DNA of 58,710 bases, from assembly GCA_945928315.1 (NCBI GenBank), contig CAMENN010000003.1, positions 1 to 58,710 on the forward strand, in the 5' to 3' direction. Origin of the DNA: an uncultured Clostridia bacterium. GTDB taxonomy: Bacteria; Bacillota; Clostridia; Christensenellales; Aristaeellaceae. Shown here one piece after another: positions 1 to 58,710 of the stretch. Within the stretch, counting starts at the first letter, position 1. Each line of letters starts with the position of its first letter. The notes under the pieces are model-generated. The model had not been told where the DNA came from. It saw only the letters and a list, made by a program, of their open reading frames with translations, and made no database searches. Position numbers and translations under genes: made by a program.

Positions 1-1
1 T

Positions 2-199
2 TTGCTCAAAAGAACACCTGAACAGAACGCCGCCTTTGAGCGGTGCGTCGGCTTTCTTGCCGAAATGATCGAAAAATACAGCGGAAAGGTTGAAATTCCC
101 GCTCTTCCCCCTGACAGCAAAACGAGTTGGGACAGTTTATCCAATCCATCATTTCAAACAAATTCAGAAGAACCCTTGACAGATGATATGGCTGCGTAA
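2..199 (+). CDS. C-terminal fragment of a small hypothetical protein, 5' end outside window
   Basis: This frame is open from the first base, so the true start probably lies upstream. The visible 65 residues are hydrophilic and end in an acidic tail (EEPLTDDMAA). I recognise no domain. It sits 60 bases before tnpV on the same strand, which suggests it belongs to the same mobile element. Function unknown. Confidence 0.4.
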   Translation: MLKRTPEQNAAFERCVGFLAEMIEKYSGKVEIPALPPDSKTSWDSLSNPSFQTNSEEPLTDDMAA

Positions 200-259
200 T
201 AAAATGCAGTTGGGACATAATACACGAACAGTTACTGCACGATTGACAGGAGGTGCACC

Positions 260-667
260 ATGCTTCAGAATCATCCTGCTCCTGAGAGCCGCGCGCTGCC
301 CCACCACATCACCGACGAGCGCAACGGTCTGAGCTACACCCTTCACGGCGACTATTACTTCCCGGACCTGGAGCTTCCGGAGCAGCAGCCTATCGGCAAA
401 TGGGGCCGGCTGCACCTCCGGCATCTGGAATCGAACCATCCGGGTCATTTCCAAAGGCTGATGCTCACGGGAGCGCTCAATGCCTATCTACACACTATAG
501 ATGAGCAGGCTAGCGAGCGCTTCGATGTGCTCATGAAGGGATATGCCCAAAGCTGGGGCATCACCGAAGGCTTAAAGGCTGAAGATCCCATGAAGTGGGT
601 TGGGCTCATGAATCTGGCCCGAGCCGAAGCGGAGCACAACGTGATGACCGAAATCATCTGCGTCTGA
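260..667 (+). CDS. tnpV: TnpV family transposon-encoded protein
   Basis: A 135-aa protein matching the TnpV family known from Tn4451-like clostridial elements. Seen: a GDYYFPDL motif, then IGKWGRLHLRHLESNHPGHF, an LxLTGALNAYL segment, and a C-terminal GITEGLKAEDPMKWVGLMN block typical of the family. The start is fixed by AGGAGGTG six bases upstream of the ATG. TnpV proteins are accessory genes of elements mobilised by large serine recombinases, and such a recombinase follows at 1805. The molecular role of TnpV is not established. A second, divergent copy lies at 48252-48602, in a separate element remnant. Confidence 0.85.
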   Translation: MLQNHPAPESRALPHHITDERNGLSYTLHGDYYFPDLELPEQQPIGKWGRLHLRHLESNHPGHFQRLMLTGALNAYLHTIDEQASERFDVLMKGYAQSWGITEGLKAEDPMKWVGLMNLARAEAEHNVMTEIICV

Positions 668-679
668 ATCAACTTTCTT

Positions 680-707
680 CCCCGGCCCGCACTCGATCGG
701 GCCGGGG
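680..707 (+). other. GC-rich perfect hairpin between tnpV and rhuM
   Basis: CCCCGGCCCG and its exact reverse complement are separated by 8 bases, directly after tnpV. There is no T-run behind it, so it is not a clean intrinsic terminator. It could attenuate or pause read-through into the rhuM-recombinase pair, or protect the tnpV mRNA 3' end. Confidence 0.5.
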
Positions 708-740
708 AGGGCTGTCACGAACCGCACGAGGAGGAATCCC

Positions 741-1808
741 ATGTCCAGAGAAAAGCAGACGCCCGCGCCCATCCGTTCCAGCGCGGCGGAGGTGCTGACC
801 TATGTCGCCTCCACGGGCGACCCGCAGGGCAGCATCGAAATACGCTATGAGGACGAAAACATCTGGCTGACACAAAAGACGATGGCGCAGCTGTATGATG
901 TGAGTGTCAAAACGATCAATTATCACATCAAGAAAGTCTTTGACGATTCCGAGCTGTCCGAGGATTCAGTTATCCGAAAATTTCGGATAACTGCCACAGA
1001 CGGCAAGCCGTACACCGTCCAGCACTATTCCCTGCAAATGATCATCGCGGTCGGCTTCAAGGTCAATTCCGAGCGCGCCGTTCAGTTCCGCAAATGGGTC
1101 AATCAGATCGCAACGCAGTACACCATTCGTGGCTGGGTCATGGACGACGAACGGCTCAAGCAGGGCACCTATCTGACCGACAAGTACTTTGAGGAACAGC
1201 TGGAGCGCATCCGGGAGATCCGCGCCAGCGAGCGTAAGTTCTATCAGAAGATCACCGACCTGTACGCTACCGCTATTGACTACGACCGCACCTCCACCGC
1301 GACCAAACGCTTCTATGCCACGGTGCAGAACAAGATGCACTTCGCCGTACACGGGCACACCGCCGCCGAGCTGATCATGGAGCGCGCCGACCACACGAAG
1401 GATCACATGGGCCTGACCACCTGGCAGGACGCACCGGACGGCAAGATCAAAAAGTCCGATGTGTCCATCGCCAAGAACTACCTCACCGAGGAGGAGCTTG
1501 GGCAGCTGAACCGCATGGTCACCTCCTATCTGGACTTCGCCGAGAACATGGCCCAGCGCCACATCCCGCTGACCATGCAGGACTGGGAGACCCGCCTGAA
1601 CCGCTTCATTGAAATGTTCGAGTACGGTCTGCTCAGGGATGCGGGCAGGGTGTCCGCGGAAATCGCTCGCCTGCACGCGGAAACCGAGTTTGAAAAGTAC
1701 CGCGTCATTCAGGACCGCGAGTTCCTGTCCGACTACGACAGGTTCCTCCTTGAGCTTGAGGAACATGCGGGCGCGGCAAAGCCCGACCACCGGGAGGAAA
1801 ACCCATGA
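741..1808 (+). CDS. RhuM family protein
   Basis: A 355-aa protein with the RhuM (virulence protein family) layout. The N-terminal half carries a helix-turn-helix-like block: IWLTQKTMAQLYDVSVKTIN, then IRKFRITATDGKPYTVQHYSL and a RAVQFRKWVNQI segment. The C-terminal half is helical and holds a region that resembles a Fic/DOC-type fold only loosely. RhuM homologues are common in pathogenicity and integrative elements, and their biochemical function is not settled. The start has a GAGGAGG ribosome site. The stop overlaps the recombinase start by four bases (ATGA), so the two are translationally coupled, which suggests the protein works with or regulates the recombinase, or is selfish cargo of the element. 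Confidence 0.8.
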   Translation: MSREKQTPAPIRSSAAEVLTYVASTGDPQGSIEIRYEDENIWLTQKTMAQLYDVSVKTINYHIKKVFDDSELSEDSVIRKFRITATDGKPYTVQHYSLQMIIAVGFKVNSERAVQFRKWVNQIATQYTIRGWVMDDERLKQGTYLTDKYFEEQLERIREIRASERKFYQKITDLYATAIDYDRTSTATKRFYATVQNKMHFAVHGHTAAELIMERADHTKDHMGLTTWQDAPDGKIKKSDVSIAKNYLTEEELGQLNRMVTSYLDFAENMAQRHIPLTMQDWETRLNRFIEMFEYGLLRDAGRVSAEIARLHAETEFEKYRVIQDREFLSDYDRFLLELEEHAGAAKPDHREENP

Positions 1809-3763
1809 AGCGAATGAAATGCTACATCTATACCCGTGTTTCCACCTCCATGCAGGTGGACGGCTACAGCCTGGACGCGCAGAAGGACAAGCTGCGCAAG
1901 TACGCGGAGTTCCAGAACATGCTCGTCGCCGGGGAATACTGCGACGAGGGCAAATCCGGCAAGAATATCGAGGGCCGCCCGGAGTTTCTGCGGATGCTGC
2001 GGGACATCGAATCCGGCAAGGACGGCGTCTCCTTTGTGCTGGTGTTCAAGCTCTCGCGCTTCGGCAGAAACGCCGCCGACGTGCTGACCTCCCTGCAGCG
2101 GATGCAGGATTACGGCGTCAACCTCATCTGCGTGGAGGACGGTATTGATTCCTCCAAGGACAGCGGCAAGCTGATGATTTCCGTCCTCTCCGCCGTCGCC
2201 GAGATCGAGCGCGAGAACATCCTCGTGCAGACGATGGAGGGCCGCAGGCAGAAGGCCCGCGAGGGCAAGTGGAACGGCGGCTTTGCCCCCTACGGCTACA
2301 AGCTCGTGGACGGACAGCTGCAGATTGCCGAGGAAGAAGCCGAGGTCATCCGCATCATCTATGACAAGTACATTCATACCACCATGGGCACCGCCAGAAT
2401 TGCAAACTGGCTCAACGAGCATGGATACAGCAAAATCTGCCGTCACAACAACAAGCGGGAGGCCTTCACAGGCTCCTTCCTCATCGGCGTGCTCGACAAT
2501 CCCGTGTACTGCGGCAAGCTGGCCTACGGGCGCAGGCACAACGAAAAGATTCCCGGGACCCGCAACCAGTACCACATCGTCAAGCAGAAGGACTATGCGC
2601 TCTACGACGGCATCCACGAGCCCATCATCTCCGAGGAGGACTGGCAACTCGCGCAGAAGCAGCGCCAGCAGACCAACAAGCGCCAGATCAAGACGCACAG
2701 CCTCGACCACGAGCACGTCCTGTCCGGGCTGCTCAAGTGCCCCGTCTGCGGCGGCGGTATGTACGGCAACGTGAACCGCAAGAAGAAGGGCGACGGTACC
2801 TATTACCGCGACTACTTCTATTACGCCTGCAAGCACCGCCTGCATGTGGACGGCAAGCGCTGCGACTATCACCACCAGTGGGGCGAGGAAATCATCGACG
2901 GCGCGGTGGAGGAAATCATCCACAAGCTGGTCAACACCCCCGCCTTTGAGCAGGGCATCCGGGAGAAGATCGGCGGGAAGCTGGACACCGCCGAGCTTGA
3001 CGCGGAGATGGAGACCCTGCGCAAGCAGCTCCGCCAGCTCACGGGCACCAAGGACAGGCTGGGCGAGCAGATCGACGCGCTCGATTTCGACGACCCGCAT
3101 TACACCCGCAAGGCGCAGGATCTGCAGGAGCGCCAAAACAGGGTCTACGACCAGATCGCCTCCATCGAGGTCAGCATCGCCGAGGTGCAGACCCGCATGG
3201 ACAACATCCGCCAGCACAGGATTTCCACCGACAACGTCTATCAGTTCCTGCTCTACTTCGACAAGCTGTACGACCAGTTCACCGACCTAGAGAAAAAGAC
3301 CTTCATGAACAGCTTCATCGAGCGCGTGGAGATTTACCCGGAGCGTCAGAGCGACGGGCGCATCGTGAAGCGCATCGAGTTCCGTTTTCCCGTGTATTTC
3401 AATGGTTCGGAGATCAGCGGACTTTGTTGGGACGAAACGGATATGTCGGAAACGGTGATGCTTCTGTCTAAACTCTCTGACGCCCGACATATCGACATTC
3501 ACGTCGATATGAACGAGCTGGATGTGACGCCCGCCGAAAGCCAGACGGCTGCGACCTATGACGACATCAAAGCGTATGTCAGGGAACACAGCGGTCTGAC
3601 GGTTTCGACGCTGTACATCGCGCAGGTGAAGCGGAAATACGGCATTCTCTCACGCGAATGCTACAACAAGGCAAAATCCGAGGAGGCGAAGCAGCCGCAA
3701 TGCCCGGCGGACAAGGAACGGGCGATTGCGGAAGCACTGAGGTTCTATGGCATGATCGCTTGA
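1805..3763 (+). CDS. Large serine recombinase (TnpX-type site-specific integrase)
   Basis: A 652-aa enzyme that would excise and integrate the element through a serine-linked double-strand break. The N-terminal resolvase domain (about 1-150) has the YTRVSTSMQ motif with predicted catalytic Ser13, plus KLSRFGRNA and AEIERENI. A recombinase domain follows (about 160-270), then a zinc beta-ribbon with CPVCGGGM and a later Cys pair (about 300-350), a coiled-coil insertion (about 390-460) and a C-terminal DNA-binding region. Length and order are complete for the family, so it is probably active. It overlaps the RhuM gene by four bases. A related fragment survives at 18255-18462. Confidence 0.92.
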   Translation: MKRMKCYIYTRVSTSMQVDGYSLDAQKDKLRKYAEFQNMLVAGEYCDEGKSGKNIEGRPEFLRMLRDIESGKDGVSFVLVFKLSRFGRNAADVLTSLQRMQDYGVNLICVEDGIDSSKDSGKLMISVLSAVAEIERENILVQTMEGRRQKAREGKWNGGFAPYGYKLVDGQLQIAEEEAEVIRIIYDKYIHTTMGTARIANWLNEHGYSKICRHNNKREAFTGSFLIGVLDNPVYCGKLAYGRRHNEKIPGTRNQYHIVKQKDYALYDGIHEPIISEEDWQLAQKQRQQTNKRQIKTHSLDHEHVLSGLLKCPVCGGGMYGNVNRKKKGDGTYYRDYFYYACKHRLHVDGKRCDYHHQWGEEIIDGAVEEIIHKLVNTPAFEQGIREKIGGKLDTAELDAEMETLRKQLRQLTGTKDRLGEQIDALDFDDPHYTRKAQDLQERQNRVYDQIASIEVSIAEVQTRMDNIRQHRISTDNVYQFLLYFDKLYDQFTDLEKKTFMNSFIERVEIYPERQSDGRIVKRIEFRFPVYFNGSEISGLCWDETDMSETVMLLSKLSDARHIDIHVDMNELDVTPAESQTAATYDDIKAYVREHSGLTVSTLYIAQVKRKYGILSRECYNKAKSEEAKQPQCPADKERAIAEALRFYGMIA

Positions 3764-3790
3764 TCTTCTGCGCTGCCTTCTATCATTCAT

Positions 3791-3844
3791 AACAGCACCT
3801 CCCAGCCAAAGCCCCGTTCGGGCGGCTGGGAGGTGTTGTTTTTC
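3791..3844 (+). terminator. Intrinsic terminator after the serine recombinase
   Basis: Long hairpin with arms CACCTCCCAGCC and GGCTGGGAGGTG (17-base arms with one mismatch) followed by TTGTTTTT. It lies between the convergent recombinase and GLUG genes, so it may serve both. The element end (att site) should also be close to here, because these recombinase genes usually sit at an element edge. Confidence 0.8.
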
Positions 3845-3884
3845 AGTTTATGAACTCATGCGGATACCCGCCAAAAGGCATTCG

Positions 3885-6035
3885 TCAGCGCAGCAGCTCC
3901 GCAGCCAGCGTATCGGCTTCCTCCGCCGTGATCTGGCGGTTGCCGGCGATGACCTCCGAATCCGCAGGCAGGAAGGGCGCGTAGACCGCGGCAGCAAAAC
4001 CGTCCGTATACGCGCTGTCGGTGTAATGCTCCGTCTCAAAGGCGTCGCGTTCGCTGTTGTGCAGCGTCAGACCGCAGATGCCGCCGACAAAGACGACGGA
4101 ATCATCCTCGGTCATGCGGACATTGGCTTCGACATCGCTGAGCGGCGCCACCCCCCTGGGCAGCAGGATGTGCCCCCGATTCAGGCAGGATACCACCACC
4201 GTGCCGAAGGCGGAGCCCACAATGCCGCCCACGGCGCTTCCGCCCATGGCGATCATGGTCTTTTCGGTGGCGTTCAGCACGCGGCCGTCGCCGGGCTCCC
4301 GGGGGACGTAATCCACCACGTTGATCGTCGCGTCCCCGTAGCTCAGATCGCCGCTGTTCACGCAGGAGCGAATCGTGCAGGCAGCCTTCCCTTCAAATCC
4401 AATTACATACCCTGCGGTGCATCCGCCGAGGATGCCGCCCAGCCGCCCGGACTGATTGCTGTGGATAGCGCCGGTGTTTTCGCACTGGGTGATCTCGATG
4501 AAGAAGTCTTTGCCACTGTGCATCAGTCGGCTCATGATGCCGCCGGCCGTGCCGGCATTCACCGTGACGCTGCCGCTGTTGCGGCATTTCCGGATGGTCA
4601 GGGAGCCGGAATCCCCCTCCCCATAAGAGAGCGTAGGATCGACGCCCCAGCCGAGAATGCCCCCGGCAGTGCCGGATTCTTCGGACGTTGCGGTCACGCT
4701 GCCCCGGTTTTCGCAGTCTTCAATGACAGAAGCGCCCATGGTGGTGTTGACTGAACCGACAATGCCGGCGACCCGGTCGCTGGCCGTCACGCTGCCGGCG
4801 TTGACGCACTGCTGCAGATGATAATTGCCATATTCCGAAAACACCTCACCTGTAATGCCGCCGACATTCTCCCGTCCAAGAACTTGACCGTTGTTGGTGC
4901 ACCCCTGAATGATGATCGTGCCTGCGGGACGAAAGACGGAGGACCCGTTTCCGGCGATGCCGCCTACCGCCTCCGATTCCACGGCGGTCACGCTGCCGTT
5001 GTTGGTGCAGCCGATGATCTCTCCGTTTGCCGGAATACTGATCCACTTGCCGTTTTCATCCTTCAGGGTTTTGCCGTTTTCATCCTTCGCATTGGTGGGG
5101 CCTGCGCTGACCTGGCCGCAGACGCCGCCGACCGATTGGGATTGCCCGTACACGGTGATGCTGCCGTTGTTGACGCTGTCCCGGAGCGCAGCTTGGTATA
5201 CATCGCCCACAACGCCGCCGCACCCCGAAAGAACGGGAGGATTCCGGACTTCGATGGATGCGTCGTTGACCAGCCGCTCACCCGTACAGGACAGCGTGCC
5301 GCAGACGCCGCCCACATTTCCGGAGTGATTCTCCGCCGCGATGCTGCCCGAGAAGGAGCAGTCCGCAAAGACATCGCCCCATACCCGACCGGCTACGCCG
5401 CCGCTGTCATACACATGATCCACGACGAGCCGGCCGGACACGTGGCAATTTTCAATCACGGAATCCGAGCTTGATCCCACAAGTAGACCGGCTTCCTGCT
5501 TTTCAGCGGCAATCAGCATGGAATCGGTAAGGTTGACGTTGCGGATCTGCGCACGGTCGGCCTTACCGAACAGGCCGCCGGCGGTCTTCTCCTTCTCATG
5601 CAGGAGCGCTGAAAGGCTGTACAGGCCGGAGATCGTGTGCCCCCGACCGTCGAACACCCCTTCAAAATCCCAATAGCCTCTATCATGCTTTCTGGTGCCG
5701 ATGGGTTCCCAGACATACACAGGCGGCTCGCTTTCCCAGTTGGCAAAATTGGCGGTGTCGTTCAGTTCGATGTCCGCCGTCAGGACATAGTACCCATACC
5801 GGTACAGATCCTGCTCATCCTGATGATCCCAGTCATATTCCTGATTGATCACCTTCGCCAGCAGGGCCAGCTGCTGGGCATTGGCAATCTGAAACGGATC
5901 CTCCGCCGTGCCGGAACCGCTCGCAAAGGCCTCCGCAGGCTCGATGCACATCGGCATGTTCTCCGCCGCACAAGCGCCTGCCCACAGGGGCAGCAACGCC
6001 GCGCACAGCAGCAGCGCCATGAGCATTTTCTTCAT
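3885..6035 (-). CDS. Secreted GLUG-repeat protein
   Basis: The start is the ATG at 6035 (MKKMLMALLL), with GAAGGAG upstream, rather than the longer ORF. A signal peptide runs to about residue 23 (WAGACAAE). The mature part, about 690 aa, begins with a typical pre-repeat block (GTAEDPFQIANAQQLALLAKVIN, quoted in part) and continues with many GLUG-type repeats. These have the pattern GGxxG...V..C.N.GSV and form a beta-solenoid such as GGIAGNGSSV and GGIVGSAFG. GLUG repeats occur in surface adhesins and IgA-protease-like proteins. No protease motif, LPxTG or C-terminal membrane segment is visible, so it may be released or bound non-covalently. It is last in the kinase-phosphatase run, 31 bases after the PrsW-FHA gene, and could be its exported effector. 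Confidence 0.8.
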   Translation of the reverse strand: MKKMLMALLLCAALLPLWAGACAAENMPMCIEPAEAFASGSGTAEDPFQIANAQQLALLAKVINQEYDWDHQDEQDLYRYGYYVLTADIELNDTANFANWESEPPVYVWEPIGTRKHDRGYWDFEGVFDGRGHTISGLYSLSALLHEKEKTAGGLFGKADRAQIRNVNLTDSMLIAAEKQEAGLLVGSSSDSVIENCHVSGRLVVDHVYDSGGVAGRVWGDVFADCSFSGSIAAENHSGNVGGVCGTLSCTGERLVNDASIEVRNPPVLSGCGGVVGDVYQAALRDSVNNGSITVYGQSQSVGGVCGQVSAGPTNAKDENGKTLKDENGKWISIPANGEIIGCTNNGSVTAVESEAVGGIAGNGSSVFRPAGTIIIQGCTNNGQVLGRENVGGITGEVFSEYGNYHLQQCVNAGSVTASDRVAGIVGSVNTTMGASVIEDCENRGSVTATSEESGTAGGILGWGVDPTLSYGEGDSGSLTIRKCRNSGSVTVNAGTAGGIMSRLMHSGKDFFIEITQCENTGAIHSNQSGRLGGILGGCTAGYVIGFEGKAACTIRSCVNSGDLSYGDATINVVDYVPREPGDGRVLNATEKTMIAMGGSAVGGIVGSAFGTVVVSCLNRGHILLPRGVAPLSDVEANVRMTEDDSVVFVGGICGLTLHNSERDAFETEHYTDSAYTDGFAAAVYAPFLPADSEVIAGNRQITAEEADTLAAELLR

Positions 6036-6066
6036 TGTGATTACTCCTTCTGTCAGTTGTGGCCTG

Positions 6067-7422
6067 TCATACAACCGTGAAGGCCTGTTCGTCGCTGCCG
6101 AGGACAAAGCTGTCGCCCGCCTTCAGCGGATAGCCGGTGCCGGGGCGAAGCCTTGCACCATTGAGGTATGTGCCTGCGTGGCTGCCCATATCCGCCAGGT
6201 ACAGCTGGCCCTGACGGACGAGCAGCTTGCAGTGCCTGCCGCTGATGCCGGGCGTGCTGACGGGATAGCTCAGCAGGCAGTCGGCGTCGCTGCCGATGAG
6301 GATTTCCGGCTTCGTCAGCGCAAAGGCGACGCCCGCATGTACCCCGGCCACGCACTGAACGCGCAGGGCGTTTGGGGCCCCCTGCCCGGCGGTAGCCACG
6401 CAGGCGCTGAGCTGCCCGAAGGATTTGCGCACTCCATAGCGGCAGCTGAGCCAAAGCAGCGCGGTGGCGGCGGGCAGCTTGAGCAGCAGGCCGCCGAAGG
6501 GCGCGTTCCAGAGGGCATGAACCAGAACGGAAAGCAAAAAGACCGCCCAGAAATCCATGTGACGCAGCGCAGCAAAGGGGTTGCCGCCTTTTATATGCAG
6601 GGCGGCGATGCAGCTGTACGGGGCGCAGTAGAGCACATGGCAGCACACCGCGCAGACGCCCCGCAGCACGATGGAAACCAGCACCGGAAGCAGGGTTTCC
6701 AGCACAAGGATCATGCTGACGCCATGAAGAAGAAGCTCATCATAGGAGATGTTCATCTGCAGGATGGCGTTCAGATAGGCGTCGTAGGCATACTGGGCGC
6801 TTTCAAAGGCGGCGAAGCCCGCGCCCACCGCCGCGCCGATGACCAGACCGTTCAGCCCGAACACCCTGCCCTTTTTTTGATGCAGGCGGCAGAGAAAGAA
6901 CATGGCGATGAGCAGCTTGCCCGGCTCCTCCGCCACGGGTGCCCATGAGGCCTCGTAGCCGGGAATCAGCGGGAAGAGCAGCAGGCTGACCATCAGCGAA
7001 AGCACGCCGCCGGTGAAGAAATACACGATGAGCTCGGCCAGGGAGATGTTCCGCGGCGCATTCATCTCCCAGAAGAGGATCATCAGCGTCACCGGCACCA
7101 CGCAGGGCGGCAGGAGGAACATGAGCAGGTTCAGGCAGGGATTGACGCACGCGCCCTGCACCGCGATGACCACCAGCGTAGCCGCGAGCAGCACGGCAGA
7201 CGCGGACAATCCGCCGCAGAACACCCGGAAAAACAGCCAGGGCCGCTGCCACTTCTGCAGCATGCTCATCTCGGTCTGGGCGGAATCGAGCGTTGTCCCG
7301 GCAATCATGGCGTAATCCGCGTCCTTCCGGGTGTGCTTTTCCCTCCAGCCAGAAAACACATCCCTCCACGTGAGCGACTCCGGACTGCGAATCAGCCTTT
7401 CAACCAGCGAGGGAGCGCTCAT
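6067..7422 (-). CDS. PrsW-type intramembrane protease fused to a C-terminal FHA domain
   Basis: A 451-aa protein. The start is the ATG at 7422, which shares one base with the VWA stop (TGATG), so the two are translationally coupled. About eight membrane segments cover residues 60-350. All three PrsW signature motifs are present: EEPGK (about 164), FESAQY (about 206) and HALWN (about 302). PrsW proteases cleave membrane-bound substrates such as anti-sigma factors. A cytosolic FHA domain (about 370-451) follows, with ISGRH, a DMGSHAGTYLNG block and the usual beta pattern. The first FHA motif reads IGS rather than IGR, so phosphothreonine binding may be altered. Co-encoded kinase and phosphatase suggest the FHA domain couples protease action to phosphorylation. 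Confidence 0.82.
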   Translation of the reverse strand: MSAPSLVERLIRSPESLTWRDVFSGWREKHTRKDADYAMIAGTTLDSAQTEMSMLQKWQRPWLFFRVFCGGLSASAVLLAATLVVIAVQGACVNPCLNLLMFLLPPCVVPVTLMILFWEMNAPRNISLAELIVYFFTGGVLSLMVSLLLFPLIPGYEASWAPVAEEPGKLLIAMFFLCRLHQKKGRVFGLNGLVIGAAVGAGFAAFESAQYAYDAYLNAILQMNISYDELLLHGVSMILVLETLLPVLVSIVLRGVCAVCCHVLYCAPYSCIAALHIKGGNPFAALRHMDFWAVFLLSVLVHALWNAPFGGLLLKLPAATALLWLSCRYGVRKSFGQLSACVATAGQGAPNALRVQCVAGVHAGVAFALTKPEILIGSDADCLLSYPVSTPGISGRHCKLLVRQGQLYLADMGSHAGTYLNGARLRPGTGYPLKAGDSFVLGSDEQAFTVV

Positions 7423-8087
7423 CACAGCTCCACAGTGATGGTGTTGGGCAGGGGTTCCAGCTCCACCTTGTTCATGGCGGGGTCGGAGTTGCTGACCACG
7501 CTCATGCTGCTGGAAAGCCACACGAAGGCTTCCTGGAAATTCTCCTTGGAGGCCTTGAGCACCATACCGCTGCCGTTTTTCGTATATTTTTTCAGGGTCT
7601 GGGTATCCGCGCCGCTGCCGATACCCATGGGGAAGAAGTTGATCTTTTTGTTGTTCAGCGCATCCTGCAGCCGCTGCTGGGCGTCCTGATACAGCTCATT
7701 GTCCGTGGGCACGCCGTCGGTGAGCAGGAACACCCACGGACGCCAGTAGTCCACACCCACGTCCTTGTATTCCTGCTTGCGCAGCTCTATCATGTCCAGC
7801 CCGGTGATGACAGCCTCGTTCATAACGGTCAGGCCTCCGGCGGTCAGCACGGGGGCGACATATTCCGCTGCGGGGCAGAAGGGAACCACCTGCTCCACCT
7901 TGCTGCCGAAGCTGATCACGCACACGTCGGCGCAGCCATAGGCCTTGGAATCGGATTTGAGGGCCTCGCCGAACACGCGCAGCCCCTCGTTCAGCTCGTC
8001 CATGGCCTCGCCGCTCATGGAGCCGGACACGTCCACCAGCAGGACGCAGGCGATGTGCTTCTCACCGTAATTCATGATGTTGTACAT
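7422..8087 (-). CDS. VWA domain protein, TerY/YegL-like
   Basis: A 221-aa single von Willebrand factor A domain without a signal peptide, so cytosolic. The complete metal-binding MIDAS site is visible: DVSGSMSG (D19, S21, S23), GGLTVM for the threonine, and FLLTDGVPTD for the last aspartate. Such proteins (TerY, YegL) act as metal-dependent protein-interaction hubs and are typically encoded with a PP2C phosphatase and an unusual kinase, as here. It is preceded by AGAAGGA and overlaps the PrsW-FHA gene by one base. Confidence 0.85.
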   Translation of the reverse strand: MYNIMNYGEKHIACVLLVDVSGSMSGEAMDELNEGLRVFGEALKSDSKAYGCADVCVISFGSKVEQVVPFCPAAEYVAPVLTAGGLTVMNEAVITGLDMIELRKQEYKDVGVDYWRPWVFLLTDGVPTDNELYQDAQQRLQDALNNKKINFFPMGIGSGADTQTLKKYTKNGSGMVLKASKENFQEAFVWLSSSMSVVSNSDPAMNKVELEPLPNTITVEL

Positions 8088-8142
8088 CTTCGTTCCTTCT
8101 TTCGTTATGTGTTGCTTTCTCGGGAGAGGCTAACGGAATACC

Positions 8143-8799
8143 TTACTTCTTCTTTCTGCCGCGGATCAGGGAAATGACCACGGACGCGCCCCACAGCATC
8201 AGGGAACTCATGATGTCCTGTCCCATAGCGTCGATGAGGGCGCTGTTCTGCTGGATCAGATGCGCGGCCTCCGACACGCGCACGCCCCACAGGTTGGCGC
8301 AGTAGAAGGAGTAACCGAAGGCCGTTCCCAGCATGATCATCAGCAGGGAGATGGGAATCGCGATCCAGACTGCCTTTTTCGAGGACGCAGCGCCCGCGCC
8401 CGAGAGCTTCTGATAGCCGTAGACCGCCAGGAAATAGGTGATGATGCCCGAAATGGCGGCGACAATGCCGATGTTGATCAGGATCGCCTGAACGACCGCG
8501 CCGCCCAGACCAAAGAGACATGCGCCAAGGAAGCCCTTGCCCACGTTCTCCGCAGCCAGGCCGGCGGCGGGCGCAGGCTGTGCCGGGGGCGTGCTGCTGC
8601 GCGCAGGCTGCGGGGCGGGCTGCGGGGCAGTCTGTACAGGCGGCGTGCTACTGCGCACGGGCTGTGCAGCGGGTCGCGCAGGCGGCGGAACGGGCCTTGC
8701 GGAGCCTGCCGGTGCATTGCCTCCGAGGGGCGTGCCGCAATAGGAACAGGTGGTGATCAGGTCCGAATAGGCCCTTCCGCATTGACTGCATTTTTTCAT
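8143..8799 (-). CDS. Zinc-ribbon membrane protein B of the kinase cluster
   Basis: A 218-aa protein. The N-terminus is a short zinc ribbon (CSQCGRAY..CSYCGTPL). A low-complexity Pro/Ala/Gln/Ser linker follows (about 27-80) with a repeated SSTPP unit, then three or four membrane segments (about 88-205) and a basic tail RGRKKK. The architecture matches the other zinc-ribbon membrane protein in the run (10335-11168) without clear sequence identity. GAAGGAGG lies just upstream of the ATG. Zinc ribbons joined to membrane domains by proline linkers are common in Firmicutes signalling loci. The biochemical role is unknown; membrane scaffold or substrate of the kinase is an inference. Confidence 0.7.
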   Translation of the reverse strand: MKKCSQCGRAYSDLITTCSYCGTPLGGNAPAGSARPVPPPARPAAQPVRSSTPPVQTAPQPAPQPARSSTPPAQPAPAAGLAAENVGKGFLGACLFGLGGAVVQAILINIGIVAAISGIITYFLAVYGYQKLSGAGAASSKKAVWIAIPISLLMIMLGTAFGYSFYCANLWGVRVSEAAHLIQQNSALIDAMGQDIMSSLMLWGASVVISLIRGRKKK

Positions 8800-8832
8800 G
8801 AGTATTCCTCCTTCTCCGGCGATTCTGCCGGA

Positions 8833-9198
8833 TCATTCGTTTCCTTTGGCGCTCTGTGCCGCGTCGCTCATGCCGGGCTGTTCCGTCGGTTCCAGCGTGG
8901 TTGTCGGCGTGGGCGTGGTTGTGGTTGTCGGTGTGGGTTCCGGCGTGGGAGTGGGTGTCGGCGTTGGGCTGCGACGGAGGGCTTCCAGCTCGCGTTCGGC
9001 GCTTTCCACTCTGCCCTGTGCGTCCCGGGCTGTCTGCTCCAGCGCGGCGCAGCTCTCCTCCAGCTCGTCGTACGCGCCGGACAGCGTGCTGTATTGCTGG
9101 GTAAGGTCATCAAATGCAGCCCGCTGCCGCATGGAAGTGAGCTGGTTGACCAGCAGCACGCCAAGCAGCAGCACGATCACCAGGGCCAGAACCGCCAT
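8833..9198 (-). CDS. Small single-pass membrane protein with coiled coil and Thr/Pro tail
   Basis: A 121-aa protein with an N-terminal membrane anchor (AVLALVIVLLLGVLLV), a coiled coil (about 25-75, YDELEESCAALEQTA) and a low-complexity tail of alternating Thr and Pro before a short acidic end. It starts 22 bases inside the end of the PP2C gene, so translation is probably coupled; no strong ribosome site is visible. The Thr-rich tail would be a natural phosphorylation target if it is cytosolic, but its topology is uncertain. No family recognised. Confidence 0.6.
   Translation of the reverse strand: MAVLALVIVLLLGVLLVNQLTSMRQRAAFDDLTQQYSTLSGAYDELEESCAALEQTARDAQGRVESAERELEALRRSPTPTPTPTPEPTPTTTTTPTPTTTLEPTEQPGMSDAAQSAKGNE
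8896..8968. repeat. Low-complexity GT-rich tract coding for a Thr-Pro tail
   Basis: Irregular tandem GTGGGC/GTGGTT/GTCGGT units within the small membrane protein gene. On the coding strand they read as alternating Thr and Pro codons. Such tracts can change length by slippage. Confidence 0.6.
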
Positions 9199-10322
9199 GG
9201 CGATTCTTTGGCGGATGATTTCTTTTTTCGCCCCTTCATCCTCGGGGCTTCCGGAAAAAAAGGGGCGTCCTCCACGGCTGTGTCGGGTTCTTCCACGGGC
9301 GTCGCCGCCTGCTCGGGCAGCTCCGGCTGAGCAGTCTTCTGCACAAACTTGTGATTCAGCGCCCGCCGCCTGGCGTTCATGCTCTCCTGCACGATGGTGG
9401 TAAAGAGCTCCATGCTGAAATCCGGCTGCTTGGCGTTGGCCATCCCCTCCGGGGACGCTACCGCCACCAGCGTCAGGTCGTCGGTAACCCGCTGCGTGTA
9501 TTCCTCCGACTGCAGAAAGGTCAAATACTGCTCCATGGCCGTCTCGGCTGCGCCGTCACTGTCTTGTGCCAGCTGCTTCATGGCGTCCTCCATGAAGGCG
9601 TAGCAGATGCCGTTGAAGTAGTTGATACCGAAGTAATCGGGGTGGCTCTGCACGAAGGCGTCCAGCACGCCATCGGTCGCCATGACGAAACCGGCAACCT
9701 CCGGCACCAGCCCGAAGCTCCATGCCTTCTCGCCGCATTGCAGCGGGTAGACGCTGCTCGCTTCCTCGCCCTTCATCCGGCGGGTCGCCATTTCCACGGT
9801 ACCGTCGGGCAGCTGGGCGACAATGCCGTCGTCCCCCGCGTGCCCATGGTAGAGGCACTTTCCGTCATAAATCGCCAGCGTCAGGGTGGATTGCAGGGCG
9901 AATACCATCTGCGGCGGCTCCGCATCGTCCGCCAGGCGCTCCACCGCATCCTGCGCGGCCCGGAAGGCGGAAACCATGATTTCCTTCATCTGCTTGCGGA
10001 ATTCTCCGCTTTCGGCGTCCAGCCGAAGGCGCTTTCCGCCCGCCAGATCGCTCAGCGCTTCCCGGGCGCTTTCCAGCGCAGCGTTCACCGCCGTATAGGC
10101 GCCCCAGTGGGAGAGCTTGCAGCTGCCCACACCGTCGGCGATGGCGGCAAGGAAAATACCCTCATCCTCCATCCAGCACAGGGCATGCGCATCCTGACAG
10201 GGTGCGGGCGGCGTGCTTTTCCTGTGCGACGCGCCCTGAAGCGTGATGCCGAAGGCCGCAACGGCGGGATTCTGCACGGCTTCACAGACTTCATTCTGTG
10301 GGAATTCCTGCAATAAATCCAT
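9177..10322 (-). CDS. PP2C-family protein phosphatase (PphC/YegK-like)
   Basis: A 381-aa metal-dependent Ser/Thr phosphatase. Motifs: CQDAHAL (about 43), the metal-binding ADGVGS (about 63), HAGDDG (about 160), ATDGVLDAF (about 215) and TDDLTLVAV (about 285). After the catalytic domain (to about 300) comes a roughly 80-aa extension ending in a basic, Trp-containing tail (KGRKKKSS...RFWPW). No membrane segment is seen. AAAGGAG precedes the ATG. It should oppose the kinase encoded two genes upstream. The VWA-PP2C-kinase combination is the known TerY-P triad, and E. coli YegI-PphC-YegL is a relative. Confidence 0.85.
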   Translation of the reverse strand: MDLLQEFPQNEVCEAVQNPAVAAFGITLQGASHRKSTPPAPCQDAHALCWMEDEGIFLAAIADGVGSCKLSHWGAYTAVNAALESAREALSDLAGGKRLRLDAESGEFRKQMKEIMVSAFRAAQDAVERLADDAEPPQMVFALQSTLTLAIYDGKCLYHGHAGDDGIVAQLPDGTVEMATRRMKGEEASSVYPLQCGEKAWSFGLVPEVAGFVMATDGVLDAFVQSHPDYFGINYFNGICYAFMEDAMKQLAQDSDGAAETAMEQYLTFLQSEEYTQRVTDDLTLVAVASPEGMANAKQPDFSMELFTTIVQESMNARRRALNHKFVQKTAQPELPEQAATPVEEPDTAVEDAPFFPEAPRMKGRKKKSSAKESPWRFWPW

Positions 10323-10334
10323 AGCGACACTCCT

Positions 10335-11168
10335 TTACGATTTTGTGATGACCTTGCCTCTGAGCATAAGCAGACGGAGGGTACGGAACGGATAGCTGAG
10401 GCAGAAAAGCAGCATCGCGCTGCACGCAACACCCGCGCCAGCCTTGTCCAGCGCATCCCACCGGTTCCTTCCGCCGAGTCTTCCCAGCATGCTCAGATTG
10501 TGGGCAATATGCGTCAGGGGCATGTTCTCAAGAATCAGAAACGCACCATACAGCGCCCCGACGCTGAACCAAATGCCCAGAAACGGCCACTTGAGGACGA
10601 TGCGTTCATGGAAGGAGAACAGGCTGAGTGCGCCATCGGACGACGCACTGACCTGCGCCGCCAGCTCCGAGGGCGTTTTTTTCAGGCGCGCAAAGCTGCC
10701 AAAGAGCCCCCAAAACCCGACGAGCAGACCCGGAGCCACCGTTGCCAGCGATAATTCGATGAAATCCCCGGTGCGATTCCCGTAGTACAGCCAGTTGTTC
10801 AGCAGAAGGCAGAGGGCGATGACGAGCAAAAGCAGCATCCGGAAGATGTACATGAATTGGTTTCTTCGGAACATCCGCAAAAGCTCCGGCGACAACGCCC
10901 CCGCCGCCGGTTGCTGCGCTGCGGCGCGCTGCGGCTGGGGAGCCTGCTGCTGCACCACGGGCGGCGTCTCCTGCCGGGGCGGCGGCGTCTCCTGCCGGGG
11001 CGGCGTCTCCTGCGCTTGCTGATGCGGCGGAATCCATGTTTCCGGCTCCACGTCAATCTCAATCGGCCCCATGACGTTCTCCGGGGCCTGCTCCAGATTC
11101 AGCCCGCATGCGGGACATACGCGTACATCCTCCGAAAAAGTTCTTCCGCAATAAATACACGTTTTCAT
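10335..11168 (-). CDS. Zinc-ribbon membrane protein A of the kinase cluster
   Basis: A 277-aa protein. The start is the ATG at 11168 (MKTCIYCGRTF), with AAGGAGA upstream, not the longer ORF. An N-terminal zinc ribbon (CIYCGRTF..CPACGLNL) is followed by an acidic stretch, a proline-rich linker with three QETPP repeats (about 50-75) and four membrane segments (about 100-270). It lies 12 bases before the PP2C gene and 32 bases after the kinase, so it is in the same transcript. Its role is unknown; the domain plan parallels protein B at 8143-8799. Confidence 0.7.
   Translation of the reverse strand: MKTCIYCGRTFSEDVRVCPACGLNLEQAPENVMGPIEIDVEPETWIPPHQQAQETPPRQETPPPRQETPPVVQQQAPQPQRAAAQQPAAGALSPELLRMFRRNQFMYIFRMLLLLVIALCLLLNNWLYYGNRTGDFIELSLATVAPGLLVGFWGLFGSFARLKKTPSELAAQVSASSDGALSLFSFHERIVLKWPFLGIWFSVGALYGAFLILENMPLTHIAHNLSMLGRLGGRNRWDALDKAGAGVACSAMLLFCLSYPFRTLRLLMLRGKVITKS
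10962..11013. repeat. Three tandem copies of a CGGCGTCTCCTGC unit
   Basis: CGGCGTCTCCTGCCGGGG occurs in three near-perfect copies spaced 18-21 bases apart within zinc-ribbon protein A. They encode the repeated QETPP linker. Copy number is likely to vary by slippage. Confidence 0.75.
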
Positions 11169-11200
11169 GAATATCTCCTTTGTTTTCGACAGCCGGACAA

Positions 11201-12556
11201 TCAGATGCGATCTGCGATCAGGATGATACCGAGCAAAACAATGCCCCAGAAAAGAAGCGGTGCGAGGCAGCTTTTGTAGCAACCGGTTATCTCACTGGCT
11301 AAGCTGCCGTTATTCTGCTGCTGAGCGGGAGCCGCCGGCGGCGTGGGAGACGCGGCAGATGGTTTCGGTTGCGCGGGGGGATTGGCCGCAGCAGGCTTGG
11401 GCGGGCTGGCGGGCTTTGAAGAGGCTGCGGCAGACTTTGCCGCGGCTGCCTTTGCGGTTTGCGCCTTGCGGAACGAGGCGAGCCGCGCATCCGCTGCGCA
11501 CAGCCCGCATTTGCCCATATGACGCAGGTAGAAATGCCTTGCGCTGTTGCGGCAGCGGTAGGCCTGGCCCGGGGTATAGAACTGGTTCATGAACTGCTGC
11601 AGGTCCGTCACCCATTGGGCGGCGGTGGTGCGCTCCCTTGCGCGCTCCTGAATGTTCGATGCGTCGTAATTGAAGGTGCGGTAAAAATCCTTGACCAGCT
11701 GCTGCGACACCATCTCGTTCAGATAGGGCGCGCCGATGGGCACCGTCAGATCCGTATAATTATGAATAAAGGGGCATTTGCCGTTCACAAGGTGATCCAG
11801 CCGCTGGTTGGTGGAGGTGGAATCCTTGATGACCACCAGATTTTTCCCAGTGAAGGGATGGAAGTTGTTCATCAGCAGCTGGAAGATGTGGATGGCGAGG
11901 GCGAAATTGTCGCTGTGCTTGGAGAACACCGCGCCGGGCGAACGAAGGTTGCGCCCCTGCAGCTCCGGCGCCAGATAGTCCTGCGTGCCGGCGCAGCAGC
12001 GGAAATGCATGCCCGAGGCGGTATCCAGCAGATCAAAGCTGTCGTTGTCCAGCATGGTGATGAGGCCGCCGGGCGATACCATGATGTTCTTGCAGTTCAG
12101 GTCGCCCACGATGCAGTTGCGGGCATGCAGATACGCCACGGCCTTGGCCAGATTGAGCGCCACCTGCAGGTTGAACATCCAGTTGTAGTCGGGGAACATG
12201 GCCTGCGCCTTGGGCATATCGCAGCCGCGGGCGATCGTGCAGATTTCCACGCCGTTCTGTATAAAGGGCATGGTGTAGCCGATAAAGGCGCCCTTTTCAT
12301 CGCAGAGAATATCCTGCGGCCAGGCCAGGGCGAGAATCACCTTGCCCCTGCTGTCGCGAAGGTCCTCGATGGGATGCTGCACCATGTAGCGGATTTTGCC
12401 TTCGACCTCGGGTTCCACCTTCTTGTAGATTTTCCCCACCAGTTTCTCCCCGGTAATCCGGTATACGCGGCCCTCGCCGCCGGCGCCAACCTCTTTCCCC
12501 AGGGTGTAGCGCCGCCCGTTCAGGCCGCAAACCGTGCTGCCTTCCTGCACAGCCAT
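11201..12556 (-). CDS. YegI-like protein kinase with C-terminal membrane anchor
   Basis: A 451-aa kinase. The ATG at 12556 is chosen because AGGAGGTG lies five bases upstream; the earlier ATG at 12592 has no ribosome site. Kinase motifs: a glycine loop GAGGEGRVY (24-32), VGK with Lys42, a catalytic loop VGDLNCKN (about 148-156, GD replacing the usual RD), DND in place of DFG (about 168) and APELQ. A Cys-containing block near 325-345 (YRCRNSARHFY...CGLCAAD) resembles the post-kinase segment of COG4248 proteins. An Ala/Pro/Lys linker follows, with one C-terminal membrane helix (FWGIVLLGIILIA). It is first in the run and probably phosphorylates cluster partners at the membrane. Confidence 0.85.
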   Translation of the reverse strand: MAVQEGSTVCGLNGRRYTLGKEVGAGGEGRVYRITGEKLVGKIYKKVEPEVEGKIRYMVQHPIEDLRDSRGKVILALAWPQDILCDEKGAFIGYTMPFIQNGVEICTIARGCDMPKAQAMFPDYNWMFNLQVALNLAKAVAYLHARNCIVGDLNCKNIMVSPGGLITMLDNDSFDLLDTASGMHFRCCAGTQDYLAPELQGRNLRSPGAVFSKHSDNFALAIHIFQLLMNNFHPFTGKNLVVIKDSTSTNQRLDHLVNGKCPFIHNYTDLTVPIGAPYLNEMVSQQLVKDFYRTFNYDASNIQERARERTTAAQWVTDLQQFMNQFYTPGQAYRCRNSARHFYLRHMGKCGLCAADARLASFRKAQTAKAAAAKSAAASSKPASPPKPAAANPPAQPKPSAASPTPPAAPAQQQNNGSLASEITGCYKSCLAPLLFWGIVLLGIILIADRI

Positions 12557-12590
12557 GCCGCCACCTCCTGAGCTTTCGATAATACGCTTC

Positions 12591-12619
12591 ATTGTAACAA
12601 ACCGCTCTGCCGGCAGCAA
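12591..12619 (-). promoter_or_regulatory. Predicted sigma-A promoter of the kinase operon
   Basis: On the minus strand, TTGCTG (-35) is followed after 17 bases by TACAAT (-10), about 35 bases before the kinase ATG. The spacing is ideal and the -35 is weak, which fits a controlled promoter. Confidence 0.55.
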
Positions 12620-12638
12620 GGAAATTTCCGGCGAATTG

Positions 12639-12720
12639 CTGCACAAAAAGTGCAAATTTTCCGGGCGGTCATCCGCATGCCGCACCCTCTGCACAAAAAG
12701 GACAAAATCGCGCACAAAAC
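12639..12720. promoter_or_regulatory. Repeated TGCACAAAAAG elements in the divergent kinase/STAND control region
   Basis: CTGCACAAAAAG occurs at 12639-12650 and again at 12689-12700, exactly 50 bases apart (about five helical turns). A partial copy CGCACAAAAC lies at 12711. The first copy extends into an inverted repeat, TGCAC-AAAAA-GTGCA (12640-12654). The region lies between the kinase operon and the STAND gene and could be a shared operator. The same 12-mer appears inverted in the merR promoter at 50495. Confidence 0.5.
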
Positions 12721-12726
12721 CGGAAA

Positions 12727-15717
12727 ATGGACGGCCTGCGCTTGAAAAAGGACGGCGCAATAGAGTATCCTTATAAGGTCAAAGATTTGAGAAAGGTGCT
12801 GACTCAGGTGGAGAGAATCACGCTTTCCCTCAAAAGCATATACCGGCTACTGATGAACGATGATTTCCCGGTGTACTCGGATCGGGTCATCGGCAAAAAG
12901 CAGCGAAAGGGGCAGACGCTGCTGCGCTTTTGGAAGGATATCATGGCGCACGAGTTCTGCTCCCTGCCCTACGGCAAGATGATCTGGCGGGACGACGGCA
13001 TGCGCAGCCGTTCCTTTTCCAATCTGTGCAACCGCAACGACGAGCTGAAGATTTACCACGAGTACGCCAGAGAGCTGGGCTCGTGCATTTCTGCCGATAC
13101 GCTGCTCCATCAGATTGATCTGTTTGAGCGCTTCCTCACGGCGCGGGAGTATTCCGACGCGGCGCTGCGCTACCGCACCGGGGCGTTCCTGCGCGTGCTT
13201 CATGACGATGAGTGCGTCACCGGGGCGATCGGCGGGCATCTCGCGGGCATCTTCGAGGCGCTCAGCAGCAATACGGACGCCGAACCGGAGCTTGCCGCGT
13301 TCCGCGCGGCGTATCTGCTGACGGTGATGACGCTGTATGCGGCGGCGGGGACAGCCATGGGCGATTCCTGCATGGCTGTGCTCCGGGACGATGCGCTCGG
13401 CATGGACGCCCTGTGGGCGCTGCGCACGCAGAAGCAAACGCAGGGCAACCGCGAGGTCCGGATTCTGACGGCCTACTCCGCGCTCTTGCAGGACACCTCC
13501 CTGTCCCGGAACCGCTTTTTCGGGCGGGAGGCGGAGCTGTTCGACCTGCAGGACCTCGCGGCGTCCGGGCAAAAGTGCCTGATCTCCGGCATCGGCGGCA
13601 TTGGCAAAACGGAGCTGCTGCGCCAGCTGGTTCGCCGCTGTCTCGAGGAGCGCCTGGTGGACAAGCTGGCGATCATTCCCTACCGTACGAGTCTGGCGGA
13701 GAGCATGGTCTATGCGTTCCCGGATCTGATGATGCTCAAGCAGGACGAGGCGCTGCACAGCGCGCTCTACCGGCTGCGGCGCGAGGCGCAGGACGGGACG
13801 CTGCTGCTGCTCATCGACAACGTGACCAACGACGCGGATGCCGACGCCGGCTTGCTTTCCCTTGCCGAGCTGCCCTGCACGGTGATGGCGACCTCCCGGC
13901 TGTCGGCGCTTTCGGGCTTTGAGCCGTATCCGCTGGGCGCGCCCGCCCCGGACGCCTGCGCACTGATCTTCCGGGACAACTACGGCAGTCCCCTCTCTGT
14001 CGCGGAGCGCGGCGAGCTTTCACAGCTTTTGTCCCGCCCGGACTTCTGCCATCCGCTGACCCTGCGGCTGATGGCCCGCGCGGCGGGGAGCAAGGACTGG
14101 ACGGTGGGCGCGCTGCGCGAGAGCCTTTTGCACGATGCGGCGCTGACCTATGTGGAGGACGGGCAGCAGGTCAGGATTGAGCAGGTGCTCGCCCGGCTGT
14201 ATCCCGCCAACCGGATTCCCAAGGGCTGCGAGACGGTGATCCAGCTGTTCACCCTGCTGCCCCGTGACAGCTATCCGGCGGACACGCTGCTCACGGATTT
14301 CCCGCAGCTGTTCCCGGATCGCGACGAGCTTGCCCGGAACCTGGCCCTGCTGGTGCGTCAGGGCTGGCTGGAGCAGGATGAAAGCGGTTGCTCCATGCAT
14401 CCGCTCATCGCCCAGTGCCTGCGCCGCAAGACCCTGCCGGAGTCCTGGCTGGCGCCCTTCCTTTCCAATCTGCGCCCGCGGCTGTCCGGTGCAGACCGGG
14501 AGTTCTCTGCCGAATGCCGGCGTGCCGTTGCCATCATCCCGTACAGCCTGCAGTTCCTGACCGGCCCCATCAGCGGCGCGCTGCTGATGGATCTGATGGA
14601 TGCGATGGATATGCAAGTTCCTTTCCAGTCGCAGAGGGAGCAACACTGTCAGTGGCTGAAGCAGCTGCTGCGCCGCTGCCCGGACCGGGACGATACCGTG
14701 GACGTCTCATGGCACGGGCTGCTGTGCATCTGGTCGATGGATGAAGAGGAAACGGTACGGGCTGTCTTTGACAAGCAGCGTCAGGCGCGTACCGTCCCGC
14801 TGGACAGGTATCTGGAATTCTGCCATGCCGCCAGCTCCCAGTTGGCCTTCAAAAATCCGGTCTTGTCGGAGCAGCTGGCCCAGGCTGTTCTGGCTGAGGC
14901 GGACGCTCCTGCCGTGAACAAAGTGCGCGCCTATCTCAGACTGGCACAATGTGCGGAGTTTGCCGGACACGCTGAAGAGGCCCTGCATCTGGCCCGAACC
15001 AGTCTCCAGTATTCGCAGGATCCCCAGGTGTGCTGTGGCAGGGAAGCCCTGGTGAGTTCGGCCTTCTGCGCTACGCTGTGCATCAAGTTCGGACAGGGCG
15101 AGGAAGCAAAGCCCCTGCTGGACAGGTTGGGGACAATCGACACGCTCTCCATGTACCCGGATCTCTATTGGGAATATTTGTTTGCCCTTGGCACGTGGGA
15201 GCTGTATTTCGGCGACATGGATAACGCCCGCAAGGCGTATGAACAGGCGCTGCAGAGTGCCGAGGAACTCACGGGAAAAAATCCCGCCTACTTTGATTGC
15301 CTCAACCAGCTTGCAATTATCGCACAGCGGCAAAATCGCTTTGACGATGCGAAAGCCGCTTATGAGGAAATCCTCGACGAACGCTCCGGGCATGTGTACG
15401 GCAACGTCGCCCGGAACAATTACGCCGTGCTGCTGCTGGACATGGGGCAGCCGGAGGAGGCCCTGCACGTCATCGCGCAGGTGCTGGCCATCGCGCGGGA
15501 GCATGGCGGCATCGCCCTGGGCGAAGCCCTTCGGAATAAGGCCCGCGCCCACGGCATGTTGGGCGACAATGCCCAGGAGCGCGAATGCCTCACGGAAGCG
15601 CTGCCGCTGCTGGAGCAAGCCTACGGCCCGGAGCATCCCAGACCCACGGCGGCGAGGGAGCGGCTTGCGCAGCTGCGGGAGCAGGAAGCGCAGGCGGAGC
15701 AACCGCTTTCACCATGA
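12727..15717 (+). CDS. STAND NTPase (NB-ARC-like) with C-terminal TPR repeats
   Basis: A 996-aa protein. Residues 1-250 form a mostly helical N-terminal domain I do not recognise. An FGREAEL motif (about 261) opens the nucleotide-binding module, with Walker A GIGGIGKTEL (about 290), Walker B LLLLIDNV (about 358), a sensor MATSR (about 388) and an HPLTLRL block (about 437) matching the GLPL position. A winged-helix-like part follows, with MHPLIAQCLR (about 556). From about 700 to 985, TPR-like helices are seen (LGTWELYFGDMDNARKAYEQ, EAYAAYEEIL-type). No signal peptide, so cytosolic. STAND proteins act as switch-like sensors in signalling and phage defence. Divergent from the kinase operon. The ribosome site is weak (GGAAA). 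Confidence 0.8.
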   Translation: MDGLRLKKDGAIEYPYKVKDLRKVLTQVERITLSLKSIYRLLMNDDFPVYSDRVIGKKQRKGQTLLRFWKDIMAHEFCSLPYGKMIWRDDGMRSRSFSNLCNRNDELKIYHEYARELGSCISADTLLHQIDLFERFLTAREYSDAALRYRTGAFLRVLHDDECVTGAIGGHLAGIFEALSSNTDAEPELAAFRAAYLLTVMTLYAAAGTAMGDSCMAVLRDDALGMDALWALRTQKQTQGNREVRILTAYSALLQDTSLSRNRFFGREAELFDLQDLAASGQKCLISGIGGIGKTELLRQLVRRCLEERLVDKLAIIPYRTSLAESMVYAFPDLMMLKQDEALHSALYRLRREAQDGTLLLLIDNVTNDADADAGLLSLAELPCTVMATSRLSALSGFEPYPLGAPAPDACALIFRDNYGSPLSVAERGELSQLLSRPDFCHPLTLRLMARAAGSKDWTVGALRESLLHDAALTYVEDGQQVRIEQVLARLYPANRIPKGCETVIQLFTLLPRDSYPADTLLTDFPQLFPDRDELARNLALLVRQGWLEQDESGCSMHPLIAQCLRRKTLPESWLAPFLSNLRPRLSGADREFSAECRRAVAIIPYSLQFLTGPISGALLMDLMDAMDMQVPFQSQREQHCQWLKQLLRRCPDRDDTVDVSWHGLLCIWSMDEEETVRAVFDKQRQARTVPLDRYLEFCHAASSQLAFKNPVLSEQLAQAVLAEADAPAVNKVRAYLRLAQCAEFAGHAEEALHLARTSLQYSQDPQVCCGREALVSSAFCATLCIKFGQGEEAKPLLDRLGTIDTLSMYPDLYWEYLFALGTWELYFGDMDNARKAYEQALQSAEELTGKNPAYFDCLNQLAIIAQRQNRFDDAKAAYEEILDERSGHVYGNVARNNYAVLLLDMGQPEEALHVIAQVLAIAREHGGIALGEALRNKARAHGMLGDNAQERECLTEALPLLEQAYGPEHPRPTAARERLAQLREQEAQAEQPLSP

Positions 15718-15725
15718 CGTTGCAT

Positions 15726-15772
15726 AAAACGGCCCTGTCCGGGTTTTCGCCGGGACAGGGCCGTTTTTGCCG
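15726..15772 (+). terminator. Strong intrinsic terminator after the STAND gene
   Basis: Perfect 15-base arms AAAACGGCCCTGTCC / GGACAGGGCCGTTTT around a short loop, followed by a T-run, eight bases after the stop codon. The A-run on the other side makes it potentially bidirectional. Confidence 0.9.
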
Positions 15773-16168
15773 GTCGTTATAGCCACAGTGCGCTTGCCTG
15801 GCAGTCCATGCCTGCCGCAGCCAATCGCCCACGGGCGAAAGTCGGAAGGAAACCCCATCCTCCGGGAGGAGCCGGCATCTGTACCTGTGCAGCCCGGCGA
15901 TCTTCTTCAAGTGCTGAACACGGTCGCACTCCCGGCTCCGCCCATCCATAGCGTCAAGCAGTATGAAGCCGATCCCGACGATGTGTATCGCCGCCTTGGC
16001 TGCTGATGCTCTTTGATGCGCATGCGCACCGCGTTCCTGAATCATTTCCCGCATCGCGCTGCTCCTGCGACACCAAAACGCCTCTCGCACACCAGCCTGC
16101 AAAACCGGAAGCGATGCAGCCCATCGTCCCTCATCCCCGAGGTTTCCAAAGGGGCCGCAGCCCCTTGG

Positions 16169-16208
16169 CACACTGACCTTGCCCGCAAGGTCTAGTGTGT
16201 TATACCTT
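16169..16208 (+). other. oriT-like site of the MOBV (pMV158) type
   Basis: The arrangement matches the pMV158/MOBV transfer origin. CACACT-GACCTTGC is followed by CC and GCAAGGTC-T-AGTGTG, forming a hairpin. The nick motif TAGTGTG|TTATAC follows, with predicted cleavage between 16199 and 16200, and AAGGT/ACCTT arms flank the nick. The TAGTGTG-TTATAC core is the family signature as I know it. No Mob/Pre relaxase gene is present in the window. Confidence 0.6.
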
Positions 16209-16379
16209 CGCGCAAGGGACAGGCACACCCGACCGGCAGCTCTGCGCTTCTCCCTCCTGGCCCGGCGCGAAGGGATACCGTGCCCCGCTCCCGTCGCTCC
16301 ACGGACGCCGCCATTCTCTACGCCGGATTCTCCTCGTCGTGTTTCCGCGCTCCGTGTCCTACCAATTCCATAACGCTTG

Positions 16380-16428
16380 GCATTTGCAGTCCTTTGGAAT
16401 CCATTTCCGAATGACTGCAAATGCTTTT
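16380..16428 (+). terminator. Inverted repeat with T-run, possible terminator
   Basis: Twelve-base arms GCATTTGCAGTC / GACTGCAAATGC with a 21-base loop, followed by TTTTTCT. The loop is long for an intrinsic terminator, so an operator or element-end repeat is an alternative. Confidence 0.45.
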
Positions 16429-16635
16429 TCTATGCCTTTTATACCTGCAAGAAGCGCACCGGTACGCCCTGCGCAATGCAAAAATTTCGAAAAAAACACA
16501 GAAAATCTGAAAACAGGGTTCCAAAGCCCCTTTTCCCACACATGTCAATAGTAGAGGAAGAATATGGATTCGGCCTCATCAGGGCTCCCATTTCTCCCGG
16601 TTTCCACATGGCTATTTTGAAGGGAGGCAGATCGT

Positions 16636-18183
16636 TTGAACTTCATCCAGAACACTAAAAACCCTAAAAACACTGAAAACCCCGTCTCTCACACCGGGCA
16701 GGCTCCGGGCTTGTTCAACCCCTATGTCCCTCTCACGCCCAGCGCAGACACGCTGCCCGCATTCCCGATTCATTGCCTGCCGCTGCGATTGCAGTCCTAC
16801 GTTGCCGCCGTCGCGGAGCACACGCAGACGCCGGTGGACATGGCCGCCGGTATCTCGCTTGGCGTGCTCGCCACCTGCCTGCAGGGAAAGGTCCGGGTGG
16901 AGGGTAACCCGGGACACTACGAGCAAACCAGTCTGTATGTGTTCATCGTCGCCAATCCGGGCGCGCTCAAATCCGCTGTCATCCGTGCCATGACCGCCGT
17001 CATTGAGGACTACGAGCAGGCGTACAACGAAAGGCTGAAGCCGCAGATTCGCAAGCGCCGTCAGGAGCGCGAGGCGCTTCAGCGGCAGATCAACCGCCTG
17101 AACCGCCAGCTCGAACAGAAATACGACAGCATGACCGAGTTGGAGCTTCAGCACGCGCAGGACAATCTGGCCGATCTGTCGGCAATCCAGCCCCTGCAGA
17201 TCTTCACGGACGATTGCACGAGCGAGATGATGGTCAGGCTGCTCAAGGACAACGGCGGGCGCATGGCGCTGATCTCCGCCGAGGGCGGCGCGTTCGACGC
17301 GATCATCGGGCGGTATTCCAAGAAGCCCAATCTGGACGTCTGGCTCAAGGGTATCTGCGGCGACACCATTCGAGTGGATCGTCTGAACCGTGAGCCGGAT
17401 TATGTCCGGCACCCGGCGGTGTCCATGATCCTGACGGCACAGCCCAGCGTGCTGAGCGAAATCATGCAGAACGGCATGCTCGACGGGCGCGGCTTTCTGG
17501 CTCGCTTCCTGTATGTGAACATCCCGCCGGCGGCAGTGCCCCGGTCCTTCCAGTCTGCGCCAATCCCACAGGATGTGCAGGAGGATTACCGTGAACTGAT
17601 TCACGGGCTGCTGAGCCTGCCGCCGGAGACGGACATCGTGCTGCACCTTTCCCCCGAAGCTGTTGAGCTGATGGGAGGTGTCTGCAACGGGTTGGAGCAG
17701 TACCTGATTCACGAAGCCCGTGATATGCGCGAGTGGGGCAGCAAGCTCATCGGCCTCGTTCTGCGGATCGCCGGGCTGATTCACGTAGCCTCAGGGCTGA
17801 CCGGGGACATCAGCGCCGACACGATCAGGCGCGCCATCTGCATCGGACGGTACGCATTCCAGCACGCCATGTATGCCTATTCCATCATCAGCGCCGACGA
17901 AACTATCGAGAAAGCGCTGCACGTCGTGTCCAGGCTGCGCAAGCACCGCATCCGGGACATCAGCCAATCCGCTCTGTACCAGCTTTGCCGTGGGCGGTTC
18001 TTCCGCGACGCGAAGGAGCTGGTGCCCGCTTTGGAGCTGCTGGAGCAGCACGGCTACATCTGGCGGGACACGCCGCTCTACAGCGGTGTGAGCAGACCGC
18101 CCTCCCGCACGATCCATGCCATCTCATCAATGCCCGTTATCCCGCCATCCACGATGGCACCATCGACTGCGATTCCTCCATGA
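16636..18183 (+). pseudogene. DUF3987 (YfjI-like) mobile-element protein, 3' end damaged
   Basis: A 515-aa ORF using a TTG start with GGGAGG nine bases upstream. It matches DUF3987 proteins found with primase or replication modules of clostridial integrative elements: a conserved N-terminal block (LPLRLQSYVAAVAEHTQTP), a P-loop-like NPGALKSAV (about 111), a coiled-coil insertion (about 140-175), ISAEGGAFD (about 217), and LTAQPSVLSEIM followed by GRGFLARFLY (about 275-300). After PPSRTIHA (about 485) the expected family ending is lost and the frame runs into unrelated Pro/Ser/Thr-rich sequence. The 3' end is therefore a deletion or recombination junction near 18118. It may be non-functional. 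The nearby oriT-like site and recombinase fragment suggest one decayed element. Confidence 0.75.
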
Positions 18184-18254
18184 CCGTCGTGCTGCCCGGT
18201 AACAGGGCGCTGCCAGTCTCGTTCTGATCAGGCTGTTTGATGCCGGTAAGGTTT

Positions 18255-18462
18255 TCGGCGAGTATGAGGATGCGGGCAAGCTGATGATCTCCGTCCTCTT
18301 CGCGGTAGCGCAGATTGAACGTGAGAACATCCACGTGCGGAGGGCCGCATCCAGAAGGCCCCCGAGGGCAGATGGAACGGCGGCTTCGCGCCCTACGGCT
18401 ATGGCCTCGTCAACGGGCGGCTGGTCGTCAACGAGGAAGATGCCAAAGCCGTCCGTCTGTCC
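18255..18462 (+). pseudogene. Fragment of a large serine recombinase
   Basis: The translation reads KLMISVLFAVAQIERENIHV and then, after a frameshift near 18335, APEGRWNGGFAPYGYGLVNG followed by EEDAKAV. This parallels residues about 121-180 of the intact recombinase at 1805-3763 (KLMISVLSAVAEIEREN...GKWNGGFAPYGYKL). The catalytic serine region and the DNA-binding part are missing. It marks decay or deletion within a former integrative element. Confidence 0.85.
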
Positions 18463-18571
18463 GTTCTGTTTCCTGATCCTTTGGCCAGCGTCCGATCTCA
18501 GCCTCCCACCCCGGAATATCCTGCACAACCGACCGGAAATTTCGATACTGTGCTGGATTCTCCGTTTGAAT

Positions 18572-18592
18572 ATGATATACTGAGTATATCAT
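18572..18592. promoter_or_regulatory. Perfect palindrome upstream of the response regulator gene
   Basis: Ten-base arms ATGATATACT and AGTATATCAT around a single central G, 22 bases before the response regulator ATG. It contains a -10-like TATACT, so it may be an operator overlapping the promoter. No good -35 is visible, which fits an activated promoter. Confidence 0.55.
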
Positions 18593-18613
18593 AGGGGAAA
18601 GGGGCTGACGGCC

Positions 18614-20083
18614 ATGTATCACGCGCTCATCGTCGACGACGAGCTGCCCGCACTGCGCTTCGTGCGCAGCATCATTGAGCAGTTTGCCAGCGGCTTTGAG
18701 GTCGTCGGCACCGCCACCAGCGGCGAGCAGGGGCTTGAGCTGCTCGAGCAGCAGAAGGTCGATCTCATCATCACCGACATCAGCATGCACGGCATCTCCG
18801 GGCTGGAGCTGGCCCAGCAGGCCCGTCTCATTCAGCCGGGCATCCACATCATCATCCTCAGCGGCTACAGCGAGTTTGAATACGCCAAGAGCGCGATTCA
18901 GGTCGGCGTGGACGAATACCTGCTCAAGCCCGTGAGCATCACGAAGATGACCGCGCTGCTGCAGGCCGTGCGCCAGCAACTCGACGAGGAGCAGGCCGAA
19001 ATGAACGCTTCCCTTCTGCCCGCCATCGCCTGCGGGTTGCCCTATTCCCGCGAGGCCGCCGCCAGCCTGTACGGCGGCAGGAGCTTCCGCCTGGCCTATG
19101 TGCGCTGGGGCAATCTCGATATGACCCTCCCCCGCTTCCTCAGCGCGACCTCCGTCGTGCTGCCGGGCGTCGAGCCGTTCATCGCGCTGCGCGGGCGGGA
19201 CGAGGACGAGCGCATCGTCATCGCCGAGGATCACGGCACGGACGCCTTCCTCGCCAACCTGAGCGTCTACATGACCGGGCGCGGCAGCCTGGCGACGTGG
19301 ACGGCGGTCTTCACCCCGGACGCGTGGTCCATCGACGGCCTGCCCCAGTTCATCGAGCGCGGCATGCAGATCATCTATGAGCGCACGGTCATTGGCACGC
19401 ACCAGCTGCTGCGCTTCAGCGGCGGCGTCGCCTCGTCGCAGACGGCGCGCCTGCCCGCCGCGGAAATCAAGCAGCTCTCCTACTTCATCACCTCCGGCAA
19501 GCTGCGCATGGTCAAGGACTACTTTCTCGCCCTGTCCAGCAAGTGGGAGAAGCAGCAGACGCCCCAGCGGGAGGTCTGGCACACGGCGCGCCACCTCATC
19601 CACCAGATCGCGCTGGCGCATCCCCCAACCGCCGACAGGCTCGAGGACATCCTGCTCGAGCTGAACGACAGCATCCGCTGCGCCAGCTGCTACGGCGAAA
19701 TGATGGGCAGCCTGTACACCTCGCTCTTCGAGAGCAGCAGCCCGCGCAGCCGCAAGCTCTCCCCGCAGGAGCTCTACGACTACGCCGTCGCCTACATCTC
19801 CGAAAACTACGCCCAGCCGCTGAACACGCAGACCATCTGCGACGAAATCGGCATCTCGCAGACGTACCTGAGCCGCCTGTTCCGCAAATACAGCGACACG
19901 ACCATCAACGCCTTCCTGACGCGCTGCCGCATGGAGGCGGCGATCAAGCTGCTGCGTGAGCGTCCGAACCTGCTGCTGCGCGACGTCGCCGCCTGCGTGG
20001 GCTATGAGGATTCCTCCTACTTCACGAAGGTTTTCCACCAGTACACCGGCAAAACGCCCTCGCAGTTTGCGGCAGAGCAATAG
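18614..20083 (+). CDS. AraC-type two-component response regulator (YesN-like)
   Basis: A 489-aa regulator. The N-terminal receiver domain (1-120) has acidic residues DDE (9-11), phospho-acceptor Asp55 (LIITDIS) and Lys105 (YLLKPV). A roughly 260-aa linker domain follows. The C-terminal AraC/XylS DNA-binding domain (about 390-489) has two helix-turn-helix motifs, GISQTYLSRLFRKYSDTT and VGYEDSSYFTKVFHQYTG. Such regulators pair with YesM-type kinases and control sugar importers and glycosidases. No kinase is adjacent; the only candidate in the window is at 34940, on the far side of the ten-gene sugar cluster it faces. Confidence 0.9.
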   Translation: MYHALIVDDELPALRFVRSIIEQFASGFEVVGTATSGEQGLELLEQQKVDLIITDISMHGISGLELAQQARLIQPGIHIIILSGYSEFEYAKSAIQVGVDEYLLKPVSITKMTALLQAVRQQLDEEQAEMNASLLPAIACGLPYSREAAASLYGGRSFRLAYVRWGNLDMTLPRFLSATSVVLPGVEPFIALRGRDEDERIVIAEDHGTDAFLANLSVYMTGRGSLATWTAVFTPDAWSIDGLPQFIERGMQIIYERTVIGTHQLLRFSGGVASSQTARLPAAEIKQLSYFITSGKLRMVKDYFLALSSKWEKQQTPQREVWHTARHLIHQIALAHPPTADRLEDILLELNDSIRCASCYGEMMGSLYTSLFESSSPRSRKLSPQELYDYAVAYISENYAQPLNTQTICDEIGISQTYLSRLFRKYSDTTINAFLTRCRMEAAIKLLRERPNLLLRDVAACVGYEDSSYFTKVFHQYTGKTPSQFAAEQ

Positions 20084-20153
20084 TGTGCTGTACCACCCCA
20101 CCTCTGAACCAGCTTGCGATGCCGCGAGATTCCGTGCTCGTTGCCTTCACCAA

Positions 20154-20207
20154 AAAACGCGCCCCGCGCAGCAGAGGGGGACAGCCTCCAAGCTGCGCGG
20201 GGTGCGT
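20154..20207 (-). terminator. Intrinsic terminator of the sugar-utilisation cluster
   Basis: On the minus strand, ACGCACCCCGCGCAGC and GCTGCGCGGGGCGCGT form a strong stem followed by six T, 24 bases beyond the stop of the CBM9-like gene. It separates this cluster from the convergent response regulator gene. Confidence 0.85.
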
Positions 20208-20230
20208 CTGCATTCAGGGGGATTGATGGT

Positions 20231-21007
20231 TTATTCAAACGTCAGCCGGCCCCAAAGGCTCGGATCGGTGTTGATGTTCAGGTTGCCGCTCCAGGCCATT
20301 TGAGGGATGTACTCCGTGCCCGGGCAGGGGTAGGAGATGTCGGTAATGGCAAAGTTGAAGTTGACGGTATCGCCGACGGCAGGCGTATACTGCGGAATCT
20401 TCGCGTTGGAGAAGTTGCTCCACGGGATGCACGCCTCGTAGATGAAGCCGGTGCTCGTGAGCACGGAGGCCTTCTCATAGCCCTCCAGCACGTCCTCGCC
20501 GCCGTCCATGCCCTTCGTGGTGAAGCGCTGCAGGTTCTCCTTGGCGACCATGGTGCGGTCGAAGGCGGTATCCCAGTAGCCGTTGTCCACGATCAGGTAG
20601 AGCAGGAAGTCGTTAGTGCCGTATTCGGTGCGCGCCGGATCAGCCGCCGGGTCGGTGGAAAGGTACAGCTTGAAGTTGTCCTCGCCGTCCAGCTCCAGCA
20701 TCTCGATGGCGCCGTAGGGAGAATCCTCGTTGACGTCCGCAGCGAGATACAGGTTGTTTTCGTCCCACATGACGTATACGGTGCAGCTCAGGTCCATCTC
20801 GCCCTGCCAGAAGCTGACATCGCGAATGACCTGCTCCTCCCGATTGATCACAATCGGAGAGGAAAGATCCCAATCGTCCAGATTGCCGTCAATCACCAGG
20901 GGCGTTTCAGCCTTGTGCGCCGTAGCGCTGGGCTGATCCGCCGAGGCGCACGCCGTGCACAGCAGCATCACGAGAGTCAAAAGCAGAGCGGTCATTGTCT
21001 TTTTCAT
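20231..21007 (-). CDS. Secreted CBM9-like carbohydrate-binding protein (distal copy)
   Basis: A 258-aa protein with a signal peptide (to about residue 23; CTACASA makes a weak lipobox possible). The rest is one CBM9-like beta-sandwich: VIDGNLDDWD (about 38), VYVMWDENNLYLAADVNED (about 77-95), FKLYLSTDPAADPART (about 112) and a closing PSLWGRLTFE. Domains of this type bind sugars or sit on carbohydrate-active enzymes; no catalytic domain is attached. It is the last gene of the cluster and clearly a paralogue of the first gene (33877-34689), with the same start, middle and closing motifs. Likely role: extracellular glycan capture. Confidence 0.75.
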   Translation of the reverse strand: MKKTMTALLLTLVMLLCTACASADQPSATAHKAETPLVIDGNLDDWDLSSPIVINREEQVIRDVSFWQGEMDLSCTVYVMWDENNLYLAADVNEDSPYGAIEMLELDGEDNFKLYLSTDPAADPARTEYGTNDFLLYLIVDNGYWDTAFDRTMVAKENLQRFTTKGMDGGEDVLEGYEKASVLTSTGFIYEACIPWSNFSNAKIPQYTPAVGDTVNFNFAITDISYPCPGTEYIPQMAWSGNLNINTDPSLWGRLTFE

Positions 21008-21048
21008 GTTGATTCACCTCATGTTGTGATTGTCGGACAAACCGGAAG

Positions 21049-21078
21049 TCCCGGGGCGGGACGCAGCCCGCCCCGGGA
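21049..21078 (-). terminator. GC hairpin between GH3-1 and the distal CBM9-like gene
   Basis: Twelve-base perfect arms TCCCGGGGCGGG / CCCGCCCCGGGA with a 6-base loop, 41 bases beyond the GH3-1 stop. It lacks a T-run, so it may be a partial terminator or an mRNA-stabilising hairpin that sets different levels for the two genes. Confidence 0.5.
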
Positions 21079-21119
21079 TTCATGATACCATAGCCTGGTT
21101 TACGGGTGCAAGCGGGAAT

Positions 21120-23576
21120 TTACTCGACTACGATCGTCTTGGTCAGTCCGCACACGCTGATGTTGTGCTCTCCCGCCTCAAGGGCCAGGTCGATGGTGAT
21201 GACGCGGAACTGGCCGGCATCCAGAGAAACGAACTTGCTGGCAATCAGCGTATCGCCGTCGTAGACCTCGGCTACGAACGTGCCGTCATCACCGTTGTTC
21301 TGCGCGATGAACATGAGCGGGAAGCTCTCGCCAGCCTTCTGTACGGCATCCAGTGCCTTGGTTACAGTGCGCATGCTGCCCCTATACTCTTCCTCATAGC
21401 TGACAAGCTCCTTCGGAACAATCAGCGTATTGACATCGAAGTCGGGCTTCGCTCCGTAGGTCATGCCGAAATTGGAGCTGTACAGGCTGTCGCCCAGATT
21501 GTTGGGCACCAGCAGATCGGGCTGGTTGCGGATAGCTGCAGCCAGATACAGACGCATATAGTCATCCATGCCGATGTCCAGCTGGAGATCGCCCCAAGAC
21601 AGCAGGTAGTCCTCAGCAGTACGACCGATCTCATAGACGAGACTGCCGGAGGGCACGCGATCGCCGAAGAGGAAGTCCGCAGTGATGGACGGATAGGTGT
21701 AATGATAGAAGCCCTTCAGGGCAGTGCCGTGATCCGGCAGACTGTCGTAGGTTTCCATGATGATTGCGCCGCATGCCATAGCTTCGCGCTCAGCAGGCTC
21801 AGTCAGTGAGCCACTGCGTCCCACGCTCGCCTGAAGCACCAGTATGATCGGTTTGCCTGCCGCCTCGGCATCCTCAATCACATACTCCCAGACATCGCCC
21901 AGCGCGGTCATGTGCGCTACCACAACGTCCGCTTCCTCGTAGGTATCCACAACGGTGGTCTTCTCACCGATGGCGGCAGTATCCAATTCTGCAATCTCAT
22001 CGCTGTTGGAGATCACGTAAATCTTCGTTCCATCAGGGAGAGGCAGGAGATCGTTGTCGTTCTTGAGCAGTACGGAGGACTTCTCCATCAGCACCTCATC
22101 CCACGCATTCATTTGCGGTGTGCGCGCACGAATGACATCCTCGACAGAGTTCAGCTCAAACGCTTCCGCCTTATACTCATCGCTGGCAAACAGCGCTTCA
22201 AGCTCAGCGTAGTCGTTGAACGGGTCCTCAAACAGTCCCAAACGGAACTTGTTCTTCATAGCCCTCTCCAGGGCGTCGTCGACAACCTTAATATCCATTC
22301 TGCCAGCTTCAATTTCAGCTTTGAGCGCGTCGGGCCAGAAGATGCAATCGAAGCTACCGGAGATGTAATAGTTACTGGTATCAAGTCCGTGCTCAATGCG
22401 GAACACGCCGAACTGGTCGATGCCGCACTCCATCATCCAGGCATACTTCTCACCCAGCGTCATGTCACCAATCTTGCGACCGTCACTGGTCATACTTGCG
22501 TTATGAGAATCCATGTCCAGCGGCCAGTCGGTGCAGATGACACCCTCGAAGCCCAACTCGTTGCGCAGGTAACCCAGCGTATCCGCGTCATAATAAATAG
22601 CAGTGTTGTTGAAACCATTGCCGTTATTGAGCATGATGGTCGAGGTCTTGCCCTCCTGCACAGCAGCCTTCCACGGCACCATGTAGTTCTCCCAAAGCTG
22701 CGCGTCAGAGCGGGCGTTGGCAAAACTGTTACGTCCGCCACGGGCGATATAGTGCTTGGTCATGGCGTGCAGACCGTTTTCCTCATAAGCCAGCGTCTCC
22801 GGCACAATCATCTCGGAGATGTAATTCACTTCGTCGCCGTACCAGGAGCCGATTTCCACGCCGTAGCTGTGGAAGATCGTCGTGTAGCCCATCGCCGCCA
22901 TTTCCTTGGAATACTGGGCAACCATGTTGTAGAGCAACTCCGGATCATGCGCCACGCCGAAGGCATAGTATGGCATGTTGATCATGGAACCGAAGGTGTT
23001 GTATGGGCGGTCGGTTTCAAAGGAGATCGGAATGCCCAGCGGGGCGCCCTCGCCGATTCCCTGAATGGCATTGAGCACATCCTGCTGCTCCTTGGGCGTG
23101 CCCGTGGAGGAATAGGAATAGTGCGTGACATGGTTCTTGTTGATTTCGTACCACATCGGGCGATACGTGATGTTGTCGCTCAGCGTGATATGGTCTTCCT
23201 GACTGTACAGCCACTCGTCCTCCATCGGATAAATGGGCGAGAAAGCGCCGCCGGTAAAGTCGTTCGCCAGATTGCCCAGCTTCATGTCGATGTCCATCTG
23301 GGAAACCAGATCGGCGACGCGCGTGTCAATATCGTTGCGCCAGTCCTCGTAGACATCCAGCGAACCGTTCTTATTGAGATCCTTGAAATACAGGCCATCA
23401 GCCTGAATAAAGAGACTCTTGTCCTGAGCGCTCAGTTTCACCTGTTCGCCATTCGCTTCGATGTAGTAGAATCCGGACGCGCTCTCCTTGATGACCGGCT
23501 CCTCAGCGAAGGCCGGGATGCCAATCGCGGAGAACAGCATCGCAATCGCGAGAAGCAACGAGACTTTCTTCTTCAT
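21120..23576 (-). CDS. Secreted GH3 glycosidase 1
   Basis: An 818-aa protein; the start is the ATG at 23576, with AAAGGAGAG upstream. Signal peptide to about residue 24 (IGIPAFAEE). A short pre-domain has a calcium-loop-like motif DLNKNGSLDVYEDWR (about 68). GH3 catalytic domain: MTKHYIARGG and the nucleophile motif VICTDW with Asp350. The GH3 C-terminal domain extends beyond 500 (SSVLLKNDNDLLPLPDGTKIYV, quoted in part) and a beta-rich tail ends in GEHNISVCGLTKTIVVE. It probably releases beta-linked glucose or xylose outside the cell. It is the largest of three GH3 enzymes here and has its own promoter-like region. Confidence 0.88.
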   Translation of the reverse strand: MKKKVSLLLAIAMLFSAIGIPAFAEEPVIKESASGFYYIEANGEQVKLSAQDKSLFIQADGLYFKDLNKNGSLDVYEDWRNDIDTRVADLVSQMDIDMKLGNLANDFTGGAFSPIYPMEDEWLYSQEDHITLSDNITYRPMWYEINKNHVTHYSYSSTGTPKEQQDVLNAIQGIGEGAPLGIPISFETDRPYNTFGSMINMPYYAFGVAHDPELLYNMVAQYSKEMAAMGYTTIFHSYGVEIGSWYGDEVNYISEMIVPETLAYEENGLHAMTKHYIARGGRNSFANARSDAQLWENYMVPWKAAVQEGKTSTIMLNNGNGFNNTAIYYDADTLGYLRNELGFEGVICTDWPLDMDSHNASMTSDGRKIGDMTLGEKYAWMMECGIDQFGVFRIEHGLDTSNYYISGSFDCIFWPDALKAEIEAGRMDIKVVDDALERAMKNKFRLGLFEDPFNDYAELEALFASDEYKAEAFELNSVEDVIRARTPQMNAWDEVLMEKSSVLLKNDNDLLPLPDGTKIYVISNSDEIAELDTAAIGEKTTVVDTYEEADVVVAHMTALGDVWEYVIEDAEAAGKPIILVLQASVGRSGSLTEPAEREAMACGAIIMETYDSLPDHGTALKGFYHYTYPSITADFLFGDRVPSGSLVYEIGRTAEDYLLSWGDLQLDIGMDDYMRLYLAAAIRNQPDLLVPNNLGDSLYSSNFGMTYGAKPDFDVNTLIVPKELVSYEEEYRGSMRTVTKALDAVQKAGESFPLMFIAQNNGDDGTFVAEVYDGDTLIASKFVSLDAGQFRVITIDLALEAGEHNISVCGLTKTIVVE

Positions 23577-23919
23577 ACAGGTATGCTCTCCTTTCTGAAA
23601 CCTTCTGTCATTGTGCAGCATGAATATCGGTTTTTGATGTCGTCCAGTATGCATACCGCCCCCTAACGTGGTTCTGCGCGGAGCCGGCCTGCCTCCGGAA
23701 GCAGCCCGCCCCGCTAATCTGCTAAAGATCGTATCGCTCCGCCGTGCACTGCGGGGCGAATCAATCATTATCAGCCATCCCTCTTGCTGTATTCATTATA
23801 TCGGATTTCCCCCGAAATCAAAATGGAATATCCCGCATAGACTGCAAGAGAATACAATACTCTCCCCACCCCCGGACAGGAATTTCTTGCTCTTTTCTGC
23901 GAAAATCCAGCACAAGCCG
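23577..23919 (-). promoter_or_regulatory. Intergenic region with predicted GH3-1 promoter
   Basis: About 340 bases without a gene. On the minus strand, TATAAT (23800-23795) is preceded at 17 bases by a weak TTTTGA, so transcription of GH3-1 would have a leader of about 210 bases. A local symmetry ATTTC-GGGGG-AAAT overlaps the promoter spacer. Nothing else recognised. Confidence 0.5.
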
Positions 23920-25332
23920 TCACATGTCCGGCCCCTGTGTGTCCGATTCTTCCATCCGGTTGCCGGAAAACACCGTCTGCGCCATATCGCCCACCTGCTG
24001 CATGGCGTTCTCCCCGCAGCGGGTGAACACGTTGTCTGCGACGCGCCCCGTGCCGATGTCGCGCAGGTACAGCCCGCAGGAGGCGTTGCCGTCGAACGCG
24101 TTGCCCTCGATACGAAGGCTCACCGGCCCGTAGGCCAGCACGCCCACCCAGTTGTCAAGCAGCGTATTCCCGGTGAACACGGTGGGCGAGGCGTCCAGAC
24201 GCACGCCGCATACCGTGCATTCCTGAGCAAGACAACCGCGCATCGTCACGCTGTCCTCCTTTTGCAGGTTGAAGCCGTTCTCGCAGCCGAGCGCCGCGCA
24301 GTCCTCCAGCAGATTACCACTGCCCACCGCCATGAAATAGCCCTGTCCCGTCTGCGTGACGGTACAGCCGCGCATCACGCTGTCATGCACCATGGAGAAG
24401 AACAGACCCTGATCGCAGCGTTCTGCGCGGCAGCCGTCGAGCAGGATGTTGTCCGTCGCGCGCACGTCGATGCCATGGTTAGTCTCCTCCGCAACGCAGT
24501 CCGTGATCACCCCACCGCCGCTCTTGGCGACGTAGATGCCGAACACCCCGCAGCGATCCGCGCGGCAGCGCTCGAGCGTCACCTCGTCCACATAAGCGAG
24601 AATCATGCCCATGCTGCCGTCGGAGACGTCCGCATCCCGCACGGTCACGCTTTCGCAGCCCGCGCAGATGATCTGCCCCGCGTCCTGCGGCGCGTCCACA
24701 TGCGCCTGCGACGCCGCGTAGAACAGCGGTCTGCCGTTGACCGTGCAGTCCTCGATGGTATGCGTGGTGAAGTACGCCAGCTCCTCGCCGACCTCAAACA
24801 GGCCGGTGAGCACGGGCAGACCCTTGCTGCGTTCGGAGAGCGGGGGCCCTGCGAGGGAGATACTGCACCCGGTGAATGCACAATCGCGCAGCGTCATGCG
24901 CTGCACGCCGCCTGCCCAGATGCCGCAGGAGGACGTCCGCCATGCGGGATCGGCAAGCGTGATAGCGCAGCGCTCGAGCGTCAGGCCGTCGCCAATGGCA
25001 TAGATGCCCGTGCGGCGCATCCGGATGTCCAGCCCGCTGAGGGTAACGCCGTCGGCCTCCACGCGCAGGGCCGCGACAAACTTCGGCGCGTCGATGACGG
25101 GCGAAGCGCCGGGTGCGGCGCGCAGCGTAACTGCCCGGTCGATGACCAGGGGGAACGCCTCAGAAGGCTCCGCGTACACGCCGTCCGCGAGCTCAATGAC
25201 ATCTCCATCTATGCAGCTCGCAAGCGCCTGTGTCAGCGAAAGCTCGTCCGGTGAAGCATGCAATACCTCCGCCTGCGCGCAGCAGGCGACGGCAAGCATC
25301 AGACATAACCAAAGGACAATCCGTTTCCCCAT
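23920..25332 (-). CDS. Secreted right-handed beta-helix protein
   Basis: A 470-aa protein with a signal peptide (WLCLMLAVACCAQAEV). After a short ELADGVYAEP-type opening found in parallel beta-helix (NosD/pectate-lyase-like) proteins, roughly 15-18 coils follow with repeating hydrophobic-Cys-hydrophobic spacing (TLRDCAFTG, TLERCRADRCG, LLDGCRAERCD, MRGCTVTQTG). A CASH/NosD-type pattern in the last third (SPTVFTGNTLLDNWVGVLAY) is typical. Catalytic residues for a lyase cannot be assigned from sequence. It lies in the sugar cluster between the ATPase and GH3-1 genes, so glycan binding or cleavage is likely. Confidence 0.8.
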   Translation of the reverse strand: MGKRIVLWLCLMLAVACCAQAEVLHASPDELSLTQALASCIDGDVIELADGVYAEPSEAFPLVIDRAVTLRAAPGASPVIDAPKFVAALRVEADGVTLSGLDIRMRRTGIYAIGDGLTLERCAITLADPAWRTSSCGIWAGGVQRMTLRDCAFTGCSISLAGPPLSERSKGLPVLTGLFEVGEELAYFTTHTIEDCTVNGRPLFYAASQAHVDAPQDAGQIICAGCESVTVRDADVSDGSMGMILAYVDEVTLERCRADRCGVFGIYVAKSGGGVITDCVAEETNHGIDVRATDNILLDGCRAERCDQGLFFSMVHDSVMRGCTVTQTGQGYFMAVGSGNLLEDCAALGCENGFNLQKEDSVTMRGCLAQECTVCGVRLDASPTVFTGNTLLDNWVGVLAYGPVSLRIEGNAFDGNASCGLYLRDIGTGRVADNVFTRCGENAMQQVGDMAQTVFSGNRMEESDTQGPDM

Positions 25333-25428
25333 GCGCTTCCCTCCTCCGTTGCTTCGCTTCTTTCGGAAACGTCCACGCCATCCGGGTGCTTGCGAAAGGA
25401 GCGGGGCGGCATAGCGCCGCCCGGCTCT

Positions 25429-26538
25429 TTACTGGTTGATTCTCTCCTGCGTCTGCGGGTCGAACAGATGCAGCTTCTTCATGTTCGCCGTGAGCAGCAG
25501 CTCCCTGTCCTGCGGCGCGTGCTCGCCCGTGTACTTGAACACGACGACCTTCTCGCCGATGCGCACGTAGATCAGGTAGGCGTCGCCCAGCGGCTCGATG
25601 GAGTCCACATGCGCCGCGATGGCGTTCTCCTGCGACGATGCCAGCTCAAAGTCCGACGGGCGGATGCCCAGATCGACGCGCTTGCCCGCGTAGGGCGCGA
25701 GGCTCGCACGCAGCTCCTGCGGAATGCGCAGCCTGAAATCGCCCGCGTCGAGCACGTCGTCCCTGACCTCACAGGAGAAGATGTTGATCTGCGGCGTGCC
25801 GAGGAAGCCCGCAACGAACTCATTCTCCGGATGGTCGTACAGCTCGTTCGGCGTGCCCTGCTGCATGATGTGCCCGTCCTTCATCAGCACGATGTGGTCG
25901 GCCATGGTCATGGCCTCGGTCTGATCGTGCGTGACGTAGATGGTCGTGATGCCCAACTGAAGCTGGATCTTCTTGAGTTCGTAGCGCACCTGGTCGCGCA
26001 GCTTCGCGTCGAGGTTGCCCAGCGGCTCGTCGAGCAGGAACACCTGCGGGTCGCGCACCAGCGCGCGGCCCAGCGCGACGCGCTGACGCTGTCCGCCGGA
26101 GAGCTCCGCCGGGCGGCGGTCGAGCAGCTGCTCGATGGAGAGCATCTGCGCCATGTAGCTCACGCGCTTTTCGATCTCGTCCTTGGGCGCCTTCTTCGTC
26201 TTGAGCGCGAAGGACATGTTCTCGCGCACGGTCATGTTCGGGTACAGCGCGTACTCCTGAAAGACCATCGCGATGTTGCGCTCCTGCGGTGGGACGAAGA
26301 TCTTGTCCCTGCCCTTCGCGCCGGCTCGGGTCATGACCGTGTCGCCAAAGCGGATTTCGCCACTCGCCGGGTGCAGAAGGCCCGCGATGCAGTGCATGGC
26401 GGTGGACTTGCCGCAGCCCGACGGCCCCAGGAACACGCAGAACTCGCCGTCCTTGATGTCGAGGTTCAGCTTGTCCAGCACATAGGATTTGCCCTTGTTG
26501 TAGGACACGCTCATGTCCTTGATTTGAATGGAAGCCAT
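25429..26538 (-). CDS. Sugar ABC transporter ATPase (MsmK/UgpC/MalK type)
   Basis: A 369-aa ATPase; the start is the ATG at 26538 (MASIQIKDMS), with GAGAGGTGA upstream. Walker A GPSGCGKST (about 38), Q-loop VFQEYALYPNMTV, signature LSGGQRQRVALGRAL (about 143), Walker B VFLLDEPLGNLD and switch His VTHDQTEAMT are all intact. A C-terminal OB-fold (about 240-365) is typical of sugar importers. It energises the two permeases encoded upstream. Many Firmicutes use one shared MsmX-type ATPase, so a dedicated copy inside the cluster is notable. Confidence 0.93.
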   Translation of the reverse strand: MASIQIKDMSVSYNKGKSYVLDKLNLDIKDGEFCVFLGPSGCGKSTAMHCIAGLLHPASGEIRFGDTVMTRAGAKGRDKIFVPPQERNIAMVFQEYALYPNMTVRENMSFALKTKKAPKDEIEKRVSYMAQMLSIEQLLDRRPAELSGGQRQRVALGRALVRDPQVFLLDEPLGNLDAKLRDQVRYELKKIQLQLGITTIYVTHDQTEAMTMADHIVLMKDGHIMQQGTPNELYDHPENEFVAGFLGTPQINIFSCEVRDDVLDAGDFRLRIPQELRASLAPYAGKRVDLGIRPSDFELASSQENAIAAHVDSIEPLGDAYLIYVRIGEKVVVFKYTGEHAPQDRELLLTANMKKLHLFDPQTQERINQ

Positions 26539-26557
26539 ACGATCACCTCTCTGCTGC

Positions 26558-28441
26558 TCACTCGCCGAAGCGCGCCACGTCGATGCCGAAGCCATAGTCC
26601 ACCAGCGGGTCTTCGATGTCCTTGGGCATGTCCTCGCGCTGGGCGAGCACCTGCTCCATGCTGCGCGGAATCTGGAACGGCGTCCTGCCGGTGATGGGCG
26701 TCTCGCCGAAGAGCGCATCCGCCACGGCCTGCGCGCCGCAGGTGACACCCGGGCGGTATGCCAGCAGCACGCTGTCCGCCAGCTCCACCATCTCGTTCAT
26801 CACATAGGGACGGTTCATCAGCACGACCTCGACGACGTTCGCACCTGCCCTGCGCAGCGCGCGCACCAGCTCCGTCTGCTCCTGCGGGAACTCGAGGTTC
26901 GCGCTTCCCCACGCCGGCTCATGCGTGCCGCTCGCCTCGCCGATGACCGCAATCGCCGTCACGCCGGTCAGGTCGGCGGGCACATCGGCCGCTTCCGCGA
27001 TGTAGGTCACGCTGCCTTCGCCCGCCTTCTCCGTGAGGGCCTCCAGCAGCGTCGTGCCCGTCAGCTCGACCGGGTCCTTCGCCGTCCAGCCGCTGTTCAG
27101 CGCGCGCAGGTCCTGCGCCAGCGCGCCAGCCACGACGAGCTTCTGCCCCGCAAGCGGCTGCGCATTCTCGTACTTGATCATCGTGAAGGACTTCGCCGCA
27201 GCCTCCTGCGCCACCGCGCGGTGCGCCTCGCTGCCGACGACCGTCTCCGCGGCGTCCTCGTCCACGTACGGGTTTTCAAAGATGCCCAGCTGGAACTTGG
27301 CGATCAGAATCCGGCGGCAGGCGTCGGTCAGGCGCGCCTCATCGACGCCCTCGATCAGCTGCCGGGTGGAGCGCACGCCCGCGCCGCCCAGAATATCCGC
27401 GCCCGCGTTCGCCGCGCCGACGAAGTTGAGGCCCCAGTCGGTCTGGATGATGCCGGTGTAGCCCAGCTCGCCGCGCAGCAGATCGGTCATCACGGCGGCG
27501 GACTGGTCGGCGGAGTTCTCCACAGCGTCGCCGCCGAGCACCGGCACGGTGGAATAGCCGTAGGGCATGACCGCCGCGACGCCCGCGTCAATGGCCGCCT
27601 TGAAGCCCGCCAGATGCAGCGCCAGCGTGTCCTCCTGAATGGTCAGCGGGGTGCCGTCCACGCCGCCGGTCTGCGCGCCCGCGCCCGGGAAGTGCTTCAC
27701 GGTCGCGATGACGGAGTCCTCCGTCAGAGCGCTGCCGCCCTGCAGTGCCTGCACCGCGGCGACGATCAGCTTCTGCACGACCTCGCTGTCCTCGGAGTAG
27801 CACTCCTGGTTGCGGCCCCAGCGCGGATCGGTGATCAGGTCGGCGTCCGGCGAGAGCGCCATGCGCACGCCAACCGCCATCAGCTCCTCCTTCAGCACCT
27901 CATTCAGCCGCGCAACCAGCTCCGCGTCGTTCGCCGCGCCCTGGTTGATCTCGTCCGGCAGGAACGTCGCGTCCGACATGAACGCCGCGCCCGCCTCCGT
28001 GTCCATTGAGAAGATGACCGGGATGCCCAGCGCGCTCGATTCGGAGAGTTCCTGTATCTCATTGGTGCGCTGCGCAGCCTCCCGCGCGCCGTCAAAGATG
28101 TACTCGTACACCAGCGCGAAGCCCACGTTGTTGTCCGTGAACCACGCGTCCTTCTTGGAGACGAGCGTCAGATGCACCATCTGCGCGGCCTTCTGCGTCG
28201 CGTCCATCTGCGAGAGCAGGTCCTCCGCGCGCTCCTCTGCGCTCAGCCGCCAGTCCTCGTAGGGATCGAGCTGCCCGTTGTCGTTGAGATCCTTGAACTG
28301 ATAGCCGTCCGCCTCGATGATGCTCTTTACCCGCGCGCCCAGCTCCGGCTGGACATACGCATCCTCCGCGCAGACGGGCATCGCGCCGAGCGCAAGCAGC
28401 CCCGTCAGGGCAAGGGCCAAAAGCCGCTTTGTAGCCTTCAT
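26558..28441 (-). CDS. Secreted GH3 glycosidase 2
   Basis: A 627-aa enzyme with a signal peptide (LLALGAMPVCAED). A calcium-loop-like DLNDNGQLDPYEDWR motif (about 51-65) is followed by the GH3 barrel: DPRWGRNQE (about 205), VKHFPGAG (about 248) and nucleophile motif IIQTDW with Asp335. The alpha/beta C-terminal domain ends with GRTPFQIPRSM near the C-terminus. It lies 19 bases before the ATPase gene. It resembles GH3-3 much more closely than GH3-1. Substrate beyond beta-linked glycosides cannot be told. Confidence 0.88.
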   Translation of the reverse strand: MKATKRLLALALTGLLALGAMPVCAEDAYVQPELGARVKSIIEADGYQFKDLNDNGQLDPYEDWRLSAEERAEDLLSQMDATQKAAQMVHLTLVSKKDAWFTDNNVGFALVYEYIFDGAREAAQRTNEIQELSESSALGIPVIFSMDTEAGAAFMSDATFLPDEINQGAANDAELVARLNEVLKEELMAVGVRMALSPDADLITDPRWGRNQECYSEDSEVVQKLIVAAVQALQGGSALTEDSVIATVKHFPGAGAQTGGVDGTPLTIQEDTLALHLAGFKAAIDAGVAAVMPYGYSTVPVLGGDAVENSADQSAAVMTDLLRGELGYTGIIQTDWGLNFVGAANAGADILGGAGVRSTRQLIEGVDEARLTDACRRILIAKFQLGIFENPYVDEDAAETVVGSEAHRAVAQEAAAKSFTMIKYENAQPLAGQKLVVAGALAQDLRALNSGWTAKDPVELTGTTLLEALTEKAGEGSVTYIAEAADVPADLTGVTAIAVIGEASGTHEPAWGSANLEFPQEQTELVRALRRAGANVVEVVLMNRPYVMNEMVELADSVLLAYRPGVTCGAQAVADALFGETPITGRTPFQIPRSMEQVLAQREDMPKDIEDPLVDYGFGIDVARFGE

Positions 28442-28464
28442 ATGTCGTTTCTCCTTCCCCGTTG

Positions 28465-29352
28465 TCAGGACGCGGTGACCGCGCCGCTCATCTGTCCGCT
28501 GATGAGGTACTTGCCCATGAAGATGTAGAGCACAAGCACCGGCAGCGCGAGGATCAGCGATCCCGCCATCTGCACGTTGAACTCCGCCGCCATCGTGCCC
28601 GCCAGCTCGTTGAGGGCGATGGTTGCGGGCTTCGAGTCATAGCCGCCCAGCACCAGCGCGAAGAGCATCTCGTTCCAGATGGACGTGCACTGGAACACGA
28701 ACACGGTGATCGTGGCGATCTTCGTGTTGGGCACGACGATCTTGCGGTAAATCTGCCAGACACCGTTGCCGTCGATCATCGCCTGCCGGATGAGCGCGTC
28801 CGGCACGTCGGCGTAGTAGCCGCGCATCATCACCGTGCACATGGGCATGCCGAACACCGTATGCACAAGCACCAGCCCCCATACGTTGTCGTACAGATCC
28901 AGCGCATTGATGGTCTGAAGCAGCGGGATGAGGATCGCCTGGAAGGGCAGATATGTCGCCGCGACCAGCGCGATGAAGAACACGTTGTTGAAGCGGAACT
29001 TCCACTTGCTGAGCCCGTAGGCGCAGATGGAGCCGAGGAACACGGAGCCCGCCGCGCCGAAGAGCGTCACCAGCAGGGAGGTCATCAGCGGCTGGCCCAG
29101 CTCCTCCATGGCGCTGGCATAGCCCTCCAGCGTCCACTGCCGGGGCGGCATGATCGGCGTCGTGGTCATGACCTCGCTGTTGGTCTTGAAGGAGGTCATG
29201 ACCGTGCCCCAAAACGGTAGCATGTAGAACACGAGGAACGCGATCATGATGAGGTAATAGACGATGTGCAGCACGGTCATGTGCCAGCGGGGCTTGACCC
29301 GCACGGTCTGCGCCTGCTGCGCCTCCTTGCTGCGCGCGATGTCGTTTTGCAT
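28465..29352 (-). CDS. Sugar ABC transporter permease (MalG-type)
   Basis: A 295-aa membrane protein with six predicted helices. The EAA-loop that contacts the ATPase reads ALIRQAMIDGNGVWQIYRKI (about 190-210). It pairs with the MalF-type permease four bases upstream. After the first helix a periplasm-facing loop with WTLEGYASAM is typical of MalG proteins. Confidence 0.92.
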   Translation of the reverse strand: MQNDIARSKEAQQAQTVRVKPRWHMTVLHIVYYLIMIAFLVFYMLPFWGTVMTSFKTNSEVMTTTPIMPPRQWTLEGYASAMEELGQPLMTSLLVTLFGAAGSVFLGSICAYGLSKWKFRFNNVFFIALVAATYLPFQAILIPLLQTINALDLYDNVWGLVLVHTVFGMPMCTVMMRGYYADVPDALIRQAMIDGNGVWQIYRKIVVPNTKIATITVFVFQCTSIWNEMLFALVLGGYDSKPATIALNELAGTMAAEFNVQMAGSLILALPVLVLYIFMGKYLISGQMSGAVTAS

Positions 29353-29356
29353 AGCG

Positions 29357-30403
29357 TCACTTCCTCCTGTTCGTCCAGTAGGTCAGCGGCAGGATCAGCA
29401 CGAGCACCAGCGCGAGCAGGAAGCTGCTGATCGCCGCGGAATACGCGAAGTTGTTGTTCTGGAACGCCTCGTTGTACATCCACACCGGCAGCGTCCACGC
29501 CGAGGAGGTCGTATAGCCCACGAGCGAGACGATGAAGTCGAACGAGCGCAGCGCGTACATCGCCAGGATGGTGATGCAGCTGCCCATCGCGCCCTTGAGC
29601 TGCGGGATGATGAGCTTCATGTAGATGCGGGGCATGTACGCTCCGTCGAGCTTGGCGGCGTTCACGATGTTGGTCGGCACGTTCTTGATGGCCGCCAGGA
29701 AGATGACCGCCACATAGCCGGAGAACTGCCAGACCATCGCGATGATGATGGAGAGCATGACGGTGCGGCTGGAGGACGCCCACATCAGGTGTCCGGCCTT
29801 CATCGCCGCAGTCACATCGACGCCCAGCAGGCTCAGGAAGGAGTTGAGCACGCCGCCCGTCGGCCTGTACATGTACGCCCAGACCGTGCCCGTCACCACG
29901 AAGGACAGTGCGAACGGCAGCAGGATCAGCGTGCGGAAGAGCGCCGTGCCGCGCAGGCCCTGATCCATCAGCAGCGCGAGGCCGAGGCCCAGCAGCAGGC
30001 AGATTGGAATCAGGCAGAACAACAGCAGCGTATTGCGCAGCGCAGGCCAGAACTCCGCGCTGCCGAACATTTTGGCGTAGTTGCCGAAGCCGCCGAAGCC
30101 GTAGCTCGCCTGCAGCGTGCCGCTCTCCCAGTCGGAGACGGACACCCAGAGGTTCCAGCCCAGCGAGACGTAGACGAAGTAGATGAGCAGCGCGGCGGGG
30201 ATGCACAGCCAGATCAGCGGATGGTGGTCAAAGAAGCGCGAGACGGGCGCGACCGCCGCCGGCGCAAGCCGCCGCAGCAGCTGATAGCCAACGAGCACCG
30301 CCGCCACGACCGCCAGCCCCAGCCAGAAGCCCTCATGGGAGAAGGTCATGTAGCCAAGATTATCCAAGAATTCCGCGATTTGTTCCACAGGCAGAGCCTC
30401 CAT
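29357..30403 (-). CDS. Sugar ABC transporter permease (MalF-type)
   Basis: A 348-aa membrane protein. The ATG at 30403 (MEALPVEQ) is preferred to the upstream TTG because AGAGAGAAG precedes it. About seven to eight helices are predicted, with an EAA-loop NIVNAAKLDGAYMPRIYMKL (about 237-256). Compared with many MalF-type permeases it has an extra N-terminal helix (FWLGLAVVAAVLVGYQLL) before the usual six. The stop lies four bases from the MalG start, so the two are co-translated. Confidence 0.9.
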   Translation of the reverse strand: MEALPVEQIAEFLDNLGYMTFSHEGFWLGLAVVAAVLVGYQLLRRLAPAAVAPVSRFFDHHPLIWLCIPAALLIYFVYVSLGWNLWVSVSDWESGTLQASYGFGGFGNYAKMFGSAEFWPALRNTLLLFCLIPICLLLGLGLALLMDQGLRGTALFRTLILLPFALSFVVTGTVWAYMYRPTGGVLNSFLSLLGVDVTAAMKAGHLMWASSSRTVMLSIIIAMVWQFSGYVAVIFLAAIKNVPTNIVNAAKLDGAYMPRIYMKLIIPQLKGAMGSCITILAMYALRSFDFIVSLVGYTTSSAWTLPVWMYNEAFQNNNFAYSAAISSFLLALVLVLILPLTYWTNRRK

Positions 30404-30508
30404 TCTTCTCTCTTGCAAAAGGCGGAAGCAGGGTGCGCCCGCGATTCGGCGGTCTTTTGGGGGAGCCGTCCGATCCGCTGCTTTTCCCTGCTCCCGTCCT
30501 CTGCCGGA

Positions 30509-32494
30509 TTATTTCCCGTAGCTCAGGCCCCAGCCGTAATCATAGAGCGGGTTTTCCAGATCGAAGGACACGTCGCCCTCCTGACTGTTCACGGATTCCA
30601 TGTCGCGGGGGAACTGCATCGGCGTCCTGCCGGTCGGGTTGTTGATGCCGTAGAGCGTCTCAGCGATGGCGATGCCGCCCTGGCTGCCCGGGTAGTACGC
30701 CTCCAGAATGGCGTTCGTGTGCTCGTCGCACCAGGTGAGGATGTACGGACGGCCGCCTGTGACAACGGTGATGACCGGCTTGCCGCTGGCGACAGCCGCC
30801 TCGAGGATCTCCTGCTGGCTCGGGGTGATCTCCAGCGTGTCATAGCCCCACGGCGGATCATGCTGATAGCTCGGCTCGCCGACGGACACCACGATGGCGT
30901 CCGCATCCTTCGCCAGCTCGGTGATGCGCTCCACGTTCTCGGCTTCGTAGATCACGGTCGTGTTATCGCCCGCATAGGCGGCCAGCGCGTCCGCGATGGT
31001 CAGACCCTCCTGCGCGGAGGACCAGCCGCCGACCAGGGAGTCCATATCCCCGGCGCGCGGGCCGCAGACCAGGATCGTCTGCGCGGCATTCGGGTCGAGC
31101 GGCAGCGTGCCGTCGTTCTTGAGCAGGGTCATCGCCTCACGCGCGGCGCGCAGGTTGACCGCCTGATTCTCCTCATTGCCGACGTACGCGACGGCGTAGT
31201 CCACGTCGCAGTAGGGATTCTCGAACACGCCCAGCTCGAGCTTCGCCTTGACGATGCGCTTCGCTGCGGCGGTCAGGATGGCCTCGTCGATGCTGCCCGC
31301 GCCGGTCAGCTCCTCCATCTGGTCGATGAGGCGGATGCTCTCGCCGCCGATGCCGTCCACGCGGCTCTGGGTGACGCCGATGAGGATGGCTTCCTCGTCG
31401 GAGACCTCCTCGCCGGTCATGGTGCCCAGCGCCTCCTGAATGGCCCAGATCATGCCCCAGTCGGTCTGGATGATGCCCTCAAACCCCATCTCGTCGCGCA
31501 GCAGATCCTGCAGCGTCGCCGCGGAGCCGATGGCGGAGTTCTCCATGTCCAGCGCCAGCGGCACGGAGTAGTAGGGCATGATGGAGGCCACGCCCACCTC
31601 GAGGCCCGCGTAGTAGGGCTTCAGGTGGATTTGCAGCGTCTCCTCGCTGGAGATGATCGGCGAGGTGTCCTTGCCATCCATCTGCGGGCCGGCGCCCGGG
31701 AAGTGCTTCATGCAGGCGACGATGGAGTCCGCGTTCAGGCCGTCGCTGCCGTTCTGGAAGGCGACCACCTGCGTGGTGACCATGCCCGTCACGAGGTCGG
31801 GGTCCTCGCCGAAGGTCTCCATGACGCGGCCCCAGCGCGGCTCGGAGGCGATGTCCGCCTCGGGCGAGAGGGTCATGCGCACGCCGATGGCGATGTGCTC
31901 CTCGCGGGCGATTTCCGCCAGCTCCCTGACCAGCTCCTCATCGCAGGTGGCGGCGAGGGCGAGGTTGTGCGGCGTGACCGTCGCGCCGGAGACGTAGGAC
32001 AGGCCGTGCACGGAGTCCATGGACACGAGCACCGGCACGCCCAGCCTGGAGGCCTCGGCGTATTCCTGAATGGTGTTCATGCTCGCGGCGGCGGCCTCCA
32101 CGCTGCTCAGCTCACGGATGAGCAGCATGCCGATGTTCTCGGTCGCGCACCACTTCTCGAGGTAGGAGGGAATCTTACCGTCGGAGCGCGGCAGATACGT
32201 CGGATGCTGCATCTGCGCGATCTTCTCGCGCACGGTCATCTGGGCGACGAGGTCGTCCGCGCGGGTGTCCGCATCCAGGCGCCAGTCCTCATAGACGTCG
32301 AGCGCGCCGTTGCCGTTCAGGTCGATGAACCGGTAGCCGTCCGCCTCGATGACGGACTTGACGTGCGGATTGAGCTCCGGCTGCTCATAAACCGCAGTGC
32401 CCTCCGCGAGGGAGAGGGACGGGAGCATGCCCGCCGAGAGGGCGAGCGCCGCGGCAAGGGCGACGCCCCTGCGGAAAAACTGCTTAGTCAACAA
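30509..32494 (-). CDS. Secreted GH3 glycosidase 3
   Basis: A 661-aa enzyme beginning at a TTG, with AAAGGAG nine bases upstream, inside the last codons of the binding-protein gene (11-base overlap, translational coupling). Signal peptide to about residue 30 (LPSLSLAEG). A calcium-loop-like DLNGNGALDVYEDWR motif is followed by the GH3 barrel with EPRWGRVMETFGEDP (about 212), MKHFPGAG (about 262) and IIQTDW with nucleophile Asp345. The C-terminal domain carries GGWSSAQEG and VVTGGRPYIL and ends LYDYGWGLSYGK. Likely beta-glucosidase or beta-xylosidase acting outside the cell on sugars then imported by the adjacent transporter. Confidence 0.88.
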   Translation of the reverse strand: MLTKQFFRRGVALAAALALSAGMLPSLSLAEGTAVYEQPELNPHVKSVIEADGYRFIDLNGNGALDVYEDWRLDADTRADDLVAQMTVREKIAQMQHPTYLPRSDGKIPSYLEKWCATENIGMLLIRELSSVEAAAASMNTIQEYAEASRLGVPVLVSMDSVHGLSYVSGATVTPHNLALAATCDEELVRELAEIAREEHIAIGVRMTLSPEADIASEPRWGRVMETFGEDPDLVTGMVTTQVVAFQNGSDGLNADSIVACMKHFPGAGPQMDGKDTSPIISSEETLQIHLKPYYAGLEVGVASIMPYYSVPLALDMENSAIGSAATLQDLLRDEMGFEGIIQTDWGMIWAIQEALGTMTGEEVSDEEAILIGVTQSRVDGIGGESIRLIDQMEELTGAGSIDEAILTAAAKRIVKAKLELGVFENPYCDVDYAVAYVGNEENQAVNLRAAREAMTLLKNDGTLPLDPNAAQTILVCGPRAGDMDSLVGGWSSAQEGLTIADALAAYAGDNTTVIYEAENVERITELAKDADAIVVSVGEPSYQHDPPWGYDTLEITPSQQEILEAAVASGKPVITVVTGGRPYILTWCDEHTNAILEAYYPGSQGGIAIAETLYGINNPTGRTPMQFPRDMESVNSQEGDVSFDLENPLYDYGWGLSYGK

Positions 32495-33851
32495 GGTTCC
32501 ACGCTCCTTTCACGCCAGCCTCCTTGAGGATGTTGACGATCTTGTTGGCGAAGTACGCCGCGTCGTGATCGGTGGACGTGGCGAACTCCTGAATCTGCGT
32601 CTGCAGGCTGGTGGAGGCGCTCCACGGCAGCGCCGTGCCGTGCGTGAAGCTCGGATAGACCTTCGTGCCCTCCGCCGTCAGCTCATTCTTGAACTTGAGC
32701 GTCAGCGCGCAGTAGGTGTCGTCCGGGGTGTCGCTGTACGGGGAGATGGACTCCTTGAGCGCGGAGAACGCCGCCTGCACCTCCGGGGTGGAGACGTTGT
32801 ACGCCCAGCGCACGCCGCTGCCGACATCCGCGGAGTCGTTGCTCACGACGAAGCCGTCGATGCACATGCCGAACCATCCGTCCGTGCCGGGGAAGGTGAA
32901 CACGCCGTAGTCCTCGCCGTAGACCTGGCCCATGCTGGTGAGCAGCGGCTGCATCCACGCGCCCATGATCTGCATGGCGTATGTGCCCGCGACGACCTGA
33001 CCGCTGGCCTCGTACCAGTCGCGGCTGGAGTGATCCGGCGCAACATAGTCCATCATCCGCGCGTAGGTGGACAGCACGGCAGTCACGTCCTCCACGCTGT
33101 AGTTGCCGTTGATGAAGTCCTCGTAGATCTGCGGGTCGGTGCCCAGCATGATGTCCTCAAACACCTGGCAGGCAGGCCAGCCCTTACGGTCGCCCAGATC
33201 GAGCGGGTACTCGCCGTCCGGCATCGCCGCGGCGAGCTGGTCGCAGATCGAAAAGAACTCGTCCCAGGTGATGTTCTCGTGATCCGGGATGGCGACGCCG
33301 TACTTCTCAAACACGTGGATGTTGTAGAAGATGACGTTCGTCTTGTGGATGCCGATGGGCACGATGTACTTGCTGCCGTCGGAGGCGGTGCACAGCGTCT
33401 CGATGCCGGGCAGCGCGCGCGCGGATAGGTCCGCGTACTCCCAGACCTGATCAAGGCTGAGCAGCAGGTCGGAGTTCAGGTACGGCTCGATCTCCTGACC
33501 GGGATGGGCCTGGAACGTCTCCGGGCTCTTGCCGGCCTGCTGGAGCACCTTGACCTTCATGACCATGGCGCCGCCCGCGCCGCCGGGAATGGCGTTCGAC
33601 TTCGCCTTGATCTTGCCGTAGACGTCCTTGAAGCCGTCCACAACGCTCTCGATGGCGTCCTTCTCGCCGCCGGCCGTCCACCAGTGGTACACGTTCACCG
33701 TGCCGCCGGCCTGCGTATCCTCCAGAATAGCGGGGATGTCCATGTCATCCGCATTCATCTTCTCACGCCTGGCCGCCAGCGCCCCGGCGGGCAGCGCGCT
33801 CAGCGCCATGACGCCGCAGAGCGCCAGCGCAGCGAGCCTTCTCAGTTTCAT
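32484..33851 (-). CDS. Sugar ABC transporter substrate-binding protein
   Basis: A 455-aa extracellular solute-binding protein. The ATG at 33851 (MKLRRLAALAL) is preferred, with AAGGAAGG upstream. A signal peptide ends near ALPAGALA; there is no lipobox, which is unusual for a Gram-positive binding protein, so membrane attachment is unclear. Typical family blocks: VYHWWTAGGEKDAIE (about 55), LGDRKGWPACQVFED and MQIMGAWMQP. It should deliver an oligosaccharide to the MalF/MalG pair downstream. Confidence 0.9.
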   Translation of the reverse strand: MKLRRLAALALCGVMALSALPAGALAARREKMNADDMDIPAILEDTQAGGTVNVYHWWTAGGEKDAIESVVDGFKDVYGKIKAKSNAIPGGAGGAMVMKVKVLQQAGKSPETFQAHPGQEIEPYLNSDLLLSLDQVWEYADLSARALPGIETLCTASDGSKYIVPIGIHKTNVIFYNIHVFEKYGVAIPDHENITWDEFFSICDQLAAAMPDGEYPLDLGDRKGWPACQVFEDIMLGTDPQIYEDFINGNYSVEDVTAVLSTYARMMDYVAPDHSSRDWYEASGQVVAGTYAMQIMGAWMQPLLTSMGQVYGEDYGVFTFPGTDGWFGMCIDGFVVSNDSADVGSGVRWAYNVSTPEVQAAFSALKESISPYSDTPDDTYCALTLKFKNELTAEGTKVYPSFTHGTALPWSASTSLQTQIQEFATSTDHDAAYFANKIVNILKEAGVKGAWNLVD

Positions 33852-33876
33852 AGGCTGCACCCCTTCCTTTCGCCGT

Positions 33877-34689
33877 TCACTCTCCGACGAAGGTCAGCGT
33901 GCCCCAGAGGCTCGGGTTGCTGTCCACGTCGTACATCTCCGGCTTGCGGTCGCGGCCGTCGAGGCTCGCCGCGCCCTCCATGCGCAGGCTGTGAATGCCC
34001 GGGCAGGGCAGATCGACATCCAGCACGGAGAAGTCAAAGCCGATGGTCATGCCCGCGGCGGGCACAAGCTGCGCGATGGTGTCGTTGGCGAGGTTGTGCA
34101 GCGGGATTTTGCTCTCCAGAATCCAGCCGCCGAGCTCCTTGTCGCGCACGGTCGCGGCCTCGTAGTCATCAAAGACCAGCTCGTCGCCGTACTCGCCCTG
34201 TGTCTCATACCCGCCGTTGTCCGCGATCATCTCGCGGTCGACGTAGTTGAAGAAGTCGTACTCGTCCGTGGACTGCACGATGCGCCAGTCGGTCGCCTCA
34301 TAGGCGGTGCGCGCAGGATCGGCATCCGGGTTCGTGCTCAGGAAGAGGATGATGGCGTCCAGCTCGTCGAGCGGGAAGCCCTCGCGGTAGACGAACGGGG
34401 TGTCATCCTTCACCTTCGCGGCGATGTAAAGGTTGTCCTCGTCCCACATCGCGTAGATCTCCATGGAGCAGTCAGCCTCGCCGTCCCAGTGCTCGATCTG
34501 GTCGATGATCTGCGCCTCGCTGTCGATGCGCAGACAGCGGGACGTATCCCACTCGGACAGGTCGGCGTCGATGACCACATCCTTTGCGCGGGGCGCTTCG
34601 AGGTTTCTGTCCACATAGGCCGTCGCGGGCACGGCGAGACACAGGGTCAGCGCCAGCACCAGCATCATCAGGGAAATGAGCTTCTTCAT
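33877..34689 (-). CDS. Secreted CBM9-like carbohydrate-binding protein (proximal copy)
   Basis: A 270-aa protein with a signal peptide (CLAVPATAYVD) and one CBM9-like domain: VVIDADLSEWD (about 38), IYAMWDEDNLYIAAKVKDD (about 77), ILFLSTNPDADPART (about 115) and the ending PSLWGTLTF. First gene of the cluster, with GAAGGAGGAT upstream. Paralogous to the last gene at 20231-21007. Probably captures glycans at the cell surface for the GH3 enzymes, but the ligand is unknown. Confidence 0.75.
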   Translation of the reverse strand: MKKLISLMMLVLALTLCLAVPATAYVDRNLEAPRAKDVVIDADLSEWDTSRCLRIDSEAQIIDQIEHWDGEADCSMEIYAMWDEDNLYIAAKVKDDTPFVYREGFPLDELDAIILFLSTNPDADPARTAYEATDWRIVQSTDEYDFFNYVDREMIADNGGYETQGEYGDELVFDDYEAATVRDKELGGWILESKIPLHNLANDTIAQLVPAAGMTIGFDFSVLDVDLPCPGIHSLRMEGAASLDGRDRKPEMYDVDSNPSLWGTLTFVGE

Positions 34690-34745
34690 CGTGGTATCCT
34701 CCTTCAGCCTGCGGGCCGTTGTTCACTCCCGCACTTTTCATGTTT

Positions 34746-34774
34746 ATTATAAAGCACCGCACGCGTGCCGTGCT
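34746..34774 (-). promoter_or_regulatory. Sugar-cluster promoter with a 22-base palindrome at the -35 region
   Basis: On the minus strand a TATAAT -10 (34751-34746) lies about 57 bases before the CBM9-like ATG. No -35 consensus is found. Instead, AGCACcGCACG/CGTGCcGTGCT, a 22-base palindrome with one mismatched pair, sits at 34753-34774, directly upstream of the -10. This is what an activator- or repressor-controlled operon promoter looks like. Confidence 0.55.
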
Positions 34775-34825
34775 GAAAAGATCGCACCTATCCGATGAAA
34801 AAAAAACGGCATCCTGCCATACGGC

Positions 34826-34863
34826 GGGAATATCCGGCACAAAAAGCAGGAATATCCGGCACA
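34826..34863. promoter_or_regulatory. Direct repeat GGAATATCCGGCACA x2 upstream of the histidine kinase
   Basis: GGAATATCCGGCACA occurs at 34827-34841 and 34849-34863, spaced 22 bases, or two helical turns. This geometry suits a dimeric AraC-type regulator bound to one face of DNA. It lies between the sugar cluster and the histidine kinase gene and could control either. Confidence 0.6.
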
Positions 34864-34888
34864 GCGCTTCAGCGGGAAATATGCGGCT

Positions 34889-34917
34889 TTGCGTCCCCCG
34901 GGAATTCATGGTATGAT
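34889..34917 (+). promoter_or_regulatory. Weak sigma-A-like promoter of the histidine kinase gene
   Basis: TATGAT at 34912-34917 with a poor -35 (TTGCGT) 17 bases upstream; the ATG is 22 bases further on. Confidence 0.4.
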
Positions 34918-34939
34918 GGGAGCAAGCGGAGGTGTTTTC

Positions 34940-36745
34940 ATGAAAGCAAACGTGCATCCCGGTCCCAAACTCAGCGTCAAGATGGTGCTCCTGTTTTCCG
35001 CCATCATGCTGCTGGCCATTCTGGCGTTCACCTCGTACGCCATCGACATGTCCATCTCCGGCGCGAGGAATTACACCTCCGGCCGCTTCAAGAACATGAG
35101 CGCCAGCATCACGCGGGACATCGAGCAGAACATCGAGCTGATGAGCCTGACCATCGACGACCTGACGCAGAACCTCTCCTTCATGGCGAACCTCAACCAG
35201 TTCGTGCGCGATGACAGCGCGGACGGCAAGGTCGGCATCGCCGCGCGCAACGCCGCCGAGCAGCACCTGGTGCAGTCCCGGATTCTCGACAACTTCTACC
35301 AGGTCGCCTTCTTCACGCGGGACGCGCGCTGCGTCACCAACCAGGCGGACGCGGCGCACGAGCTGAGAAGCGGCTCCCGGGCGCTTGCGGCCATCGTGGA
35401 CGGCATGCCCTTCCTCAACGCCTCCGACCAGACGGACGCCTTCCTCATCCTGCCGCCGCACGAGAACTTCTTCTGCGTGCCCCACGGCGAGCGCGTCTAC
35501 AGCGTGCTGCGGCGCGTGCAGTACTTCGGGCGCACCATCGGCTACATCGAGGTCAGCGAGCGCTGCGACACGCTCGAGCGCATCCTCTCCTTCGTGGAAA
35601 ACGACGCCATCCGCGTGCAGCTCTACTTCGACGACGGCACGCTCTTCTATTCCAGCTCGGACGAGCTGCTCCCCTTTGACGCGGGCATTCCCGCCGGCAC
35701 CATGCTCGACTGGCAGAGCGGCGAGCGGCAGATTCAGGTGCAGCACACGGCGCTGACCGGGCTGCGGCTGCACCTGTTCGTCTGGCAGGACGCCTCCGTG
35801 AGCAACCGCCAGAACCGCGGCATTCAGAAAAACATGCTCAGCCGCGCGTTCCTCATCCTGCTGCCGGGCATCGCCGCCATCGTGCTGGTGTCCATGCTGC
35901 TCACCCGCTCCATCCGCCGCCTGACCAAGAAGGTGCAGCAGATGCAGGTCGGGCGCGTCCTCAAGGACGACGATAATGTGCTGGCCTCCCTGAATACGCA
36001 GGTCACCTCCCGCAGCGACCGGGAGATCTTCGAGCTGGAGCAGGCGTTCAACCAGATGATGCTCCAGCTGCGCAGCAGCACCATGAACGAGCTGGCGATG
36101 CGCGAGGGCACGCTGCAGGCGCAGCTGAGCGCGCTGCAGACGCAGATCAACCCTCACTTCATCTACAACACGCTCAACATCATCTCCGCCAAGTCGATGG
36201 AGAGCGGCAATTTCGACGTCATCGAGCTGTGCGACCAGTTCGCCTCCATGCTGCGCTACGCGACCTCCACCAGCTCGCGCACCGCCACATTGCAGGAGGA
36301 AATCGAGAACGCACACAACTACCTGCAGCTGGCGAAGGCGCGCTACGAGGACAACCTCGAGTACACCATCGACGTGCCCAAGGAGCTGACAGGGCTGATC
36401 GTGCCCAAGCTGACGCTTCAGCCGCTGGTGGAAAACGCACTGACGCACGGCTACGACGGCACGAACGCGCTGCGCAGGCTCTCGGTGACGGGGCGGCTTG
36501 AGGCCGGGGAGCTTCGCCTGCGCGTCCGGGACAACGGCACGGGCTTCACCCCGGAGATGCTTTTCAGCCTGTCCCGGCGCATCGAGGAGATTCAGGAGGA
36601 CCACAGCTTCGCCAGCGACGCCTCCACGCATATCGGCCTCATCAACACCTGCCTGCGGCTGCACTATTACAGCAAGGGCGCGATGCGCATGTCCATCCGC
36701 AATGAGGACGGCGCAGTTGTGGAACTGACCATGCCCATCGACTGA
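34940..36745 (+). CDS. YesM-type sensor histidine kinase
   Basis: A 601-aa membrane kinase; the ATG at 34940 (MKANVHPGPK) follows GGAGGTG. Membrane helices lie near 12-38 and 304-326, enclosing an extracellular sensing domain of about 265 aa. HAMP and coiled coil follow (to about 395). The His-kinase domain has QINPHFIYNTLN with phospho-acceptor His406, PLVENALTHG (N-box, about 494) and DNGTGF (about 531). Such kinases pair with YesN-type regulators and sense sugars or binding proteins. No regulator is adjacent; the only one in the window is at 18614. Confidence 0.92.
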   Translation: MKANVHPGPKLSVKMVLLFSAIMLLAILAFTSYAIDMSISGARNYTSGRFKNMSASITRDIEQNIELMSLTIDDLTQNLSFMANLNQFVRDDSADGKVGIAARNAAEQHLVQSRILDNFYQVAFFTRDARCVTNQADAAHELRSGSRALAAIVDGMPFLNASDQTDAFLILPPHENFFCVPHGERVYSVLRRVQYFGRTIGYIEVSERCDTLERILSFVENDAIRVQLYFDDGTLFYSSSDELLPFDAGIPAGTMLDWQSGERQIQVQHTALTGLRLHLFVWQDASVSNRQNRGIQKNMLSRAFLILLPGIAAIVLVSMLLTRSIRRLTKKVQQMQVGRVLKDDDNVLASLNTQVTSRSDREIFELEQAFNQMMLQLRSSTMNELAMREGTLQAQLSALQTQINPHFIYNTLNIISAKSMESGNFDVIELCDQFASMLRYATSTSSRTATLQEEIENAHNYLQLAKARYEDNLEYTIDVPKELTGLIVPKLTLQPLVENALTHGYDGTNALRRLSVTGRLEAGELRLRVRDNGTGFTPEMLFSLSRRIEEIQEDHSFASDASTHIGLINTCLRLHYYSKGAMRMSIRNEDGAVVELTMPID

Positions 36746-37014
36746 GCGGATGACGCCCGCCGCTCCGGTTCTTCCGCAGCTCATTTTCTCCTGGATCCTG
36801 CGGCATGGCGAAGTTCCCGCCGTCCGGCCGTCTGTTCAGCCCATCCACGCTCAGCCCGCGCCGGTCAAGACCGCAGCGCATCCGGTATGAAATGCTCGCC
36901 GCATTCAGCAGGGGGCCGTGGTACCGACCGGCTTTGCATCCGGAGCGCCCGATTCCGTTTCGGGCTTCCATCCTCCGCCGGCGAAAAAAAATGGAAAAAA
37001 GTCGCTCAGGGGTA
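36746..37014. other. Intergenic stretch without recognised feature
   Basis: About 270 GC-rich bases between the kinase gene and the hsp20 promoter. I see no ORF with a ribosome site, no clear terminator and no RNA gene. Confidence 0.4.
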
Positions 37015-37042
37015 TTGACTTTCTTTGACTTAGTAGTATAAT
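37015..37042 (+). promoter_or_regulatory. Strong sigma-A promoter of the hsp20 gene
   Basis: TTGACT (37015-37020), a 16-base spacer and a perfect TATAAT (37037-37042). The predicted leader to the start codon is about 120 bases. No CIRCE repeat (TTAGCACTC) is visible. Confidence 0.8.
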
Positions 37043-37170
37043 ACAGGCATCGTTCAGAGATGAGCGAGGCGGCCTGTGACCACAGTATACGACCTGCGAA
37101 AGGCCATGATGCGACCCTACATGACTGGCGATGTTACCAGCGGTGCAAGGCCAAGTGATTGGAGGTTTGC

Positions 37171-37635
37171 ATGATGAGCACGTATCTTCCTACCGTTTTC
37201 GGCGAAAACCTGATGGATGTCTTTGATGATTTCGACCGCAACTTCTTCCGCGACGTTCACAATGTCGATCGCGAGCTGTACGGCAAGCACGCACAGCACG
37301 TCATGAAGACGGACGTGAGGGAGACGGAGGATGGCTATGAGGTGGACGTCGATCTGCCTGGCTTCAAGAAGGACGAAATCAAGCTGGAGCTGAATCAGGG
37401 CTATCTGGTCATCTCCGCGGAGAAATCCCTGGAGAAGACGAACGAGAACAAGAAGGGCAGGATGCTCCGTCAGGAGCGCTATGCAGGCGTGATGCAGCGC
37501 AGCTTCTATGTGGGCGACGGCGTGACGGAAACGGACGTCAAGGCGTCCTATGAGAACGGCGTGCTGCACATCCGCGTTCCGAAGAAGGAAACGCAGAAGC
37601 TCCCCGAGAAGAACACCATTCTGATTGAGGGCTGA
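37171..37635 (+). CDS. Hsp20/alpha-crystallin family small heat-shock protein
   Basis: A 154-aa ATP-independent chaperone that holds unfolding proteins. GGAGG lies five bases before the ATG at 37171 and eight before the ATG at 37174, so either may be used. The alpha-crystallin domain (about 42-140) has DVRETEDGYEVDVDLPGFKK, YLVISAEKS and the GVLHIRVPKKE strand; a short tail lacks a clear IxI motif. It is monocistronic, with a strong own promoter and a following terminator. Confidence 0.93.
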   Translation: MMSTYLPTVFGENLMDVFDDFDRNFFRDVHNVDRELYGKHAQHVMKTDVRETEDGYEVDVDLPGFKKDEIKLELNQGYLVISAEKSLEKTNENKKGRMLRQERYAGVMQRSFYVGDGVTETDVKASYENGVLHIRVPKKETQKLPEKNTILIEG

Positions 37636-37641
37636 AGGAAG

Positions 37642-37680
37642 CGCCCCACCGGCAGCGGTGGGGCGCTTTTTTGTGCTTCT
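37642..37680 (+). terminator. Intrinsic terminator of the hsp20 gene
   Basis: GCGCCCCACCGGCAGCGGTGGGGCGC forms a strong stem followed by TTTTTT, seven bases after the stop codon. Confidence 0.85.
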
Positions 37681-37835
37681 CCGGGGAACAGGCGGAAAAA
37701 CCTGTTCTGTGTTTCCGGGCTGCCGGCCGTCCTGTGGGAGCCGCGCGCAAACAAAACAGTTGATTCGTCCGGCCTTTCGTGCTATGCTATGCGCATCAGA
37801 AACAAACGGTTTCCGCAAAGAAAGAGGGTGCCGCC

Positions 37836-38530
37836 GTGAGAATCATCACCGTCGTGGGCATCCGCAAATCCGGCAAGACCAGCACCGTGACCGCTCTGGT
37901 GGAGGAAATCCGCCGCCGTGGGCGCACGGTGGGCACCTGCAAGAGCGTGTTCTGCCCGACGTTCTCCATCGACAAGCCGCAGAGCAACACCGCCCGCCAC
38001 CTGCGCGCGGGTGCGGCGCTGGTCTGCGCGCGCGCAAAGCACGAAACGACGTACATTCACCCGCAGCAGGAGCCGCTGACCGGGGTGCTCCGGGCGTTTG
38101 AGGGGCTCGACTACGCGCTGCTGGAGGGCGATTATCTCGCGCCGGTGGCCCGGCTCGTCGCGGCGCACGGGGAGCAGACGCCCTGCAGCGGACCAACGCG
38201 CTGACGCTCGCCTATGTGGGCCGCGTGAGCGCGCGGGAGGACGCCGCGCTGCCGCATCTGCGCATCAACGCCCTGACGGACGCGGGCGCGCTGCTCGACC
38301 TGATCGACGCGCAGGTCGCGGACGGCGGGATCAGCCTCGCGCTCGATGAGCCGCTGCCGCCCGTGTCCGGCGTGACGGCCGACGGCTTTTGCCAGTGCGG
38401 CTGCCACCACGCGCAGAAGCAGCAGGCGGAAACGACGTCGGCGAGCTGCGACGGCCGCGCGCTGCGCATGACGCCGGGGCGCGAGGCGCTGCTGCGCCGC
38501 TGGGCGCAGGAGGACGGCCATGGAGCGTAA
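37836..38530 (+). pseudogene. mobB: MobB-like molybdopterin-guanine dinucleotide biosynthesis P-loop protein, frameshifted
   Basis: The GTG start at 37836 follows GAGGGTG. The first frame gives VVGIRKSGKTSTV (Walker A, about 5-17), then CKSVFCPTFSID and LEGDYLAPVARLV, and stops at 38204. The continuation lies in the -1 frame from about 38165 (NALTLAYVGRVSARED...LLDLIDAQV) to 38530. Adding one G to the GGGG run at 38169-38172 restores one frame of about 230 aa. The C-terminal part has an FCQCGCHH motif, possibly metal-binding. MobB helps load GMP onto molybdopterin. Gene decay and sequence error are both possible. Confidence 0.75.
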
Positions 38531-39053
38531 GCGGCATCTGTTCCTGACGGGCGAGCGTCAGGTGGGCAAGTCCACGCTGCTGCGGGCGCTGATCGCGCAG
38601 GCGTCGCTCGCGTGCGCCGGGTTTGAGACAAAGCCGTTCTTCGTGGACGGCGAGCGGCGCGGCTTCGTGATGCACGGGCTCGTGCCGATGCCGCCGTTTG
38701 AGAACGACTGCGTGATCAGCGTGCGCTTTGGCGAGCGACGGTCGGCGCCGGTGCTGCCCGCGTTTGAGGAAAACGGCGTGGAGATCCTGCGCCGCAGCCT
38801 CGCAGGCAATGCGCCCTTTCTGCTGATGGACGAGCTGGGGCGGCTGGAGCGCGACGCGACGGCATTTGCCGCCCAGGTGCGGGCGTGTCTTAACGGCGGC
38901 AAGCGCGTGCTGGGCGTGCTCCAGCGCTGCGACGCGCCGCTGCCCAGGGAGATCGCCGCGCGGGAGGACGTGCTGCTGCTGACGGTCACGCTGGAAAACC
39001 GCGGCGCACTGCTTCGCGACCTGGTGCAGTGGGCCGGGCAGGAGAAGCAATGA
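38520..39053 (+). CDS. THEP1-family nucleoside-triphosphatase
   Basis: A 177-aa P-loop NTPase of the THEP1 (NTPase_1) family. Walker A GERQVGKST (about 11-19), substrate loop GFETKPFF, Walker B LLMDELGRLE (about 100) and VLGVLQR. It starts inside the last codons of the mobB-like gene (11-base overlap), so the two are coupled. Its physiological role is unknown; association with molybdopterin genes suggests a part in nucleotide handling or cofactor maturation. Confidence 0.82.
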   Translation: MERKRHLFLTGERQVGKSTLLRALIAQASLACAGFETKPFFVDGERRGFVMHGLVPMPPFENDCVISVRFGERRSAPVLPAFEENGVEILRRSLAGNAPFLLMDELGRLERDATAFAAQVRACLNGGKRVLGVLQRCDAPLPREIAAREDVLLLTVTLENRGALLRDLVQWAGQEKQ

Positions 39054-39109
39054 GCAAAGCAGGCTATGCCCGCCGCACGATGCTTTACACAATTTCCTGT
39101 ACTGTACAA

Positions 39110-39141
39110 AGAGAAGGGACCGAAATCCCTTCTCTATTTTT
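39110..39141 (+). terminator. Intrinsic terminator after the THEP1 gene
   Basis: AGAGAAGGGA / TCCCTTCTCT stem with a 6-base loop, followed by ATTTTTG, 57 bases after the stop. Confidence 0.85.
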
Positions 39142-39481
39142 GTTATGTAAATCTTTCCGCAAAGCATCGGCCTCGGGCACAAAGCAGCGGGATTTACAGC
39201 ACTTTGTCGGTGATGCAGCCGGCATCATGCCGGTTTGTTTTGGAGTGGGCTGCTCCCACGAATCCCAAACAGAGCCGGAATGCTTGGCCGCCGGCCGTCT
39301 CCCGCGCAGCGTGCGGAGCCGAACAGTTTTCCCTCCGGCGTGATGATGCGCATGCCCCGTCCCTCCCATCCGGGAGCGCATAGTGAATGAATTGACATTT
39401 TCCCCCGTCCCCCACGCGGCACGATATTCTGTACAAACAAAAATGTGAATATACCAATTTGCAGGATGATTATTGTGTTCT
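39142..39481. other. Intergenic leader region of the molybdopterin operon
   Basis: About 340 bases without a gene. It contains small hairpins (for example GCCGGCATCATGCCGG near 39220 and GAGTGGGCTGCTCCCAC near 39243) and an isolated TTGACA at 39392. I looked for a Moco or tungsten riboswitch here and could not match one. Confidence 0.4.
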
Positions 39482-39510
39482 TTCACTTAAAATGCATTTG
39501 ATAGTATGAT
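39482..39510 (+). promoter_or_regulatory. Predicted promoter of the molybdopterin operon
   Basis: TTCACT, a 17-base spacer and TATGAT. This places the transcription start only about 20 bases before the GTG start at 39539. Confidence 0.5.
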
Positions 39511-39538
39511 ATACTGCTTTACGATTGGATGGAGCCTC

Positions 39539-40570
39539 GTGAAGTGCATAAATACGACGGTGGCCGTGGGCTGCGTGCTCTGTCACGACATCACGGTCAT
39601 TGTGAAAGATGTGAAAAAGGGCGTCGCGTTCAAAAAGGGGCATGTCGTGGCGCCGGAGGATATTCCGGAGCTGCTGCGGCTGGGCAAGGATCACCTGTAC
39701 GTCTGGGAGAAGGACGATTCCATGCTCCATGAGGACGAGGCCGCGGCGATCCTTCGGGACGTATGCATGGGACAGAACATCACCGCCGGTCAGCCCAGCG
39801 AGGGCAAGATCGAGCTGACGGCGGCCTGCGACGGCCTGCTCGTCATCGACAGCGGGCGCCTGCTGGCCGTCAACGGCAGCGAGGAGATCATGATCGCCAC
39901 GCGCCACGGCATGACGCCGGTTCATGCGGGCGACAAGCTGGCGGGCACGCGCGTCATCCCGCTGGTCATATCGAAGGAGAAGATGGAGCGCGTGCGCCGC
40001 GTCGCCGGAGACGCCCCGCTGATGAACGTGCTGCCGTTCCAGCCCCTGCGCTGCGGCATCGTGACCACCGGCAGCGAGGTCTTCTACGGGCGCATCGAGG
40101 ACACGTTCACCCCAGTCGTGGAGGAAAAGCTGGCGGCGTACGGCATGACGGTCATCGGGCATGAGAAGTGCCCGGACGACAAAGAGACGATCATCGCGGC
40201 GATTTACCGGCTGCGGGACGCGAGCGCGGAGCTCATCCTGACGACGGGCGGCATGAGCGTCGATCCGGACGACCGCACGCCTGCCGCCATCCGCGACAGC
40301 GGTGCGCGCATCGTGACCTATGGCGCGCCGGTGCTGCCCGGGGCCATGCTGCTGGTGGGCTACCTGCCGGGGAAGGACGGCGGTGAGCTCCCGATTCTCG
40401 GCCTGCCGGGCTGCGTGATGTACGCCAGGCGCACGATCTTCGACCTGGTGCTCTGCCGCGTCGCCGCGGGGATCCCCATTGCCCGGGAGGACATCGTCGC
40501 CATGGGCGAGGGCGGGCTGTGCCTGAACTGCCCGGTGTGCACCTATCCCAACTGCGGCTTCGGCAAATAA
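39539..40570 (+). CDS. Molybdopterin-binding (MoCF domain) protein with Cys-rich tail
   Basis: A 343-aa protein. The GTG at 39539 is chosen because GGATGGAG precedes it; the earlier ATG lies in the promoter. The N-terminal part resembles a linker or SAF-like domain (FKKGHVVAPEDIPELLRLGK). The MoCF domain (about 170-310) has VTTGSEVFYGRIED, ELILTTGGMSVDPDD and LPGCVMY. The last residues, CLNCPVCTYPNC, hold four cysteines and could bind metal. Related to MoeA/CinA-type proteins, so it likely acts on molybdopterin or its adenylate. First gene of the moa/moe run. Confidence 0.8.
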   Translation: MKCINTTVAVGCVLCHDITVIVKDVKKGVAFKKGHVVAPEDIPELLRLGKDHLYVWEKDDSMLHEDEAAAILRDVCMGQNITAGQPSEGKIELTAACDGLLVIDSGRLLAVNGSEEIMIATRHGMTPVHAGDKLAGTRVIPLVISKEKMERVRRVAGDAPLMNVLPFQPLRCGIVTTGSEVFYGRIEDTFTPVVEEKLAAYGMTVIGHEKCPDDKETIIAAIYRLRDASAELILTTGGMSVDPDDRTPAAIRDSGARIVTYGAPVLPGAMLLVGYLPGKDGGELPILGLPGCVMYARRTIFDLVLCRVAAGIPIAREDIVAMGEGGLCLNCPVCTYPNCGFGK

Positions 40571-40597
40571 GCGCGCTATTTGACGGAGGGAAAGAGC

Positions 40598-41797
40598 ATG
40601 GAAACACTGGAAAGCGCGCTTTTGCTGCTGACTGAACACGTTCATCTGGTCGCACAGACGGAGCAGCTGCCGCTCGGCGCGGCGCTGGGGCGCGTCTGCG
40701 CGCAGGAGGTCGCCTCGCCCATGGACGTGCCGCCGTTTGACCGCTCGCCGCTGGACGGCTATGCGCTGCACAGCGCGGACATCGCCGGGGCCTCGCGGGA
40801 AGCGCCCGCCGTGCTCACCGTCGTGGGCGAGGCCTGCGCGGGCTGCGGGGCGCGCTTTGACGTAGCCCACGGGCAGGCGCTGCGGCTGATGACCGGCGCG
40901 CCCGTGCCGCCCATGTGCGACTGCGTCATCCGGCAGGAAGACACGGACGAGGGCATGGAGACGGTGCGCGTCTTTGCGCCGGAGGGCCATGGGAAGAACA
41001 TCTGCCGCGCGGGCGAGGACGTCCCCCGCGGCACGGTGCTGCTGCACCGCGGGGAGCGCATCACCAGCGCGCACATCGGCGTGCTCGCCAGCGTGGGCGT
41101 GACGGATGTGACCGTGTACCGCCCGGTGCGCGCGGCGCTGCTGTGCACCGGCGACGAGCTGGCGCAGCCGGGCGGGCCGCTGCGCTTCGGGCAGATCTAC
41201 GACGCCAACCGCGCGGTGCTGACCGCCCGGCTTTGCGAGATGGGCGTCGCGGCGGACGCGCTCCCCAGCTGCCCGGACGAGCCGCAGGCCGTCGCGGACG
41301 CGCTTGAGGAGGCTGCGCGCCAGGCCGACGTGCTCCTCACCACGGGCGGCGTGTCCGTGGGCAAAAAGGACATCATGCACCGCGTGCTGCCGCTGATGGG
41401 CGCGCAGCGGCTCTTCTGGAAGGTCGCCATGAAGCCGGGCAGCCCGCTGCTGTGCGGGCTGTACGAGGGCAAGCTGGTCCTCTGCCTCTCCGGCAACCCG
41501 TTCGCGGCGCTGGCGTGCTTCGAGGTGTTCGCCGCGCCCGTGCTGCGCAGGCTGGCCGGTCAGGGCGACTGGCAGACGCCCCGCGTGCGCGCGACGCTGC
41601 AGGGCAGCTTTGCGAAGGCCAGCCCCGGACGGCGGCTCATCCGCGCCCGCTGCGAGGGCGGCACGGTGCGCCTGACGGGGGAAAACCATTCGAGCGGCTC
41701 GCTCGCCACGATGATCGGCTGCAATGCGCTCATCGACATCCCCGCCGGAAGCGGCCCGCTGTCAGACGGCGACGAGGTGGAGGTGCTGCTGCTGTGA
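40598..41797 (+). CDS. moeA: Molybdopterin molybdotransferase MoeA
   Basis: A 399-aa enzyme that inserts molybdate into adenylated molybdopterin. The ATG at 40598 follows GGAGGG. Family blocks: [13 protein letters not shown] (about 46), GEACAG and [19 protein letters not shown] (about 95-113), GEDVPRG, LCTGDEL (about 185), [11 protein letters not shown] (about 249), KPGSPLL and SGNPFAAL (about 301). Complete length. It overlaps moaC by four bases. Confidence 0.95.
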
Positions 41798-42315
41798 TCG
41801 AGAAGCTCACGCATTTTGATGAAAACGGTCAGGCCGTCATGGTCGACGTGACGGACAAGCGCGAGACGGCGCGCACCGCCGTCGCCAAGGGGAAAATCCG
41901 CGTCAGTGCGGACACGATGCGCGCCATCGTGGAGGGCACGGCAAAGAAGGGTGACGTGCTCGGCGTCGCGCGCGTGGCGGGCATCATGGCCGTCAAGCGC
42001 ACGAGCGAGCTGATTCCCCTGTGCCATCCGCTGCCCATCGGCAAGTGCTCGGTGGACTTTCGCGTGGACGAGGAGGCGCTCACCGTCGAGGCGGTCTGCA
42101 CCGCCAAGCTCACCGGTCAGACCGGCGTGGAGATGGAGGCGCTCACCGGCGTGTCCGTCGCGCTGCTGACCATATACGACATGTGCAAGGCGATCGACAA
42201 GCGCATGGAGATCACCGGCATCCACCTGGCGAAAAAAACGGGCGGCAAGAGCGGCACGTTTGTGAACGACCCGGAATTTGCGGCGTCGCCAAAGGGGGAC
42301 GGTGCGCATGCTTGA
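41794..42315 (+). CDS. moaC: Cyclic pyranopterin monophosphate synthase MoaC
   Basis: A 173-aa enzyme that, with MoaA, makes cyclic pyranopterin monophosphate from GTP. The GTG start lies in the GTGA overlap with the moeA stop. Signature blocks: [14 protein letters not shown] (about 16), [14 protein letters not shown]-type sequence ([18 protein letters not shown]), [25 protein letters not shown] and [17 protein letters not shown]. All are intact. Confidence 0.95.
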
Positions 42316-43279
42316 CCGCTGCGGCAGGGAAATCGACTATGTGCGCATCTCCATCACCGACCGCTGCAACCTGCGCTGCGTCTACTGCATGCCGGAGCGT
42401 GGCGTGACGTGCATGCGCCACGAGGACGTGCTCAGCTATGAGGAGATCGTGCGCACGGTGCGCGCGCTCGCCGCACTGGGCATCCGCCATGTGCGCGTCA
42501 CCGGCGGGGAGCCGATGGCGCGGCGGGGCTGCCTCACGCTGGTCGAGCGGCTTCACGCCATCCCGGGCATCGAAACCGTCTCCATGACGACCAACGCCCT
42601 GCTGCTTGACGGCTGCGTCGCCTGGGCGAAGGAGGCGGGGCTCTCCGCGCTCAACGTGAGCCTCGACACGCTCAATCCCGACGCCTACCGGCGGATGACG
42701 CGCGGCGGGGACGTTTCCCGCGCGCTTTCGGTGATCGGCGAGGTGCTTGCGCTCGGGCTGCAGGTGAAGGACAACGCCGTGCCCGTGCGCGGCATGAACG
42801 AGGAGGACCTCCCCGCGCTGGCGATGCTGGCGAAGGACCGGCCGCTGTGCGTGCGCTTCATCGATCTGATGCCGGTGGGCTGCGGTGCGGCGCTCTCCCC
42901 CATTCCCACGGACAAGGTGCTCGCAAGGCTTTGCGCGGCCCTGGGGCCGCTTGCCCCGGATGCGCAGCCCCATGGCTTCGGCCCGGCGCGCTATGTGCGC
43001 CCGGAGGGCTTTGCCAGGAGCATCGGGCTCATCAGCCCGATGAGCCACGAATTCTGCGGCAGCTGCAACCGCGTGCGGCTGACGGCGGACGGCTTTTTGA
43101 AGCTCTGCCTCAACCACACGGCAGGGCTGGACGTGCGCGCGCTGCTGCGCGGCGGCGCGTCGGATGATGAACTGCAGGCGGCGCTCGCCGGGGCGATTGC
43201 CGCCAAGCCGGCGAGACACGGCTTTTTCGAGAACGTCGGCGACCGCGAGGCGCGCCGGATGAACGAGATCGGAGGATAA
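42308..43279 (+). CDS. moaA: GTP 3',8-cyclase MoaA (radical SAM)
   Basis: A 323-aa radical SAM enzyme. The ATG at 42308 overlaps the moaC end by eight bases and has GGGGGA upstream. The first cluster motif CNLRCVYC (about 20-27) binds SAM; GGEP follows. The second cluster is [20 protein letters not shown] (about 247-266). The C-terminal double glycine (NEIGG) needed for activity is present. Slightly shorter than most MoaA proteins. Confidence 0.95.
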
Positions 43280-43283
43280 TGCG

Positions 43284-44219
43284 ATGGGCAAGGTGATTGC
43301 GGTCTGCACGAGCGACCGGCGCGGCATCCAGAAAAAGGACGTGCAGAGCGGGTACTTCTCCGCGGACTGGGGCATCGACGGCGACGCGCACGCGGGCCAC
43401 TGGCTCCGGCAGGTCAGCCTGCTGAGCGCGGACAAGATCGCCGCGTTCAACGAAAAGGGCGCGGGCGTCGTGCCGGGCGCGTTCGGCGAGAACCTCGTCG
43501 TCGAGGGCTTTGACTTCCGCGCGCTGCCGGCGGGCACGCTGCTGCGCTGCGGCGACGTGCTGCTGGAGATGACGCAGATCGGCAAGGAATGCCACAGCCA
43601 CTGCGAAATTTTCAAGAAGATGGGCGACTGCATCATGCCGCGCGAGGGCGTGTTCGCGCGCGTGCTGGAGCCGGGCGAAATCCACGTCGGCGACGAAATG
43701 GCGATCGAGCCGCGCAGGGGCGTGCGCCCGTGGCAGGCGGCGGTCATCACGCTCTCGGACAAGGGCGCGCGCGGCGAGCGCGTGGACGAGAGCGGCCCAG
43801 CCATCGCCAGGCGGCTTACGGAGAGCGGCTATGAGGTCGTGGAGCAGCTGCTGCTTGCCGACGAGCAGGGGCCGCTCAAGGCGGCGCTCATCCGCCTGTG
43901 CGACCAGCGCCAGCTCGATCTCATCCTGACCACGGGCGGCACGGGCTTCTCCCCCCGGGACACCACGCCCGAGGCGACGCTGGCGGTGGCCACGCGCCTG
44001 GCGCCGGGCATCGCGGAGGCCATCCGCGCACAGAGCATGAAGTACACGCATCACGCGATGCTCTCGCGCGGCGCGAGCGTCATCCGCGGCAAAACGCTGA
44101 TCATCAACCTCCCCGGCAGCCCGAAGGCCTGCATGGAGAGCATGGACGTGTTCATGGACACGATTCCGCACGCGATGGGGCTGCTGCGAAACGAGGTGCA
44201 GGACTGCGCGAGAACGTGA
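43284..44219 (+). CDS. MOSC domain fused to MogA/MoaB-type molybdopterin adenylyltransferase
   Basis: A 311-aa fusion. Residues 1-145 form a MOSC domain (GIDGDAHAGHWLRQVSLLS, GAFGENL, GKECHSHCEIF). Residues about 150-305 form a MogA-like domain with VITLSDKGARGERVDESGP, LILTTGGTGFSPRDTTPEA and INLPGSPKA, which adenylates molybdopterin before MoeA acts. GGAGGATA precedes the ATG, four bases after moaA. The fusion is known in clostridia and may hand the cofactor between steps. Confidence 0.92.
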   Translation: MGKVIAVCTSDRRGIQKKDVQSGYFSADWGIDGDAHAGHWLRQVSLLSADKIAAFNEKGAGVVPGAFGENLVVEGFDFRALPAGTLLRCGDVLLEMTQIGKECHSHCEIFKKMGDCIMPREGVFARVLEPGEIHVGDEMAIEPRRGVRPWQAAVITLSDKGARGERVDESGPAIARRLTESGYEVVEQLLLADEQGPLKAALIRLCDQRQLDLILTTGGTGFSPRDTTPEATLAVATRLAPGIAEAIRAQSMKYTHHAMLSRGASVIRGKTLIINLPGSPKACMESMDVFMDTIPHAMGLLRNEVQDCART

Positions 44220-44244
44220 CGCGCAGGGGACAAAGCGCGCAATC

Positions 44245-44275
44245 CGGCATGTAAACCCATGCCGCTTGCTATACT
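44245..44275 (+). promoter_or_regulatory. Small hairpin and -10-like element before modA
   Basis: CGGCATG / CATGCCG with a 6-base loop (44245-44264), followed by TATACT (44270-44275). It may be an operator or attenuator controlling modABC separately from the upstream genes. No clear -35. Confidence 0.35.
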
Positions 44276-44308
44276 CCCTGAAATACGGGAAGAAAAAGGA
44301 GCGGTCCC

Positions 44309-45124
44309 ATGAAGAAACGCATCTGCCTGCTGCTAGCCCTGCTTGTGGCCTGCTGCGCCACCGGCGTCGCGCTGGCGGAAACGACGGAGCTGGTCGTGTT
44401 CGCGGCCGCCTCCATGACCGAAACGCTGACCGAAATCAAGGCCGCCTACGAGGCGGAGCACCCGGACGTCTCGCTGGTGTTCAACTTCGATTCCTCCGGC
44501 ACGCTCAAGACGCAGATCCAGGAGGGCGCCGCGTGCGACGTGTTCATCTCCGCCGGACAAAAGCAGATGAACCAGCTCGACATCAGCAGGGATGAGAGCG
44601 TCAACCCCGACCGGCTCGACTTCGTCGCCGCGGGCACGCGCATCGACCTGCTGGAAAACAAGGTGACGCTCGTCGTGCCGGAGGGCAACCCGAAGGGCAT
44701 CGCGGGCTTTGACGACCTCGCCGGCCGCCTCGCGAGCGGCAACGTGCTGCTGGCCATGGGCAACAGCGACGTGCCGGTGGGCCAGTACACGCAGAAGATC
44801 CTCGCCTTCTACGGCCTTGACGAGGCGGCGCTGGCAAAAACCGGCGTGCTGACCTACGGCACGAACGTCAAGGAGGTCACCACGCAGGTGAAGGAGGCGT
44901 CCGTGGACTGCGGCGTCATCTACGGCACGGACGCGTACAGCGCGGGCCTGACCGTCGTGGACAGCGCGACGGCCGAGATGTGCGGCCAGGTGATCTATCC
45001 GGCGGCGGTGCTCAGCACGAGCGCGCATCCCGAGGCGGCGCAGGCGTTCCTCGACTATCTGACCGGGGACGCGGCCTCCGCCGTCTTCGAGGGCGTGGGC
45101 TTCACGCCGGTCAGGGCGGAGTAA
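44309..45124 (+). CDS. modA: Molybdate ABC transporter substrate-binding protein ModA
   Basis: A 271-aa secreted protein with AAAGGAG upstream. A signal peptide ends near ATGVALAE. Typical ModA blocks: VVFAAASMTETLTEI (about 31), FDSSGTLKTQI (about 70), ACDVFISAGQKQMNQL and VDCGVIYGTDAYSAGL. It binds molybdate or tungstate outside the membrane and passes it to ModB. Confidence 0.95.
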   Translation: MKKRICLLLALLVACCATGVALAETTELVVFAAASMTETLTEIKAAYEAEHPDVSLVFNFDSSGTLKTQIQEGAACDVFISAGQKQMNQLDISRDESVNPDRLDFVAAGTRIDLLENKVTLVVPEGNPKGIAGFDDLAGRLASGNVLLAMGNSDVPVGQYTQKILAFYGLDEAALAKTGVLTYGTNVKEVTTQVKEASVDCGVIYGTDAYSAGLTVVDSATAEMCGQVIYPAAVLSTSAHPEAAQAFLDYLTGDAASAVFEGVGFTPVRAE

Positions 45125-45205
45125 TCACACAGGCGCCGGGCGGACGCCGCGCGCTTCCTGCGGGAGGCAAAAGCGGCGCCCGCCCTTTGCTACGGAGGAA
45201 GACAT

Positions 45206-45877
45206 ATGGACTGGTATCCCCTGCTCAATTCCCTGCGCATCGCCGCCATCAGCAGCGTAATCGTGTTCTTTCTGGGCATCGGCGCGGCGTACTATGCCTC
45301 GCGCCTGCCCCGCCTCGTCAAGGGCGTGCTCGACGTCGTGCTCACGCTGCCGATGGTGCTCCCGCCGACGGTCTGCGGCTACTTCCTGCTGCTGGTGTTC
45401 GGCGCGAAGCGTCCGCTGGGCATGCTGCTCGCGCAGCTGGGCGTGAAGTTCGTCATGCACTGGTCGGGCGGCGTGCTGGCCGCGTCCGTGGTCGCCTTTC
45501 CGCTGATGTACCGCACGGCGCGCGGCGCGTTCGAGAGCTTCGACCGCACGCTTGCCGACGCCGGGAGGACGCTGGGCCTGAGCAACACGTTCATCTTCTG
45601 GCGCATCCGCATGCCGGCGTGCCGTCAGGGCATTCTGGCGGGCGCGGTGCTCTCCTTCGCGCGGGCGCTGGGCGAATACGGCGCGACGAGCATGCTCATC
45701 GGCTATACGCCCGGGCGCACGGCGACCATCTCCACCACGGTCTATCAGCTCTGGCGCACGAACGACGAAGCCGGGGCGATGTTCTGGGTGCTGGTGAACC
45801 TGGCGATCAGCACAGTGGTGCTGCTGATTGTGAACCTGCTCGAGGAGCGGCAGAAGAAGGCGGTGAGGCGCGCATGA
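45206..45877 (+). CDS. modB: Molybdate ABC transporter permease ModB
   Basis: A 223-aa permease with five to six membrane helices; ACGGAGGA precedes the ATG. The EAA-type loop is LADAGRTLGLSNTFIFWRI (about 116-134), and LSFARALGEYGATSMLIG is the ModB signature. It overlaps modC by four bases (ATGA). Confidence 0.94.
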   Translation: MDWYPLLNSLRIAAISSVIVFFLGIGAAYYASRLPRLVKGVLDVVLTLPMVLPPTVCGYFLLLVFGAKRPLGMLLAQLGVKFVMHWSGGVLAASVVAFPLMYRTARGAFESFDRTLADAGRTLGLSNTFIFWRIRMPACRQGILAGAVLSFARALGEYGATSMLIGYTPGRTATISTTVYQLWRTNDEAGAMFWVLVNLAISTVVLLIVNLLEERQKKAVRRA

Positions 45878-46921
45878 GCCTGATTGTCGATATCGAAAAG
45901 CGGCTGGGCGCGTTCACGCTGCGCACGCAGCTTGAGGCGGAAGGCGGCGTGGTCGGCCTGCTGGGCGCCTCCGGCTGCGGCAAGAGCATGACGCTCAAGT
46001 GCATCGCGGGCATCGAGACGCCCGACAGCGGGCACATCGAGCTGGACGGCGTGACGCTCTACGACGGAAAGCGGCGCATCTGCCTGCCCCCCGCAGCAGC
46101 AGCATGTGGGCTATCTGTTCCAGAGCTACGCGCTCTTTCCGAACATGACGGTGCGCAAAAACATCCTCTGCGGGCTGCACGGCGAGCGCGACCGGGCGCG
46201 CCGGGAGGACGAAGTCGCGCGCGTGGCGCAGCTTCTGCAGCTGACCGACCTGCTCGAGCGCAGGCCGAACCAGCTCTCCGGCGGGCAGGCGCAGCGCACA
46301 GCGCTGGCACGCATCCTCGTGAGCCATCCGCGCCTGCGGATGCTCGACGATCCGTTCTCCGCGCTGGACAGCCACCTGCGCATGCGGCTGCAGTGGGAGC
46401 TGCGGGAGCTGCTGGCCTGTCTGGGCCAGAGCACGCTGCTGGTGACGCACGACCGCAACGAGGCGTATCACCTGTGCGGGGAGATCGCCGTGATGGACGC
46501 GGGCCGGATTCTGGCGAAAAAGCCGACCAAGGCGCTCTTTGCCGACCCCGGCAGCGTGCGCGCGGCGCAGATTACGGGCTGCAAGAACATCGCGCGGGCG
46601 CGCAGGGCGGGCGAATACGAGCTGGACGTGCCCGACTGGGGCATCTGCCTGACGACGGCGCTGCCCGTGCCGGACGACGTGACCGCGGTAGGCATCCGCG
46701 CGCACTACTTCAACCCGAAGACGGGCGTCAACAGCGCGCCCGTGCGGCTCGTCGACCAGATGGAGGAGCCGTTCGAGTGGATTCTGACGTTCCGCTGGGA
46801 AAACCAGCCGGACGACAGCTCGGCAATCTGGTGGCGCGTGCCCAAGGACAGGAAGCCCGCGCAGTTCCCGCAAATGCTGGGCATCAGCCCGGCCAACGTG
46901 CTGCCGCTCCGGGAGCCCTAG
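45874..46921 (+). pseudogene. modC: Molybdate ABC transporter ATPase ModC, frameshifted
   Basis: The first frame from 45874 gives GLLGASGCGKSMTLKCIAG (Walker A, about 28-46) and reaches RRICLPP. The rest is in the +1 frame: GYLFQSYALFPNMTV (Q-loop), LSGGQAQRTALARIL (signature), RMLDDPFSALD (Walker B) and LLVTHDRNEAYHL, to 46921. Six C at 46086-46091 where five would keep the frame (PPQQQHVGYLFQ) explains the shift. Restored length is about 348 aa with a C-terminal MOP-like region. All motifs are otherwise intact, so the break is recent, slippage-corrected or a read error. Confidence 0.85.
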
Positions 46922-47230
46922 CGGGCGCTGCGGTCCCTTCATGTATTCCCGAAGCTATTCTTGCGTTATATCAATATTTCTGGCGGGACGCGCCCGCCGC
47001 ACGATGCCCTGGCACATTTTTCTGCGCCAAAACAAACGGGCCTGTCAAGCTAATACCGAACAATCCACAAAGCAGCATTTCTAAGAATAATTGGCTTTTT
47101 GAGTTTGGGGCTCTGCCCCAACGCCCCGCCAAAGGGCTTCCGATCGCCCTTTGGAAACCTTCGGGCGCAAACCCTCTTCGTTTTGCTTGGATTGTCTGGA
47201 TTCTTAGCCTGACAGCCCCGTTATGATCTG
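46922..47230. other. Intergenic region with REP-like palindromes
   Basis: No gene between convergent modC and tatC. Two hairpins lie close together: TTGGGG-CTCTG-CCCCAA (47105-47121) and CCAAAGGGC-N8-GCCCTTTGG (47129-47154). This TGGGGCTCTGCCCCA plus CCAAAGGG design resembles dispersed palindromic repeats of clostridial genomes. A related CCAAAGGGGC/GCCCCTTGG hairpin occurs at 16146-16168. Confidence 0.5.
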
Positions 47231-48013
47231 TCAGTCCGTTTTCTCCGGTACACGCGGCTTCGTGAAGCGCGACACCTGGATGCCGACCTCGAACAGCAGA
47301 TACATCGGCACGCCGAGCATCACCTGCGAGATGATGTCCGGCGGGGTCAGGATGGCCGCCAGCGCGAAGATGCCGAAGAACACGAACTTGCGCCAGCCGC
47401 GCAGCTTTTCATAGCTGACCCAGCCCTTGCGCGTCGCGATGTACACGGAGATGGGCAGCTCGAACACCACGCCGAAGGGCAGAATGAACGAGAAGAGAAA
47501 GGCGACATACTTGTCGATGGACAGCATCGGCGTGGCGAGGTTCTCGCCCGCCACGATGAAGAAGTTGACCGCCAGCCCGTAGACGTAGCGGTAGCAGAAG
47601 ACGATGCCCGTCAGAAACAGCGCCAGCCCCAGCAGAAACAGCAGCCGGAACGTGCGGATCTCGCTCTCGTAGAGCGCCGGGCGGATGAACGCCCAGACGC
47701 GGTAGAAGATGAATGGGCAGACCAGCACCACGCCGGAAACCAGCGAGGCCTTGAGCTTGGTGGTCATCGCCTCGCTGAGCGCGGTGTAGATGATGGTGAT
47801 GCCGCGGGCCTCGATGGGCGCGGTGATGAAGTCGAGCAGCGGCTCACACAGCACATAGAAGGACACGACGAAGCCCGCCACGATCGCAATCAGGCAAGCG
47901 ACGAGCAGCCTGCGCAGCGCCATCAGGTGGCTGATGAGCGGCTGGGCAGCCGTGTCCACCTGCGCGTCGTGCGAGGGCGCGTCATCCGGCTGCTTTTTTC
48001 CCCAAGAGTGCAT
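47231..48013 (-). CDS. tatC: Twin-arginine translocase subunit TatC
   Basis: A 260-aa membrane protein with six helices. Family features: HLMALRRLLVACLIAI after a hydrophilic N-terminus, FITAPIEARG, FYRVWAFIRPALYESEIR and LPFGVVFELP, then AILTPPDIISQ. TatC recognises twin-arginine signal peptides of folded, often cofactor-bearing proteins. Its position beside the molybdenum genes suggests that a molybdoenzyme is exported. No tatA gene is in the window. Confidence 0.94.
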   Translation of the reverse strand: MHSWGKKQPDDAPSHDAQVDTAAQPLISHLMALRRLLVACLIAIVAGFVVSFYVLCEPLLDFITAPIEARGITIIYTALSEAMTTKLKASLVSGVVLVCPFIFYRVWAFIRPALYESEIRTFRLLFLLGLALFLTGIVFCYRYVYGLAVNFFIVAGENLATPMLSIDKYVAFLFSFILPFGVVFELPISVYIATRKGWVSYEKLRGWRKFVFFGIFALAAILTPPDIISQVMLGVPMYLLFEVGIQVSRFTKPRVPEKTD

Positions 48014-48096
48014 CGGACCACCATCCTTCCTGACGGATGACCTCAGTCAGCCGATAAGACTTTTTACAAAACGAAAGAATTGCTCCGGGGATGCAT

Positions 48097-48225
48097 GGTA
48101 GTTATTATGTAAGGGAAGGTTCTCCCTTACCACTACCGCGATGACATACTTATTCTGCAAATCCGCGAGGATGTCAAGCAGCTATGGTACGAAGGGAAAC
48201 CTTCAATACCATAGCTGCTTTTTCT
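48097..48225 (+). terminator. Nested hairpins at the left side of the tnpV element
   Basis: GTAAGGGA / TCCCTTAC (48109-48130) within outer GGTAGT / ACTACC arms, then AGCAGCTATGGTA / TACCATAGCTGCT followed by TTTTTCT (48177-48225), a good intrinsic terminator. The sequence between reads as a short coding-like stretch (ILQIREDVKQLWYEGKPSIP) that ends in the hairpin, perhaps the tail of a lost element gene. Confidence 0.7.
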
Positions 48226-48251
48226 ATGCAGCGGAAAGCGAGGATTTCATC

Positions 48252-48602
48252 ATGAAGCTCACCTATCATCGAAACGGAGACTACCTGCTGCCCGACATTG
48301 GCCTGACCGAAGCAGAACAGCGCCCTTTGGGCAAATACGGACGGATGCGCCTGCGCTATCTCGAAGAACATCGCCCAGGACTGTACACGCGGCTTCTGCT
48401 CTCCGGCAGACTTATAGAACACCTGCAGGAAATCGACAGCACCTGTCAGGAACGGCTGGAGCAGCTGGCCCGCCAGATGCAGGCGCAGGAGGGCGTGACA
48501 GAGGAGCTGAAAGCGGAGAATCAGATGGAATGGGTTCAGCGAATGAACGCCATCCACCACCAGGTCGAAGAAATCCTTCTTGCTGAGCTGGTTTTCGCAT
48601 GA
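48252..48602 (+). CDS. tnpV: TnpV family transposon-encoded protein (second copy)
   Basis: A 116-aa protein starting at the ATG at 48252 (MKLTYHRNGDYLLPDI). It has the full family pattern: PLGKYGRMRLRYLEEHRPGLYTRLL, LSGRLIEHLQEID, and GVTEELKAENQMEWVQRMN. It is clearly related to, but different from, the copy at 260-667, so the two elements are distinct lineages. No recombinase gene is present in this small element. Confidence 0.88.
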   Translation: MKLTYHRNGDYLLPDIGLTEAEQRPLGKYGRMRLRYLEEHRPGLYTRLLLSGRLIEHLQEIDSTCQERLEQLARQMQAQEGVTEELKAENQMEWVQRMNAIHHQVEEILLAELVFA

Positions 48603-48615
48603 GAGGTGCCCCGAT

Positions 48616-48918
48616 ATGCTTTTGAAACTCATCAAGCTGCCTCTCCGGCTTGCAGCAATCCCCTTTCTTCTCACGTTGCTTGCCCTTCAACTGCTAGGCG
48701 CTGTCCTGATTGGAATCTCGTCCGTCGTCACGCATCTGCTGGCAAGCGTGTTCCTGATCGGAGCTGTCGCCGGATGGCTCGTTCATGCGCAGCCGTTGAT
48801 GGTGTGGCAAGCAGTCGGCATTGGCCTGTTCTTCGCCTTTGCACCAAGCCTTGCGGCATGGCTTCTGAACAAGGGGACCGATTGCGCTCTCCGCATCCTC
48901 TCCTTCGTGCTTGCATGA
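48616..48918 (+). CDS. Small CD1845-like membrane protein
   Basis: A 100-aa hydrophobic protein; GAGAGGTG precedes the ATG at 48616. Three or four membrane helices fill it (FLLTLLALQLLGAVLIGISSV and VFLIGAVAGWLV). Size, topology and place after tnpV resemble the CD1845 family of conjugative elements. Function unknown. It ends four bases before the convergent zinc-finger gene. Confidence 0.6.
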   Translation: MLLKLIKLPLRLAAIPFLLTLLALQLLGAVLIGISSVVTHLLASVFLIGAVAGWLVHAQPLMVWQAVGIGLFFAFAPSLAAWLLNKGTDCALRILSFVLA

Positions 48919-48922
48919 CTGC

Positions 48923-49807
48923 TTATTCTTCTGCCTTGTGCTTCTTTCGGCAATCGTCCGAGCAGAATCGGGAATCGGCACGCTTGGCGATGAAGGCCCG
49001 CTGGCAATGTTCGCACATCTTCAGCGGGTTCTTCATGTCGGTCAGGCTCAGGGAGAAGAAGAACCGAATGGTCAGCAACAACGAATGGAAGTCCCACACC
49101 ATCACGGAATGGTCGCGCAGCTCCAGATGATAGCCCGGCACATTGCCCTCAAAGCACGCGATGCCCTGCCGGTAAAGCTCCTGTGCGTTTCGATCAAGGT
49201 ACTTTCTGTCGTGCTCGTAGAGGTAAGCGGAGGTGAAGGCAAATGCCCAGTCCCGGAAGACCTCTTTCAGCCAGTCGAAGCGCTCGCCATAGCCCCGCAT
49301 GAAGGACATGGCCTTCGCCTGCGGCTCGTCCCGGAAGGTCATCGCCAGCGCGATCTGTATTCTGTCCTCGCCGGATATTTGCCAGAGCGATTCAATACCC
49401 CGCTTGTGGAAGTCCGGCATAGCGAACGGAAAGAAGAGCTTCAGGTAGTCCTGAGTCTCCATGGTCTCCTGCCGGATGTACGGATTCTTCGGCAGGTAGA
49501 CCTTCTCGTACTCTACAAACCGGGGTGTGGTCGGGAGCGCAGTCATCAAGCCGAGCAGGCCGTACCGGCGGGCAAAGCCCAGCATGGCCTCCTTCAGCTT
49601 CGCGTCAGACGCCTTGTGGAACAGCAGCAGCCCGATATTGACGGCCTCTACGACGAGCGCATCAGCCTGCGGGATGGGGTCATACACGGACGGTTTCGCA
49701 TCGGCAGTAGGCAGCAAATAATCGTGCCCATCGGGCACTGTTCGCCATTCATAGTTGCTGTACTTCGCCCAATGCGCATGGGTGTGCTCAAACAGGTTTG
49801 CCGTCAT
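48923..49807 (-). CDS. Element-encoded hypothetical protein with C-terminal zinc finger
   Basis: A 294-aa cytosolic protein with AAAGGAGG upstream. The C-terminus carries a CGNR/FCS-type zinc finger: CEHCQRAFIAKRADSRFCSDDCRKK (quoted in two parts, Cys pairs CxxC and CxxxC). The N-terminal 230 residues are alpha-helical with a WAKYSNYEWR opening and no recognised domain. Proteins of this plan are frequent in Firmicutes integrative elements. Its start lies 20 bases inside the end of the neighbouring secreted-protein ORF, which suggests an insertion junction there. Confidence 0.65.
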   Translation of the reverse strand: MTANLFEHTHAHWAKYSNYEWRTVPDGHDYLLPTADAKPSVYDPIPQADALVVEAVNIGLLLFHKASDAKLKEAMLGFARRYGLLGLMTALPTTPRFVEYEKVYLPKNPYIRQETMETQDYLKLFFPFAMPDFHKRGIESLWQISGEDRIQIALAMTFRDEPQAKAMSFMRGYGERFDWLKEVFRDWAFAFTSAYLYEHDRKYLDRNAQELYRQGIACFEGNVPGYHLELRDHSVMVWDFHSLLLTIRFFFSLSLTDMKNPLKMCEHCQRAFIAKRADSRFCSDDCRKKHKAEE

Positions 49808-50276
49808 GGGCTGACCGCCTCCTTTGCGTAAATTGGTATTCCTTCAGAAACGCCTGCTCCTGATGCGTCAAGCCCGCCTCGTCATACGCACAGGTGTAGT
49901 CATACGCGTCGGCGCCGGCGGCCTGCGGCATGCTCTCGCCCCAGATGTACCAGGCGACGCTCTCCGGATCATCCACGACCTGCACCAGCTGCTCACGCAG
50001 GGACCTCAGGGTCGTGAGGATCTCCTCGGCGTTCTCCACGTCGGTGATCGGGATCTTCTTGTAGTCGGTGACGAACCAGACCTTCTGGAACCAGAAGCTC
50101 AGGTAGCGCTGGAAGGGCTCGTACTCATACGCTTTGCCGCGCTGGGTGATGTAGCGGGCCTCGTGCATCTCGCTGTCAAACAGGGCCTGGATTTCTTCCT
50201 TGGTCATTTCAGCGCTGGCCAGCGCGCAGGCGCAGAGCATGAGGGCGGCCAGCAGAAGGACAAACAGCTTTTTCAT
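49788..50276 (-). pseudogene. Secreted protein gene, probably truncated at its 3' end by the tnpV element
   Basis: The N-terminus MKKLFVLLLAALMLCACALASAE is a signal peptide with a possible lipobox. The mature part (EEIQALFDSEMHEARYI, then WYIWGESMPQAAGADAYDY) looks like a genuine extracellular domain I cannot name. The last residues (TQRRRSAHDGKPV) are the ribosome site and start codon region of the element gene read in another frame. The original 3' end is therefore missing, and the junction lies near 49825-49840. Confidence 0.6.
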
Positions 50277-50489
50277 GGTGATTCTCCTTTTCTTTCATGG
50301 CGTTTCTTTGGGGCGGGATGAAGGGGCTTGATGGGTGCTTGCGGGGTGATCTCCTCCTTCTTGGCCCGATGTTGTGCAGAATGTCTTCAGCGCACCGGTT
50401 TTTTTATCGACTATGGCTGAAATTAATGTAAACGGCGACGCAGCGTCGGGTCAAGCGCCCGGAGATTACAAAAAATGCGTCATTTCTCC
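50277..50489. other. Intergenic stretch without gene
   Basis: About 210 bases between the divergent secreted-protein and merR genes. It contains a T-run after GCGCACCGG (50391-50407) but no convincing hairpin or RNA gene. Confidence 0.4.
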
Positions 50490-50518
50490 TTGCGCTTTTT
50501 GTGCAGATATGATATGAT
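50490..50518 (+). promoter_or_regulatory. Predicted merR promoter with CTTTTTGTGCAG in the spacer
   Basis: TTGCGC, a 17-base spacer and TATGAT. MerR-family regulators usually bind the spacer of their promoters. The spacer here begins with the inverted copy of the CTGCACAAAAAG element found twice between the kinase and STAND genes. Confidence 0.5.
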
Positions 50519-50559
50519 TTTCGCGGAGTGGTCAGATGAATGAAGGGGATTGATGCAGT

Positions 50560-51376
50560 TTGAAACGCTATTCGATCGGTGAGGTATCCAAAAAAACTCG
50601 GCGTAACGTCGAGTTTTCTCAAATACTATGATCAGCACGGCGTGCTCGATCCGCATGTGGCGCAGAACGGATACCGCTCCTATGAGGGGCGCCACATTTC
50701 CGTGGTGCAGGAGTGCGTGAAGCTGCGCAATCTGGGCTATTCGGCCGCGGAAATCCGGAGCATGCTGAATTCACCCTATGAGGAAACGCTCGACGCTCTC
50801 GAGGCAAAGCAGGAGGCGCTGGAGCGGCAGATCTGCTACCTCAAGTACGCGAAGAAGTACATCAGCATGGCCCGCGAGGAGGCGCATTTCTTCCACGAGG
50901 ACCCCTGCTGGACGGTTGACGAGCACGGGGATTTTTTCTTTCTGGCACAGATTCAGGATTTCAATTTCATTGAGGACGAGCGGGTTTTCGCGCTGGCTGG
51001 GGAGTGGAACCAGTGGCTGCCCGCCGTGCGCGTGGCGGCCTGCGTGAACCGCGGGCACCGGGACGGCCCGAAGATCATCTGGGGGCTGGCAATGCCGATG
51101 GCGTTCGCCCGGGCGATGAACCTCACCTACGGCGAGCCGGCGGTGTATGTGCCGCCGATGCGCTGTCTGGAGGTGTTCGACCGGCGGCCCATCGGCGACG
51201 GGCTCAACGACCGGGGCCTCGAGGGCGTCCGCACGTCCATGCTCGCGCGCGTGAACGAGGTGATCGAGCAGCACCAGTTCACCCCGCTGGGTCCAAGCTA
51301 CTTTTTCGTGCGCGCCAAGCTGAAGGAGAACGGCGAGCGTGTCACCTATCAGAAGGTGCTCACGCCGGTCCTCTGA
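50560..51376 (+). pseudogene. MerR-family regulator, frameshifted near the N-terminus
   Basis: The natural reading starts at the TTG at 50560: LKRYSIGEVSKK, then shifts to LGVTSSFLKYYDQHGVLDPH, which is the MerR helix-turn-helix and wing. Seven A at 50590-50596 where six keep the frame break it. The +1 frame runs from about 50595 to 51376. After a coiled-coil linker (about 70-105) a roughly 150-aa effector-binding domain follows (LAQIQDFNFIEDERVFALAGEW...YVPPMRCLEVFDRRPI), possibly GyrI-like. The ORF-track start at 50579 would lack the first helix. Decay or a read error is possible. Confidence 0.75.
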
Positions 51377-51449
51377 TCCCCCGTCCGCCGCATCATCTCC
51401 GCGCAAAGGAGACAGGAAAACCCACCAATATCCCGCCATACAGACAGAA

Positions 51450-51492
51450 ACAGCCCGCGAAGCCTCTGTGCCTCGCGGGCTGTCTGTTCTTC
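51450..51492. terminator. Bidirectional terminator between merR and the FAD oxidoreductase
   Basis: ACAGCCCGCGA / TCGCGGGCTGT stem with a 12-base loop, in the gap between two convergent genes; it is followed by TCT/T-rich sequence on the plus strand. Confidence 0.75.
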
Positions 51493-51494
51493 TG

Positions 51495-53267
51495 TCACCC
51501 TTCATGCCCCTGTGCGTACGCCCGGACCTCGAAGACCCGGACGACCTGCGCGCCGTGGGTCCGGAAGTCCTCCAGCCGGATGGCGTCGCAGCGCACCGGC
51601 TGATCCAGCCGGACGACGCAATGCCGCTGCGTCAGCCCGTCCAGCGCCTTCCGGCAGACGGCGCGGCCCTCCAGCTCAAACACCAGGCTGCATGCGCGGA
51701 CCAGCTCCTCAGGGGTGCTTTCGCTCTGACGCCCCAGCACCTCCCGGTTGATGCTGATGGTGATCTCCCGGGACAGATTGCTGTCAAACGTCAGCCGGAC
51801 CTCCCCGACGTCCGCGGGCGCGGCCAGGCGAAGCGTCAGCGACGGGTCGTCCGCCGCAGGGGCCGCCCAGCAGTTCGCGCATTCGCCGACGGTGCGCGCC
51901 ACGCCGCTGAGCACGTTCTCCGCCCCGCAGCCCGGCAGCGCATGGCTCGCCGACGCGCGCGCCGTCCGCAGGAGGTCGTCCCCGTCCCCGTTGGCGATGC
52001 CCGGGATGTAACAGTCATCCCGCAGCAACGTCTGCTGAAGCTCCGCGATGTGCGCGCCGACCTCCCGGGGTAGGATGCCCCTGCGCACCGCGATGGCCGC
52101 CGCCGTGCCCACGGCCTGTCCGCCGACCGCACAGGTCGCCATCACGCGCGCGGAGGCAAACGCCATGTGCGAGGCGCTGATGATCCGCCCGCACATGAAC
52201 AGGTTGGGGATGTTGCGGGAATAGTAGCAGCGGTACGGGATCGTATAGACATCCTGAAGCCGCAGCCAGACGGTCGGATCGTCGCTGTCGTTGAGGAAGC
52301 CCTCCACGGTGTGCACGTCCATCGGCCATCCGCCATAGGCGACGGCGTCCGCAAAGCGCCTGCCCTGCGCGCAGTCCGCCTCGCAGAGCACATAGTCGCC
52401 CAGCAGCCTGCGGCTCTCGCGCTTGCCCGGCAGCACGCCGACCCACTCCAAATCCATGTTCTGCGCGCCGTGATCGCCGCCGTTCTTGATGTGGTCCCAC
52501 ACGCCGTACACCGCCCTGAGCAGCTCGTCGCGCAGAACCTCGGCGTCGTCGATGGTATTGTACCGGCCGCCGCCCAGCTCGACCCACCAGTATCCGGAGG
52601 TCACGTCCTCGTGAATCCGGCGCCGCAGGTCATGCTCCGTGTAGGTGTTCGCCCATGCGGGCTTGACGAAGGGCACCGGATGCCCCGCGTCCCGCGCCTT
52701 GAACATGAGCGAATTCCCCATCGTGCAGCGGTCCGCCCGCTCCGGCGCATGGGGCTCGCCATAGGCGGACCGCGCCTCCCGGCCCACGGTGAAGTCCGCG
52801 CCCGCCCATGCGCCCAGGCTGCCGTCGCCGGTCGCGTCGGCAAACAGCGGCGCAGAAAACGTCATGCGCTTCTCCGTCGTCTGCTGATAGGCGCTGACGC
52901 TTTCGATGCGGCCCTCCCGCATCGTCACGCCGTCCGCACAGGTGTTGAGAAACAGCGTCAGATTCTCGCAGAACGCCGCCTTTTCCCACAGGATCGAATC
53001 GAACACCGCATAGCTGTTCGTCGGGTTGCGGCGCTTGTGCTCGAGCAGAATCTCCTCGACGATGCCCGTCTCCCGCGCGTTGGGCCTGCGCATGTGGTCG
53101 TCTGCACCGCAGATGTGCATGCGGATCTCGCTGCCGGCGTTGCCCCCGGGCATCGGACGGGCGTGAATCAGTGCCGTCCTCGCGCCATGCCTCGCGGCGG
53201 CGATCGCCGCACACAGGCCCGCCATGCCGCCGCCCACGACGACAAAGTCAAAGGAAAGCCGCTCCAT
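51495..53267 (-). CDS. FAD-dependent oxidoreductase with C-terminal beta-sandwich
   Basis: A 590-aa protein of the FAD_oxidored family. The FAD-binding motif VVVGGGMAGLCAA (8-20) is followed by PGGNAGSEIRMHICGADDH (about 41-59), FADATGDGSLGAWAGAD (about 137-153) and MCGRIISASHMAFASARVMATCAVGGQAVGTAAAIAV (about 360, quoted for recognition only in part). Residues about 460-590 look like a beta-sandwich, probably carbohydrate- or ligand-binding. No signal peptide, so cytosolic. It lies 28 bases after a DUF1836 regulator gene. Substrate unknown; relatives occur in glycan-utilisation loci. Confidence 0.82.
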   Translation of the reverse strand: MERLSFDFVVVGGGMAGLCAAIAAARHGARTALIHARPMPGGNAGSEIRMHICGADDHMRRPNARETGIVEEILLEHKRRNPTNSYAVFDSILWEKAAFCENLTLFLNTCADGVTMREGRIESVSAYQQTTEKRMTFSAPLFADATGDGSLGAWAGADFTVGREARSAYGEPHAPERADRCTMGNSLMFKARDAGHPVPFVKPAWANTYTEHDLRRRIHEDVTSGYWWVELGGGRYNTIDDAEVLRDELLRAVYGVWDHIKNGGDHGAQNMDLEWVGVLPGKRESRRLLGDYVLCEADCAQGRRFADAVAYGGWPMDVHTVEGFLNDSDDPTVWLRLQDVYTIPYRCYYSRNIPNLFMCGRIISASHMAFASARVMATCAVGGQAVGTAAAIAVRRGILPREVGAHIAELQQTLLRDDCYIPGIANGDGDDLLRTARASASHALPGCGAENVLSGVARTVGECANCWAAPAADDPSLTLRLAAPADVGEVRLTFDSNLSREITISINREVLGRQSESTPEELVRACSLVFELEGRAVCRKALDGLTQRHCVVRLDQPVRCDAIRLEDFRTHGAQVVRVFEVRAYAQGHEG

Positions 53268-53295
53268 GTCCGTGTCCTCCCTCCGTCTGCCCGGC

Positions 53296-53844
53296 CTATG
53301 CCTGTCCCTCCGTCGCCTTTGCGCCCTCCTCCTGCTCGCGCAGCACAGCGCACAGGCGCGTGAGGTACACCTTGTGCGCCACGGTGATGATCGTGTTGCG
53401 CAGCATCAGCTTCTCCCCCGCCGTGCGCTCCACGCCCACCGCGTCCATCTCCGGCTTGCGGCCGAAGACGTAGTCGAGCACGTTTTCCAGCTCCGTGCAG
53501 AAGTAGTCGTAGGCCACGGCGCTGTCGTAGGTGCGCTTCTGGATGGAGAGCATCAGGCGGATGTCCTCCATCGGCAGCACCGATTTGACCACCGTGATGT
53601 AGATCAGATGCGCGATCTGCTCGCGGCCATACTGCTTGCGCACAGGGCTGGCGAGGATGCCCTTCTTCACATAGTTGCTGACCATGGAGCCCGTGACGGT
53701 CCCCTGGCCCAGCGGCGCGAGGCTGTCGCTGACGTACTTGGTCACCTGCTCCAGATACAGCCCCACGTCCGGAATCTCCCGGTAGCGCGGCAGACGGATG
53801 TCCGGCAGCGCCGCGTCCATCTTCTCCTTGATTGCCTGATCCAT
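53296..53844 (-). CDS. DUF1836 domain protein (putative transcriptional regulator)
   Basis: A 182-aa protein with the DUF1836 pattern: LPRYREIPDVGLYLEQVTKYVSD (quoted in part), GSMVSNYVKKGIL and YGREQIAHLIYITVVKSVL. The middle segment is a MerR-like winged helix by pattern. It is divergent from degV, a known association in Firmicutes, and shares a control region with two inverted TTATCGGTT sites. Confidence 0.85.
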   Translation of the reverse strand: MDQAIKEKMDAALPDIRLPRYREIPDVGLYLEQVTKYVSDSLAPLGQGTVTGSMVSNYVKKGILASPVRKQYGREQIAHLIYITVVKSVLPMEDIRLMLSIQKRTYDSAVAYDYFCTELENVLDYVFGRKPEMDAVGVERTAGEKLMLRNTIITVAHKVYLTRLCAVLREQEEGAKATEGQA

Positions 53845-53865
53845 GCTGCTTCCCCCCTGCGCATC

Positions 53866-53894
53866 ATTATAAAGAAAGCGGCGGAAAAAGTCAA
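53866..53894 (-). promoter_or_regulatory. Strong sigma-A promoter of the DUF1836 operon
   Basis: On the minus strand, TTGACT, a 17-base spacer and TATAAT, about 20 bases before the start codon. Confidence 0.8.
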
Positions 53895-53899
53895 CGCAT

Positions 53900-53989
53900 C
53901 CGGTTTATCGGTTCTGAAAAAACGCTTGACAGGATCTTCGATATGCTATACAATATCCCTCGATCAGTTTTGTAAAAACCGATAATCGG
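53900..53989. promoter_or_regulatory. Inverted TTATCGGTT operator pair between DUF1836 and degV
   Basis: TTATCGGTT at 53905-53913 and its reverse complement AACCGATAA at 53978-53986, within longer similar arms (CCGGTTTATCGGTT versus CCGATTATCGGTT). One copy lies between the two divergent promoters and the other just downstream of the degV -10. Probable binding sites for the DUF1836 protein. Confidence 0.6.
53926..53954 (+). promoter_or_regulatory. Sigma-A promoter of degV
   Basis: TTGACA, a 17-base spacer and TACAAT, about 55 bases before the start codon. Confidence 0.8.
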
Positions 53990-54009
53990 ATTCAAAGGAG
54001 CGTTGATCC

Positions 54010-54846
54010 ATGAAAACCCGCATCGTGACGGATTCCTCGTCGAACCTCTTCGATCTGCCGGACGTCTCCTACGCCTGCGTGCCGATGAAGATCATCACCC
54101 GTCAGGCCGAATACGCGGACACGCCGGAGCTGGACGTCGCGGCGATGGTGGAGGCGCTGCGCCGCGAGGGCGGACCGAGCGGCTCCTCCTGCCCGAACGT
54201 GCACGAATGGCTGACCGCCTTCGGCGACGCGGACGAGGTGTTCGCCGTGACCATCACGGGCACGCTCTCCGGCAGCCACTCGGCGGCGGTGCAGGCGGCG
54301 GAGGAATACCGCTCGGTTCATCCGGGCGCGAAGGTCTGCGTGCTGGATTCGCTCTCCGCGGGACCGGAGCTGCAGCTGACGGTCGATCAGCTGCGCGAGG
54401 GCATTCTGGCGGGGCAGCCGTTCGAGGTGCTCGAGAAGAGTGCCCGCGAGGGCATGCGCCGCACGCACCTCTCCTTTGCCCTGCAGTCGATGACGAATCT
54501 GGCGAACAACGGGCGCATCAGCCCGGCTGTCGCGAAGATCGCGAGCGTGCTGGGCATCTGGGTCGTCGGCCGGGCGAGCGCAGAGGGCACGCTGGAGCCG
54601 ATGCACAAGTGCCGCGGGGAAAAGAACGCTCTGCGCACGCTGTTTTCCGACATGAAGGCGATGGGCTATGCGGGCGGCAGAGTGCGCATCGCCCACTGCA
54701 TGAACGAGGCGGGCGCGCAGCAGCTGGCGGCGCTCATCCGGGAGGCGCATCCGCAGGCCGACGTGCGGGTGGACGTGTGCCGCGGGCTTTGCAGCTACTA
54801 TGCCGAGAAGGGCGGGCTGATGGTCGGCTTCGACGGCGGGGAATGA
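54010..54846 (+). CDS. DegV family fatty-acid-binding protein
   Basis: A 278-aa DegV protein with CAAAGGAG upstream. RIVTDSSSNL opens the first domain; SGSSCPNVHEW (about 58) and ITGTLSGSHSAAVQAAEEY (about 79) form the lipid pocket, and RGEKNAL follows in the second domain. DegV (FakB-type) proteins present fatty acids to the kinase FakA for phosphorylation. fakA is not in the window. Confidence 0.92.
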   Translation: MKTRIVTDSSSNLFDLPDVSYACVPMKIITRQAEYADTPELDVAAMVEALRREGGPSGSSCPNVHEWLTAFGDADEVFAVTITGTLSGSHSAAVQAAEEYRSVHPGAKVCVLDSLSAGPELQLTVDQLREGILAGQPFEVLEKSAREGMRRTHLSFALQSMTNLANNGRISPAVAKIASVLGIWVVGRASAEGTLEPMHKCRGEKNALRTLFSDMKAMGYAGGRVRIAHCMNEAGAQQLAALIREAHPQADVRVDVCRGLCSYYAEKGGLMVGFDGGE

Positions 54847-54890
54847 CGGCCCGCGGCCGGAACACCCTGCGCATTTTCCCCTGACGATGC

Positions 54891-54919
54891 TTGACATGGG
54901 CCGGGCTGGCATGTATATT
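54891..54919 (+). promoter_or_regulatory. Sigma-A promoter of the small secreted protein gene
   Basis: TTGACA, a 17-base spacer and TATATT. A small hairpin (GTGTA...TACAC with a TTCG-containing loop) follows in the leader at about 54924-54948. Confidence 0.75.
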
Positions 54920-54972
54920 GGCCGTGTATCCCCACTTCGGGTGTACACAAGCCCAAGCTGCAGGAGGTCACC

Positions 54973-55462
54973 ATGAGAAAAGCCCTGACATGCCTGCTTT
55001 GCCTGCTGATGCGCGCATCGCTGGCGGCCCTCGCCGCCGCCGACAGCACGGACGGCCCGATCACCTGCACGTTTTCCGGCCCCCTACGGGGGACAGGACG
55101 TGATCCTCTCGTTCCCGTCCGACTACACCATCCAGTACAGCAGTCTGGGCGGGGTGGAAAGCCTCTCGAATGACCACATCGAGATCAGGCTCGGCGTCCG
55201 GGACGGCTCGGCATACAACACCGTGGAGGAATTCGTCGAGGCGTACGCCGACGGGCTGCGCAAGTACAAGTCCCAGCTCGAGGTTCGCCACGAGAACGGC
55301 GTCTGCTATCTTTACGAGCCGGACGGCGGCAGCTATTCGAGCGGCATGGTGACCAGATACTACGGACTCGGCGGGCAGATTCTGCAGGTCGAGGCCGTCA
55401 CGATGGATCTGGCCGCCCATGCGGATGAGGCCATCGCCACAAGCGGCGTGCCCGGCAAGTGA
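54973..55462 (+). pseudogene. Small secreted protein, frameshifted
   Basis: From 54973 (ATG after GCAGGAGG) the first frame gives a signal peptide (MRKALTCLLCLLMRASLAALAA) and TCTFSG. The continuation is in the +1 frame, YGGQDVILSFPSDYTIQYSS, to the stop at 55462. Five C at 55080-55084 where four keep the frame explain the break. The restored protein is about 162 aa, with a mature part of about 140 aa carrying VEEFVEAYADGLRKYK and a beta-rich end. No family recognised. It has its own strong promoter. Confidence 0.7.
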
Positions 55463-55525
55463 CGCAGCCGCCAGAAAGGGCTCCTCAATCCCCGGAGCTT
55501 ATTCCGCAGGATCATATAGATGGAA

Positions 55526-55574
55526 AGCTGCCGTGCTTCTCTCCCATCTCCGGAGGGAAACACGGCAGCTGTTT
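55526..55574. terminator. Terminator between convergent genes
   Basis: AGCTGCCGTG / CACGGCAGCT stem with TTT on the plus-strand side, between the small secreted protein gene and tetR. Confidence 0.65.
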
Positions 55575-55584
55575 GATATATGCC

Positions 55585-56169
55585 TTATGCCACCAGCCTG
55601 TCGCAGGCGCTTGCGACCAGCTCGCGCAGCGCGGGAAAAAACGAGTCGCCGATCTCCGCGCTGTTCAGAATCGACAGATACATGAGCTGAATCACCGAGC
55701 GCACGGTCGCGTCCGGCGCGGTAAAGCGGATCTGCGCCTGCTGAAGCCGCGCAAAGATGTTCGCCGCGGAGTTCATGCAGTGCCTGCGCGCCGCCTCCTC
55801 CGGGAATGCGTCCCGCAGCGCCGGCAGGTCCTCCCGCAGGAAACGCTCGATGCCCAGCTGGCGGATCGTCTCAAACGCCGTGAACACGAAGTCGGCGGCG
55901 CGCTCCTTGTCGCTGCGGCCCGCGCTGCGCTCCAGCGCCTGCGAGGCCCGCGTGAGCGCCGTCGCCTCCCAGTGGGCCGCTACACGCAGAAACAGCTCCT
56001 CCTTGCTCTCGAAGAACTTGTAGAACGAGGATTTGGAGATGCCCGCCTCCGCGGTGAGCATCTCCAGGGACGTCTTTCGTACGCCGGGCGTCAGCGCGAA
56101 GCGGCAGGCGCTGTCAAAGAGCTGCTGGCGGATGGCGCTGCGCTGTGCCTCGGTAAAGGGCTGAGCCAT
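55585..56169 (-). CDS. TetR-family transcriptional regulator
   Basis: A 194-aa regulator. The N-terminal helix-turn-helix reads TSLEMLTAEAGISKSSFYKFF (about 33-53), followed by ESKEELF, typical of TetR. The ligand-binding C-terminal domain is helical. It is third in an operon after a permease and an adaptor, 12 bases from the adaptor stop, and probably represses that exporter in response to a small molecule. Confidence 0.9.
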   Translation of the reverse strand: MAQPFTEAQRSAIRQQLFDSACRFALTPGVRKTSLEMLTAEAGISKSSFYKFFESKEELFLRVAAHWEATALTRASQALERSAGRSDKERAADFVFTAFETIRQLGIERFLREDLPALRDAFPEEAARRHCMNSAANIFARLQQAQIRFTAPDATVRSVIQLMYLSILNSAEIGDSFFPALRELVASACDRLVA

Positions 56170-56181
56170 GGGTTGGCCTCC

Positions 56182-57222
56182 TTATTTGCTGAGCGTCACC
56201 GTCGCGTTCATGCCGGGCAGGAGCGTTCTGCCGGTGGGCAGGGTGATGCGCACGTCAAAGTACGTCGCGTTCTGGCGCGTCGTGCCGACAGGCCGGATCT
56301 CGGTCACGGTGCCGGAGAACGTCTCGCCGTCATAGGCGTCGAGCGTGTAGGTGAGCACGTCGCCGATCTTGACGCTGGTGAGGTCGAGCTCATCGACCTG
56401 CGCGCTCAGCTCCAGGGCGGACAGATCCGCGATCTCGCACAGCAGCTGGCCGCGGTAGACCTGCGCGCCGGAGGTGGTGCCCAGCAGCGTGACGGCGCCG
56501 GAGCACGGGGCCGTGAGCGTGAGGGGCGCGTCCCTGGCGCTCAGCGCGTCGATGACCTCGAAGAGCAGATCGCCGGTCTTCACGCTGTCGCCCGCCTTGA
56601 CATGCACGGCGGCGATGCGGCCCTCGGCGGCGACGGTCACGTCGGCGTAGCGGGTGACCCTGCCGCGGCCGGTCTCCTCGTCGTTGTTCATGCTGCTGCC
56701 GCGGAAGCAGCGCACGGTGTCGTCCACATCGAAATTGCCGGTGAGGATCTCGACGATGTACTCCTTGCCGGAGACGGCGGTGACGCGGCCGGTGCCCTTC
56801 TCGTTGCCGCACTTGAGGTAGAGCGTCTCGCCCGCGTGCAGATAGCGGTTGTCGTCGTCGTCATAGGCCTGCGCGGTGGAGGCGGCGACGTAGAGCGGAT
56901 GAACCGGCTCCACGACGGCGAGCGCGCCATAGCGGTTCATGACGCCGGAGGCATCGTCCCCCACGCCGGCGAAGACCGCGGCGACGGTGCCGTCCTGAGT
57001 GGCGTAGATGGGCGTGGTATCGAAGGTGAAGAGCGCCTCGCCCGCGGCGACGCTGTCGCCCTGCGTGAGGTCGAAGGGCAGGAGTGTGCCGGAGAACGGC
57101 GCGGTGATCTTCTCGGTGACGGGCGCGACGATGGTCGCGTTGGCGGTCGTCTCCTGCGCGAGCGCGCACGAGACGAGCAGCAGGGAGAGGGCGAGGAGGA
57201 GCGAAAGAGCTTTGAGTTTCAT
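56182..57222 (-). CDS. HlyD/MacA-type membrane fusion protein of an ABC exporter
   Basis: A 346-aa protein with a signal peptide (LLLALSLLLVSCALAQE; the LVSC lipobox suggests a lipoprotein). Two lipoyl-like half-motifs flank the middle (VTEKITAPFSGTLLPFDLTQGDSV near 36 and LTAPCSGAVTLLGTTSGAQVYRG near 233, quoted in part), and a beta-barrel block DELDLTSVKIGDVLTYTLDAY ends the core. It would link the FtsX-type permease to export of a peptide, lipid or drug. In Gram-positives such adaptors pair with MacB-like permeases. Confidence 0.85.
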   Translation of the reverse strand: MKLKALSLLLALSLLLVSCALAQETTANATIVAPVTEKITAPFSGTLLPFDLTQGDSVAAGEALFTFDTTPIYATQDGTVAAVFAGVGDDASGVMNRYGALAVVEPVHPLYVAASTAQAYDDDDNRYLHAGETLYLKCGNEKGTGRVTAVSGKEYIVEILTGNFDVDDTVRCFRGSSMNNDEETGRGRVTRYADVTVAAEGRIAAVHVKAGDSVKTGDLLFEVIDALSARDAPLTLTAPCSGAVTLLGTTSGAQVYRGQLLCEIADLSALELSAQVDELDLTSVKIGDVLTYTLDAYDGETFSGTVTEIRPVGTTRQNATYFDVRITLPTGRTLLPGMNATVTLSK

Positions 57223-57247
57223 GGCGAGGTTCCTTTCTATACACTGA

Positions 57248-58710
57248 TTATTCCACCGATTTGAGCGCTTCGACCATGTCGATCTTCTGCACCTTGCGCG
57301 TGAGCAGGCGCTGGATCAGCTCGGAGAAGCAATACGTCACCACGCACGCGATGACGATGGACTGCAGCGCCGGTGATCCCGGATAGTAGCCCGACTCCGG
57401 CTCGCAGGAGTGCAGAATCACATCGACGAGCATGATGCCCGGCCAGATGCCCAGCAGCACGCCCGAGAGCGTCACCATCCGGTTCTCCCGCAGGATCAGA
57501 CGCCGGATCTCCTTCTGGTGATAGCCCAGCACCTTGAGCGTCGCGTATTCGCGTGTGCGCTCCACGAAGTTCATCAGGCCCATGTTGTAGCAGATCACGA
57601 ACGCCAGCGCCAGGGCGATGCCCGTGAGCAGCGTGAACACGGAGGAGAGCGTCTCCAGCATGCGCGTCATGTCGCCGATCTGCTCGGCCGGGTAGTCGAT
57701 GTCGTCCACCTCGTCCATGGCGTCCAGCTGCGTCAGGCACCGCTCGCCCGGCCCGCGGATCTGGATGGCCGTCGGCGTGAACTCGCCCTTGCGCAGGGAT
57801 TCCCACGTCGTCCGGTTCAGATACACGCCCTGGGAGACGTTGTTGTGCACGATCTGCCCGATGACAAACTCCGCGGGCTCGTCGTCGCCCGGCAGGTAGA
57901 GCCGGATCGTGTCGCCGATTTTGAGGTTCAGCGTTTTGGTCAGCTTGTAGGTGACGGCCGCCGTGCCGGTCTGAAGCGCGACAAACGTCTCGTCCTTGCC
58001 CAGGTTCTGCATCTGCTGGTCGTCGCGAAGCACCGTGAGCATCACCGTCCGCGTGCCGCCGTCCGCGCGCACGGAGACGGACTTCTCCATGATGCACTCG
58101 ACGGCCCCGGCGTCAAGCCGCCGCTCGTAGCTCTCGGCGGTGTCCACCTCGCCGGTCAGGTTCGCGCGCAGGTCGTAGCTGAGCGTCTTCGTGTAGTAGT
58201 TGACGCTCATCGCCGTCACGGAGTCCTGCAGGCCCAGCGAGGTGATGATCAGCATCGTGCAGCACAGGATGCCCACGAACGACATGAACGAGCGCAGCTT
58301 GTTGCGCATGAGGTTGCGCACGATCATCTTCGTGTTGAAGGAGAAGCGCGACCAGAGGAACGTGATGCGCTCGAGCAGGATGCGCCTGCCGTCCTTGGGC
58401 GGCTTGGGGCGCAGCAGTGCGGCGGTCGTTTCCCGGGCGGAGGCGCGGTAGGAGTAGAGCAGGATGCCCATGCTCAGCACGACGCTCAGCCCCGTCATGC
58501 ACCAGGCCGGCACGGAGATCGGCGGGGTGAGCTGGTAGGGCATCTCATTCTGGCCGATCAGCGCGTCCCAGAGGAAGAACGGCAGCGTGTAGTGGCCGAT
58601 GAGCGTGCCCAGCAGCGCGCCCAGCGCGGAGGGCACCAGCGCGTAGGAGAGGTAGTGGTTCCGGATCTGCCGGGCGGAGAAGCCCAGCGCCTTGAGCGTG
58701 CCCATCTGCA
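57248..58710 (-). CDS. FtsX/MacB-type ABC transporter permease, 5' end outside window
   Basis: Open from the window edge; about 487 residues are visible. Two FtsX-type halves are seen. LKALGFSARQIRNHYL is the classic post-helix motif, followed by helices and a long extracellular domain (about 150-330). The second half repeats ATLKVLGYHQKEIRRLIL (about 389) with helices up to SELIQRLLTRKVQKIDMVEALKSVE at the C-terminus. No ATPase domain is visible, so it should work with a separate ATPase, probably encoded beyond the window. The adaptor gene follows after 25 bases. Confidence 0.85.
   Translation of the reverse strand, partial: QMGTLKALGFSARQIRNHYLSYALVPSALGALLGTLIGHYTLPFFLWDALIGQNEMPYQLTPPISVPAWCMTGLSVVLSMGILLYSYRASARETTAALLRPKPPKDGRRILLERITFLWSRFSFNTKMIVRNLMRNKLRSFMSFVGILCCTMLIITSLGLQDSVTAMSVNYYTKTLSYDLRANLTGEVDTAESYERRLDAGAVECIMEKSVSVRADGGTRTVMLTVLRDDQQMQNLGKDETFVALQTGTAAVTYKLTKTLNLKIGDTIRLYLPGDDEPAEFVIGQIVHNNVSQGVYLNRTTWESLRKGEFTPTAIQIRGPGERCLTQLDAMDEVDDIDYPAEQIGDMTRMLETLSSVFTLLTGIALALAFVICYNMGLMNFVERTREYATLKVLGYHQKEIRRLILRENRMVTLSGVLLGIWPGIMLVDVILHSCEPESGYYPGSPALQSIVIACVVTYCFSELIQRLLTRKVQKIDMVEALKSVE

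Follow-up and report, generated by a model that had tools for sequence, protein, structure and literature searches.

The transfer origin found in this locus raises the question of how an oriT of the MOBV type has come to lie in a chromosome without a relaxase gene beside it, and whether such an origin could still be used for transfer. The window, that is, the whole stretch of DNA that was analysed (58,710 nucleotides), is the entire contig C3 of a MAG of an uncultured Clostridia bacterium, which comprises 2.94 Mb in 189 contigs and is 93% complete.

The transfer origin and its relatives

The site at 16141-16212 is a genuine MOBV-type oriT of the pMV158 type. Read 5' to 3' on the plus strand, it consists of an upstream hairpin, CCAAAGGGGC/GCCCCTTGG (16146-16168), the CACACTGACCTTG/CAAGGTCTAGTGTG inverted repeat and the nick core TAGTGTG|TTATAC (16193-16205). 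Together, CACACTGACCTTG and CAAGGTCTAGTGTG make up a 31-nt inverted repeat, CACACT-GACCTTG/CAAGGTC-T-AGTGTG (16169-16199), which lies directly 5' of the nick and ends at it, is immediately preceded by the abutting upstream hairpin, and is the equivalent of IR1/IR3 of pMV158. The ACCTT arm at 16204-16208 can pair with AAGGT at 16187-16191, which would yield an alternative hairpin around the nick resembling pMV158 IR2. The nick itself is placed between 16199 and 16200, as inferred from identity with the mapped nick of pMV158, with the G|T position taken from PMC5863519 and PMC5090054.

The core is highly specific. The pattern TAGTGTGTTATA (16193-16204, plus strand) is the sole match in the window at up to one mismatch, with 0.01 expected, and has a single exact match in the whole assembly (none for the reversed-pattern control); the MOBV nick core TAGTGTG|TTA within it (16193-16202) is likewise unique in the genome. 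When the published 43-nt oriT of pMV158, which with MobM is the MOBV1 prototype (PMC5863519), was compared with both strands of the window, the top score fell on this site (16.0; runner-up, 13.5). Folded as single-stranded DNA, the segment 16140-16215 forms two abutting hairpins (z = -4.9), and none of 200 shuffled sequences folded as well. The Rfam scan of the window gave no match, and the promoter and terminator scan yielded no promoter and only one terminator-like site, at 15853-15867, with none at the oriT. The hairpin, core and AAGGT/ACCTT arms by which the initial annotation had recognised a pMV158-type origin are all present, and its placement at 16146-16208 is right as to location, but the conserved block is slightly wider.

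A 75-base search located this block in 31 of 250 genomes from the host's family (a count that includes the host), and similar blocks occur on Pusillibacter, Subdoligranulum and Lactobacillus plasmids as well as in contigs from faeces that had been submitted as phage sequences; the exact oriT pattern was absent from viral contigs. Several of the copies in other MAGs sit at contig ends. Across 25 aligned origins, the core is invariant and the two-hairpin layout is common, with 24 of the 25 folding in this manner individually. Paired cells amount to 94.9%, compared with 25-52% in slid controls, in statistics that ignore relatedness. The main inverted repeat, the second of the two hairpins, keeps 95.7% of its pair cells. 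Both-sided changes, again counted regardless of relatedness, affect four pairs of the first hairpin and a single compensatory pair of the second. A hairpin occupies the equivalent upstream position, with compensatory changes, in 24 of the 25 origins, a count biased towards presence of the first hairpin because the search query contained it. Two origins that were found via the second hairpin alone (L074 and L076) have a hairpin of a different sequence at that position. A smaller novel possibility is that MOBV origins in the host's clade constitutively include, as their second part, the abutting hairpin upstream.

The origins are tightly linked to relaxases. In all 16 fetched loci that carry both (15 plus L144), a MobV relaxase gene is located downstream of the oriT on the same strand, at a distance of 1.3 to about 10.5 kb, and all 11 relaxases that were examined contain the HxxR and HxDExxPHxH motifs. 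In locus L006, the origin is identical to the window oriT in 70 of 75 positions and the MobV gene lies 1.3 kb downstream; in the best relative of the window element, L045 (contig 28 of genome G162, G162:C28; CAMDVP010000028.1, from an uncultured Clostridia bacterium), the oriT is identical over all 72 bases, with flanking noncoding DNA 71-89% identical, and the MobV gene, on the same strand, follows after 1.9 kb. The resemblance to MOBV origins, taken together with the fold common to the 25 origins, extends far beyond the core, as the comparison proposed in the initial annotation was meant to establish. A related MOBV oriT is also found at 8001-8068 of a Lactobacillus amylovorus plasmid typed as non-mobilizable (NZ_CP104880.1), about 0.4 kb from aadE and ant(9); no relaxase of this plasmid is apparent either in the annotation or by the MobV profile.

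The host presents a different picture from the 16 linked loci, and the earlier statement that no Mob/Pre relaxase remains holds for the window and the assembly alike. A profile of 11 relatives detected no relic of a MobV relaxase in the six frames of the window, and no Mob_Pre relaxase was found in the 93%-complete assembly, although the same search was positive in 13 of 18 other oriT-bearing genomes (the other 5 have no Mob_Pre match); given that binning often loses mobile elements and that completeness is 93%, a MobV relaxase may be present elsewhere in the cell. Searches of the assembly for a MOBP relaxase and for a VirD4-type coupling protein were likewise negative. The assembly encodes one MOBQ relaxase of the MobA/MobL type (G000:C55:19005-19544, minus strand) which, belonging to another family, is not expected to use a MOBV origin.

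A remnant and its intact relative

L045 carries a complete module on its minus strand, in which the oriT (core at 8928) is followed by genes for a DUF3987 protein (8611-7100), a MobV relaxase (7036-6059; Mob_Pre/MobV, Pfam E-value 3.8e-47; NCBIfam MobV, 140 bits against a cut-off of 100), a Cys-rich VLP protein (6034-5459; a Pfam match under the cut-off, 24 versus 27 bits) and a large serine recombinase (3334-1328); on the other side of the element is an rlmD-like gene (16024-14396). Parts of this module recur as oriT-DUF3987-MobV in L063 and as DUF3987-MobV-VLP in L102, a contig of a horse-faeces MAG; the DUF3987 scan of the genome collection matched only the record of L045 itself and one horse-faeces MAG contig. 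The ancestral order is accordingly read mainly from L045, the one near relative with the full module at high identity, with L063 and L102 contributing partially. In L063 (286-326; G162:C185), the DUF3987-MobV pair is intact and the left half of the origin has been replaced so that only TTGCAAAGTCTAGTGTGTTATAC is left.

The segment 16006-18459 of the window is collinear with 9371-2729 of L045 save for deletions: 16006-16084, 16120-16245, 16372-18117, 18117-18247 and 18267-18459 correspond, in this order, to 9371-9293, 9001-8876, 8875-7130, 5830-5699 and 2928-2729. The left-most homologous stretch (16006-16084, plus strand, as are all features of the remnant) is 86% identical to its counterpart. 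Downstream of the oriT, the leader of the DUF3987 gene includes a 20-bp inverted repeat followed by TTTTTC (16380-16424), which is conserved in L045. The DUF3987 gene (16636-18183; 515 aa) is 94% identical to that of L045 up to codon 494, with a dN/dS of 0.087, and beyond this codon runs on out of frame into the VLP remnant. Here, at 18117/18118, lies the first deletion junction, where about 1.3 kb of L045 is gone, namely the end of the DUF3987 gene, the whole MobV gene and the start of the VLP gene. What is left of the latter (18117-18247; 86% identical, with a 1-bp gap) lacks the gene start. At the second junction, 19 bp (18248-18266) replace about 2.8 kb of L045 (5698-2929), and the remnant ends with an N-terminal piece of the large serine recombinase (18267-18459) that is equivalent to residues 136-202 of the L045 protein and contains a 7-bp gap; neither the remainder of the recombinase gene nor the element's right end is present. 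Both junctions were read on one MAG contig, and the limits of the element were set by loss of homology to L045.

The remnant has neither the relaxase nor the intact recombinase of its own that an intact integrative mobilizable element (IME) would possess. Because two internal deletions, one of which took the MobV gene, separate it from L045, the oriT was very probably orphaned by deletion inside an IME, as judged from this sequence comparison. The visible deletion, along with the truncation of the recombinase gene, goes beyond the initial annotation. With that gene truncated, the element has no recombinase of its own that could excise it.

The oriT shows no differences from L045 over its 72 bases, compared with 28 in the 263 bases of the adjacent noncoding leader of DUF3987 and a dS of 0.31 for the DUF3987 gene. 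The amino acid changes in DUF3987 divide into 10 in the lineage of the window and 9 in that of L045, with 9 unassigned, and since they are split evenly, there is no sign of long relaxed decay. These figures are most simply explained if constraint acted on the module during the greater part of the divergence and the deletion is comparatively recent.

No empty counterpart of the site was identified: a DNA search with the response-regulator flank in 29 members of the genus gave only weak, partial matches, and none of the rlmD neighbourhoods, compared in 20 regions, was syntenic with the window. As L045 has cargo between rlmD and oriT, 3764-16005 was considered as a cargo region belonging to the same IME and arranged in tandem after the recombinase (1805-3763); no sequence homology supports this candidate, and the element is therefore limited to 16006-18459. 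The left part of the window (1-3763) is the right end of another mobile element, encoding TnpV (260-667), a RhuM-type protein (741-1808) and a complete large serine recombinase (1805-3763). Over its last ~113 residues, this recombinase shares 93% identity with the C-terminal tail of the rlmD-like rRNA methyltransferase of L045, and the rlmD genes of the host's genus occur both with and without such a tail, suggesting that integration might swap the tails of rlmD and the recombinase. Just left of the IME remnant is a cluster (7422-15717) whose genes read as those of von Willebrand-type, FHA-like and phosphatase-like proteins, of a protein kinase (11201-12760) and of a large, TPR-containing ATPase (12727-15717), the kinase and the ATPase being the two that were matched to Pfam; it is possibly a signalling or defence island.

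Possible use of the orphan origin and alternative explanations

The ancestral IME would have had the order oriT, DUF3987, MobV relaxase, Cys-rich VLP and serine recombinase. Two internal deletions would then have cost it the relaxase gene and the greater part of the recombinase gene, whereas the oriT and the DUF3987 gene appear to have stayed intact. In the intact element, by analogy with MobM (PMC5863519) and MobSag (PMC5090054), the MobV relaxase is predicted to bind the hairpin and cut TAGTGTG|TTA, after which the strand would leave via a borrowed conjugation channel with the relaxase's own gene in the leading DNA. The direction that we infer has T16200 leading the transferred strand, such that DNA of higher coordinates would enter first. 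The window oriT is expected to be silent unless a matching MOBV relaxase is supplied by another element. If an outside MOBV relaxase nicked it and a conjugation channel were available, transfer of DUF3987 and the chromosome to the right of 16200 would be Hfr-like, given that excision by the element's own recombinase is precluded. Mobilisation in trans, which the initial annotation had put forward together with transfer of the neighbouring chromosome, is plausible, and the oriT may still be usable. The farther-reaching proposal is that the orphan origin is still used, with co-resident MOBV relaxases nicking it and moving the neighbouring chromosome in Hfr fashion, and that copies without a relaxase, such as this one, those of several MAGs from the host's family and that of the Lactobacillus resistance plasmid, form a population of cryptic transfer starts in gut bacteria; this appears rather improbable.

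Closely related is the possibility of a live, oriT-only hitch-hiker (iOriT), in which the origin is selected for mobilisation in trans by a resident MOBV element and loss of the relaxase is adaptive. Such IMEs and plasmids that use foreign relaxases are an accepted class (PMC11389934), and this interpretation would fit the perfect oriT between diverged flanks, the five other genomes that have the same oriT and also lack a Mob_Pre match, and the Lactobacillus plasmid with its relaxase-less origin beside resistance genes. However, the recombinase gene is broken too, which deprives the element of an enzyme of its own for excision, the assembly yielded no MOBV relaxase and no coupling protein of the VirD4 type, and conservation of the oriT can predate the deletion, so that this explanation seems unlikely. 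Still less probable is an assembly artefact, in which the contig would bypass an element that is still complete in the cell: fragmentation of the assembly and the location of several oriT copies at contig ends in other MAGs would be compatible with a faulty join, but the VLP and recombinase pieces bear small indels and substitutions, as decayed genes do, and no other contig contains a MobV gene. Finally, a chance likeness to an oriT, with the hairpins being those of a transcription terminator or of a palindromic repeat dispersed in the genome, is hardly credible, because, even though the left arm of the first hairpin belongs to a dispersed repeat, the core is found once in the genome, the site has no terminator call and the block as a whole reappears, with compensatory changes, upstream of MobV genes in many genomes; for the nick-bearing hairpin, the genome count and the relaxase linkage refute this explanation.

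The doubt voiced in the initial annotation, that the hairpin might be a widespread terminator, is thereby dispelled, in that the nick core is unique, there is no intrinsic terminator and only the upstream hairpin resembles a dispersed one. The left arm of the latter, GGTTTCCAAAGGG, has 26 copies in the genome at up to one mismatch (none for the reversed control); its exact matches in the assembly number 22, including the one in the oriT hairpin. The copies that were read are mostly located within the dispersed repeat GAAGGTTTCCAAAGGGCGATCGGAAAGCCCTTTGGCGGGG. Given these 26 occurrences, the upstream hairpin does not by itself indicate the oriT, and only the second hairpin with the core identifies it. 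A dispersed repeat with two hairpins and the core GAAGGTTTCCAAAGGGCGATCGGAAAGCCCTTTGGCGGGGCGTTGGGGCAGAGCCCC is present at 47035-47222 of the window (minus strand) and elsewhere in the genome.

Comparison with known systems

Orphaning by deletion inside an IME, the preferred explanation, places the locus in an ordinary class, that of oriT-only IME remnants; the useful detail is the readable deletion and the second hairpin. Direct comparison shows an oriT becoming an orphan, with an internal deletion removing the relaxase and the origin staying perfect. Orphan origins decide which DNA is movable by a foreign relaxase, including plasmids typed as non-mobilizable, and the alignment provides a usable description of the MOBV origin in the host's gut family, second hairpin included, that should aid in finding such sites.

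With the pMV158 oriT, the window site shares the nick core, the CACAC...AAAGT/AAGGT...GTGTG inverted repeat and the alternative repeat across the nick (PMC5863519), but it differs in having GC-rich arms (ACCTTG/CAAGGT) and a second, abutting hairpin upstream, and in residing in a chromosomal remnant that has no relaxase gene. IMESag-rpsI of Streptococcus agalactiae, a functional MOBV1 IME, is likewise chromosomal, with a MOBV relaxase and a pMV158-like oriT (PMC5090054); it encodes a tyrosine integrase and an intact relaxase, whereas the window element combined a serine recombinase with DUF3987 and has lost its relaxase. The combination of MobV relaxase and large serine recombinase is shared by the intact relative L045 and mobilizable transposons of the Tn4451 type (PMC5704250), from which L045 is distinguished by DUF3987 upstream of the relaxase, the Cys-rich VLP downstream and an apparent position next to rlmD. 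Retention of the oriT without a relaxase is a trait in common with iOriT elements and decayed IMEs (PMC11389934, PMC5704250); here, the causal deletion is directly readable and the recombinase is broken as well, which makes the locus a remnant rather than a proven hitch-hiker.
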